A DNA stretch of 64,000 bases from contig CAMXCT020006223.1 in assembly GCA_947184155.2 (NCBI GenBank), positions 1,027,501-1,091,500 of the forward strand, written 5' to 3'. The first letter of the stretch is position 1. Each line of letters begins with the position of its first letter. Positions 1 through 64,000 of this stretch are shown in pieces. The notes under the pieces were generated by a model, which saw only the letters and a list, made by a program, of their open reading frames with translations, was not told the origin of the DNA and ran no database searches. Source of the stretch: Cladocopium goreaui. Its lineage: Eukaryota; Sar; Dinophyceae; Suessiales; Symbiodiniaceae. The position numbers and the translations under genes are program-made.

Positions 1-937
1 AATTTGTTAGAGTTTGCTATGGAAAATAACCATAGAAATAGTTGATTTAGCCAGCTATAAAATGGTGATTTTCAATAGTTTTTTGTAAACGTTTGCCAGA
101 GGGTAGAAGTACCACTGAATCCGAAAATGGGTGGATAATCATGGGATAATTCATAAGAATCACTGGAAAATTAATCATTATCCATAATCACTTAGAAATA
201 CTTACATAGAATTATGGAGAATTCAGGAGCATCAATTTCCATGGCTTATTCAATCCGAAGAGAATCATGGGTTTCTTTAGGTCATGGTTTACCCCTACTG
301 AAGATGAGCAACATTATGCAAAATCATGCGGTTCACGGGCTTGGAGCAAAAAATGGATGCTTGATACTGATCAATTTAAATACTTGGAAGACGATCCAAA
401 ATTATTGTTCTTCGCACGAGCAGATTTTTGACCCGCACAATACAACCCTGGCTTGACATAGATATTGACATGGAACATGATCTACATCTCTTGTGGCTTT
501 CCATCAATCTACGTGAACAAACATACCAGAGCGTACCCATCCAATCCCTTCTACGATTTTGTTTGTACCCCCAATCGAATCCTGGATTATTCTTTGATCA
601 TCTTTGATCTATGCATGAATTGGGGTCCCTTGTTGGGGCTATTCAACAGGGCCCAAAGTGCTGCTTACATGACCTCCAACCTCAGGCCCAAAAACTCCGC
701 GTGGTTGTTTGCTTGCCACACTGCGCTGGCAATGTTTTGCGGTGCAGAAAAAAACAGCCGTGCGCAGAAGGTAGTGGCAGTCACTGGGAGCGGAAGTAGC
801 GGAAGTTTCAATTTTTAGCTTTCGATCAACAAGAAATGGGTTGTGCAGTGATCAAAACCACAAAAAGCTAGTACTTGCACTCTTGGATCCAAAGATTAGT
901 CAACCTGACCTGACTGGGTCGTTGTCATGTTGAAGAG
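1..937. other. No recognisable gene
   Basis: Short open frames occur here (for example 214-456 and 465-818 on +), but none resembles a known family and composition does not mark any as coding. I see no repeat structure. Most likely intergenic or intronic. Confidence 0.5.
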
Positions 938-1022
938 AAAAACAATATATATACTTTATATATCTTTATATATGTATAAATATATACTTTATATATCTTT
1001 ATATATGTATATATAATCCATT
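938..1022. repeat. AT-rich short tandem repeat
   Basis: Two consecutive copies of a roughly 32-bp unit containing tatatactttatatatcttt, followed by degenerate TA repeats. Simple-sequence DNA without coding potential. Confidence 0.8.
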
Positions 1023-1400
1023 TCAGATCATTTTGGGGTAATTACATGTTTGACCCATGTATGACATGTGGGTTACACGCGGGGGTGCCAGGGGCGCCAA
1101 GTTGCTCGGAGGCTGATCAAAATCCCCATCTCACCAAGCACAGTTTTGACGCATTTGTGGGTCTAATCGCTCAGTCAAGCCCCGCAAAAATAATGAACTT
1201 ATAGTCAATAATAAGAGGCGTTCAAATGCAGAGATGCGTAACAATCATGGCTCCTTCAACTGCATAGCAGAATTGCTGCTTGAAACGTCTTGAAACGCTA
1301 CACGTTGATGATGGCCGAAGAATGATCTCAGCACTGCACCACAGGTGCCTTCGAATGGTTCAGCCATCTCCCACATCTTCTTCACCTCTGGGTCTGGCGC

Positions 1401-1534
1401 CTGGATGATTTACCGAACCGAAGCTGGTAATCAAACATGGCGGATCAATGTGATCAATGGAGGGTAGCTGGGAACATCATAAACCCCATAGGGATCCATA
1501 GGGAATCATCCAGCTAGCCATGTTTGATTACCAG
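1401..1534. repeat. Interleaved inverted repeats (pseudoknot-like order)
   Basis: CTGGATGATT (1401-1410) is complementary to AATCATCCAG (1504-1513), and CTGGTAATCAAACATGGC (1424-1441) is complementary to GCCATGTTTGATTACCAG (1517-1534). The order is X-Y-X'-Y', so a transcript would form an H-type pseudoknot rather than nested hairpins. Both pairings are perfect. Only one copy is present, so there is no covariation support. Confidence 0.6.
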
Positions 1535-3282
1535 AGGTCCCATCTCTGGCAACGAGTTCCTTTTGCTGGGAATCCCATGCTGGGAAACCTGGCTGTTGGC
1601 CAACGTCCACGTCCCCAGTTGCATAAAAACCGCCATCAATCACGAGCATGATTTTAAGCAGGCGTTATGTAGTGTTAAACCAAGTTTACATCATAACCCC
1701 TGGTCCTGAATGATCAATCAAGTCAGGAGTATTTATATATTAAATTGTCACCATATAATTATATATATTATATACATATTTTGAATATATTTATAACTCT
1801 TGTCTTAAAAAAATCAACATAGGGTACCAGTTTCAATAGTGATTTATCACAATTGTGCCCCTACCTCTATTCTCCCGCTTGTAGGGAACGTTAAGAGAAA
1901 ACTCCAAGGAATATGTGGATAACAACCATGGTTTCCGCTTGAGATTTTCCCTCAAACCAATCCATACTGTTGGGCTTCTGGAGATGTTGGATAGCTCATT
2001 GGTTAGATGGAGCAACAAAAATCCCATCACCGGACACAAAATCATTGGAGTTTCAGATTGTTATCATATATCCATATATATCCCATGATAGCCCCAAAAG
2101 ATATCCATGTTATCATGGTGGGCTGAAAAAAATCCACTGATGTAATCCCGTTCTATCCTCATTTGATGTCCCCGTTAAGTTAAGTCTGTGTCTCCATGAC
2201 CATGACAGGTCGACGGGGCGCCCAAAGGGCTGTGTGGTGAAGCATGAAGCACTGGAAAGTGCTTGTGGCTTGTTTGGGGGGCTCAAAAAGCCTGAAAAAA
2301 ACATGGTGATTTCATGGCGTTTTTTTTTCATGAAAAATATGGATGGTTTGTTTTTAAATGTTTTTAACCATTAGACATGGGGGTTCACATGGTTTAACAG
2401 GTTAACCATCCTGATTTTTTTTTAGGCTATTGTGATATTAACTATTGTATAGCCTAAAAATTAACTATTATTAACTATTATTGTGATATTAACTATTATT
2501 AACTATGAACTATAACTACGACCAGTCTTGGGTTTGTTTTGGGGTATTTAATCACACGACGGGAGAAGGGATGATGTGGCAGCCCATGGATCCAGATGAA
2601 ACCGTTGGCAATTGGCATAGATTTCCCGCGATATACCCCGTTACCCCATAGATCAGCCATGTCTTTTTTGGTACGTCGGGTAGATCTCCCATTTTACAGT
2701 TCATATATAAATCATATCAATGCAAAATGGTAGTATTAAAACAGCTAGGCATTCCATTAAACCTATACCATTAATGGGCTTAACCGTATATAATATCATA
2801 CATCATATACATCGAACACGAAAAGTTAGTGCAAAACCAGCTTCTTGCTATAGGGATCAGCATGAGCAATGTAATCTACATTTTTTCCATCAATTTTAAA
2901 TGCATTTCTAGAATTGATCAAAGGGAAAATGTGTAGGGAAAACCCTTAATAATCATTAATATTCTAGGGGTACAACCACAGTTTCCTGTCACATATTTGT
3001 TTGAACCAATCAATCAAAAGTCTTGCTCCACAGTTAGCTAAGTTGGTTCAATGTTAGTGCATTTGTCTGGCTTAATCAAGGTTTAGGGTCATGAAACAAC
3101 TATAGTCAGATGGTTAGTAAGCGGGTTAGTTCACCCCAATTCTAAGTGAAGTAACCCTAGTTACCCTTACTTACCCTACATAAACGAAACTGGGGTTAGT
3201 TATAACTATGACCCACTTAGGCACTAGGGTGAACCAACAAATAATTTAATAGATGGGGTTACCAACTTATTTCGTGGCCAGG
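1535..3282. other. AT-rich non-coding stretch
   Basis: Contains TA-rich runs near 1727-1790 and repeated attaactattatt motifs at 2440-2510. Open frames on both strands (1833-2045 and 2113-2331 on -) show no recognisable domains. Nothing else seen. Confidence 0.5.
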
Positions 3283-3428
3283 CTACTGCCGAGCCAAGAA
3301 CGCAGCGTACCACGTTGAGAGCGACGCTACGGTGTTGGTGGCGTCGGCCTTTACGTTCGACCCGTCGCTGGGAGATTTTGCGGCTCGGCGGCTGGACATG
3401 TTCAATAGGAACATCATCTTCACTATAT
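3283..3428 (+). CDS. Exon-like fragment of an unidentified protein
   Basis: After a candidate acceptor (GGCCAG, ending 3282) one frame reads through about 47 codons with a protein-like composition: it includes AKNAAYHVESDATVLV and later DFAARRLDMFNRNIIF, ending at TAA near 3426. This GC-rich block stands out from the AT-rich DNA on both sides and the third codon positions look coding-like. I do not recognise the family. It could be a terminal exon or a gene relic. No partner exons were found nearby. Confidence 0.4.
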
Positions 3429-3430
3429 AA

Positions 3431-3715
3431 AAGGTACACATACCCATATATACAATGTATATATATATACATAATTATATATATATACACCCATATATAT
3501 ATACACATACACACCCATATATATATATATATATGCACTCATATATATATATATGCACCCATATGTATATATATACACCCACATATATATATACACACCC
3601 ATATATATATACATACACATATACCCATATGTATATATATATACACACCCATATATAAACATATGTATATATATATACTTCCATGTGTGTATATATATAT
3701 ATTGAGGGTGTATAA
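3431..3715. repeat. (TA)n/CACCCA microsatellite
   Basis: About 285 bp of tatata tracts broken by cacccata and acacac. The long open frames that cover it on both strands (Tyr/Ile- or His-rich) are products of the repeat, not genes. Confidence 0.9.
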
Positions 3716-5006
3716 CTACACCATATTACATCTTTATAATCATATACCCGTATTCGAATTTGGAGAGGGTGTTTTTTGTTGCTTAACTATACAATACATT
3801 TTCAGATAGGGTTTCAAAGCGCCAAATGATGTAGGGTGAAACCATTGTTGAAACAATGCGGTGTTTCATACTTTGCCAATAATATAACTGGATCAATCTC
3901 AATGCAAAGTACTTTGGGGTTGGAAGGCTTCTTTTTGACCCAACATCCCATGATTTTGGATTATATCTTCCCTAGAATTCATAGTTACTGGTTGTATCTT
4001 AAGGTGTATCCATCACCATATCCCATTCTCGTTAACGCCATCGAGATCCGTCCACCTTCCACCAAACAATCCTGGATTTCAGCATTTTTTTTGGAGATAT
4101 TCACCAAAAGCAGCAAAGAATTTGATCAACAACCTGAGATTTTCGGGTATCTAAGCCATATTAAGCCATATATCAACCCAATATATGCTCCATGGTGCCG
4201 AAATATTTCCCTAGTGGGTCAATGGCGGTTGGCTCGATCCGCAGATGGCCACTTGGAGCATCGGAGCTTGCGTGGCGCTGGGCCCGCGTCGGGACGCCAT
4301 TGGGAATAGTAACCATGCCACCTATAAAAATGGTGATGACTGAGGGATGGTTTATGAAAGGAATTTTACCCACACTAATGGGAAATAATGGGAATATGAT
4401 GTGGGACACATACTTAATATTAATCTTCATATTTCTGTATATTTAGGATGAACATGGATGAACTGTCCCATTACTTAGATACAACTTTGCCAACTTTTTA
4501 CATTCGACATAAGTTCGATGGCTTTCATGGAAAGCTCCCACACGACATGGTCGATGAAGATCCTGGATATCCACGGAGATTGGGATGCCCTGATCACCAG
4601 ACTGGAAGTGGTGTATCATGACCCGCGACTGGAAGATCTTGTTGCTTCAAAGTCACGACTGATCATATACCATCCCGGGTCACTCTCCGAGTATAGTTAT
4701 CTTTTTGGTGGTTTCATGTGGGATGACGAGCTGATTTTTCAGGGGCCTTGAGACCACCAGCTCCCTCTCGTTGGAAGCGTCGAGTCCTGCCAGTCGGAAG
4801 ATTCACAGAACAGCAACATGTCTCTGAACAGAAACAGATCCAGCCCACCTGAGAATCCCAGCAATATTCTCTAAAAACTTCTCTTAATCCCATTCTCGCA
4901 TCACTCTTCCCGCACCTCAAACATTTATTCCAAGTCCGAAGAATTGTTTTCATTTCGCTGGTTTTGTCTAAGTCTCCTGAGTCTTCTCTGATTTCTTCAC
5001 ATCGCC
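3716..5006 (+). other. Mostly non-coding; two weak exon-like patches
   Basis: Two short stretches have coding-like composition: around 4207-4330, one frame reads VNGGWLDPQMATWSIGACVA before a stop, and around 4515-4610 another reads FHGKLPHDMVDEDPGYPRR. Neither is long enough or similar enough to a known family to be called. The rest shows no signal. Confidence 0.25.
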
Positions 5007-5156
5007 ATGCCAACCGACCTTGCCATGGCGGCCGCTGCTGCGGCGCCTCCAGACGTTGCCTCTGCAACTGGAGCGGCGGCATCGGCAACTGCGGCAACTG
5101 GCACTGGCACGACGTCGGGGCTAGGAGCCAGCGCGGCCAGGGATATCATCAACTGA
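5007..5156 (+). CDS. Small Ala/Thr/Gly-rich ORF (49 aa)
   Basis: ATG at 5007 with a favourable A/T-free GC-rich context, TGA at 5154-5156. The product is low complexity: an Ala run (MAAAAAAPP) followed by Ala/Thr/Gly repeats and a SAARDIIN-like C-terminus. The strong GC bias differs sharply from the flanks, which suggests real coding or an exon fragment, but low complexity alone can also open a frame. No known family. Confidence 0.25.
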   Translation: MPTDLAMAAAAAAPPDVASATGAAASATAATGTGTTSGLGASAARDIIN

Positions 5157-5245
5157 GCAACCCATACTGTATATATATATATATATAATTATACGGCCAG
5201 GCCCCTTGTGTTGCCCGGAAGTTTACAGGGACGTTCCCGGCAAAT

Positions 5246-5286
5246 TTCATGATGATGATGATGACGATGATGATGATGATGATGAT
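5246..5286. repeat. (GAT)n microsatellite
   Basis: A run of gatgatgat with a single gacgat interruption, directly abutting the 56-bp minisatellite. Confidence 0.9.
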
Positions 5287-6224
5287 TGAAGATCTTCAAT
5301 GAATGGAAGAGTTTAACGGGGGTGGGAGAATTAAACCCTTATTGAAGATCTTCAATGAATGGAAGAGTTTAACGGGGGTGGGAGAATTAAACCCTTATTG
5401 AAGATCTTCAATGAATGTAGAAGTTTAACGGGGGTGGGAGAATTAAACCCTTATTGAAGATCTTCAATGAATGTAGAGTTTAACGGGGGTGGGAGAATTA
5501 AACCCTTATTGAAGATCTTCAATGAATGTAGAGTTTAACGGGGGTGGGAGAATTAAACCCTTATTGAAGATCTTCAATGAATGTAAGAGTTTAACGGGGG
5601 TGGGAGAATTAAACCCTTATTGAAGATCTTCAATGAATGTAAGAAGTTTAACGGGGGTGGGAGAATTAAACCCTTATTGAAGATCTTCAATGAATGTAGA
5701 AGTTTAACGGGGGTGGGAGAATTAAACCCTTATTGAAGATCTTCAATGAATGTAAGAGTTTAACGGGGGTGGGAGAATTAAACCCTTATTGAAGATCTTC
5801 AATGAATGTAAGAGTTTAACGGGGGTGGGAGAATTAAACCCTTATTGAAGATCTTCAATGAATGTAGAAGTTTAACGGGGGTGGGAGAATTAAACCCTTA
5901 TTGAAGATCTTCAATGAATGTGGTTTAACGGGGGTGGGAGAATTAAACCCTTATTGAAGATCTTCAATGAATGTAAGAGTTTAACGGGGGTGGGAGAATT
6001 AAACCCTTATTGAAGATCTTCAATGAATGTAAGAGTTTAACGGGGGTGGGAGAATTAAACCCTTATTGAAGATCTTCAATGAATGTAAGAGTTTAACGGG
6101 GGTGGGAGAATTAAACCCTTATTGAAGATCTTCAATGAATGGAAGAGTTTAACGGGGGTGGGAGAATTAAACCCTTATTGAAAATCTTCAATGAATGTAA
6201 GAGTTTAACGGGGGTGGGAGAATT
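5285..6224. repeat. 56-bp minisatellite, about 17 copies
   Basis: Seventeen head-to-tail units of 54-57 bp. Each unit contains the perfect palindrome TTGAAGATCTTCAA and then a second inverted pair, GTTTAA/TTAAAC, enclosing a G-rich loop (CGGGGGTGGGAGAA). Units are almost identical except at one spot just after ATGAATG, where the next bases vary in sequence and length (gaagag, tagaag, tagag, taagag, taagaag or a bare g). The last unit has TTGAAAATCTTC and a truncated end. No spacers are present, so this is not a CRISPR array. Confidence 0.95.
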
Positions 6225-6300
6225 TATATGAGATGTATAGTGTGAACAAAAAATCCTTGTAATTTACGCTATTCTGGGCTTGGGCAACACAAGGGGCCTG

Positions 6301-7039
6301 TGGGTAATTATATATATATATTATATACATACCTATATTAATAATATATTATATATACATAGAAGTATCACTTCTGGTATCTTCTGGTCTTCGCTTCAAA
6401 TGAGTGGTGCTGGCGGCAGCTGTGTATGGTTCTCAGTTGCATCCACCGGGTGTAAGACCATGTAAACCATACCGCAGCAAGACCTATTCATCAAAGACAT
6501 TGAGCATATTTAGCCCGTGTGGATCATTGGCATTATGGGTGACATCCTGGACAAATGTCGCATTGAACCTCAGACTCGGGGTTCTTTCGATAATGGTCCC
6601 ACATCACTCATGCGCTGGATCGGCTATAGCAATGTTGGAAACTCATGGAAATTCATTGACACGTAGATTCGATCGGACCAATGTGACCTGTCCATTCGGA
6701 ACCTGGCGGTATCAACGAGGAAGCTGAGGGTATCGATATAGGACCATTTCGCCTGTGTTAGTAATGATGTGGCTGCAGCAGCGAGTTTCCGGCCCAACAT
6801 GCTTTGTGAATATTTTGATTTGTTGACAAATCAATCTATGGAACACCGCAGCTGTTTGAGCATTTCAAGAGAGTGCGGAAAGTTAATCACGACCAGCGCC
6901 TGTGCCCTGATGCTGCGCTCAGTACTTTTCAGCGCCTCGGCAGCACCAGCAACTGATGCTGGGGATGAAGTGGGGATATGAATTCTTCAGGTCTGGTAGT
7001 GTGGAAGATGAGGCGACTGAAGCCCCCACAGCATTTCAA
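6301..7039. other. No confident gene
   Basis: A TA-rich run at 6309-6360 is followed by mixed-composition DNA. Short + frames at 6404-6727 and 6769-6981 have no recognisable domain. Confidence 0.4.
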
Positions 7040-7490
7040 TCGAGGCTTCATGACCTAAGGCCTAAGGTCATTACCAAAAGGGCTTGGCAGTCAGTATTTA
7101 AACAGTAATTACAAATATTACAGGTATAATTATAGGATACTATGTATATATATATATATTATTCTGTCACAGTGTGAGGCTCACACATTTGCTGACATCA
7201 CTTTGTACGTTGCTTCAGCTTTATTCTGACCTTGTTCTCACCCTCGTGGAGTAGACAGAAACTTGTACCATGTATATAGACACAACCAACAATACGATAC
7301 AGTGTGTGTTCTTTGTATCCCGGTGTAGTCGGAAGCAGCGTATGGATGACATGGGCATGACTGACATTTGGAAACTGATCGCAGTACCAAATGCAATTAA
7401 TAAACAAAACGTAACAATAGATCAGGCAAGTCTTGGGCACGACTTGGTCTTGTTGATTCCTTCTGAAGTTATCCAATGATATCCGTCCTT
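7040..7490 (+). repeat. Dispersed repeat, copy 1 (left of array)
   Basis: Similar over most of its length to 19130-19540. Shared landmarks include CCAAAAGGG, CTTTGTACGTTG, GTGGAGTAGACAG and CAGGCAAGTCTTGGGCA, in the same order and orientation. Divergence is clearly higher than between the paired direct repeats of the array that lies between the two copies. Confidence 0.6.
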
Positions 7491-7970
7491 TGGTTTGGTA
7501 CTTGTGTATAGCTGGGTGCACCTTCCTCTCTTCGCCAGAGGGTCCATAAATGCAGGAACGGAACGCCCCCCCCCCTCCTCTTACCCTTCCTCCCCTTGTC
7601 CTCTTTGAGTCCTTTTTCTGTCCCCCCGTTCTCCCCCTCCACGCCCTCAAGAGTGCGTTTGTTCCGTGTTGTTCCTGCTTCAGCTGTCTCGCTGTTCTCT
7701 TCCTTTTTGGCTGGTTCTTCTCTGCACTGTTGCTCTTCTGCATGAGAGAGTTTGAACCCCGTCCTTCTCTTCCTTTGCTCTGACTGCGTGTTGCTTGCTC
7801 CCTTTGCCTGTTGTCTGGCTTCAATGTCTTTCTGCTTGTTTCCCGCTTGTTTCTTTTGGCTGTCCTTGTTCCTTCTTTTCCATCCGTTTTTCACCGCCCC
7901 TTTGCGGGCTAATGTGTGTGTTTGTGTGCGCGTGCGTGCATGCGTGCGTGCGTCGTTCGTGTGTGTGTGT
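7491..7970 (+). other. Pyrimidine-rich non-coding stretch
   Basis: Rich in C/T (runs such as ccccccccctcctc) and resembling the 3' part of the interiors of the elements to its right, where similar CTTTTCTTTTTCCCC blocks precede the second direct repeat. It ends in a GT-rich tract leading into direct repeat A1. It may be the remnant interior of another element of the same kind. Confidence 0.4.
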
Positions 7971-7974
7971 GTGA

Positions 7975-8092
7975 CACATCTGTACAGATGTAAAACCTCT
8001 ATTAATATATATAAGCGGGGGGTCACCGGGGTCCCGGGGGGGTCGGTGACCAATGAAGACACCTCCCCGGGACCCGTGTAAACGTACCCGCA
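7975..8092 (+). ncRNA. Pseudoknot motif, copy A1
   Basis: 5' hairpin ACATCT-gtac-AGATGT (7976-7992). Closing stem GCGGG (8015-8019) with CCCGC (8087-8091). First pseudoknot helix GGTCACCG (8021-8028) with CGGTGACC (8044-8051). Linker AATGAAGACA (8052-8061). Second helix 8029-8042 with 8062-8075 (14 pairs including one G-U). This family lacks the 3' hairpin and has GTGTAAACGTA in its place. GCGGG/CCCGC is a compensatory change against GCAGG/CCTGC in other families. Confidence 0.85.
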
Positions 8093-9165
8093 GGACTTCG
8101 GTGGTGCACCTGGGCGCAATTATAAGTCGCAGCTGGTGGCCACCGTAGTCCTATATATATATATATATATTTTGTTTTTTTTCATCCTTATCTAAGTAAC
8201 TAACTAATCTAATCTGCATGTCACAGGACTCAGTTCCTGACGGATCATATAATGATCCATTCTTGTCTAGTGTGATTCCTATGGTGACTCCGACATGGTG
8301 CCATAGGGCCAATTGAGGCAACCCCAGTTGGGGTCAATGTCGACTGAATTGATTTCCGAATTCACACATTTTAATTTGGTAATTCGTTTACGTAATGTGC
8401 AACAGCTGGCCTTTCTGTTCTGCACCTTTTCTGAGATGTCCTGCCGTTCCGGCTGTCCCTTGAGATCCTTTGTGAATTGCATTCTTTGCAGAGAGAAGCC
8501 GTGCCGAACTTCGGAAACCTCCTTTTTGCAGCACTTTTACAGCGACATAGCATCATGCCATGACAGAGGACCCAGGCAGGTTCATGACTTTCAGGTGTGG
8601 TCTCTTTTCTTTTGGTTGTTTGGTGAGGTGAAACATGTTGTGCACCTAATTCGATGGAACTTGAAAGCTGTTTTATGCCAATTGGGGCAAGACTTGACCA
8701 CGGTCCCGGTGCAGGGAATAATCGCACGACATCTAGGTAATTAGGAACTGAATCCTGTTTTAATTTTTTGTGGTTTCATCAACTAATCCCCATTGGTCCC
8801 CTATCTCATGCGTTCTTCCCTCCCCAGGTAGGTTGGCTCCGTCGCGTGCTGAGGTGTTTGTAGGTTTTCGCTGTGTCAGGTTGGTTCAGGCGCTTTCGTC
8901 CTCCCCCCCTCCGCTGGTCTTGTTCCGTGTCCGTCGACCCTCCGCTTTTCTTTTTCCCCTTGCCCTTTCAGGGTTTGCCCGCTCCGGGCCAGGTGTGTGG
9001 TGTTGGTGTTCTCTCCTTCCTCTTTTGCGTTCCCCTCTTCGCGTTCTGGTTAAGTAACTCTTCATCTCATCTTCATGGTCATCTCACTTTCACTCCCCCT
9101 TCATCCTCATCTTCACCTCATCTTCCGCGGCACCACCCTGCCTAAGGCAGGGTGTGTGTGTGTGA

Positions 9166-9285
9166 CACATCTGTACAGATGTAAAACCTCTATTAATATA
9201 TATAAGCGGGGGGTCACCGGGGTCCCGGGGGGGTCGGTGACCAATATGAAGACACCTCCCCGGGACCCGTGTAAACGTACCCGCA
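9166..9285 (+). ncRNA. Pseudoknot motif, copy A2
   Basis: Same as A1 except for a 2-base insertion in the linker (CCAATATGAAGACA instead of CCAATGAAGACA). 5' hairpin at 9167-9182; closing CCCGC at 9280-9284. Confidence 0.85.
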
Positions 9286-9468
9286 GGACTTCGGTGGTGC
9301 ACCTGGGCGCAATTATAAGTCGCAGCTGGTGGCCACCGTAGTCCTATATATATATATATATAGTTTTTTTTCATCCTTATCTAAGTAACTAACTAATCTA
9401 ATCTGCATGTCACAGGACTCAGTTCCTGACGGATCATATAATGATCCATTCTTGTCTAGTGTGTGTGT

Positions 9469-9620
9469 AACATCTGGATAGATGTAAAACTTCCTTCCTT
9501 TTTCTTCCCTCTTCTCCCTTCTTAAATAATGCCGGGGGACACAGCATTTCACTGGGACTGTGTCCAACGAAGCTACCAGTGAAATGGGATATCCAGCTTG
9601 GCCAGCTGGACGTACCTGCA
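9469..9620 (+). ncRNA. Pseudoknot motif, copy B1
   Basis: 5' hairpin at 9470-9485. First helix GGACACAG (9537-9544) with CTGTGTCC (9558-9565). Linker AACGAAGCTA (9566-9575). Second helix TTTCACTGG (9547-9555) with CCAGTGAAA (9576-9584). GGGATA, then hairpin TCCAGCT/AGCTGGA (9592-9610), then CGTACCTGCA. The closing stem is damaged here (TGCCGG instead of TGCAGG). Confidence 0.9.
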
Positions 9621-10542
9621 ATTTTTCGTTGCAATTTTGACTGACATGGCACGCGGCCAAGCCTAGAACCGCACAGCTGTATTTTCACTTCACGGTTGTC
9701 GCAATCTGGTACTTAATTTCTGTTATCAACATGGCGATCTAATTTGCATGTTACAGGATTCAGTTCCTGCCGGATCATATAATGATCCATTCTTATCTAG
9801 TGTGATTCCTATGGTGACTCCGACATGGTGCCATAGGGCCAATTGAGGCAACCCTGTTTGGGGTGAGTGTCGACTGACTTGAATTCCGAATTTACACATT
9901 TTAATCTGGTAATTCGTCTAAGTAAAGTGCAACAGTTGGCCTTATCGTTGTGCACCAATTCACAAAGTCTCGCCGATCCGGCTGTCCCAGGGTTCCTCGC
10001 CAACGCAGTTCTTCAACCTTGCAGCCGTGCCGAACATCCAGAAACCTCTTTTTTTCGCAGCAGCTTTTACAGTTACATTACAAGAGACAGAACGCAGGCA
10101 GGTACACGACTTTTAGGTGTGGTCTTCTTTCTTTTGATGGTTCTCTGGTGAGGTGAAACATATTGTGCACCTAATTCGCTGGAACTTGAAAGCCGTTTAT
10201 GCCAATTGGGGCAAGACTTGACCACGGTCCCGGCAAGGGAATAACGCACGACTCGTAGGTAGTTAGGAACTGAATCCAGTTTTGTTGTTTCCTTTTTTCA
10301 CCAACTAGTCCCCATTGGTCCCTAATAACCCTCCTGCTGGCTTCTCCGTAGTGTGTCGTTGGGTTTAGGTGTGTGCTCTGTTTTTGTCAGGTCCGTCTCG
10401 CCGTGTAGGTTGGTTCCGGAGGTCCGTCTGTTCCCCTCCCCCCCCTGCGCTGTTTTTGGCCGTCGGCCCGTCGTGTGTCCGCTTTTTTCTTCCTCTTGCC
10501 TTTCAGGGTTTCCCCGGCTCTGCCGGGTGTGTGTGTGTGTGT

Positions 10543-10694
10543 AACATCTGGATAGATGTAAAACTTCCTTCCTTTTTCTTCCCTCTTCTCCCTTCTTAAA
10601 TAATGCAGGGGGACACAGCATTTCACTGGGACTGTGTCCAACGAAGCTACCAGTGAAATGGGATATCCAGCTTGGCCAGCTGGACGTACCTGCA
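10543..10694 (+). ncRNA. Pseudoknot motif, copy B2
   Basis: Nearly identical to B1, with the intact closing stem TGCAGG (10604-10609) pairing with CCTGCA (10689-10694). Confidence 0.9.
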
Positions 10695-10887
10695 ATTTTT
10701 CGTTGCAATTTTGACTGACATGGCACGCGGCCAAGCCTAGAACCGCACAGCTGTATTTTCACTTCACGGTTGTCGCAATCTGGTACTTAATTTCTGTTAT
10801 CAACATGGCGATCTAATTTGCATGTTACAGGATTCAGTTCCTGCCGGATCATATAATGATCCATTCTTATCTAGTGTGTGTGTGTGG

Positions 10888-11086
10888 ACCATCTGAAAAG
10901 ATGTAAAACTTCTAACTTGCTTGATGATGTGCTTCAATGGTTTTCCAATTTGACATTGCCTTTTTGGCTTTTTCATTTGATTTTCCAACAAAAGCAGGGG
11001 GGCAAGGCCTTCAGTGACTACCTTGCCCAACGAAGCTATGTCACTGAAGGGGAAGCAACTGGGGACGCCCAGTTGTGTACCTGCAG
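10888..11086 (+). ncRNA. Pseudoknot motif, copy C1
   Basis: 5' hairpin CATCT-gaaa-AGATG (10890-10903). Closing stem GCAGG (10994-10998) with CCTGC (11080-11084). First helix GGGCAAGG (11000-11007) with CCTTGCCC (11021-11028). Linker AACGAAGCTAT (11029-11039). Second helix CCTTCAGTGAC (11008-11018) with GTCACTGAAGG (11040-11050). 3' hairpin AACTGGG/CCCAGTT (11057-11074), with GGAAGC on its 5' side and GTGTA on its 3' side. Confidence 0.92.
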
Positions 11087-12163
11087 ATAGTTTTTAACTG
11101 TTGAACACGCTGTCCACTACGTTGTTACAGTTTCAGCGGCAGAATTCTTCTACACTGTTTCTCACGCCTGGTCATTCACCATCTCCTGTCAGGTTTACTG
11201 GAGTGTTTTTTGCACGTACGATGCGTTCCACATCAGTAATTCGATAAGATGTTTCTGAGCAAGTGTGTCACTCATGCCGAATTCCGACAAGGTGGTATGA
11301 GCCCTTCGGGGAAAGCCTTTCTAGGCTAACAATTGACAGTAAAACGATCTCTGAATTTACACTTTTGAATTAGTAATTCGTCTAAGTAAAGTGAAACAGC
11401 CGTTCACTTTTCAGGTTTCACTGTCGGTCGAGTGAGTGTTGAAGCTGCTTGCCGCAGTACTGGGCATCGCCTTTTCCATTTTCACCATGTTCTGCATAGC
11501 TGGAAGCCGCGACAACATCCGTTTTTCAATGATGCCCAAGAGAGTACGGAGCTCGACATTTTCACATGACATGTTACCATGTGAAGGCTACAGGACATGC
11601 TTTCCAGGTTTGGCCACTTCCTTTTTTGGTTTCTCGGTGAGGTTGAAATTGTGCACCTAATTCAGGGGTTGAACACGTAAGCCGTCCAGAGGGTTGTGAC
11701 TTGAAAGCCGAGGGCCTTTGAGCCTTATCACGAATTTTGCATGCGTTGTGGATGCATCATGTCATTAACTAGTTCCCCATGGGTCCCTTTTTCATGTGTT
11801 CTTGCGTTCTCCTCTCTCCAGGTAGGTTTGGCCCGTTGCGTGCTGAGGTTGTTGTAGGTTTTCGCCGTGTCAGGTTGGTTCAGGCGCTTCTGTCCTCCCC
11901 CTCCTCCGCTGGTCTTGTTCCGTTTTCCGTCGGCCTCCGCTTTTCTTTTCCCTTGCCTTTCCAGGGTTGCCCGTTCTGGGCTAGGTTTCATGTGTTGGTG
12001 TTTGCTCTTTCCCTCTTCTTTTGCGTTCCCCTCTTTGCGTCCTGGTTAAGTAACTTTCATCTCATTGTCATCTTCACCTCATCTTCATTTCCCTTCCTCT
12101 TCATTTTCATCTCATTGTCGGGACCTTAATGTCCCACCCTCCTGCGGGAGGGTGTGTGTGTGG

Positions 12164-12362
12164 ACCATCTGAAAAGATGTAAAACTTCTAACTTGCTTGA
12201 TGATGTGCTTCAATGGTTTTCCAATTTGACATTGCCTTTTTGGCTTTTTCATTTGATTTTCCAACAAAAGCAGGGGGGCAAGGCCTTCAGTGACTACCTT
12301 GCCCAACGAAGCTATGTCACTGAAGGGGAAGCAACTGGGGACGCCCAGTTGTGTACCTGCAG
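12164..12362 (+). ncRNA. Pseudoknot motif, copy C2
   Basis: Sequence-identical to C1 over the motif; 5' hairpin at 12165-12180, closing CCTGC at 12356-12360. Confidence 0.92.
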
Positions 12363-12550
12363 ATAGTTTTTAACTGTTGAACACGCTGTCCACTACGTTG
12401 TTACAGTTTCAGCGGCAGAATTCTTCTACACTGTTTCTCACGCCTGGTCATTCACCATCTCCTGTCAGGTTTACTGGAGTGTTTTTTGCACGTACGATGC
12501 GTTCCACATCAGTAATTCGATAAGATGTTTCTGAGCAAGTGTGTGTGTGT

Positions 12551-12688
12551 ACCATCTGTATAGATGTAGAACTTCCTAATTAATATGCAGGGGAGTTTGC
12601 AGAGCGTGTGGCACTCATGTCCTACCACACGCAACGAAGCTGTGGACATGAGTGGGAAGGGAAAGGTGGCCGGTTTCCTGTACCTGCA
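12551..12688 (+). ncRNA. Pseudoknot motif, copy D1
   Basis: 5' hairpin at 12553-12566. Closing stem TGCAGG (12586-12591) with CCTGCA (12683-12688). First helix GCGTGTGG (12604-12611) with CCACACGC (12625-12632). Linker AACGAAGCTGT (12633-12643). Second helix CACTCATGTCC (12612-12622) with GGACATGAGTG (12644-12654). 3' hairpin GGGAAA/TTTCC (about 12659-12678), followed by TGTA. Confidence 0.9.
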
Positions 12689-12701
12689 GCTTAATGTATA
12701 T

Positions 12702-14136
12702 GGGAGCCGTCCGTAAATGCAGATAACAAATTTATGAACTGATGCGTTTACTCTGCTTTGCGCGATTGCCAAAAAACCTGCATCGCGATAGGCTGAGCGA
12801 TTGGTTGGCGATTGGTTATACGGCTACGACTACTACTACTACTACTGCTACTACTACTACTGCTACTACTACTACTACTACTATTACTATTACTACTACT
12901 ACTACTACTACTCTACAACTACCACTACCACTACCACTACCACTACTACTACTACTACTACTACTGCTACTGCTGCTACTACTACTACTACTAACTACTA
13001 CTAACTACTACTAACTACTACTAACTACTACTAACTACTACTAACTACTACTAACTACTACTAACTACTACTATAAGTAGCTCCTGCCGATCACTTTAAG
13101 CGGTTCCACCAACAGAAGCGGGTGTACCCCGGACCGGACGTATTCTTGGGAGGAGCGATCCAGGGCCCTGCGCAACTTAATGCATACCCCTAAAGTTAAA
13201 GGAATGCGTCGAAAACAGAACGGCGCTGGTGATCGGTAAGGAGGATGGTAAGATATCCGAAGCTATTACAAGATATATAGTGGCATTATACTGGCAGTCT
13301 CCACTATTACATTTCGAAAGTTCTGCCTTTGCTTTTTTTCCAAATGACAAAGGTCCCACTGAGGGGTCAGAAATCAGTCAGAAACCAGTCAGAAACCGGC
13401 CAAACGCAACCTCTCTCTCTCTCTCTCCCTTGCCTATTCCCTCACACTCCTACCAGAAATCCTACGCCTACTCCTGATCCAAATTTCCACTACCACTACT
13501 GCTACTGCTACTGCTAGTGCTGCTGGTACTACTGTGAGTTTTCCGGACCGATTCCGGACCGCGCAAGCTTATTTTGCTCCCAAGTTTGAAACAATGCGTT
13601 CACGCATGGATCCTTCCTCTCATTACTAGACTTGCTATTACTCACACCCGCTGCTTTTGCACCACCACTACCACTAGTACACCTAGGAATTTCTGCCTTT
13701 GCTTTTAAATCCAATTGACACGAGTCCCGCTGAAGGGTCAGAAACCAGTCAGAAACCCGTCAGAAACCGGCCAAACGCAACCACCTGTTTCCCTCCCTCC
13801 CTCCCTCCCTCTCTCTCTCTCTCTTTCTCTCTTTCCCTCCCTCTTTGCCCTGCTACTAGAACTCCTACTCCTATTCCTACTCCTACTCCTACTCCTACCC
13901 CTACTACTACTACTACTACTAAATTCAGCAGAAAAGCAATGATATTACAAAGAATTAGAATAAAATGTTTGTCACGATTCATTAGATAATACATAACTTA
14001 TATTTTATGTATATGATCTGAATCTGATCAACGAAGAACAAACCCTTCCGCGATTGCTCACTGTGGTACCGCGGTTGCTACGCGATTGGCTGAGCGATTG
14101 AGGGCTGTCCGGGAAAAGGTATTTTGGACAACCCCC
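12702..14136. mobile_element. 1.4-kb insertion with imperfect TIRs inside D1
   Basis: The boundary is shown by comparison with the uninterrupted copy D2. The ends are GGGAGCCGTCC (12702-12712) and GGACAACCCCC (14126-14136), imperfect inverted repeats (8 of 11 positions), flanked by TATAT on both sides. The interior holds ACT trinucleotide arrays (12826-13075 and 13855-13920) and a duplicated block: 13345-13430 is similar to 13713-13795, with GGTCAGAAACCAGTCAGAAA in both. No transposase ORF. A non-autonomous DNA transposon is the simplest reading. Confidence 0.6.
12826..13075. repeat. (ACT)n trinucleotide array
   Basis: Runs of actact with gct and cac variants, then nine or so ACTACTA heptamers (ctaactacta). 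Long Tyr-, Thr- or Leu-rich frames across it are artefacts. Confidence 0.95.
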
Positions 14137-14360
14137 ATATATATATATATAAGTCCCGCCCCTCGGCGCATATAAGTCGCAGCTGAGGGGGACTTATGTT
14201 TTATCGCTGTTGTTTTATATGGTCAACGTCTACTGTGATCTTTATTATATATATATTACGTATGTAGTTTCATTATATCATTTGATTGCTGGTGTCTTTG
14301 CACGTAAGATGCATTCCAGAACAAAAAATCGCAATGACAGTTCTGATCAAGTGTGTGTGA

Positions 14361-14502
14361 AACATTGCAATAGATGTAAAGCCTGTACCTTGATTTTTCT
14401 TAGTTGCGGGGGGCTGCAGGGAATGTCATAGTTCTGCAGCCAACGAAGACGGCTATGACATTCTGTGATATCGATCCGGGACGCTGGATCGACGTACCTG
14501 CA
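14361..14502 (+). ncRNA. Pseudoknot motif, copy E1
   Basis: Weak 5' hairpin (14362-14377). First helix GGCTGCAG (14412-14419) with CTGCAGCC (14434-14441). Linker AACGAAGACGG (14442-14452). Second helix GAATGTCATAG (14421-14431) with CTATGACATTC (14453-14463). TGTGATA, then 3' hairpin TCGATCC/GGATCGA (14471-14492), then CGTACCTGCA. Confidence 0.9.
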
Positions 14503-15810
14503 TCAATTTTCATGTCAAATTTCTGTGATGGGCAGTGGCTAACCCAAGAACCACCTCGCTGTTTTTCAACAAACATGTCACAGAGGTTTCAATCTCTTTT
14601 TTCATTCTTGCACAGTTGGCGCAATCTGAGACTGCGGTAAACTTCATGTCTAATTTATTTTCCGATATCTGAAATCAAGCTTCACTTAGGCTTTGGCAAC
14701 TTACACTGGCTATGGCGATGGTAACTCCGACAACTTATTTGGCATCTAGTTAGAACTCGAAAGAGAAGGGTCAGCTCCCAACCCCAATTTCTTCTCTGAT
14801 CAGGATTTAATGGAATGTGTGTTGCACGTCCGATGCATTCCACATCACAATTCGATAAGACAAGTCTGAGCAAGTGTGTGACTCATGTCGGATTCGGCAG
14901 GATGACATGAGTCCTTCGGGGAATACCTTTCTAGGTAGGAAATGGGAACCGCCGATCTAACTCTGAATTTACCATTTTCAACCTGGGAATTCGTCCAAGT
15001 AAAGTGGAACAGTTGACCTTTTTTACTCTTCACCCTGTCGTTTGTCGTTGGTTGAACAACTGGCCGCAGTACCGGGCTTCACCTTCTTTCGCTTTTCACC
15101 CTGTCGTTTGTCGCTGGTTGAACAACTGGCCGCAGTACCGGGCTTCAATTCCTTTTGTCAGCCGTGTAAAGTGTAAACCTCCCTTTTCTTCGACGTTGCT
15201 CGAGAGACAGACTGCTGTCATGGCAACATGTTGACGGTCTCAGGCAGGTAATTACATGCCTTCAAGTATGATGACTTTTTTCCTTTTCATTTTTTGGTCC
15301 TTTGTGATGTTCAAGTGTGCACCTAATTCAGCTGGGGATTGCTGACAGCCATTCATAGGGTTGAAATGATTACCCAGGGCCTTGAGCCTTATCACGATCC
15401 TTGCATGAGCATGTGGATGCATCATTTTCATTAACTAGTTCCCCATTGGTCCCCTATCTCATGCATGCTCCCTCTCTAGGTCAGGTTTGGCTCCTTCGCG
15501 TGCCGAGGTAGGTTTGGCTCTCGCCTTGTAGGTTGTGTCAGGCACTTCCGTCCTCCCCCTCCTCTGGTCGGTGTTTGGCCTGTCGTCGGTCCGCTCGCGC
15601 TTTTCCCTTGCCTTTTCAGGGTTTGGCCGCTCTGGGCTAGGCGTGTTGGTGTTGGTGTTTTTCCTTTTTGCCTTTCCCCTTTTACGTTCCCCGTCTCGTG
15701 TCCCGGTTAAGTAGTTTGTTATCTCATCTCCATCTCCCTTTCTTCTCCACCTTCATCTCATTTGTCGGAGCCTGAAATGCCCCGCTGCTGCGTGGCGTGT
15801 GTGTGTGTGA

Positions 15811-15952
15811 AACATTGCAATAGATGTAAAACCTGTACCTTGATTTTTCTTAGTTGCGGGGGGCTGCAGGGAATGTCATAGTTCTGCAGCCAACGAAGAC
15901 GGCTATGACATTCTGTGATATCGATCCGGGACGCTGGATCGACGTACCTGCA
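15811..15952 (+). ncRNA. Pseudoknot motif, copy E2
   Basis: As E1; the motif is the same in sequence, with CCTGCA at 15947-15952. Confidence 0.9.
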
Positions 15953-16214
15953 TCAATTTTCATGTCAAATTTCTGTGATGGGCAGTGGCTAAACCAAGAA
16001 CCACCTCGCTGTTTTTCAACAAACATGTCACAGAGGTTTCAATCTCTTTTTTCATTCTCGCACAGTTGGCGCAATCTGAGACTGCGGTAAACTTCATGTC
16101 TAATTTATTTTCCGATATCTGAAATCAAGCTTCACTTAGGCTTTGGCAACTTACACTGGCTATGGCGATGGTAACCCTGACAACTTATTTGGCATCTATT
16201 TAGAACTCGAAAGG

Positions 16215-16315
16215 CAAAGGTCGGTGCAAGCAGCCCATCCATTCTTGCACCAATGAAGACACTGGATGTGTGCTGGTGAAATCACTTTGGGGTGTCGAGC
16301 TGACGTACCTGCGAA
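16215..16315 (+). ncRNA. Degenerate pseudoknot motif H
   Basis: First helix GGTGCAAG (16223-16230) with CTTGCACC (16244-16251). Linker AATGAAGACA. A short second helix CATCCA (16236-16241) with TGGATG (16263-16268). Then GACGTACCTGC (to about 16312). The closing stem partner is unclear and the 3' hairpin is poor. It is fused onto the truncated end of E2. Confidence 0.55.
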
Positions 16316-16609
16316 GAAACCGTTGATTTCAAGTACTAGAGCCTCTTGATGGTATGCAAGATTTCTGGGTCTAAGACCCTTCAAGCTTTGCGCTGATGTG
16401 GCAGTGAGCAGCAGCGCGATCCTCGAAACTGTTAATCTGACAGATGTCTTGGATAACTGATCTGTCCAGGTAAACCAGTCAAGGGAGACCCGTGGGATGA
16501 GATCCAAACATCAGCAACATTGACAAAAGATAGCAGTGATGCATAAGTCCAGAGCTTGAAACTTGTCTGTGCTGACTGTTCAAGTGTGTAAGTGTGTGTG
16601 TATGTGTAT

Positions 16610-16986
16610 GTATGTATGTGTCTGTGTACCACCTGTATTATAGATGTAAAACTTCCTAATTAATATGCAGGGGAGTTTGCGGAGCGTGTGGCACTCATGT
16701 CCTACCACACGCAACGAAGCTGTGGACATGAGTGGGAAGGGAAAGGTGGCCGGTTTCCTGTACCTGCAGCTTAATGTAAATATAAGTCCCGCCCCTCGGC
16801 GCATATAAGTCGCAGCTGAGGGGGACTTATATTTTATCGCTGTTGTTTTATATGGTCAACGTCTACTGTGATCTTTATTATATATATATATTACGTATGT
16901 AGTTTCATTATATCATTTGATTGCTGGTGTCTTTGCACGTAAGATGCATTCCACAACAAAAATTCGCAATGACAGTTCTGATCAAG
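16610..16986 (+). mobile_element. Direct repeat D2 (uninterrupted copy)
   Basis: Full-length counterpart of D1, ending GTTCTGATCAAG. It is followed by an interior start (TGTGTGACTCATG ... CCTTCGGGGAATACC) that breaks off after about 55 bp, where element F begins in a TG tract. This suggests that F inserted into the interior of the D2 element. Confidence 0.65.
16628..16768 (+). ncRNA. Pseudoknot motif, copy D2
   Basis: As D1, with small differences in the 5' hairpin (ACCACCTGTATTATAGATGT). All helices of the pseudoknot are retained; closing CCTGCA at 16763-16768. Confidence 0.88.
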
Positions 16987-17054
16987 TGTGTGACTCATGC
17001 TGGATTCGTCATGGTGGCATGAACCCTTCGGGGAATACCTTGTGTGTGTGTGTG

Positions 17055-17204
17055 CACCGTTATAGCAAACGGTTCAATTTTTGTCCATCGTGCATGTGTA
17101 ATCTTGATGAAACAGGGGGACCATCCATGTGCTGTGTGCGATGGTCCAACGAAGCGGCCACAGTACATGCGGATATCACGGCTGATCACCGTGACGTATC
17201 TGCC
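17055..17204 (+). ncRNA. Pseudoknot motif, copy F1
   Basis: 5' hairpin ACCGTT/AACGGT (17056-17073), a compensatory replacement of ACATCT/AGATGT. First helix GGACCATC (17118-17125) with GATGGTCC (17140-17147). Linker AACGAAGCGGC (17148-17158). Second helix CATGTGCTGTG (17126-17136) with CACAGTACATG (17159-17169; one G-U). GGATA, then hairpin TCACGG/CCGTGA (17176-17194), then CGTATCTGCC. The closing pair becomes CAGG/TCTG, with a G-U. Confidence 0.9.
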
Positions 17205-18177
17205 TTCGATTGAAATGTATTAAACGGTTGAACAAGCTGTTCTAGTCAGGCTGTTTAGGTACTTCTCGACAGTTTGAAATTTTGATTTTCCAGAAGTCAC
17301 CGCTTCGAATGTGACGTTCTCAACCTGCTTGCGATGACAGGTAACTCAGGACATTAGGCGACGACGGTGACATCCTTCACAATTTCCACTCACCATTACC
17401 CCACTGTGTGTCATGGGTGTTGGACCTGACTTGGTCGCACCGTCGGTTGGTTTCGACCAATCAGAAAGTCATGAGAGGGCATTTTCCCGTATTCAGAGTG
17501 GAGACTGAATCTCCGAAGCTGTATGCACCCAGAGTGCATTTCAAGTGTCATATGACGAAGTCAAGATTTTACACAGTAAAATCAAATCGAAGCAGCCATA
17601 AGGCGAAGAAGCCATAAGGCAGAAGTTCGTCCAATTCGGACAAAGAAGACATAAGTCGAAGTTCCAAACACTACGAGTGCAGCGAACCTTCTATGTGGTC
17701 GGAGTCTCAATGGCATTGTCACTACTTTCTCACTTCACTCGTCATCGTCATTAGGTTCTTTTTAGGCCATGTATTCATTCTCTTAGGCAGGCTCCTTAGG
17801 TCAGATTCACTAGGTCAAAAACTAGGTGCTTTGCAGCTTGCCCCATTACGTATTTTCGGGGTCATTGGCGACTTCAGAGCAAGCAGTTTCGAGAATTCAA
17901 ACTGTCTCATTTTCGGGATTTGGTAAAAAAAAAATACTTCAGAACTCATTCTTCCACGTCGGGACCCAAGTTTTTCGTCTCTTTGGTGTCAGGATGCAAG
18001 AGATATAGAACATGGTCTAATGTTTTGTCTCTCACATCACTACTCATTGTCATCAGGTTCTTTTCAGGCCAGCTATTCTTTTTTTAAGGTAGGCTCCTTA
18101 GGTTAGATTTGTTAGGTACAAATTGGTGATCCGTGGTATGCCCCATATCGGGGCCATTGTGTGTGTGTGTGCGTGTA

Positions 18178-18326
18178 CACCGTTATAGCAAACGGTTCAA
18201 GTTTTGTCCATCGTGCATGTGTAATCTTGATGAAACAGGGGGACCATCCATGTGCTGTGTGCGATGGTCCAACGAAGCGGCCACAGTACATGCGGATATC
18301 ACGGCTGATCACCGTGACGTATCTGC
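18178..18326 (+). ncRNA. Pseudoknot motif, copy F2
   Basis: Near-identical to F1; 5' hairpin at 18179-18196. Confidence 0.9.
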
Positions 18327-18528
18327 CTTCGATTGAAATGTATTAAACGGTTGAACAAGCTGTTCTAGTCAGGCTGTTTAGGTACTTTTCGACAGTTTGA
18401 AATTTTGATTTCCCAGAAGTCACCGCTTCGAATGTGACGTTCTCAACCTGCTTGCGATGACAGGTAACTCAGGACATTAGGCGACGACGGTGACATCCTT
18501 CACAATTTCCACTCACCATTACCCCACT

Positions 18529-19129
18529 GTCTGTGTTTGTGTGTGTGTGTGTGGTTGTCAATGGTTCCAGCCCAATGAAGAGGTTGCATTTGACATTCAT
18601 ATCCGGTGTGCATGCGAACCAAATTGGACAACATGTTTTTTCAGCTGTGCAGTGTTTCTGCATTGTAGTGAGATGCGAGTCCAATTCGGAGTTCTAATTC
18701 AGTTCTTGATCAGAACGCCACCATCAGTTGTATGTGTGCATGCCAACTACCCTACATTCTGGATGACCTAGATCAGGAGTTCCTAAGGAGTGTACAAGGA
18801 AGCAAAAATTGGTCCAGTTACCCCCAAACTGCTGCTGTGTGTGTCTGTGTGCCTTTGGGGTCACTGCAATCCGCAAAGCATGTTTTTCTTTGTTTTTTTG
18901 ACAACTGCGCAGCTTCTATAAGTATACACGCGTGGAACACTTAGGACACTGTAGGTTATCCAGTGCGAATGCATATTACGTTTTTCAAGGTGATAAGAGA
19001 ATGGAGGGGATTCACTACCATGCCAAAGTCTTGCACGATTTTGCAATACCTTGTCAGTTCCGAAATGTGCGATCTGCAGTGCTCAAAATGTCTTCATGAT
19101 ACTGCAAGACGCTGCATAATTCAATTTTG
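18529..19129. other. No recognisable gene
   Basis: GT-rich start (18530-18560), another TGTGTGTCTGTGTG tract near 18836, otherwise unique sequence. CAGCCCAATGAAGAGG near 18567 faintly resembles the linker of the pseudoknot motif, but no helices can be paired. Confidence 0.4.
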
Positions 19130-19540
19130 TTCTTGGGCTGCATTCGACCCAAGGGCATTGCCAAAAGGGTTTGTCAGCCAGTCCTTTTTTTCTCACCGTT
19201 TGTGTTTTTGAACAAGTGATTGCAAACTATTCTTGCATTTTTTTCGTAAGGTGAGGCCCAGGTTATTTTAATGACACCCCTTTGTACGTTGTTTCAACCT
19301 TGTTCTGTCATTGCTTGCACCCCAGTGGAGTAGACAGCACCTGCTGCCATGCGTATTGACACAGCAACGGCGCAGTTTCCCAGCAGCTCAGGGATGACAT
19401 GTGCATAGCATGTAGAAGCAGCTGTGGCAGTACCAGATGAAGTTAACACAAACATATTAGCACTGGTGCAGGCAAGTCTTGGGCAGGACTTAGCATGGCT
19501 ACTTGATTCCCTTCGGCGAAACTCGCCCAGGGCCATTAGG
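19130..19540 (+). repeat. Dispersed repeat, copy 2 (right of array)
   Basis: Counterpart of 7040-7490. Together the two copies bracket the whole pseudoknot-element array in direct orientation. They could be the ends of an older, larger element, or a duplication that predates the array. Confidence 0.55.
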
Positions 19541-20651
19541 TTGTGATGTTGATGTGTGATCCCAACCGCTAAAAACTCTGGAGTTTTGAGCACTTGAGGG
19601 TGATTACGAGGTTCTACATTTCAATATGGTTACCTGACATGAAATGACACCTGTATTCGTTTGCGCCGGCATTGTGCAGCTCGAGGCTTGTTGGCGCCGG
19701 CGGCGGTTGCCCAGTGTTTGGGAAATGGCACTCATCCGTCGCTGCGCAAAAACCTTGCTACTTAGATGCTCCAGAATATGTTCGGCCGGTGGATTTTGGG
19801 CAGGGTTGCTTTCTATCCTGTTTCAAGATGTTTCAAGCGGGCCCCAAGATTTCCGGCGCATCTTAACCCTCCCTTGTCTAGGAGCCTGGCAAAATGATTA
19901 GTTGTGAATGTTTGCTACCCAAGACAAACACCCTCAAAGTCAAAGCGCCGAAATGCAAACACTTTGAGTTTTCACATCCATGACCATATTGGGTTGGGTG
20001 TATAGCAGATCCCAACTTCCAGCTGACAAGATGATCCAATAAATCGCATCATCCCGATTTTTCTGGCAAAAAGTGGCCGTAACGCCAGCATGATTGGATT
20101 TAGACCCATCATGGCGCATAAGCTTGGGGCTTTGCCTGTGTTCTGCATTGTTGTGACCAGGGTTAGACACTTGGCCAATATCTTCAACCCAAGCTCCACA
20201 GCTCCACCGAAGGTGAATCCCGAGACTGGCGAGTCCTATCCTCTGCTACTGGGACAGGAAATGACAGGAACGTTTGGATCAGCGGATTTCAGTGCAGTAT
20301 CCGCTTGATGCTGGAGATGTTTTCTTTTTTCTATTTTTATTTTAACTATGGGTGTCGCTAGACCTTCTCGACGGGGGCATGGAAAGCACGGAAAACATGG
20401 AAGCGAAACGGATTGTAAGGCAACACTATAGGCACCTTTTCTGATCTTTTCTAAGTCAAAAGTGGAGCAAGCCCAGTTGCCCGTGTTGGGATCAACTAGG
20501 TTCTGATCTACTCTTGACTTGCGAACACCATCCACCTCACTTGACATATCCATCATATCCATGTCATATCCTGATATGGTGTTCCACATTGATTTGGTTG
20601 CTGCATGTTGCTGCCATGGTTTCTACTGTCAACCAGCTGGGAGCATTTAAG
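19541..20651 (+). other. No confident gene
   Basis: One + stretch near 20215-20300 has protein-like composition (NPETGESYPLLLGQEMTGTF), but no family is recognised. Possibly upstream, undefined exons of the receptor-like gene that starts at 20652. Confidence 0.3.
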
Positions 20652-20718
20652 GGGCATCACGGTTCCAGCATGGGCTGCTTCCTACGCCACAAGCTACATG
20701 GCTGGCATCTTGATCCAG
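20652..20718 (+). CDS. Receptor-like gene: ligand-binding domain exon 1
   Basis: Encodes GITVPAWAASYATSYMAGIL followed by IQ, which joins in frame to the exon at 20964 (IQ then DLLGINVTYSIVTG). This pattern matches the start of a type 2 periplasmic-binding-protein fold (OpuAC/glycine-betaine-binding-like), as found at the N-terminus of large dinoflagellate surface proteins. The acceptor TTTAAG (ending 20651) is a best guess. A signal-peptide exon should lie upstream but was not identified. The donor is GC (CAG|GC at 20719). The downstream parts of the same gene run to about 53 kb. Confidence 0.6.
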
Positions 20719-20963
20719 GCTGGCAATAGCTTTGTAGAAGGCCTGCTCTGTGGCAGGTGGGATGAGGTAAACAAGCATTAAGAATGTTCTTGAACTGTAC
20801 GACGGATGTGCTCAGTGTGGAAGTAGAAGGTATTCCTACTGCGAAACTGGATGTCTCACGCCCAGCAGTTGGCGCAGAGTGAAGTTGCGAGCGCATCAAA
20901 CTGATGCTTCGCAAGCCCAAACCGTTGCCCAGAAGCATTTCATGCTGCAGTCTGCCATGGCAG
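20719..20963 (+). other. GC-AG intron (245 nt)
   Basis: Donor ATCCAG|GCTGGC, acceptor ATGGCAG|GACCTG. Removing it gives ILIQ-DLLGINVTYS without a frame break. Confidence 0.7.
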
Positions 20964-21113
20964 GACCTGCTGGGCATCAATGTCACGTACAGCATCGTCA
21001 CCGGGCAGGTTGAAGCGTTTTTCTCGGTGGCGGGCTGCTTGACCCCGAACAATTCTTCTGACCGGGGCTGTGGCCCTGAAGGGCCAAGTGTGGCTTGGAT
21101 ATTGAGCAACGAT
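20964..21113 (+). CDS. Receptor-like gene: ligand-binding domain exon 2
   Basis: Encodes DLLGINVTYSIVTGQVEAFF, then SVAGC, an Asn/Ser/Cys-rich stretch, and PSVAWILSNDRQ. In periplasmic-binding-protein-like domains of this kind the GINVT strand is followed by a small-residue/AGC segment and a tryptophan region. The donor is unresolved: no clean GT or GC follows the last conserved residues, and a GA donor near AGCAAC|GATCG is possible. The next matched exon is 4.65 kb downstream. Confidence 0.55.
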
Positions 21114-21369
21114 CGCCAGGGATTGTGTCCTTCTTTTTGGTTCGGTGTGATCCTGCAGGGCTTTAGTTCCGTGAGTAGGATCTTTGTTGCAATTTAGGTG
21201 GCTAGTGTCAGGCAAATGTGTATCTACATGTCAGCACGCCAGTACGCGCATAATTGCCAAACAGCTTCAACGCCTATTGTGGGAGTGGGTATGACTTGAT
21301 GTGTCTTTGTGGGTTCGCTCTTGGATTGGTCAGTGGATTGGTTGATTGATTGGCTGGTTGGTTTGTTTA

Positions 21370-21420
21370 TTCACTGGCTGGTTGGCTGAATGATGGTCGG
21401 AGATGGCCTGGTTCGCCGAG
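21370..21420. repeat. Low-complexity GGTTGATTGATTGG-like tract
   Basis: Imprecise tandem ggttg/gattg/ggctg words between about 21320 and 21410, followed by a CA-rich run at 21538-21600. Intronic. Confidence 0.5.
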
Positions 21421-21890
21421 TGCGCCCTACTGGTGCAAGTATCCTAAAATGCGACCGTGTAGTGTCACTACATCGGGCCGCGGTGAGCGCAAAATTGTTC
21501 ATACTTTTGAGGGTTTGCATTTCTGTATGCTTGTGAACACACACACACAGACGCAGACGCAGGCGCAAGCGCAAACGTATACACGCACACACAGATATAA
21601 TCATATATATCGTAGTACTGCGCATAATATACATCGCAATACGTTTTTACATTTTATACATTTCTAAGGGCCTATGCCTTGCAAGGGAAGGTGGAAAAGG
21701 AGGGGGCGTTGTTGTTAGTTGTTGGGGCCATGTTGAGGCCATGCTGGCTTCCTTCGAAGGAATGGCCCAAAACAGCCAAAATGTCTTGTAAAACATAGGG
21801 TATTCTATCACACGTGGGTACGGCGAAGATGTGTTCAAGCCATGGTGGACCAGTTTTTTCAAGATCACCGTTGCTGAAAGCAACGGATGC

Positions 21891-21922
<32 letters not shown>

Positions 21923-21959
21923 CTGTATATTTTTTTTTTCGCGACATACGGCCTTTGTG

Positions 21960-22123
21960 TGTGGGGGCAACCCCTGTTCCGAAGGGCTTTCATCACATGT
22001 CCAATTTTTAGTTTCAGTTCCCAATTTACAAGCAGGGGCACACGGCATCCTTGACCCACCGTGTGCAACGAAGCTACGGTCTTGGATGGGATATCAGGGC
22101 TGATCACCCTGACGTACCTGCAG
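21960..22123 (+). ncRNA. Pseudoknot motif, copy G (solo)
   Basis: Closing stem GCAGG (22032-22036) with CCTGC (22117-22121). First helix GCACACGG (22038-22045) with CCGTGTGC (22059-22066). Linker AACGAAGCTAC (22067-22077). Second helix CATCCTTGACC (22046-22056) with GGTCTTGGATG (22078-22088; two T-T mismatches). GGGATA, then hairpin TCAGGG/CCCTGA (22094-22112), then CGTACCTGCAG. The 5' hairpin is replaced by GGGGCAACCCC (21963-21973). No partner direct repeat was found nearby. Lies inside the receptor-like gene's intron. Confidence 0.88.
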
Positions 22124-22799
22124 TTTGTCACGATGTTCCTTCATTATCCAAGCTTTTTGATGACTTTCAGGTTATTATTTTGTCATATGCATGAATAATT
22201 CGAGAAATCGGAGTCCGTTACGCATTTTTCAGTATTTACCCACATCTGCGACTTTTGTCCAATGTGGACAAAGACGGCCTTCCTGAACTATGCATGTAAA
22301 CAGCATAAACAGTTCAGGTACCATTTCGGGAATGAAAAGACTCATAGACGAGATGCGGTCTTTCAAGTGTGTGCACGTGCAAGAGAAGATGCTGTGACGT
22401 AGCATCCAGTGTGTGTGTGTGTGTCTGTGCAAGTGCAAGAAAAGATCTACTCTGTGTGTATGTGTCTGTGTGCATGTAGACAGGAATGTTCTCGCTGCCC
22501 ACCCACCACCCCAATCCTCCACCCCCCACCCCACAATACAAATGTGACAACAGTCTGGCACAACAAGAGGCTCCGTCACCAAAAACAAGACGTACATACC
22601 AGTACGAAAGCCAGCCAAAGGCTAGGCTAAAGTTGTCCAATGCGAACGAAGTGGGATTAGAGAGCCCGGGGGGTAGTGCCTGATGAGCGTGTAAAAATTT
22701 CGTAAATAGATGTAAATAGGTGGTGATGAGGGTGTGCCCTTTGGTCGTTTTTGCGTGTCATGGTGCATGGGTGACGGCGGGGTATCAATTCCCCCCTGG

Positions 22800-22915
22800 C
22801 CCGCATTCAAAGAGTATATGGGTGAAAAGTATATGGGTATATGGGTGAAAAGTCTATAGGTGAAAAGTCGGTGGGTGAAAAGTATATGGGTGAAAAGTCT
22901 GTGGGTGAAAAGTAC
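22800..22915. repeat. 17-bp minisatellite
   Basis: Six or so copies of a unit like GGGTGAAAAGTCTATAG, varying at the second half (tatatg, ctgtgg, cggtgg). Followed by a TATATACACACAC tract. Confidence 0.85.
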
Positions 22916-23179
22916 GTATATATATATATATACACACACTTGTTTTACGTATGTTATAATTAAAAACTTAGCATCTTAAAAAGGTGCCTTTTTGTGCCAC
23001 TCTGACGTATGGCCAGCTGTTATGTTAGGAACTATGTTGTAAGTGACGTTCGGGAACGGAACATGTCTTTTCAATAAAATTGCTGCTGTTGTAGAAGAAA
23101 TATATAGCATCAATGTTCTTCGTGTTATGTATTTATGGTAACAGTTTGTTGTTTCTCGTAGTTGTTGTTGTCGTGGTGA

Positions 23180-23760
23180 TTTCTAGTCAGTTACTGACCC
23201 ATCGGCTCACCAACCCATGTTTTTTTGAGCGAATGCTCGATATAACCATCAAAGACTATTGTTTTTACACCATTTACAAAGTGTTTATTCAACTATACTT
23301 GTAGCATTTCTCTTTCACCAGCTCAAAATACGTACCTCCCTGACAGGAAAACACCATGGCAGTGAAGGGCGGAACTGTTCTGACTTCTGCTCAACTTTCC
23401 ACTTCACCAATCCATCCATCGGCTTTTTGCCGTCACTGGCTGATATTGCCTTCAGACAGTATTTGTCTTTCACCCACCATTTTCGGCAACCCTCTTTTTT
23501 CACTTCCAAAAACATACCTCCCGGACAAGAAAGCACCATGGCAGCCTAAGTGGCAGTCGACGAGGCCTAACGTCCCTTCTGAATTCTAGCGAAAAGATTA
23601 CCTACTGGCTCACCAATTCACCGGCTTTTGCCATCAACCCATGATTGGTATTGAACCAGTATCTGCTTTACACCTGCCATATTCTCGGCATTTTTCGGCC
23701 GTTTTCTCTCACCGGGTCAACAACCGCAATCTCTTGGACAGAAACGTTGCTTGTCATTAC
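23180..23760. repeat. Degenerate tandem repeat (about 190-240 bp unit)
   Basis: Blocks such as CACCAATCCATC...CGGCTTTTTGCC, ATTTTCGGCA and CCTCCCTGACAGGAAA recur two to three times (near 23190, 23330-23480, 23510-23720) with considerable divergence. No coding signal. Confidence 0.5.
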
Positions 23761-24177
23761 TTGTTGTTTTTTTTGGTTGTTGTTGCCAAAGAAACTCTTA
23801 CTCCCTGGCGTGTCCCCCTTGCTGTCAGCCGGGGTCGGCGGATAGTATATAACTAACATATCGCATCCTGCTGTAAATATTTCAAAAGCAACAACATATG
23901 ATTGCCGAAACAGGTTTACCTGTATGGGGTTCTTACTTAGTTGAAACGGTTTCATGCCTGGGCCGCATAATTTTGTTTGCGTCTCTGCGTGCAGACTGCA
24001 AAAACGGGAGGCGTTTGTTACGCTGAATCCCAGGTCACATACCAACATTTGCAGATGGAAACATGGTATGGGAACTATCCTGCGGTCTGGGCGCAAACTC
24101 AGACGTTCGCAACTCCGCCAAAACTCTTGGGCAGCATGGGAAGCTTGTCGCTGAGTGCGAGGATCAGAATTTGATAT

Positions 24178-25650
24178 GTTTATTCCCCACAACTTTGTGT
24201 GGGGTTCTTGTTTTTGATCCTGTATCCCGGGTCTCCTCCTCCTCCTCCCGCCGCCTGCCTCCACCTCCACACATGTCACATACCATAAAACTTCACACAC
24301 ACAAACTTAACATACAATAACTTCACACACACTCACACACACACAACTTTGTCACATACCATCTCTCACATACAATAACTACCTGAACATGTCACATACC
24401 ATAACTTCACACACACAAATTTAACATACAATAACTTCACACACACTCACACACACACAACTTTGTCACATACCATTTCTCACATACAATAACTTCACAC
24501 ACACACAAACTTAACATACAATAACTTCACACACACTCACACACACAGCGCTGACGCCGCGGCTGTTTGCGTGGCAGGCGTGGCACTTGGTGACATCCAC
24601 CTTCGTTTCACTTGGCAGGTGTGGCACAAACTCACATCCACCTTCGTTTTGCGTGGCAGGCGTGGCACTTATGGCATTGGGTGGCGCGCTTGGTCCGGAT
24701 TTGTCGCCTGTGACGCCGCGGCTGTTCGCGTGGCAGGCGTGGCACTTGGTGACATCCACCTTCGTTTCACGTGGCAGGTGTGGCACAAACTCACATCCAC
24801 TTTCGTTTTGCGTGGCAGGCGTGGCACTTATGGCATTGGGTGGCGCGCTTGGTCCGGATTTGTCGCCCGTGACGCCGCGGCTGTTCGCGTGGCAGGCGTG
24901 GTACTTGGTGACATCCACCTTCATTTCTCGTGGCCGGTGTGGCACAAACTCACATCCACCGTCGTTTTGCGTGGCAGGCGTGGCACTTATGGCATGGGGT
25001 GGCGCGCTTGGTCCGGATTTGTCGCCCGTGACGCCGCGGCTGTTTGCGTGGCAGGCGTGGTACTTGGTGACATCCACCTTCATTTCACGTGGCAGGCGTG
25101 GCACAAACGTTCATTTCGCGTGGCTGCCGTGGCACAAACTCACATCCACATGCATGTTTCCTTTGCTGCGTCTCCGGCCTGTTTTGGTTTCAAATGCATC
25201 TTTCGTTTGCTGCGTCTCCGGAGTCTCCGGCCTGTTTCGTTTCGCATGGCAGGCGTGGCACTCATGGCACTCAGTGGCGCGCTTGGACTTGGTTTAGTCG
25301 CCCGTGACGCCCGTGACGCCGCGGCACTTTGCGTGGCGGGCGTGGCACAATCTCACATCCACCTTCGTTTTGCGTGGCAGGCGTGGCACAATCTCACATC
25401 CACGTTCGTTTTTGCGTGGCAGGCATGGGACAATCTCACATGCATACTATCTTTTCACATACCTTCTTGCTTTGTCACACACCGTCTTTCACATTCCACT
25501 TTGTCACACACAACTGTTTTAAAACTTCTCGATCCTTCACCACCTCCTTTGTCTTTCCTTCCTTCCCCGTCCCCGCTACAACCTTTGAAGCTCATTATTG
25601 GACGAAGTTGACTTGTGGGGTTATCCGGTCCTTTAATTTTCGCCGTTTTT
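24178..25650 (+). repeat. Complex satellite element, copy 1
   Basis: Composite: a terminal hairpin (CCCCACAACTTTGTGTGGGG at 24185), a GGAGG-rich joint, a (CA)n/AACTTTGTCACATACCAT array (24270-24548), then a 159-bp GC-rich satellite (24549-25440), then TTGTGGGG followed by a TTTAATTTTCGCC-like end (about 25615-25650). All parts occur in the same order on the opposite strand at 36865-38970. The two are therefore copies of one mobile or duplicated composite in inverted orientation. Confidence 0.7.
24549..25440 (+). repeat. 159-bp satellite (53 codons per unit)
   Basis: GACGCCGCGG recurs at 24553, 24712, 24871 and 25030, exactly 159 bp apart, followed by degenerate copies. The smaller word GTGGCAGGCGTGGCAC recurs two to three times per unit. 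Because 159 is a multiple of three, frames on both strands stay open for 200-350 codons. These are not considered genes. Confidence 0.9.
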
Positions 25651-25766
25651 TCTACATCTGCACGAACACCATCCAACGCTAGATGCGAATGGCCCCAAAA
25701 TCTGAATAAACACAATTCGGTTTCATTGCCTGGCACAAACCCCCCCATCCTGTGCCATCTTTCCAG

Positions 25767-25886
25767 TCCTCCCTGGACCTCTGCGGCGGGCTTCAGGATA
25801 CGAAGGTACTGAAGATATGTACTTCAGTAGCAGGGAACTGAATGCAGCCTACGAGGCCGAAGGTCTGGCCTTGGACTATTGGACTG
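25767..25886 (+). CDS. Receptor-like gene: ligand-binding domain exon 3
   Basis: After the acceptor TTTCCAG the frame reads RRASGYEGTEDMYFSSREL, then NAAYEAEGLALDYWTG. The G-Y-x-G ... MYF ... A-Y-x-x-E-G-L-x-L-D pattern is characteristic of the ligand-binding domain in this family. The donor is GT (ACTG|GTTGCT). Joining to 26019 gives DYWTG-FDATWKQ. The frame is also open through the 132-nt intron (a multiple of three), where it would encode a hydrophobic stretch, so retention cannot be excluded, but the AAG|G acceptor favours splicing. Confidence 0.6.
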
Positions 25887-26018
25887 GTTGCTTGGCCCAT
25901 TTTCTTGTAGCACCTGCATTTTGCATGTTTTGCACCGTGTGGGTGTTTGTGATTTTGCACACTTTTTCGGTATGTTTCGGTCTACTGCAATTTGATCTGT
26001 CATGGTCCTGCCTTCAAG

Positions 26019-26508
26019 GCTTTGATGCTACATGGAAGCAGCCAGGGAAACTTGGCAAACCGGCACGCCATGCATTTGGGGTTCAATCAGTCGAAAAAAA
26101 TGAAAATCACCGCAAACCATTGTTCATTGTCATGGGACTGAGGCTTTACTTCGACCAGCCGAGTGCAGTGAACAGGTCTATGTTGAAGCCTTGCGCCGAC
26201 ACCAACTTGTACAACGATCTGATGATGTCAGCGTACCTGAGTGCCTCGGGCGACACTGATGGAGTTGTGGTTCAACCCGATGGAAAAGTGGTAGGAAAAT
26301 GCCCCGGTGATGGCTACTTCTGGCTCTCTCCTTCATGCCGCAGCGACCCCACGAAATGCGTCCTGTATATCACTGGTGGAGGCGGCTATGGTTTGAGCGG
26401 TGTGTTGCAGAGGGCAACGAGGTGGAATATTCCATTAGCCTTCGGAGTTGGTGCGACTTGGGGTGATTTCGTGAGTGTGGCCAACACGAAAAAGAGCATG
26501 TTCTATTG
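26019..26508 (+). CDS. Receptor-like gene: ligand-binding domain exon 4
   Basis: Main part of the binding domain: YFDQPSAVNRSMLKPCADT, then NLYNDLMMSAYLSASGDTDG, KCPGDGYFWLSPSCR, CVLYITGGGGYGL and RWNIPLAFGVG. The paired Cys (KCPGDGYFW, PSCR, KCVLYI) and the G-rich TGGGGYGL turn are typical of the extracellular OpuAC-like domains of protists. The exon ends with the codons for FYW. The donor is non-canonical GC (TATTG|GCGTCT). About 25 residues near the start (KLGKPARHAF...) are poorly conserved and may include a further small intron. Confidence 0.7.
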
Positions 26509-26931
26509 GCGTCTCGACGGATGACTTGGATGGTTTTGTTTTAAGTTTTATCATTCCCAAGCACTAAGATCGCCAAGCACTACGGACATTCAACTGGTGG
26601 CTGTCAACTAATTCCAACAGGCTCTCATGACCCCTACATGTGGGGGTACTGGGTCACTAGGTCCCATTTCTCATTGAGACTGGAACGCTGGAAGCAGTGC
26701 GCACTTTCTTTTTTAAACATTGTTCAACCTACTCGTGCCATTTTTTGTTAGAATCAATCGGCGCAGCTTTCATTTACAGTAATGAGAAGACAACATTCTG
26801 CCAAGGTCAGAATTTAAAGTCCAGCAGTGAAACACTCAGAATTCTTTGGGTAAGACCGAGAGTAAAGGAAAGGGAACAAGTTCCGCACCAAGTGGTCTCA
26901 CGCATTTTTCCGATTTTTTCTGCATGTCAAG
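26509..26931 (+). other. GC-AG intron (423 nt)
   Basis: Donor TATTG|GC, acceptor GTCAAG|GTGGACC. Splicing restores FYWWTPDPTFLEM across the junction, a good match to a conserved W-W-x-P motif. The unspliced frame stops soon after the donor. Confidence 0.8.
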
Positions 26932-27167
26932 GTGGACCCCAGATCCTACCTTCTTGGAGATGTCTCCTGTGATGACTAAATTTCCAGCTCACGACAAGCA
27001 AGCGTGGGAACAAGGTGACATTTCAACAGCAGCCCTTGGTGTGTTCATTGGTAAGATCGTGAGCCACGACTTGAGCGCTCTAGCCCCACGGCTTGTTGGC
27101 TTTCTGGATAACATCCAGATCGACATGGACACGATCAACGCGATGATGCTGGACCAGAAGACATCAG
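26932..27167 (+). CDS. Receptor-like gene: ligand-binding domain exon 5
   Basis: Encodes WTPDPTFLEMSPVMTKFPAH, then DKQAWEQGDISTAALGVFIG, KIVSHDLSALAPRLVGFLDN and INAMMLDQKTSG. The W-x-P-D-x-T-F-L motif, FP..D..W.QG and LAP..V..L.N..I are the C-terminal lobe of the binding domain. The GT donor (ATCAG|GTAGCT) joins 27236 in frame. Confidence 0.75.
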
Positions 27168-27235
27168 GTAGCTGTGTGATTCACAAACTGTTGTCCACGG
27201 GGGGTTCTGCAAACACACGTTCGATGCCAGCGAAG
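27168..27235 (+). other. Very short GT-AG intron (68 nt)
   Basis: Donor ATCAG|GTAGC, acceptor GCGAAG|GTTTC. Without removing it the reading frame is lost. With it removed the protein reads DQKTSG-FMYSLYSG. Confidence 0.65.
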
Positions 27236-27347
27236 GTTTCATGTATAGCCTGTACAGCGGTATCACACCACCATTTAGAGGGTGGATGCCAGGCGAAGAA
27301 TGGGAGCCTGTGATGTGCCGCTGGCTGCAGAACAATCCGCAGATCTG
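27236..27347 (+). CDS. Receptor-like gene: ligand-binding domain exon 6
   Basis: Encodes FMYSLYSGITPPFRGWMPGE, then EWEPVMCRWLQNNPQIW. The C-R-W-L-x-x-N-x-x-x-W ending is the usual close of the domain. The GC donor (ATCTG|GCAACT) joins the Cys-rich exon at 28217 to give IW-CRACPSGTYS. Confidence 0.75.
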
Positions 27348-28216
27348 GCAACTTGTCATCACAATAGACTAGCTGTGACTAGCCTAATTGTTCAAATTGA
27401 CATGACTTGTTTCTTGAGGCATGACAAGGCCGACAGGGACTAAAATGGAGACAGGAAAGATAATATGGCCACCAGCCACCCCTCCCCAGTGATTCTTCGA
27501 AATTGAAGTCTCGCTACCTATAGTTACTGCATGGTAGTGATTTCTGCTGTGCCAGAATGCGTCTTCAGCTTGAACGCGAGGTCGAGCTGGATGCCTGATG
27601 ACAGCACCTGTTTCCCAAAGTTCGGTATGTTCAACGAGATCACTGAGCAGTTTGTGTCCAATCGAGACGACAAAGAGGGTCTCAGGCTGGACGATTGTTT
27701 GTGATCAAGTTTGGTTTGGCATGGTTTAGTTCGACCTTCCACACCTTTCACATCCTTGCGCCTTGACCCAGATTAGGTCACATGTCTCAGGAAAACAGTT
27801 TGCCTCTTGATTGACCCCTTCCTTGGCGGAAAGCTTTACAGATCAGACGTGGCCAAGCTGTTGTTGTACCAGCACCGTTTCGCAATGTTTGGCCCGAACA
27901 TGGATTGATAGAATCCCAAACTTGAAAGCAGAACACCATTTACAGAAAGTTAAGTTGCTTTGATCTGTTTCGCTTCTGGAGAAGGGGCTCAGAAGCCCAA
28001 GAAAGATAGGCAAAACTTCATTAATCACGCGAGAAAGTCCCAGCAAGAAGGGTTTGAAGTAGCAGCGTTGGCGACCAAAGCTGGGAAACTTTGGAACCAA
28101 TCTACACGCATCGAGGTTGGGCAATAAAGGCTTGTAGATTCCCTGTCACCAGCAAGATCGAATTTGAAATCACTTCATGAAATGGCATCATTTTAGCCGT
28201 CTGCTTGCGTTTGCAG

Positions 28217-28341
28217 GTGCCGGGCTTGCCCCAGCGGGACGTATTCCAAACAGCTCTCCGATGACGATGGGACAACCTACATTTGTGAGGCCTGTCCTGC
28301 AGGCCGGAAGCCATGTTTCGGAACTCAGTGCTACCGAAACT
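28217..28341 (+). CDS. Receptor-like gene: Cys-rich exon
   Basis: Encodes CRACPSGTYSKQLSDDDGTT, then YICEACPAGRKPCFGTQCYR and NC. The C..CP.G.Y ... C..CP.G spacing fits ephrin-receptor-like (GCC2/GCC3) or TNFR-like repeats, which sit between the binding domain and the membrane region. The GT donor (AACT|GTGTGC) joins 30718 so that the split codon makes Cys: CYRNC-TSQPSG. Confidence 0.75.
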
Positions 28342-30717
28342 GTGTGCGTTAAGAATACCCAAGCCAGCTTTTCGATTTCCACCGGATCAGGTTTTTCCCG
28401 AGGCTGGCAAGAAATTGTTCCGAGGCAAAGTTCTGAACAAAAGTTTTCAGGCAAGGTGCCGAAGCAAAGGGTTCCCAGGCGAGGTTCCCCCCGCAAAATC
28501 TGCAAAGTTCCAGGCAAAGCAAGGCTCTGAGGGAAGATGCGAAGGCAAGGTTCTCAAGCAAGGCATGTTTCCGGGATTCAGCCATGTACAGCGAAACCAG
28601 ATTCTCCCAGGACTCCCCAAAGACAAGGTTCCCACCAGGTTCTTGAACGCAGGCTCCTCAAAGACAACACAAAGTGTCAAAGACAATGTTCCCAACTATT
28701 ATTTAGAAGTTGATCAAAAATAAGGTGACCAAAAAACAAGATCTTGTAACACAGGGTTCCCTGAGACAACAATGCCAAGAGAGTCTCAGATACTGTGCAT
28801 ATATAGTTTACCAAAGCGAAGCTTCCTAACATAAAGTTTCCAATGCAAAGATTCATTCCTGACACTGCATCAAGGGTCCTGACCCTGGTGTCGCGAAGTT
28901 CCCAAAAACAGGGTTGAACCCAAGTACAAGGTGCACAAGAACAAGCTTTACCAAAATAAGGATGTGGACAAGCTTTTCCATGACTAAGGTCCCTCAGAAC
29001 CAGGTTCCCAAACAACCCTTCCAAACACAAGGTTCCGCAATATGGTTTTGATAGATGAGGGCCTACTTGCAAGGTTCCCTATATAGCCTAGCCAGCATGA
29101 CATTCCTTAACGAAAGAGTTCCGAGGAAGAACCCTATCACCGGACGTGTATTTATCCATACCTGGTTTCCAAGAATATGGCAAAGAGATGCGACGAGAGG
29201 CAGATGTTCCCAAGGACACGATTCTAAGGATTCTAAGGCTTAAGAAACCCAAAGAAATCCAAGAACAAGGTTTCCCTTGCACCTAGTTTCTAAACATAGG
29301 GTTCCCAAATAATTACGATACATTTGCATAGGGCTGTGGGCACATAGGACGGGAAGAAGGCATGAAGTGACATTTACAAAGAGAGAAAGCAGAAAACTCC
29401 ATCACATTGTTCTTCGAAACATACTTGTCAAATCTTGTCAAAAATTGCTCAAGTGTCATAGAGGGGAAAAGATCGAAAAAGGATGCGCGGGACCTTGCGT
29501 CAAGAGTCGAGAGCAACGCTATATTAGCCGCTAATAGCGATAGCTTCCTTCCTGACATCTCATGTAGCGCAAAGCACCCACATTGCAAAACTATCCACCT
29601 GGAAATTTGCATTCCAAAATGAGGCAACCCCAGTACCCCAAACTGAAGACACATGTTTTATTTAATTGCCTTCGGCAAGCCCGCTGGCCATAGAGAGGTG
29701 GCCCCAAGGGAGTTTGATGTGCATTCTAGGTGGAGGCCCGCGAGAGAGCAGAAGAGAAAAGAAGGAGAATAATAAGAATAAGAAGAATAACAAGAATAAC
29801 AAGAATAAGAAAGGAAGACAAAGACAAGCCGTAAACCGGAAGGGGCTTGTGTAGCAAGGTTTGCTGTAACAACCTATTCTTAGACCGTATGCCAAATTAG
29901 TACCGCCCCCAGCAAAGTAGCGCCAGGTACTATGTATGAGCCTCTGTCTTGACAGCAGACCGCTGCATGCAAGGAGATAGGGGAGAGAGATTGCCCCAAG
30001 GGAGGTTGACGTGCACGCTGGGTGGAAGCTTGAGAGAAGAAGAGACGAAGACAGAGCCGTAGATCAGAAGCAGCTTGAGTAGCAAGTGCGTGCTTGAACA
30101 GCCAATGGAACGCACAGCAAGAGAACAAAGGAACAAGTACAAGCCAAGAACAGAAACAAGATCAGGCAGGCCGGCGGATTTGATATGTTTTATGGATATG
30201 TTCTGTTGTATGCAAGAAATTGGCAAAATGCTGGTCTTGGATTCGAAGGTTCGGTTCAAGGCCGACGTTTTGGAGTCGAATCATGGCAAGTTTTGTTTGA
30301 CACGCCTTTGGTCCACATGGAAAAGGGGAGGAAGCTTGAAGGTACCAGACATTCATTTGGAGAATCAGCGCGCTTCCGCATCCGTAAACAAGGGGCTTTC
30401 TCAAATCAATGATTTTCGCAAAAACAGCTTGAAAAGGCTTTCACGTCATAGTTTCTGGTTTGTTGAAAGCCGGAACCATTTCAAACGCTTTTAAGGGCAC
30501 CACAGTCCAGCATTTTTTTTAACATGTTACAGATCAGATATCCACCGTTAGATTCTCATAAGCATGGTCTCTGAACACAGCAATCCACCTTCCATGAATC
30601 AAAGGGGATGGACCATCCTTATTCGAAGGGGGTTGCAATGGTGCAAGGCTCTGTGCCTTATTTGGGACCTTCTTTCGCTTCATTTTGCCACCATCAACAT
30701 GGATCCTCATCATGCAG
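28342..30717 (+). other. GT-AG intron (2.4 kb), no repeats of note
   Basis: Donor AACT|GTGTGC, acceptor CATGCAG|GTACAAG. The 28370-29310 part has a peculiar loose periodicity of AGGTTCCC/AAGGTTC words (for example CAAGGTTCCC near 28624, 29076 and 29271). Two GA-rich patches near 29700-29830 and 29980-30060 share TTGCCCCAAGGGAG-like flanks. Nothing coding seen. Confidence 0.6.
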
Positions 30718-30859
30718 GTACAAGCCAACCTTCTGGAGCAACCTTAGCCTGCGAGCCATGTCTGAAGGGCGAGTACCAAGATCTGACTGGTCAGCAAACG
30801 TGCAAGCGATGCGATGTGGGTTACTACCAGGACGAAGAAAGAGGCCCCATTTGCAAAAG
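30718..30859 (+). CDS. Receptor-like gene: ephrin-receptor-like exon
   Basis: Encodes TSQPSGATLACEPCLKGEYQ, then DLTGQQTCKRCDVGYYQDEE and RGPICK. The C.PC..G.YQD.TGQ..C..C..GYYQ...G...C pattern is the classic GCC2/GCC3 (ephrin receptor-like) repeat. For the next exon to read CKRCPDNS the donor must fall after AAAAG, which is followed by CG. This is neither GT nor GC, so the splice site is unresolved. Confidence 0.75.
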
Positions 30860-31055
30860 CGCCTTGGAGACACATTATATACCATTTTTCAATTTTTCAC
30901 CATTTACAGGGAAATCACAGCCTGCTGTGTCTTTGAAGTTTCAACTTGCCAATGCTTCTCACGGCGTCGCAGAGAAGATCAAACAAGTGCTACAAAAAGT
31001 GTACTAGTGGAAAGACTGTCTATAGCGTTGACTTGACAATACCTCTCCCTCCTAG

Positions 31056-31146
31056 GTGCCCAGACAACAGTCGCACACTTCAGAGGGGCTCGTTGTCCTT
31101 CACGGACTGCGGTTGTGAAGTCGGTTACATCAACGTTGCAAATGTC
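31056..31146 (+). CDS. Receptor-like gene: ephrin-receptor-like exon
   Basis: After the acceptor CTCCTAG the frame reads CPDNSRTLQRGSLSFTDCGC then EVGYIN. C-P-x-x-S-x-T-x-x-x-G-x-x-S-x-x-D-C-x-C-x-x-G-Y-I is highly characteristic of this family. The 3' end is approximate. The next matched exon lies 11 kb downstream, across the largest repeat block of the window. Confidence 0.75.
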
Positions 31147-31459
31147 ACCGTAGGCCTGTTGGCAAGATGGGAGACTGGAAATGGGTGGGTTGATGCGCAA
31201 CATGTTACATGATTCTTGTTAGCAAAATCATTCGAATAGTTCGGCACCAGTAATTGAAGGATCGATGATCGGGTCAACGATCAACAATTGTATTGTTTTG
31301 CTATTTGCTTTGCAAGCTGCACACGCCATACAAGTCTTCTTCCTTGCGAGATAGCAGTTTGTATTGAGACAGAAGGTCTCCCTGACCTAAAACAAGATAA
31401 TGATGCCATGGCCACAGGCGCGAGTTAGCACAGGTTGGTCTTGTGAGTCTTTATACGTA

Positions 31460-43214: not shown

Positions 43215-44045
43215 TACAACCACCATTACACCACACTACACTCCAATACATTCACTACACTACAACTACAACTACACGTTCACTACATTCTACTACACTA
43301 CACCCCACTACACTACACTGCACTCAATTACACTCAACTACATTCAATTACACTACACTACACTACACTACATTACACTACACTACATTACACTCCACTA
43401 CACTACCTTCCACTACACTTCACTACATTACACTACACTACACTCCACAACACTACAGCTACAACTACACAACTACACTCCACTACACCCCACTACACTC
43501 CACTACACTAAATTACACTCCACTACACTAAATTACACTACACTACATTACACTATACTACACTCCACTACACTACATTACACTACACGATACTACCTTC
43601 CACTACACTACATTGCATTACACTACGCTACACTCCACTACACTACACGACACTACCTTCCACTACACTTCACTACATTACACTACACATCACTACACTA
43701 CACTCCACAACACTACAACTACAACTACGCAACTACACTCCACTACACTCCACTACACTAAATTACACTACACTACACTACACTCCGCTCCACTACACTA
43801 CACTACACTACATTACACTACACTACACTATATACACTACACGACCTTCCACTACACTTCACTACATTACACTACATTACACTACGCTACACTCCGCTAC
43901 ACTACAACTACAGCTACAACTACAACTACACTCCACTACATTAAATTACATTACACTACTACGTTACACTACATTACACTACATTCCACTACACTCCACT
44001 ACACTGCACTACATTACATTACACTACATTACACTGAATGACACT
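43215..44045. repeat. (ACTAC)n pentanucleotide-derived array
   Basis: Mixture of CACTA, CATTA and CTACACT words over 830 bp with internal higher-order copies (CTTCCACTACACTTCACTAC recurs near 43408, 43658 and 43846). Frames are pure repeat. Confidence 0.95.
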
Positions 44046-44410
44046 GCACCACAGATAGACAGGTAGACAGATAGACAGATAGACAGATAGATAGATAGAC
44101 AGATAGACAGGTAGACAGCTAGACAGATAGACAGATGAAAGAGAGAGAGAGAGGGAGAGATAGAGAGAGAGAGAGATAGATAGATAGGTAGATAGATAGA
44201 TAGATTGATTGATAGGGAGATAGAGAGATAAATAGCTAGAAAACTAGACAGCTAGATAGACAGGTAGATAGGTAGATAGATAGGGAGATAGATAGACAGA
44301 CAGACAGATAGATAGGTAGACAGATAGATCAGTAGGTAGGTAGGTAGATAATCAGAGAAAGATAGAGAAACAGAGAGAAAAAGAGAGAAAGAGAGAGAAA
44401 GAGAGGAGAC
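44046..44410. repeat. (GATA)n/(GACA)n array
   Basis: AGATAGACAGATAG words, a GAGAGAGA run near 44140-44180, then AGAGAAAGAGAG. Simple sequence. Confidence 0.95.
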
Positions 44411-44638
44411 CTCAAGCACCTTTCAGTCCATCAGTGGCTTCGCTCTGCCATCCCTGATTCACAACAACCAACCTCTCCTATAGGTTTCCTATTTTTGAAA
44501 CTCCCGCCACCCTTGTGCTGTACTACTGGTATTTGTACTGATCCAAAAGAGAATGTGGGGGAGAGCTGTGATGGTATGCATGTTGTCACGTCCACTGGTG
44601 CCAGGATCCCAGCTGTTTTTTTTCAAACTGGTCACCAA

Positions 44639-44728
44639 GGTTTGAAGAATGGAGCTCATCCCTTGGGCACCAACTACTTGCCTGCAGTTGCCAAGGGCTA
44701 CTTTGTGACAGAGCTGAAACCTCTGGAG
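44639..44728 (+). CDS. Receptor-like gene: Cys-rich region exon
   Basis: Encodes LKNGAHPLGTNYLPAVAKGY then FVTELKPLE. The Y-L-P-x-V-x-x-G-Y-F motif followed by PLEV-YRC after splicing is typical of the segment before the CPGG motif in this family. The start is approximate (acceptor CACCAAG|GTTTG). The GT donor (CTGGAG|GTGGTC) joins 45640 to give KPLE-VYRCGHISSCPGG. Confidence 0.65.
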
Positions 44729-45119
44729 GTGGTCGGGCATGGATCGGTGGTAAAAATATAGTAATTCCAATTTCAAAACTTCCGAGATTGGTGGGTCTTG
44801 GCAGGGTGGAGAGTGGTTGGGAGTGGTTGGGAGGAGTGGAGAGGGTGACCATACTATGAGTGGCGGCTATCGGGATCATAAATTTCAAACAATCAGAATG
44901 ACCAAATATGGTCCAAGAATATTAGATGTATTAAGGAGCTTGGGGTGCCAATGGAGTTGCACGCAGGTACATGTTGGAAGGGCGAGCCCAGCCTAGTGTA
45001 GGGGGGATGTGTTGCAAGTTGCGGGTCGCTATAGTTTATTTTTGCTAGCTTTGGAGGCCAGCGGTTTTGTGGAGAAACTCGAGTTGCGGGTCAATGGGAT
45101 TGTGATCGCAGTGACCCAA

Positions 45120-45340
45120 ATCTCAACCCCAGTTCACTTAGTTGCACAATTTCACATTTTTTCAACCTTAATTACCTCAACCACAGATTACGTCAACCTC
45201 CAAGTACCTCAACCTCCCATGTTCTCAACGTCACACTACCTCAATCTCACATTACCTCAACCTGACGTGCATTCAACTTCAAATTCCCTCAACCTCACAG
45301 CTGTCTCCAACTTCACATTCAACATCTCGCTGCCACAGCC
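45120..45340. repeat. CCTCAACCTCACATTA-like short repeat
   Basis: Loose tandem words of 12-18 bp (ACCTCAACCTCACATT, AACTTCACATT) within the intron. Low purity. Confidence 0.6.
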
Positions 45341-45639
45341 TCACGCGCATTCCTTCACACTCCCAACATCATATTCAGTCTTGAGCTCCACAAGCCCGAG
45401 AATAGGCCTGCTAGCTGGCCGCAGACCTGCTTTGGCTGAGGGCGGGCTTCCGTCCCCTCCCATCTCAGGTTCTTTACTGGCTCGCACTGCATTAATTAAG
45501 AAAAATTGGGGGGATCAGGTTTGTAGAGAGCACGGGATGTGATTCTATTATGCTTTCCGAACGGAGGACCTTTATTCCTGCGTGCTAAGCCGACCCCGCC
45601 CACAAATGCCCACGAGTGGCTGAGCAATGGGTGCGCCAG

Positions 45640-45736
45640 GTCTACCGCTGCGGACACATCTCTTCATGTCCTGGTGGGTTGCCCGCGCAGTGCAACAGTG
45701 GCTTGATCGGCGTCCCGTGCGGTGAATGCCCCGAAG
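45640..45736 (+). CDS. Receptor-like gene: CPGG/ephrin-like exon
   Basis: Encodes VYRCGHISSCPGGLPAQCNS then GLIGVPCGECPE. R-C-x(4)-C-P-G-G-x-P-x-x-C-x(3)-x-I-G-x-x-C-G-x-C-P-E-G is a hallmark of these dinoflagellate surface proteins. The GT donor (CCGAAG|GTGGGC) joins 46148 to give CPEG-FNMSDGKCEQC. Confidence 0.8.
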
Positions 45737-46147
45737 GTGGGCTTGATGATGGGCTGGGTACGGGGCCAAACAGAGATCCAAGCAGTGGCTGCATTTGTCA
45801 AAACCCTTCAATGATCATAGTGATCGTCATGAGTCAAGCTACTTGGTGTTTTTTGTATTTAATCACGTTTAATTAATGATGTGGCAGCGTTGGGGCACCC
45901 AAGTTTGAATTCCGTCCTTGGATGGAATTGAGCACGCGGGCATTGCCAACGTTCGCTGTCGAAATTCAAGCTGGTATACAACCTACTATTCACCTCCCCT
46001 CCGCTAAGAACTAAATAATTTGGATTCATTTGGTACTTACTGTGAGTGAGTAGTCATTGCTTTAAAGCTTTTACGACCTAATTGTATGTCCACATAATCC
46101 ACATATCCATGCGGTTCGTTTTTTTTTTGCCCACCACACTCACTTGC
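45737..46147 (+). other. GT-AG intron (411 nt)
   Basis: Donor CCGAAG|GTGGGC, acceptor ACTTGCAG|GTTTC preceded by a T-rich tract. Splicing completes the Gly codon of CPEG. Confidence 0.8.
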
Positions 46148-46205
46148 AGGTTTCAACATGAGCGATGGAAAGTGCGAGCAATGCGACGACTCCTTGGTGG
46201 TGCTG
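46148..46205 (+). CDS. Receptor-like gene: last Cys-rich exon
   Basis: Encodes FNMSDGKCEQCDDSLVVLW, the last C..C pair before the first membrane segment. The 3' end is uncertain: a GC donor at CTGTGG|GCATGG fits the pattern of the gene. The following 200 bp have open frames in all three phases, none clearly supported. Confidence 0.65.
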
Positions 46206-46394
46206 TGGGCATGGGGCTCAGTGTTGTGTGCCCTGCGAAAATCTAGAACTCTTGAGATTCAGTGGATGGACCTACTTTCTTGCTGCATCCCCCGTGGATT
46301 GTTGGTGCTTATTGAACAATTATATTCTTGTGTTTTGCTTGCAAGCTGGTCCAGAGAATTCCACCCTACAGTACCACGCTACAGTATTGTGCGT

Positions 46395-46790
46395 CTGAAC
46401 TTACTGTATCTACTTTTGGTGGGACTCACCAGGCGCTTGGTACGGTATTCGTCTTCCTCTTCCTGACAGCTTCGTACTACCTAATGACCTCAAAAGTGAC
46501 AGCAAAAGCATCTGTGCTGTTCACCACCACCTGCGCCTTTGGCATGCTCATTTCCTTGCTGCAGAGCATCGGCATTATTGGCACCATGACGGTCGAGTTT
46601 CCGGTGAACATCTCCTCCTTCTTCGGTTGGTTCTCCATCCTGCTGCTGGATCTGGACAACTTCGGCTTCGCATGCCTTGCGGGAAGCGCAACCGCGCTCC
46701 GTTACTCTGCGAGTGTTTTGTTCTTTCCCGCTGGAATTGCTTGGTACATGCTGAACTATGGAGCCCCTTGGCATTGCAAACGGGCCCTGT
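46395..46790 (+). CDS. Receptor-like gene: transmembrane exon(s)
   Basis: One frame encodes several hydrophobic spans: LGTVFVFLFLTASYYLMTSK, VLFTTTCAFGMLISLLQSIG, then IGTMTVEFPVNISSFFGWFS, ILLLDLDNFGFACLAGS and RYSASVLFFPAGIAWYML. L-Q-x-x-G-I, the FPV/WP segment, and L-D-L-D-x-x-x-F-x-C are landmarks of the membrane region that follows the ephrin-like repeats in this family (about 7 spans in all). Likely function: surface sensing or transport, inferred only. Exon ends are approximate. Confidence 0.7.
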
Positions 46791-46809
46791 ATTGAGTTGA
46801 GCTTGTTTC

Positions 46810-46866
46810 AGGCATTTTCAGATCGTACCCTGCCAAAGTGGATCAAGCGCAACGATTTTCTGGGTA
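46810..46866 (+). CDS. Receptor-like gene: possible cytoplasmic loop exon
   Basis: After TTTCAG the frame reads AFSDRTLPKWIKRNDFLG. The basic L-P-x-W motif fits the loop after the membrane spans in related proteins, but the piece is short and the splice sites are not proven. Confidence 0.35.
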
Positions 46867-47639
46867 GTCCTTGGCCATTTCCCAACCTCTGCCTTTCCCT
46901 TCAAATGTATATTCCGTTAATCGATGCATACATACTGATTTACTTTCCGTACGTTATAGGAAGTTATATGTTTTATTTATATATATATATAGACACACAC
47001 GACCTGCGTTCATTCACAAACCATTGGGTTTGCAACAGAAGTCGAGGGCCACGCAATTCCCAATGAGCACCCTTGGTTCTGCTGGAAGACAACGAGCCAA
47101 GGTGAGCCAGCTCGTGCCGAAGCATCGTTGGGACGCGACCAAGGTTGCAAGCTGCATGGGGCAGTTCTTGCAGGTTCGCTTTGTTCAGATGCCTTTTGAT
47201 CATTCGTGGGGCGGCTAGGAACATGACCTTGTTGTGGCCTCGTGAGCCACCAACATTTATGGCACGAAAATGTGCGGATGATGATGAATGAACAGAATGG
47301 CAAAAGCAGATTCGGGAGAACAAGGGTCAGTCTGATACCGGCTATTTGACACTGATGATATCAAGAAGTAGATCTTGGCAGTGTTGAGGGTGGTCAGTCC
47401 GGATTCTAGATTGCAAAATATTTGTAAACTTGATTCGGCAGCGATTCTGATTCTGAAATAGGAAGAAGTTTTTTCGACTTTGATCATGAAAACAATGGCT
47501 GCGACGGGCTGCACAGCTGTGGAGGACAGGGATGGGGATGCTGAGGCTGAGAAAAATGAGAAAGATATGGATCAGGATGAGTACCAAGATGAGAAAGACA
47601 GGGAGCATAATGGTGATTGTGGCGACGATACTGATGAAC

Positions 47640-48070
47640 AAGTGACCGGGATGACCAGGATGATGATGATGATGATGATGATGGTGGTGGTGAGGAGGAG
47701 GAGGATGCTTGTGATGGTGGTGCTTTGACGATGATGAAGATGATGATGACAATGACGAGGAGGAGGAGGAGGAGGAGGAGGAGGAGGAGGAGGACGGGGG
47801 CGGCGGCGGCGGCGAGGATGAGGATGAGGATGAGGATGAGGATGAGGATGAGGATGAGGATGAGGATGAGGATGAGGATGGGTGTGGTGATGGTGATGGT
47901 GATGGTGATGGTGATGGGTGGTGGTGGTGATGTTGCTGGTGGTGGGTGGTGGGGGAGGAGGTGGTGCTGGTGCTGATGCTGGTGCTGATGCTGGTGCTGA
48001 TGCTGGTGCTGATGCTGGTGCTGGTGCTGGTGCTGCTGCTGGTGGTGGTGGTGGTGGTGGTGGTGGGCAA
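47640..48070. repeat. GAT/GAG/GGT microsatellite block
   Basis: (GAT)n, (GAG)n, a 6-bp GATGAG array (47814-47880), (GGTGAT)n, and a 12-bp GATGCTGGTGCT array (47970-48010), all with G on the + strand. The 301-aa, 226-aa and 182-aa - frames across it are repeat artefacts. Confidence 0.95.
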
Positions 48071-48293
48071 TTTTGGCCAAGACATGTTGACAAAAACAAA
48101 CATGACAACAATGGTGGCAACGCTGATAGTGATGGCGATCAATGATAGGAATGAAAAGAACCAACCGGGCACAAATATGAGTGCACCGTAACCCTGTTCG
48201 ATGGGGAATAGATCATGCCGTGAGTTTGTGGACTCTAGTGCCACCACGGCGTTGTTTCAAGTTTAAAGTTAGTCTTGTTTTGCACTGTGAGAG

Positions 48294-48565
48294 GTGGGCT
48301 TCTCCACGATGAGTGCTACCGCGCTTATTCCCTTGACGTGCTACACACATCCCAACAACCAACAGAGTCTCTTGAAGTACCCCAATGTGATCTGTGGGAC
48401 AGACGTGCACGGAGCGATGCTCGCGATTGGTGTTGCCTTACTCATCGTGGGTGTTTTTGGTTTCCTGAGTCTTTGTAGCTATGCGGCTTACATGGTTCCA
48501 ACTTGGAGTGCTCGAGAACAACACGGCCGCGTCCGCGCTTTCCGTTTCTTGGTCTTCCGCTTCAG
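48294..48565 (+). CDS. Receptor-like gene: membrane region exon
   Basis: Encodes VGFSTMSATALIPLTCYTHP, then NNQQSLLKYPNVICG, HGAMLAIGVALLIVGVFGFL and EQHGRVRAFRFLVFR plus the first bases of the next Arg. The CY.HPN...S...YP.V.C motif followed by a membrane span is a strong match to this family. The donor CTTCAG|GTTGGC lies inside a 13-bp sequence that is duplicated at the far end of the intron. Splicing to 52163 gives FRFR-LDSWWFGVPLL. Confidence 0.8.
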
Positions 48566-48570
48566 GTTGG
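48558..48570 (+). repeat. 13-bp duplication, left copy (contains donor)
   Basis: CGCTTCAGGTTGG, identical to 52155-52167 and to 49346-49358. It spans the AG|GT of the donor. Confidence 0.85.
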
Positions 48571-48626
48571 CTCAAGCCATTTTGGCTCAAGCCATTTTGG
48601 CTCAAGGTTGGCTCAAGGTTCCGTAG
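48571..48626 (+). repeat. Tandem dinoflagellate spliced-leader relics
   Basis: CCATTTTGGCTCAAG at 48577-48591 and 48592-48606, preceded and followed by truncated TTGGCTCAAG copies (48567-48576, 48608-48617), then TCCGTAG (48620-48626). The 22-nt dinoflagellate SL ends in CCGTAG+CCATTTTGGCTCAAG. Repeated trans-splicing at its internal AG and reintegration of cDNA are known to leave such 15-nt tandem relics (Slamovits and Keeling model). Confidence 0.9.
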
Positions 48627-49331
48627 TTCCCCTGTACCTGTTCTTTCAGGTTTCTACGGCACCATGGCTTGGGCTGCGTGGCTGCGGACGGCATCACCTT
48701 TGCCGCACGTAGTGCCACGTCCGGGTCGTTTGCGTGTTCGATTCTGCACTAGAGCTGGAGCTAACGTTTGCCTGGGGTTCGTTTCCCCTTCAAGTTGGAC
48801 TGGACCGGATTTGGGTACTGCGAAAGGGAGGTATGGTGGCTCCTGCCGGGCAACTTTTCATTGGTTGCTGGCCCTTCGGCTCGCCCGGCTCTACCTTGGT
48901 CGTTAGAGTTCGCCTGAGGTTCATTTCCTCTTCAAGTTGGACTGGCAGCACATTGGGGTTCGTTTCCCCTTCAGTTCTGGAACATGTGTTACTCACAAGG
49001 GAGGTGTTTTTCCCCAAGCACCGGCCACTGCGGGGATCTCAGTGGATTGTTCATGGCTTCGGCCTTCTGCGCTTTGCAGCTTTGGTTAGTCCTAGCAGGG
49101 GGGGCTACTTTTTCCTGTACAAGACGAACTGAGAGTTTGGCTTGACGACCACCAGTGTCCAGGCTTCTTAGCTTTCTTTTGGTTCCGGACTCGTTTCCGG
49201 CCCTCACCAGGTGTGGGGAATGTGTCACATGTTTGCAAACTTGCATATCATACGTGTATAGCTTTAGGTCTTGGACCCCGACGAGGCCTGTTTTGCTTCT
49301 CACCTGCCTCCACTCCAAGAGTTAGGGTGAT
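48627..49331 (+). other. Non-coding body of SL-marked insertion
   Basis: Contains three spaced copies of GGGGTTCGTTTCCCCTTCA-like sequence (about 48775, 48918 with GAGGTTCATTTCC, and 48956) and AAGTTGGACTGG twice. No convincing ORF. Possibly the 5' region of a LINE or of a retroposed transcript. Confidence 0.5.
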
Positions 49332-49358
49332 GGCAGACAATGATGCGCTTCAGGTTGG
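49332..49358 (+). repeat. 27-bp duplication left of LINE
   Basis: Matches 52141-52167 at 25 of 27 positions and ends in CGCTTCAGGTTGG. Interpreted as the target-site duplication of the LINE between them. Confidence 0.7.
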
Positions 49359-52102
49359 CTGAAGGCCCTGATAACGTGTCAGCCCAAGCTTTGGATTCCA
49401 TGCCACCTGAAGGTTGGGTTAGGTTTACCCAGATGCTCAATCGTTTTGAGGCTATCCAAAGTTGGCCTTCTGCGGTCAAGCATTGGAAAGTCACTTTCCT
49501 GCCCAAATCGTCCTCTCCGGATGTCGATAAGTTTCGGCCCCTCAGTATCGGTTCGATCGTTTATAGGATCTGGGCTCGCTGCCGTGTTCAGGACTATGGT
49601 CGGTTGGTTGACCCTCATTTAGGAAAGTTCCAGGCTGGTCATAACTGTGATTGTGAGGTTCTTCACTTATCCATGGAGAGTGAATACCCTGGCGCGGAAT
49701 ATGGCTTTGGTTTAGGCCTTGATTATACTAAGGCTTTTGACTCCACTAACGCTTCTCTTGCTGCTGCACTTTTCGCCCGCATTGGCGTCCCGCCTCAGGT
49801 CTTAGGGCTGTTGAAAGACCAGTGGTTGGGTCAAAAGCGATGGGTCAGTTTCGCTGGGAGTGTTTCGCCCGAGTGCTTAGGAGAGGTTCCTTCGCTCCCT
49901 CAGGGTGATCCTTGGAGTCCCCTTGCTCTGTCCTTAGTGCTTGCTGCCCCTACCAAAAGGGTCCAAAGACTTTACCCCCAAGTTGCCTGCATGGTTTACC
50001 TTGATGATCGCACGCTTCTTGCTCCTGATGTCCAGACTCTTCATGAGGTTTATAATGAATGGGAAATTCTTAGCACTGTGACTAGGCTCCGCACTAACCC
50101 CAGCAAGACCCAATGCTGGGCTCGGAACCCCAGTGTCGTAAGATGGTTCGAGGCCCACCATCCTGGTTTCCCTGTTGTCCCTGCGGCGGAAATTTTGGGG
50201 TATATTGTCGGGTTACATCCGGAAGACCACCCCAAAAAGGCTGCTCGCGTAACTAAGAATGAGACTACGGCTGCGCGAATTTCCCTCCTCCCTGCGGGAC
50301 AGAAGCTCAAACAGTTGGTCACTACGGCGCTACTTACTAGTGCCGCGGCTTGGGGGCAAAGCCTGATTGCTTGGGATTTGGATAAAGCTGCTAAAGCCCA
50401 CCTGGCTAATTGGCGCCTTGCTGTGTTTGGACCTCGCCCTCCTTCCTCTGAGAGAGCTAGCCCTTATTTGAAACAATTTTTCATTTTGGGTCATAGTTCC
50501 GATCTCCGTTTTGTTGTTTTTACCCGCTTCATTATGACTTTAGCCCGGTGGTATCACTGGAGGTCCCCTAGTCAGGAGGTCAGACAGGCGGTGGCTGAAC
50601 AGATGCAGCATATCGTCCATCAGGTGAATAATGGTTTGGCAGAGTGGGGGTGGCGCCCTACGTCCTGGGGTCGTTGGGCTTCCACGGCGGACCACACCTT
50701 TTCCATTTTTTCCAATAAGAATGAACGAGCTAAGGCCAAACATCAGCTGCGTCAAAGCTGGCGTAAGACCCTGCTCCTAAGGTGGTTGCAGACGGATCGA
50801 AGGGATGCTGACATTGGTCGTCATATCAACTTGCAGGATCAGATTGATGACTCTTTTGTTGATCAGCTTAGGAAAATTTTTAAAAGGTGCACTGACTCGC
50901 ACGTGCAGGCGGTGATGATGGGTGGCATGAGAACGGCCGCTAGCACGCGGTGGGCAGGGAATTTTGAAGAAGTTACGGAAGCCGGTGACATGGTGTGCCT
51001 TGATTGCCATCAGGAAAATCACCCTACCGTTGACCATATTCTTTGGCAGCGCCCTGCTTTTTCTAGTCTCCGGCGATTGCCGGCTCCGACGTGTCCTTTT
51101 GTGCGGCGTTTGGGGTGGGGGCCTAGTGTTCCTATTGAGGAATCGGTCAAGCTTCTAGCTCAAATGGGCAAGATACGCGAAGCCGAGGTCATTAGCCGCA
51201 TGGCTCGAGTTCGCTTGCAAAACCGGATTCATCAAATCAGAGGGGGTGGTGATACCTACTCTTGGACAACTAAGGTTCTCTACCAAGCTAAGGTCCTTGC
51301 GCCTGTAGTGATGCTCCTGGGATGCTGCGATGGTGCTGCTGGCGCTGCAGAAGCTTGGCAGCTGGCGGCAGCTGGCGGTGGCGGCTCCTTGCGCTGGCGC
51401 CAATTTGACAACTCGGAAGGGCAAAGTAGTCGGAGTGCACGTATGTTTGATGTCAAAAGAAATACAAAAGCCTTGTGGTGGTGGCCTCTTTGTCTCCTGT
51501 TGGTTTCTCATTGCACGGGATATGAACAAAATGGCAAACAAGAAGGCCAAAAAAACGAAAGAAGAGCCAAGAAAATTGACCAGTGTGGTCGTTCAATTGT
51601 TTGGCGCCCGTCTAGGGTTCGTTTGCAGCTTAGTGCATGTTCTGCATGTCTTTTTGGTCCTGAAAGGGCCGGTACTCTTTTTAGCTTTGCTTGGTGGTAC
51701 AAGACTGTTCGAAAAGCCTTGGGGTGGCCTCTTCGCCAACTGTTGCTTCGTCCTGTACTTTCCTGTGATGACAATGGCAAAACAAGAAGGCCAAAAAAAG
51801 AAAGAAGAAAAGAACATGTGAGTGTGGAAATCCCACTCTATGTCAAGCTCCCCGTGTGGGAGATGCTTCAGATCAGTGAATTCGTTTCTCAGAATTCGGT
51901 TGACAATGAATTCGTTTGGGATCTCTGGGTCCTTTATTTATTTCAGTTTCTTTGCGCTTGGGCACTTGCTGTGCGCAGCCAGGCATGTACAGTTGCTGGT
52001 CCCCTTTGCAGCTGGCCTCGTCGATTTCGCCACTTGTATGTGACTAGCCACCGTTCCGGAGGCTACCCGGGTCCCTGCGCGACCGTGCCGCGCCATGGCT
52101 AG
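49340..52102 (+). CDS. LINE reverse transcriptase, N-terminally truncated
   Basis: The long open frame has reverse transcriptase motifs in order: FLPKSSSPDVDKFRPLS (residues 53-69), LGLDYTKAFDS with catalytic Asp128 (motif A), SLPQGDPWSPLALSLVL (motif B, about 186-201), and VYLDDRTLL with Asp222-Asp223 (motif C). A C-terminal Cys/His motif CLDCHQENHPTVDHI is found near residue 552, as in dinoflagellate LINEs. The recognisable protein ends near 51260. The rest of the frame (about 280 residues) is probably 3' untranslated sequence that happens to be open. The ATG at 49340 lies in the target duplication, so the start is not native. No stops or frameshifts interrupt the domain, suggesting a young insertion. 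It lacks an endonuclease and probably cannot move by itself. Confidence 0.85.
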   Translation: MMRFRLAEGPDNVSAQALDSMPPEGWVRFTQMLNRFEAIQSWPSAVKHWKVTFLPKSSSPDVDKFRPLSIGSIVYRIWARCRVQDYGRLVDPHLGKFQAGHNCDCEVLHLSMESEYPGAEYGFGLGLDYTKAFDSTNASLAAALFARIGVPPQVLGLLKDQWLGQKRWVSFAGSVSPECLGEVPSLPQGDPWSPLALSLVLAAPTKRVQRLYPQVACMVYLDDRTLLAPDVQTLHEVYNEWEILSTVTRLRTNPSKTQCWARNPSVVRWFEAHHPGFPVVPAAEILGYIVGLHPEDHPKKAARVTKNETTAARISLLPAGQKLKQLVTTALLTSAAAWGQSLIAWDLDKAAKAHLANWRLAVFGPRPPSSERASPYLKQFFILGHSSDLRFVVFTRFIMTLARWYHWRSPSQEVRQAVAEQMQHIVHQVNNGLAEWGWRPTSWGRWASTADHTFSIFSNKNERAKAKHQLRQSWRKTLLLRWLQTDRRDADIGRHINLQDQIDDSFVDQLRKIFKRCTDSHVQAVMMGGMRTAASTRWAGNFEEVTEAGDMVCLDCHQENHPTVDHILWQRPAFSSLRRLPAPTCPFVRRLGWGPSVPIEESVKLLAQMGKIREAEVISRMARVRLQNRIHQIRGGGDTYSWTTKVLYQAKVLAPVVMLLGCCDGAAGAAEAWQLAAAGGGGSLRWRQFDNSEGQSSRSARMFDVKRNTKALWWWPLCLLLVSHCTGYEQNGKQEGQKNERRAKKIDQCGRSIVWRPSRVRLQLSACSACLFGPERAGTLFSFAWWYKTVRKALGWPLRQLLLRPVLSCDDNGKTRRPKKERRKEHVSVEIPLYVKLPVWEMLQISEFVSQNSVDNEFVWDLWVLYLFQFLCAWALAVRSQACTVAGPLCSWPRRFRHLYVTSHRSGGYPGPCATVPRHG

Positions 52103-52140
52103 CGCTGTTTTTATCTGCCCCTAACCCTGTGTCAGGTTGC
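49359..52140 (+). mobile_element. 5'-truncated LINE (non-LTR retrotransposon)
   Basis: Bounded by the 27-bp duplication. Starts within the reverse transcriptase domain (AEGPDNVSAQALD) and ends in a non-coding 3' region. The 3' region carries two similar copies of a segment of about 110 bp (about 51470-51570 and 51715-51815, both ending in CAAGAAGGCCAAAAAAA and purine-rich DNA). The endonuclease and 5' UTR are missing, as expected for a truncated LINE insertion. Sits wholly inside an intron of the receptor-like gene, same orientation. Confidence 0.75.
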
Positions 52141-52162
52141 GGCAGCCAATGATACGCTTCAG

Positions 52163-52322
52163 GTTGGACAGCTGGTGGTTTGGAGTTCCTCTGTTGACCA
52201 GAGGACCGCTGATCGCCCTGCCCATCGTGCTTGCTACCGATTACCCAGCAGTGCAGACCGTGTGGGTGACGTTCATTTTGCTGTGCTTTTTGGCGTGTCA
52301 GGCATTGGCATGGCCATGGAAG
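52163..52322 (+). CDS. Receptor-like gene: membrane region exon
   Basis: Encodes LDSWWFGVPLLTRGPLIALP, then IVLATDYPAVQTVWVTFILL and CFLACQALAWPWK. R-x-D-x-W-W-F-G-V-x-L-L-x-R-G-P-L is one of the most conserved stretches of this family. Two hydrophobic spans follow. The GC donor (TGGAAG|GCGCGC) joins 52856 to give WPWK-VPLLNALDCW. Confidence 0.85.
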
Positions 52323-52855
52323 GCGCGCCTGACCAAAGATGGGAAGGAAACAAGGATGCTTCAGGAATGCTTGAGGATGCCTCAAGTCAGTCTGCCACAC
52401 GCTTTTGTAGGTTTGTAAGCATTTCTTGGATATTATTGGATAATATAGATGGCAGATAAGATACAATACGTATTGTTACGTATCATTGATTCAAGTGACA
52501 AAATTAATACGTACACTCAAAAAATCTAAAACAAAGGTATACGATATTTGATATATGTGCATATGAGTAACACACAAAATTATTGTAATACTGATTTAGT
52601 CTTGCTTCGCCTTGGCCTTTCTGAGGTTGCACAAAACCTTCATAACCGATAGGGCAGGGACGACCCTATACCGATACCCCATTTGTGATACTTCCGGGAG
52701 TACTGAAATCCTCACAACCGATAGGGGGCGACCCTAATTTGTGTATGGCATTAAATTTAGCAAAGGCTTTTGCCCGCTAGTCATATATGTGCGTGATGTA
52801 ACAAACTGTCATTTGCACAGGGTAATTTTGTGCCTTTGAGCTCCACCAAATCCAG
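52323..52855 (+). other. GC-AG intron (533 nt)
   Basis: Donor ATGGAAG|GCGCGCC, acceptor AATCCAG|GTGCCG. Contains two CCGATAGGG...CGACCCTA motifs (near 52647 and 52720) that loosely recall the GCGATAGGG element. Confidence 0.8.
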
Positions 52856-52970
52856 GTGCCGCTGTTGAATGCTTTGGATTGCTGGATGTCCTATTGCATC
52901 ATGATTTTGGTGGCCGCTTCAGCTCTGTACTTGGAGCCCATCAACAAAGAAGGCTTGGAATCAGCAGCAG
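52856..52970 (+). CDS. Receptor-like gene: last matched membrane exon
   Basis: Encodes VPLLNALDCWMSYCIMILVA then ASALYLEPINKEGLESAA. P-L-x-N-x-x-D follows the WPWK motif in this family and starts another membrane span. The donor is probably GC (GCAGCAG|GCTGTT). Later exons must exist, but I could not place them. ORFs at 53044-53298 and 53436-53688 are candidates without clear family support. Confidence 0.75.
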
Positions 52971-55228
52971 GCTGTTTTTGGGTGTGATGCACTAGTTGAG
53001 GTTTCAGCGTTCGTTTATGGCCAGTTGAGCGTGACAACTTCAGATGTTGAGCATGACATCGCACGAATTGTTGGATGACCACTTCTGGAAGAAAACCGCT
53101 ATGAAAATTGTGGTAAGTATGTTCTCTGCTTTGCCCCCTCTGACAGGAAAAAACAGCCCAAATCATCCCAAAACTATTTGGGTAAATCTGTGGTGTGTCG
53201 ACTTTGTACTTGAATTGCTCCTACCAGTGGAGCAGGGAAGTGGCGGAAACTATTTCCCAAGTTGTCCATATCAAAGAAATCTGCAAACTCGCGGTTAGAA
53301 AGGCAACAATTAACCCAAAGCACCAGTTCGACATCAAGTCCACAAACATGAACATAAATCACAACAGCTAGCTTCTGCTAGCTGAAGTCCCTCTTGCTTT
53401 AGCAAGGTATTGGTGGGGCTGGAATCTCCAATCGCATGAAACTTCATAGTGCACTCCCCCCACTCCCTCCTTGGCTGGTTCACAAGCAGTTTGGCCGTGG
53501 CTCAATATGCCTGGAGACGCGGTGGGGGTGTCACCACCGGCAGCAAAATCGGCAGCATCTGCATCCTCAGCATCATTGGCGTCGTCAACGCATGCTTCAA
53601 GTCACTGGTGCAGCGTCGCTCACGATCGGCATGTTCATGGCTAGCCTTAAATTGTAGCTTCATTTTCATCGTGCACCTTCACATGTAGTTTCCAGTTTGT
53701 TCTCAAATATACCGGGTGTTTTCAAGCCACGCTCCCTGCCAGCCAAGCTGGCTTGCGTCACTTACCCCTGGGCCTCAAGTCTCAGGAAGAGTGAATAACT
53801 TGAACGCATAATCTTGTGGGTCTTGTTGAAAGGACGGTTGAATGAAAACTTGAAACTTCCGAGTTACTAGCCAGATAACCAGCCAAGTCACCAAACAACA
53901 GAGCCAAGTATTGGGGTACAGATAGGCAATTAATGAGTAAAAGAGAAGAATACGGCGGCGCAGTTAGGTCGAACCAAGAGCAATCTACAAGTACACTAGG
54001 CTCTAGTGCTCACTAGAGTTAACCCAAGTGCTGAAAACGGTGAAGGAGAGACAAAGAAATGTTGCGCAAAACGGCCGTGTTTTTCAATCAAAGTTTTTTG
54101 GTGGATTTGTTGGCATTAGTTCCACTGAAGCTGCTTTGCCCTGCGGGCATAGCTATGTGTGGTTAATTTTAGGTTGCCACTGCATGCGCAGTGACATTGT
54201 GTTTTGCGATCTCAGGGTTTCCTGCGCAATGTCATAGTTTCTTGTATGTGTTAGTTTGTGACTGCTGTAGGCACTTGCACTGAGCAAACTGCTTGAAGAT
54301 CTTGAAGGGTCAGCGTCCTGAAGTCTGGGCTAGTTCATAGACAAAATTTTCACGAGTGAAATTTTTGGCTGAACTGGCTTTTCAAAGCTGGACCTGCGTA
54401 ATGTTGCCTGTAAACGTTCATCAACAATATCGATGTCAGTTTTTCAAGCTATGAGTATGCTAATGAACAAAACACATTCAATCAAGCCTCCAAACTGTCA
54501 GAGGGTGGGTGGACAACGGTAACAAACCCATCAATAGAACAATGACAGAAGCAAGTCCGAAAACAACGCCATCAGTTAGAGAACAGGCCAAGCAATGATA
54601 GCAATTGGACCAACTAACGAGCCAGTTCTTGGAGATCTTAAAGCAACCAACAAACCAAGTAACGAAGCACGCCTCAAATTTCTGGGCCTACGGAACAACC
54701 AACCAATCCTGCCCTTTCAGACTGGAGAGAAAACAACATGCCCCCTCCCAATTCTTCTGATCTCATGCTTTCGAATTTGAAGGCACTTGACCAAATCTGG
54801 AGCCAAAACAGGGATTTCATGGGGTGGGCTGCCAAATGCTGTGGCTCGTAGGAGTTGTGGCAGATTTTGTGGACAATTTCAACACCGGCATCATGGTGCG
54901 CAGTGGGACGGAAGGGTTCATGAGAATGTTGTCGGTTCATGAGAACTGTAGGGTGCGTTTGATGACGTAGAAAGAATTCCGACGTCCAAAGACTTATTTG
55001 TGCTGTCTATTGCGTTGGGATTTGTCCACTGCAGCTATTCTAGGGCAAACAGCATCAGGAAGGTAAATAGGCGACATGAAACATGCCAAAAAGCCTGGTT
55101 ATTCCGCCAGCGCATTGAAAGTGTGCCTCTTGAAATCATTGTAGATTCTAACTGGTCAGAGGCAGGCATTCCAATGCAAAATACCTTGCTGAGAGCCAAA
55201 CATGCACACACGCGCACACACACACACA
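52971..55228. other. No confident gene; possible 3' exons
   Basis: 53449-53660 (+) has coding-like composition with a hydrophobic run (GSICILSIIGVVNACF) and could be a further membrane exon. 53700-55200 is unique DNA with no recognised family. Confidence 0.35.
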
Positions 55229-55806
55229 CTTGCTCAGAACAGTCATTGCGAATTTTGATGTGGAATGCATCTTACGTGCAAAAACACTCCAATTATACCT
55301 GGCAGGAATGGGTCGATGAAAGGACCTGAGAGAAATTCAAAAAGCTACCATCGCCATGGGCCATAGCCATTACTAGATGCAAAGAGTTGGAAGCTGACCG
55401 TTCCCTTCCAACTAAGCCAAATCGTTCCCACCTTGACAGATTGCGAAAACCGTGCAACACGAGAAAATTGAAAACAAGTTGTTTGGAAACGTCATGGTGG
55501 TTCTTGGGTTAGCCACGTCCCATCGCAGAAAATTGTCATGAAAATGAAGCAGGTACGTCGATGAGCGTCCTCATCGATATCACAGGCAACTGATGAGTGT
55601 CTTTGTTAGTGCCGGTCTCATCAGCCCCCCCGGCACCCCCTGCTTGAAATTATATGAAAGAATGCCGACAAAAATCAGGGCTAGAAGTTTAACATCTTTT
55701 CTCGTGCCAGAAGTAAAATGAAGAAGGAACAGGTAAAATCGGAAGTAGAAGTTTTACATCTTTTCAGATGGTTCACACACACGCCCTGCTGACGCAGGGC
55801 TTTTTT
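55229..55806 (-). mobile_element. Pseudoknot direct-repeat copy I (solo, minus strand)
   Basis: On the - strand: hairpin GCCCTGC-gtca-GCAGGGC (55783-55800), a TG tract, the RNA motif, then a tail ending GATGCATTCCACATCA and TTCTGAGCAAG (near 55229) followed by TGTGTG. The tail matches those of D and E, including GATGGTA and CTATGG blocks. Only one direct repeat is seen. The hairpin in front marks it as a right-hand copy. Confidence 0.7.
55549..55771 (-). ncRNA. Pseudoknot motif, copy I
   Basis: Read on -: 5' hairpin CATCT-gaaa-AGATG (55757-55771). Closing GCAGG (55639-55643) with CCTGC (55549-55553). First helix GGTGCCGG (55630-55637) with CCGGCACT (55608-55615; one G-U). Linker AACAAAGACA (55598-55607). 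Second helix CTGATGAG (55617-55624) with CTCATCAG (55590-55597). 3' hairpin CGATGA/TCATCG (55559-55576), then ACGTACCTGC. AAGATGTAAAACTTCT occurs twice upstream of the closing stem, the second time as AAGATGTTAAACTTCT. Confidence 0.85.
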
Positions 55807-55931
55807 GACAAATGGACAGGTTAGTCACGCTCTGATACGGTCAACTGGTAACGGATTATGTAATCAAAAAACCAGTGACAAGAGTTAATTACCAACCCAA
55901 CGCAGGAGTTAACGTTCAGCTTGCGCCCGAT

Positions 55932-56862
55932 CTAGTCGGAGATCTCCGAGATGTCATCCAGTTCAGGCTTCTGAGCATGCTGGGCAAGAGTCTGCGAAGT
56001 GAAAGACAAATGACTGTCAACGTGGGCCAGGTCAATTGCCGAGAAAAGCTGGATGGGATTGGCATTTGGATCTGTGGGAGGAGTTTCGAGCTTCTCAAGG
56101 ATCGGTGCATTATATTCCCTGTCAGACAGGAGAATATTGTGAAGCAGAGATGCCAATTGGTGGATCTGACTTGGAATCGGCACATTGCCTGGTGTCGTCT
56201 TCCATTTCGGATTCTGGCTCTTCCCCATAGGTTCCAGCGGTGTTGTCCGCACTGTCATACGATCGGTGGCGATCTTGCCACGATGGGGTCCACGAGGTAT
56301 CTTCATCATGTACTTCGGGAATGTTGTAATGACGATGCCAGTAATTGGCGAGGCGGATGGCCTCGGACCAGCTGTTGATGCGTCCACCATTGTAGGAGCG
56401 GACATGACCAACAATTTCATTGAAGAAGAACTAAGTTGACGGTTGCGTTCAACTCCATACTGATCTACTTCTGTCACCATCAAGACGACTGCCTTGGCCT
56501 GACTGGGGAGGCGGAATGACTTCTTTGAAGATGTGAGTGTGGAGCACCCGGTGGTTCTGTGACAGCTCCGATTGTAACGGATATGCTTCCATTGGAGGGC
56601 CTGGTGGATTGACAGGTGGTAGAGGTACTGGAGGGACCAGGGCAGTATAGCCAAATTGATGGGCTTCGACTGTCGTTCCTGGTTCAGCAGGTCGTTGAGG
56701 GGGGACCGTTTCGTATGCCCAGGACAACACTGCATTTGACGATGAAGAAGCAGCATTTGAAGAAGCAGCGCCGCTTCCATGTTGGGCAGAGTGACGGCGT
56801 GGGAAGCTCATTAGATTGCGGGGGGATTCTAAATCGGCAAATGAGGAATCCCGTTTAGTCAT
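55932..56862 (-). pseudogene. Retroelement ORF6, frameshifted
   Basis: The start MTKRDSSFADLESPRN at 56862 is followed by a Ser/Ala- and Pro-rich region (VPPVPLPPVNPPGPP). The frame closes at 56449, but a second frame continues with GHVRSYNGGRINSWSEAIR then LANYWHRHYNIPEVHDED, and a third with LEKLETPPTDPNANP and ending DDISEISD near 55932. Each piece looks coding, so at least two indels separate them. Function unknown; a nucleocapsid-like or accessory role is speculative. Confidence 0.5.
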
Positions 56863-56994
56863 GATCCAGGCTTAAGCCAAATTGAGACGAACAAAGACAA
56901 AAGGACATGAAGGAAAAAAGCATGAGATCAAAAGAAAAAGAAATTGAAACAAGAAGAGGCGCACAGCAAGGCGGTCATTTTTCACGACAATGAG

Positions 56995-57606
56995 TCACGG
57001 CAGCATGTTAGGGTTAGGAAGGGCCTTATGGCAACTCATGCGCATAATGTACGGTTGACTTGGGTTGTCGAATTCTTTGATCGTATTAAGGATTCTTACT
57101 TCTTGGCCTTCAGTCCAATGAGGACGGTGTTCACGTAACAGATCAATGAGGATTTGATGATTTCGAAGCGCAAAGGTATCTCCTGTACAGTCAGACCAGC
57201 GAAGATCCCTAGAGGAAGGTTCCAAGTAGAAGCCCCAGGTGTTGTTGATATGCTGACTGATGTAGTAGAGGATGGTGTCAACAGTGAGGAACTGAGTCTG
57301 GGCTGGGGTTACCAAGAAGCTGTATGTGAACAGTGCGTACTGTTCAAGTCTGCCAAGTGAAGGCAAAGCGTCACAGGTGGCCTGCATGACATCACTTTGA
57401 CGTTCAGACATAAGATATTGGACCTGTTCTAGGTCGATGATGACCAAAACCCGTCTAGTGTGACGGAGTAATGGGGTGTAGTTCCACGATTCGTGATGAC
57501 GTGGCTTGCGAGGTCTGTCTGGAGTCGGGTGGCTCCACATGGGCGGATCATCCCGAGAACGGGAACGATCAGGGGGTATAGATACGTAACTAGCTGGGTG
57601 AGCCAT
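56995..57606 (-). CDS. Retroelement ORF5 (203 aa), unknown function
   Basis: ATG at 57606 (MAHPASYVSIPPDRSRSRDD). An Arg/Ser/Pro-rich N-terminus is followed by a more globular part (RRVLVIIDLEQVQYLMSER, LEQYALFTYSFLVTPAQTQF, INNTWGFYLEPSSRD). Upstream DNA is C/T-rich on the coding strand (TTTCACTTTTTCG, TTTTTTCCCCTC). A longer open frame back to 57837 exists but has UTR-like composition. Intact in this copy. No family recognised. Confidence 0.55.
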   Translation of the reverse strand: MAHPASYVSIPPDRSRSRDDPPMWSHPTPDRPRKPRHHESWNYTPLLRHTRRVLVIIDLEQVQYLMSERQSDVMQATCDALPSLGRLEQYALFTYSFLVTPAQTQFLTVDTILYYISQHINNTWGFYLEPSSRDLRWSDCTGDTFALRNHQILIDLLREHRPHWTEGQEVRILNTIKEFDNPSQPYIMRMSCHKALPNPNMLP

Positions 57607-57938
57607 AATGACTTGACATAGACAAACCAGTGAGGGGAAAAAACGAAAAAGTGAAAGAAAAGGAAGACACGGACAACATGAATGATAAGAACTGATCAAC
57701 GGATCCAAGTAGCAGCGAGACGAAGCTGCATCTTTTTTCCCGCAGTCGTTTAGTCCTCTGCCTCCGGTTCGTGCCGAGGCGTTTCCGTGCCGTGTTGGTC
57801 GGACATTTGCTTCAAGATGTTCCAGCGGATTTTGCATATCTGTGGATCACGTCGTAATCTGGCACCGATCGACTTCCACGACGGGCGTGATTTACTGTCA
57901 TTTTTGAGATTGATCAATTCTTGGTCTTCAGCTCCTGT

Positions 57939-58760
57939 TCAAGGTCGGATACTCGAATGAGGGGTGCCCCGATCAGATTCTGTGGGTTGAAGGATTCGAA
58001 TGGTAGGGTTGAGCGGAGGGCCTTTTGGAATGGCGATTAAAGTTAAATTTCCTGGAGTTGGTGAGATTGGGCGGTCAGCTGGTGTGGTGGAAGAGATGGA
58101 TGTTGGGGCGGCATCCACTGCTGACCTAGTATGAACTGAGTGGACTCTGGAAACCACTTCTTCATCTGAATCATCTGAATTGAAGCCTTCATGAGGAACA
58201 TCGGTAATAACCGGTAAAGAGATGGGTCGGGATGCCGACGCATGTACCATAATGTCTCCCGAGCGTTGTTTCTTCTTCGGTTGTGGATCATCAGGGTGGT
58301 TGGATCGTTGTTTTGATCGAACGGGTACAGCAGTTGTTGTCCGGGTCGCCACACGAGGAGTGTCAGGGTCCGGTAAACGTGGACCTGGAGCTGGTGGGGG
58401 GCTAGATTCGGAGACCGGATTGCGGAGTGCTGGGGCAATGGCTGGGTGAACTTCTTCGTCACGTGGACGGCTTGAAATTGAAAGAGGACGAAGATTTGGT
58501 TCAGGGTTCAAAATCATGTGGGTGGGAATGCCCCCATGGGATGCCAATGTTGGTACTGAGGATGAGGATGGCAGAGGAACAAATGTGTGAAGGTTTCGTT
58601 GGGCTGGATTTGATCGCCCGGTACGGGTATAGGGTTCGCCCATTGGGTCATCCCATTCAATTGCCGGTTCAAAAAAGGGAAGAAATCCCGCAAGGCAGTT
58701 CAAGTGCATGATGGCACGAGCGAGATGATGATGAAATTCACGGCTTTGGGTGTGGTCCAT
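57939..58760 (-). CDS. Retroelement ORF4 (273 aa), unknown function
   Basis: Probable start at 58760 (MDHTQSREFHHHLARAIMHL), preceded by TTTCTTCTTCTTTTAG on the coding strand, a good trans-splice acceptor. The N-terminal 60 residues look globular (NCLAGFLPFFEPAIEWDDP). The rest is low-complexity Ser/Pro/Thr with a basic patch (KKKQRSG) and an acidic patch (SDDSDEE). The frame is open upstream into the reverse transcriptase, so a fused product is possible on paper, but the acceptor and the change in composition favour a separate ORF. Confidence 0.5.
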   Translation of the reverse strand: MDHTQSREFHHHLARAIMHLNCLAGFLPFFEPAIEWDDPMGEPYTRTGRSNPAQRNLHTFVPLPSSSSVPTLASHGGIPTHMILNPEPNLRPLSISSRPRDEEVHPAIAPALRNPVSESSPPPAPGPRLPDPDTPRVATRTTTAVPVRSKQRSNHPDDPQPKKKQRSGDIMVHASASRPISLPVITDVPHEGFNSDDSDEEVVSRVHSVHTRSAVDAAPTSISSTTPADRPISPTPGNLTLIAIPKGPPLNPTIRILQPTESDRGTPHSSIRP

Positions 58761-58799
58761 GATGAAACGGAACAGGCAGCGAAGGAAAGCGGAGAAGCG

Positions 58800-61700
58800 A
58801 GTTTGAGCCAGACTAAAAGAAGAAGAAACGAGGAAATTAGAACAACAAACTTCAAAAACCAAAGCAGCAAAGAGAAACATCCGTACACCGTAGACATCAG
58901 ACCGTTTTTGCTCATGCGTCTGAAGGTTCTGATGCTGAATCAAAATCTGAGATGAAATGGTGTGGAGTTCCTCATTGGGAAAACCAGCCAAAGTATACAA
59001 GTGAATTAATTGGCCGAGCCCTTGTCGAACACGAAAGTCGGGAAATGCTCCTTTGACTTTGACAACGATGTGGCAACGAGAACGAAATCCGCTGAGAAGT
59101 ACTTTGGGTGGAGAGGCCGAGAACGGAGACAAGACTTGTGATACGTTGGTGGGGCCTTGATAGATCAGTCCCAATGGTTTTGTTTCCAACATGAAACCGA
59201 GGAATTCCTGATCTGGTTCGGTTTCCAGGATGATGGGTTTTCCATAGAAGCCTTCATCCAGCAGTACTTCATATGGTGGAAGATCTCGAAGTCGCGAATC
59301 ACCAAAGATGAATAAGTGGTGATTGCAAAGAATTTGATTGAAGTTGATGGACCAGATTTGTTCGCTGATGGAGACAACCATGAGGCAGAGTGCTGGAGGT
59401 AGTGGACGGCTGCCCATGGGGCTGCCTCTACACTGTCGAATGCATTTTTGGTTCAGAGCAAACGTCTGCATGTTCAACGCTGACTTGAGTAAATCAGGGA
59501 CATCTTTGATGATGATCTTCCTGGTGACGTTGAGTCTACGGAAGGTGCGGCCCTTGATGATGTCGCCTGGATTGTTAGTCTTTCCTGGATAAACCGAGAA
59601 TACTTCGTTGTCAGAAACATCCATGTGGGGTCAGTGGGGTCTCAGGAAATCCAAGAGCATGAACCATGCACCGATGAAGCGATCTTGATCAATGCTGGTG
59701 AAGAAACCAGCAAGGTCTTGATTGACAAGAATGAGATCTGCGTCAACGGGTGCTGATTTGAGGATGGATAGGAGCGTGTATACATCCCCGGAAGCAAAGT
59801 GATTTGGACATGCCACTGGGAGCAGTTGAAAGATCATTCTGGCGAGGATGTTGAGCATAGGACGAAACGGGGAGTCCACAAAGGAGATGGTGGGTCGGCC
59901 ACTGCGAAATTCTTTCTTCCTTTTTGCCAGGATATAACCAGCTGGCAATTGTCTTCCGTGTCCTACCGCCCAAGGTTAGGGTTTTCCATGTTGTCGATGC
60001 AGAAGATCGACAAGAGATGTGACGATGGATTCAGGATCTTGGGAGACCGGTTCGAAAATGGAGGGATCCTGAAAGGTTTTTTCAATTGCTTGGTAGTATA
60101 AGCACGGGCAGTAAATTCTCAAAGAAGAGGCTTGTTTGTCTTCACAATGGAAGATAGCGCCCTCGAAGGTTTTTTGAAATGAGGTGATGGATGATTTGGT
60201 GATGTGACAAGTGACGTGTTTGGAACGCTCTGTCCAAAGATGTTGGCTGAAATCGGAGATCTCTGAATTTGGCATGGACGGTAGGCAGTTTCGCTTCGTC
60301 CAGCCGTGAAGCCCAAGTCTGAGCTGGTTTTGGCATTCCTTTTTGGAAGGAAATACCTTGTTCAACAAGGAGCCTTCGGCCATGACAGCCAACTCTTCTG
60401 GTACGAGTGAGTGAAGTAGTGAACCTGCTAAGACCCAGTGAGGATCTGATGGATTAAGGGCAGCTGTTTTGAAAGGTTCCCACTTTTTGCAACAACACGT
60501 GGCAGGTTGTGTGGTGGACCAGTCCGCGATGGCCTGCTTGTGATTGCAGAGTTGGTCCAGAACAGCTGCATGTTTGATGAAGACCATCTTGAAAAATGGT
60601 GTGTGGCATGGAACTTGGTATGCAAGAACTTGGAGGTGCCACTTTCGTATGAACTGTTTCAATTGTTGTTGGAGATTGGGAGTGAGGGACAATGGGGCAC
60701 GGAGTGCCGTTGCTCGTGGAGCAGGTTTTCCTTTCCACCATTTGATGGACGTATCGATTGCATGAAGTGACAGGGTTCGGAAGGGCTCCTTTATGTTGTT
60801 TGCCAGACGACGAAGAGCATAGCAAAGGGTGAGACCCCCATCATTGGACCGCAGCATTTTGGTCTGTTCAAATCTGGCTCTCGTGTTGGACCCTAAAGCG
60901 TGGATGATGGTCCAAAGTTCCAGTCGGTTTTGAAACCGTTCTGATGTCAAGATCTGACGAACAAGTTTTGGAGTGAACTTGTGTTTGGCTCGACGCCATA
61001 ACCTGGCCAGACCAAACTGAGCGTTTGTGTTCAAGGCAGGTTTCTTGAGGATGCCTTTCCTGGGGTGAAAGAATTGACAAATGAAGGGGTAGTTGCGTGC
61101 TCTTTCAGTGTATATTGGGATGGGCGCCCAAATATTATACAGGTTGTCATGTTCCCGCCAATAGCGTAGGGCAAGCTCGGCTTGTACAAGTCGTTCATTG
61201 GTGAGTTGAAGATACTTTCTGGAGCGACTGTACTCCCTGTCAAGGGTATGATGCATAGCTGAGCCTATGTAGAAATTGGGCTGCATGTTCACGATGTGGG
61301 TGAAACGGATGTAGACGCTTTGAGACTGGAAAAATGGTTTCGAGAAAAGGTTGTGGGCATGAAGTGTTGATCCCCACAAATGTGTGAGGTCGGTACATCC
61401 TTCCAAAATTGACTTCAGCTTCTGGTTCGGTCGAAGACCATGGATTACCGCAAGCACCATCATACGGGTCTGGATGATGCGAAAGCCTTGAAAAAGATGA
61501 ACGCTGTAAGTCATGGTGAAGGGTGTCAAAATGTAGATGATGAGGATCATCGAATGGAGAATCTGAAGATGGGATTGAAGCACTTTGTGCTTAAGCTTTC
61601 TGCGAAGCCAGGGGGCCAGGGAGCTAGTCAAATATTGGTAAGACTGATAGCCGCTGTCATGGCACGCAGGAGGTTCAACACATCATAATTTTTGCCCATG

Positions 61701-61988
61701 AGGTGAACCGGTATGCCCATCATGACAGCCACTCGTTCGACAGTTTCAAGGGCTTCCGAAGGCTGATGTGACCACCAAGTTTCGGTCTTGGCAATGTTTT
61801 CAGTGAGAACCTTCCTCTTTGGCTCAGACAGTGGAAGTTCTTTGAGCCACATTTGGTGAAAGCTCGCACAGCCAAGGTGGTTGGCATGTGTTGAGCCAGC
61901 ATGGATTGACCGTGGAAGGGCAAACCAACAGGCTGGAAGGATCAAATGCCGGTGTTGGTGGAGGTGTTGGGCCCGTTGAGTTGTTCAT
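58800..61988 (-). pseudogene. Retroelement reverse transcriptase, with stops and frameshifts
   Basis: Starts at ATG 61988, which overlaps the stop of the previous ORF (TCATGA). The first about 100 codons need two frame changes (frame of 61988, then 61945-61628, then 61631 onward). From 61631 one frame continues to about 58800 with TAA at 59976-59978 and TGA at 59631-59633. Motifs in order: SGRPTISFVDSPFRPMLN (finger), LVNQDLAGFFTSID (motif A, Asp), CRGSPMGSRPLPPALC (motif B), HHLFIFGDSRL (motif C, degenerate, without YxDD), DQEFLGFMLE (motif D/E), and LLSGFRSRCHIV downstream. I recognise it as a dinoflagellate-type reverse transcriptase, with motif B (RGSPMGS) loosely resembling Penelope-like or group II-type enzymes. 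Clade not assigned. Inactive in this copy. Confidence 0.7.
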
Positions 61989-63058
61989 GAGGGCCCGTTG
62001 GATAGGTGTATTCGCAGGGCTAGATGCCGATGGACCCGTTCTGGGTGGTGTATAGAGTTGTCACCAGGGTCTTCACCTGCTCGTTGGCGTAATTCTGCCA
62101 ATTGATTCCTGAGCTGGTTGATCTCATGTTGGGAGTCTGGATCAGTTGTGTGAGCTGGCAACCAACTGTGGATGATGTCTGCGATTTGTTGAGCAGCATA
62201 TTTGGTGTTGTTGGTCTTGTCCAGCAATTTCCCATTTTGGCGGGCTCGGCTATGTGAGACACGGTCCAGGTCGACCCCACGGCTTCTGAGCTGCGTCAAA
62301 AGCTCCGTCATAAAGACAACAGTTGCGATCTCCCCCATAGGGATCAGGTAAACTTCTCGTCCATGGGCCAGTTTTCGAAGCCAGAAGTTGTTGGCCTGTT
62401 GATACATCAAGGCCGCCAACGGTAGAGCCAAAGGATCACACCCTTCGATATCCAGCTTTTGAGTGAAAGCTGACTGACGAATTGTCCGGGGGAATTGTCA
62501 ATCCATTGATCTTCTGGTTGTCGTATAGTGATAGTGATCCCTGTCTTCTTGCCAGTGAGGGTTGAGGTCAAACCCATAAGTTCTGGTAGCATCGTGATGG
62601 CCAAGGCCTCTTGGTGAGGTCGAAGGAGGTGTTTCATGCAGCCGTGGCTGGGACGAAGGGACAGAAGGTGTGCCTGGAGAGCACATTTGTGTTGGTGGAC
62701 ATGGCATCGTCGGTGAGCAAGGTGGAGTGGCTTGGCGTGATGGTGGAAGGTATGGCAAGGTTGGTGGAATTGACGGAGGAGGAGTTGGTGGAAACTGATG
62801 ATTTGACCAATTGGTCTGCATCATGGATTGGGACGGATTCATCATGCGTCCCATCATATAAGGTCCCGGCTGGTTTTTTGCCCACTGAGGTCGGGACTGA
62901 GGGCGCGGCATGTTCTGAAAGTGCAAAATCGACGAGTTCATAGGTCCACGCCATCTCGGAAAGAATGGTAGTTCTGGACGAGGAGCATGAACTTGTCCAC
63001 GTGGTTCGGTTCGATTCCGCACAGGCGCCGGCGATCGAGAACGATCAGAGTCAGCCAT
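61985..63058 (-). pseudogene. Retroelement ORF2 (SR/Pro-rich), one in-frame stop
   Basis: ATG at 63058 (MADSDRSRSPAPVRNRTEPR), then Met/Pro/Ser-rich sequence. TGA at 62498-62500 interrupts the same frame, which continues to the stop at 61985-61987 through a more structured part (MYQQANNFWLRKLAHGREVY, ELLTQLRSRGVDLDRVSHSR, then a coiled-coil-like INQLRNQLAELRQRA). Gag-like by position and composition only. The final TGA overlaps the ATG of the next ORF. Confidence 0.55.
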
Positions 63059-63412
63059 GTTTTGACAAACTCGAGATGATCAAGCTAGGAGACTGAGCGT
63101 TAAAGATTTCTACAGAAAGAGGTTGTTAACTGAAAAGCAGAGAAGTGAATCAACTCCAAAAAGAAACCAAAACCAAAGTTCAAGAAACACGTCGCAAAGC
63201 AAAGAGGTATGCATAGTAATCATCAGCAATGTCGTCACTACCAAGCGCAACTGCAAAATGAAATCAGAGAGATGAAATGTTCTCTGCAGATTGAGACAGC
63301 CGTGCAGTTTTTTCTGTAAGCGTGTCCAGGTTTCCCTAGAAATGTGGCAGCCGGTTTCCGGTTAGAGACAAAATGGTCTAATAGTACAAAGCCCCTCATT
63401 CTCCATATGAGT
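63059..63412 (-). other. Spacer between retroelement ORF1 and ORF2
   Basis: No ORF. On the coding strand there are T-rich stretches (for example CTTTTCAGTTAAC near 63130 and TTTCATTTTGCAG near 63260) that could serve as trans-splice acceptors for ORF2. Confidence 0.4.
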
Positions 63413-63967
63413 CTATGTGTGGTGATCGTCCCGATGTCCTGAGTGGGTCGCCTCAGTACGTTCGTGGATGACTCGGTAGTTGTACTCGTCGCTGGACGAG
63501 TCCCGGTCGTCTTCGAACGCTGGCAAGTTTTGCCACTTCAAGGCGATGAATTTCAAGCCGACATGATTGCTGTGGGCAATCGTATATTTCTTAGAAGTGG
63601 TGGCCACTCCTTTGTCAGCTACTGAAATCTGTGCAGTTTTATTGCCACCAGCCTTAAAAGCAGTGTGAGCGCATGCACCTCGATACATTGCCCCAACGAT
63701 CACCTCTTGTTGTCCTTTTCCCTTCTTTTGAATGGTGTCCATCAATTCCTTGGCCGCCCACTCTGGAAAGGTGTCGCTTTTAGCAATTTCTCTGCCAAGA
63801 TAGAAGGCTCCGAAGGTGGGAACATCACATCTGCTGAGGTTGCTATTGAACGACCAGTTAGCCGGTCTGATTTTTCCTTCCAGCAAGATGGCTTGGGCGG
63901 TTTCGATGGGGGTGCCGTGGAGGAGTGCCCAGGTATGATTCTGGGCATCTTTGAATGGAGGTGGCAT
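63413..63967 (-). CDS. Retroelement ORF1: predicted ADP-ribosyltransferase-like protein (184 aa)
   Basis: Intact frame from ATG 63967. HGTPIETAQAILLEGKIRPA near the N-terminus matches the HGT...A..IL..G motif that binds NAD in PARP/ART-fold proteins. It is followed by FGAFYLGREIAKSDTFPE, which recalls the G-x-Y-F-A ... KS strand of PARPs. The C-terminal half has KKGKGQQEVIVGAMYRG, a repeated small/basic pattern, and HSNHVGLKFIALKW. The catalytic Glu cannot be placed with confidence. Assignment to the ART superfamily is motif-based inference. The alternative is an unrelated retroelement-specific domain. Similar ORFs appear with this reverse transcriptase type in Symbiodiniaceae, as far as I recall. 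Confidence 0.5.
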   Translation of the reverse strand: MPPPFKDAQNHTWALLHGTPIETAQAILLEGKIRPANWSFNSNLSRCDVPTFGAFYLGREIAKSDTFPEWAAKELMDTIQKKGKGQQEVIVGAMYRGACAHTAFKAGGNKTAQISVADKGVATTSKKYTIAHSNHVGLKFIALKWQNLPAFEDDRDSSSDEYNYRVIHERTEATHSGHRDDHHT

Positions 63968-64000
63968 GGTGAATCGAGAGATCTCAGGAAGTGGGAGAAT

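Follow-up and report, generated by a model that had tools for sequence, protein, structure and literature searches.

Penelope-like elements and retrozymes are described as carrying hammerhead ribozymes in their repeats, which can cut tandem transcripts to unit length (PMC11167929, PMC7229834). The Poseidon elements of Anolis (PMC11167929) share with the elements described here the tandem or partial-tandem copies, the pseudo-LTRs, the reverse transcriptase (RT), with a GIY-YIG that is putative in our elements, and a small structured repeat RNA; they differ in that here the fold is another one, no hammerhead was found in the window or 17 fetched loci, and the GIY-YIG-like stretch precedes the RT instead of following it. 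Retrozymes (PMC7229834) have in common with our short elements the lack of coding sequence, a small folded RNA within direct repeats, the occurrence of dimers and multimers, and autonomous elements alongside, the likeness being one of sequence organisation. In contrast to retrozymes, our elements showed no hammerhead in the window or those loci, and have a repeat-to-repeat spacing of 1.0-1.5 kb (hand-picked among the matches listed, with a same-contig neighbour; two spacings, 386 and 12233, join different families).

The window, i.e. the whole stretch of 64,000 nucleotides from Cladocopium goreaui that was analysed, contains 15 copies of one motif (Table 1). The original prediction had counted thirteen; the copies are present where it placed them, and its nine families were borne out. 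Scanning blindly for an 8-bp and a 10-bp helix that interleave recovers families B, C, D, E and F (two copies each) and H, its remaining matches being mostly low-complexity sequence. A scan anchored on the linker adds A1, G and I, with one unrelated 7/8 match at 45576(-). The repeat pairs of A, B, C, E and F are 98.1-100% identical over 312-413 nt, so the independent evidence consists of nine families in the window and 29 in the genome sample.

Table 1. Motif copies, terminal repeats and other features of the window.
Feature	Position	Strand	Remarks
Motif A1	8015..8091	+	Bounded by the closing-stem strands, 3' hairpin absent; linker-anchored scan
Motif A2	9206..9284	+	Linker AATATGAAG, 2-nt linker insert; found by eye
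Motif B1	9531..9619	+	Both scans
Motif B2	10605..10693	+	Both scans
Motif C1	10994..11084	+	Both scans
Motif C2	12270..12360	+	Both scans
Motif D1	12587..12687	+	~11 extra nt between closing stem and helix a; both scans
Motif E1	14406..14501	+	Both scans
Motif E2	15856..15951	+	Both scans
Motif I	16223..16312	+	Degenerate closing stem, leader lost or altered; linker-anchored scan
Motif D2	16667..16767	+	Both scans
Motif F1	17112..17203	+	Both scans
Motif F2	18235..18326	+	Both scans
Motif G	22032..22121	+	Two central mismatches in helix b; linker-anchored scan
Motif H	55549..55643	-	In terminal repeat downstream of decayed RT-coding region; both scans
Repeat A-left	7961..8274	+	(GT)n, leader hairpin, A1, tail ...AGTGTG; 98.1% to 9152-9463
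Repeat A-right	9152..9463	+	Pair of A-left
Repeat B-left	9459..9804	+	99.7% to 10533-10878
Repeat B-right	10533..10878	+	Pair of B-left
Repeat C-left	10876..11268	+	100% to 12152-12544
Repeat C-right	12152..12544	+	Pair of C-left
Repeat D, first part	12540..12698	+	Interrupted; 95.7% to 16617-16778
Match to D repeat	14147-14357		Matches rest of second D repeat copy; 97.7% to 16780-16992
Repeat E-left	14351..14763 aligned; to ~14875 by eye	+	98.5% to 15801-16213
Repeat E-right	15801..16213	+	Cut short by I
Repeat F-left	17041..17411	+	98.4% to 18164-18534
Repeat F-right	18164..18534	+	Pair of F-left
G+C-rich hairpin	9134..9154	+	Ends internal region, directly before (GT)n of A-right; by eye
Decayed coding frames	57939..61682	-	In-frame stops; GIY-YIG-like stretch, then RT motifs; downstream repeat carries H

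The order of the fold from 5' to 3' is leader hairpin, closing stem, helix a, one strand of helix b, a', A-rich linker, b' and 3' hairpin. This is the order proposed originally, except that family A is without the 3' hairpin. Helix a has 8 bp, and a ninth pair is Watson-Crick in 1 of 110 copies and G-U in 25. Helix b, first put at 8-11 bp, measures 10-14 bp and is often interrupted near its centre by a bulge or a slight mismatch. The linker, reported earlier as a hardly changing AACGAAG, has the consensus AAYRAAG (T in A1 and I, A in H). The closing stem is nearly invariant, i.e. GCAGG/CCTGC in 95 of 122 copies, with G-U in 8, a compensatory change in one and other states in 18. The length of the loop is tightly held (14 nt in 69 of 118 copies, 13 in 47, 15 in 2).

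Helix b takes 10-14 nt of this 13-15-nt loop, with 0-1 nt between helix a and the loop strand of b. Forming both helices simultaneously is thus a tight geometry for an H-type pseudoknot, and mutually exclusive hairpins would fit the covariation equally well. Each hairpin is also stable alone, with means over 29 families of -12.2 kcal/mol for a (71 distinct cores of the 122 copies, duplicates and copies with helix a below 6/8 dropped) and -16.1 kcal/mol for b (70 of those 71 cores, at least 7 Watson-Crick pairs required). Stable hairpins and a nearly exhausted loop would suit a bistable switch, in which hairpins a and b exchange during transcription or protein binding and so control translation, packaging or the start of reverse transcription. 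We consider such a switch improbable, since the tightly held lengths of helix a and loop are not required of a mere switch, and the A-rich linker of 9-10 nt has the right length for crossing an 8-bp groove.

The motif is confirmed as a covarying fold that is present far beyond the window. The pattern of linker and 3' strand has 1165 exact matches in the host genome as opposed to 3 for the reversed pattern, and a variant with C->T in the linker (AATGAAGACA-type) has 98 exact matches, control 0. Copies outside the window were retrieved through their linker and 3' strand or through resemblance to D, so the conservation of these two parts is partly by construction. Helix a lies outside the search pattern and pairs 8/8 in 94 of 102 copies, from which the 29 families were drawn (A2 is not among the 102). 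In 20 further copies, left out of the permutation test, it pairs 8/8 in 16, 7/8 in two, 6/8 in one and 4/8 in one (L140, decayed). Across the 29 families, every one of 10000 permutations left shuffled partners pairing less well than a family's own, for helix a and helix b alike. Where the loop has 14 nt, in 16 families, 97.7% of helix-a cells are paired, and the covariation score of this helix is 0.991, compared to 0.193 +/- 0.041 for shuffled columns and 0.05-0.13 for slid ones. It could be argued that the copies drifted neutrally and are complementary by chance or inverted duplication, given that modules are shuffled between copies and that full 8/8 pairing is seen as well in 7 of 812 combinations of foreign helix-a strands. 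The permutations for both helices and the failure of the column-shuffle and slid controls make this explanation extremely unlikely. They bear out the initial view that the repeat is not drifting neutrally; complementarity kept over 29 families with differing helix sequences, in helices not used for finding the copies, likewise upholds a functional folded nucleic acid. With no fewer than 29 sequence families side by side in a single genome, the fold provides a natural record of mutation that shows which letters matter.

The original prediction left RNA and single-stranded DNA side by side. Non-Watson-Crick cells of helix b favour G·U over A·C by 15:1 (counted by family, p=5e-4), which points to the sense RNA as the functional strand; the G-U-favoured strand is also that of the element's ORFs. 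This supports RNA, rather than single-stranded DNA, as the probable functional form. In the same family count the fixed register of 11 nt is displaced by bulges, which leaves 34 of 319 helix-b cells outside the Watson-Crick, G-T and A-C classes.

No Rfam family, hammerhead included, reached the gathering score in the window or in 17 fetched loci, and up to E=5 over 7900-22700 only mir-297 appeared. Rfam includes models of the HDV, twister, twister-sister, pistol, hatchet and hairpin ribozymes; none of these matched in the window or the 17 loci, as the misfit to hammerhead, HDV, twister and pistol noted at the outset had suggested. The fold is thus, as first supposed, undescribed so far, a judgement supported by Rfam and by the open-access literature, in which we found no account of it. 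In the pistol ribozyme the loop of a hairpin pairs with a strand on its 3' side, a feature of topology that our motif shares; the motif differs by longer helices, by a closing strand 5' of the hairpin and by having no Rfam match. An HDV-like reading with the linker CGAA as catalytic strand was rejected on two grounds: the linker tolerates C->T, and P3/P4 were not seen. Viral contigs gave no copy of the motif: 34 IMG/VR loci match the pattern, but all lack the fold, with helix a paired 7/8 in one and 4-6/8 in the others. The motif's leader ends in GCAG|G and is AT-rich and only moderately pyrimidine-rich. The spliced-leader sequence of dinoflagellates has 172 matches in the host genome, which marks the host as a dinoflagellate; spliced leader plus linker gave only one match genome-wide, without the fold by eye, and the idea that the motif is the 5' end of a trans-spliced, retroposed mRNA was dismissed.

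The motif copies sit in direct repeats of ~0.3-0.5 kb behind (GT)n, flanking short elements or elements of 8-13 kb. (GT)>=3 occurs within 231 nt upstream of 100 of the 102 copies, compared to 16.9% of random window segments. The window's short elements are non-coding units between direct repeats, as in retrozymes, with no ORF of at least 150 aa between the repeats. The tandem/pseudo-LTR organisation of Penelope-like elements is seen in the repeat pairs and in head-to-tail multimers, which among the matches listed comprise three copies 1283 bp apart (C14), four copies (C97) and three copies (C1584).

The motif is also carried by long elements with RT and GIY-YIG-like stretches. Among the matches listed, RT matches lie between same-family, same-strand motif copies in at least three contigs (C47, C257, C246), and open RT frames with GIY-YIG-like stretches are found in L085, L086 and L090. 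The Pfam RVT_1 matches (E=1.5e-4 in L078, 0.0026 in L085) are significant but below Pfam's cut-off, and the decayed window frames gave none. Motifs A-C are readable, with YVDN at motif C, and the RT domain of Penelope-like elements is recognised from these motifs together with the sub-cut-off matches. Pfam GIY-YIG matches (E 0.053 and 0.15) are below cut-off and confined to L086, with none in L090 or the window stretch; a homologous stretch VYIRF...FYVGS...E...N is common to all three. A position before the RT is the order of the Chlamys/Naiad arrangement. PDB sequence searches with three proteins returned nothing meaningful and no RTs, and no RT relative was found in IMG/VR viral contigs. The protein sequences weakly suggest Penelope-like elements; the organisation is Penelope-like and retrozyme-like, with no recognisable hammerhead.

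The motif probably either marks the element RNA for copying or cuts RNA to length. Our tentative preference, held at somewhat less than even confidence, is a cis-acting structured RNA of Penelope-like (pseudo-)terminal repeats, putatively recognised by the element's enzyme. An RT/endonuclease particle would recognise helix a along with the A-rich linker, as well as helix b and the GAUAU and ACGUACC strands. It would thereby single out the RNA of autonomous and non-autonomous elements alike for target-primed copying, with (GT)n/(CA)n as the site proposed from the flanks. Recognition by shape plus a few conserved unpaired letters would let the helix sequences drift freely while staying paired. 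The covariation, the pattern matches against their controls, the sense G-U bias, the RT elements, the short elements without ORFs and the (GT)n behind nearly all sampled copies favour this reading. The same core occurs with many different leaders and tails (29/46/46 core, leader and tail clusters), as if one machinery read all combinations. The motif may also help to explain how numerous non-autonomous partners could be mobilised by a single enzyme. A possible precedent is R2Tg: it binds a pseudoknotted element of the 3' UTR, which according to PMC12222951 is both necessary and sufficient for integration. The likeness is that of a pseudoknotted RNA, putative in our case, of a presumably target-primed retroelement; the element class is another, and no similarity in sequence or topology was seen. 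Against recognition, the motif lies by eye ~180-370 nt from the repeat end and not beside the place where priming is presumed to start. The upstream repeat carries it too, and no 3' recognition element is called for there. If the motif binds the RT, it would be a recognition handle for a retroelement sitting at (GT)n.

The main rival, which we regard as possible though rather unlikely, is a new class of self-cleaving ribozyme that takes the hammerhead's place and cuts tandem transcripts to unit length. Its placement is hammerhead-like (tandem/pseudo-LTR elements, short non-coding partners, multimers), no hammerhead or other Rfam family competes for the role in the window or the 17 loci, and a compact fold with conserved unpaired strands and freely varying helices is typical of small ribozymes. 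On the other hand, the linker tolerates both C->T and G->A (the latter in H and L036), and in 100 of 102 copies the sequence is retained as far back as (GT)n, so inserted copies usually do not begin in the motif. Even in a hammerhead-bearing Penelope-like element, RNA-seq reads ending at the cleavage site were not detected (PMC11167929). That a previously unknown ribozyme class, with more than 1000 copies and dozens of families in one dinoflagellate, has replaced the hammerhead in processing Penelope-like transcripts is a reading we consider slightly more doubtful still. The fold is a testable candidate for a hammerhead stand-in in protist Penelope-like elements, and a ribozyme class would be added if the motif cleaves. 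A cleavage site just 5' of helix a, considered from junctions in I, L048, L112, L118 and D, was rejected: in L048 it is the leader that is altered, the junctions of I and L118 can be read either way, and the two insertions (D, L112) mark no cleavage site.

Hairpins similar in design to the G+C-rich hairpin of Table 1, with other letters, were seen by eye at 10513-10527, 12135-12154 and 55783-55800(-).

The motif is a covarying sense RNA that occurs in coding as well as non-coding elements and is tied to repeats behind (GT)n. From 5' to 3' it consists of the closing strand GCAGGG, the 8-nt first strand of helix a, a 13-15-nt loop serving as 5' strand of helix b, a', a linker of AAYRAAG and a few further nucleotides, b', a 3' part and the closing strand CCTGC. 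b' is usually followed by GTGATAT, GGGATAT or GGA; downstream of that strand most families have a hairpin, then ACGTA or a similar sequence before CCTGC. This hairpin is absent in families A, GGCACAAG, GGCCCGTG and GGACATCC. It is exchanged between families, as is seen at two fetched loci (L051 and L111) with identical helices a and b and different 3' hairpins. Scans of the window found 15 copies (A2 by eye) in nine families, i.e. the nine families of the original prediction stand, its count of thirteen copies is too low, and the helix sequences that it gave agree with the window copies.

Two patterns that leave out both helix a and the 5' strand of b were searched for in the genome to which the window belongs (6202 contigs, 1.17 Gb). 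Matches to the dinoflagellate spliced-leader sequence are the basis for regarding the host as a dinoflagellate. AACGAAG-N18-45-GACGTACCTGC had 1165 exact matches (reversed control: 3) and AATGAAGACA-N14-40-ACGTACCTGC had 98 (control: 0). Among 102 distinct copies from the window and the fetched loci, helix a, taken as the best of seven offsets, was complementary at 8/8 positions in 94, 7/8 in 6 and 6/8 in 2. These copies form 29 core clusters at 80% identity, and own and foreign partners were compared using one representative of each. Helix a formed on average 7.9 of 8 pairs when matched to its own partner and 4.6 when matched to a foreign one, although all 8 were also reached in 7 of the 812 foreign combinations; the duplex energy of helix b was -18.6 kcal/mol (own) vs -6.5 (foreign), and none of the 29 families had a better foreign b partner. 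The observed pairing was attained in 0 of 10000 permutations for a and likewise 0 of 10000 for b. When the 16 families whose loops have 14 nt were aligned without gaps, pairing held in 97.7% of the helix-a cells, 49 cells were altered on both sides (vs 13.0 +/- 2.8) and covariation was 0.991 (vs 0.193 +/- 0.041), falling to 0.05-0.13 when the partner was slid by 1-3 columns; the number of pair types was unremarkable (19 vs 17.0; 119 of 500 shuffles). The predicted complementarity of otherwise differing helices is thus borne out by the permutations in 29 families and by the shuffled and slid controls in 16.

Helix a is Watson-Crick nearly throughout (551 of 568 cells). When helix b was registered by Watson-Crick pairs only, its exceptions in 70 distinct cores were 29 G-T and 7 A-C, and by family G-T prevailed 15 to 1 (p=5e-4, 29 representatives). 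G-U pairs are possible solely on the strand given, so that RNA of this strand is most probably the molecule that functions; of the two forms suggested earlier, folded RNA or single-stranded DNA, this favours the former. The motif lies on the ORF strand in the elements compared, i.e. window copy H, L085, L086 and L090/L091 and the RT matches in contigs C47, C257 and C246. Among 118 copies with at least 7/8 pairs in helix a, the loop has 14 nt in 69, 13 in 47 and 15 in 2. By duplex prediction helix b has 10-14 bp and is often interrupted at its centre by a bulge or a small internal loop. Each hairpin alone is predicted to be stable (means of -12.2 kcal/mol for a and -16.1 for b, 29 families); the loop is nearly all taken up, so that simultaneous formation of both helices is no more than a candidate arrangement. 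The closing stem is near-invariant and weakly supported by variation.

Within the window each of the families A, B, C, E and F forms direct repeats, with 98.1-100% identity across 312-413 nt. The two repeats of a pair lie about 0.7-0.9 kb apart with no ORF of 150 aa between them, and the A, B, C and D repeats are chained head to tail. Among the matches listed genome-wide, the distance between neighbouring motifs is mostly 1.0-1.5 or 6.3-6.7 kb; fewer pairs are spaced by about 8.0, 10.6-10.9 or 12.6 kb, and some distances fall between these values. In 100 of 102 copies, (GT)n of at least three units precedes helix a by no more than 231 nt; the figure for segments drawn at random from the window is 16.9%. 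Directly behind it, automatic picking, which missed or misplaced some stems, placed one of 5 bp or more in 46 of the 66 distinct leaders (the sequences before the core), and by eye a G+C-rich hairpin closes the internal region just ahead of the right repeat's (GT)n. Leaders and tails (the sequences after the core) each form 46 clusters; one core is found behind quite different leaders, one leader before different cores, and tails are exchanged too. Of the unusual junctions immediately 5' of helix a, which might have marked cleavage, only the insertions in family D and at locus L112 are clear, and these two do not suffice to place a cleavage site there. A second hairpin in repeats A and D shares the apical TATAAGTCGCAGCT (4 matches vs 0.21 expected); its stems differ by eye, it adjoins (TA)n, and it may be a further small element that covaries.

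At least 121 matches to the decayed frames upstream of H were counted in this genome, some with open frames, the longest of 2275 aa; fetched relatives match RVT_1 (1.5e-4 and 0.0026). The RT is preceded by a stretch with GIY-YIG-like spacing, which in L086 matches Pfam weakly (E 0.053-0.15); in L090 and the window this stretch has no Pfam match. This stretch, the arrangement of repeats in tandem and the position at (GT)n all point to a putative Penelope-like element. In published Chlamys and Naiad elements the endonuclease is placed first and (CA)n is targeted. RT motif C reads YVDN and not the usual Y-x-D-D in the RT frames of L078 and L085 (P0001, P0002). Among the matches listed, several RT frames are close to full length (~1300 aa) and contain one in-frame TGA, for which recoding, decay and common descent are all conceivable reasons.

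That retroelements may carry structured RNA at their ends is already known. According to PMC11167929 and PMC7229834, described Penelope-like elements and retrozymes carry a hammerhead at this place, whereas none was found here: Rfam at gathering score had no match in the 64-kb window or 17 fetched loci, in keeping with the predicted lack of a known family, and up to E=5 over 7900-22700 gave mir-297 alone, far below the cut-off. The main alternative, that the motif is a new self-cleaving ribozyme replacing the hammerhead, is a candidate that we consider rather unlikely; the linker tolerates C->T and G->A, which mildly favours a scaffold over a catalytic centre. Our tentative preference, held somewhat short of probable, is that the element's RT particle would recognise the motif for target-primed copying, by analogy with the R2Tg 3' UTR pseudoknot (PMC12222951). 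Nothing in Rfam 15 matches this fold, and an open-literature search, in which PMC11167929, PMC7229834, PMC12222951 and PMC5890265 were consulted, found no paper on it.

Location of individual features in the window and on other contigs of the same genome
Feature	Location	Strand	Remarks
Second hairpin with shared apical TATAAGTCGCAGCT	8121-8134, 9314-9327, 14171-14184, 16804-16817		
Motif copy H	55549-55643	-	downstream of decayed RT-coding region
Decayed RT-coding region	57939-61682	-	
Motif copy L139	C351:147691-147930		helix a 7/8; preceding sequence without usual leader, coding-like by eye
Head-to-tail trimers and tetramer of repeat-internal units	C14 503624-506249, C97 45400-49698, C1584 107970-119925		among the matches listed
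Different open RT frame	49340-52102	+	RVT_1 1.7e-11; apparently a non-LTR element
159-bp tandem repeats	24543-25412		several frames open
Long trinucleotide array	31900-33500		strong GC skew
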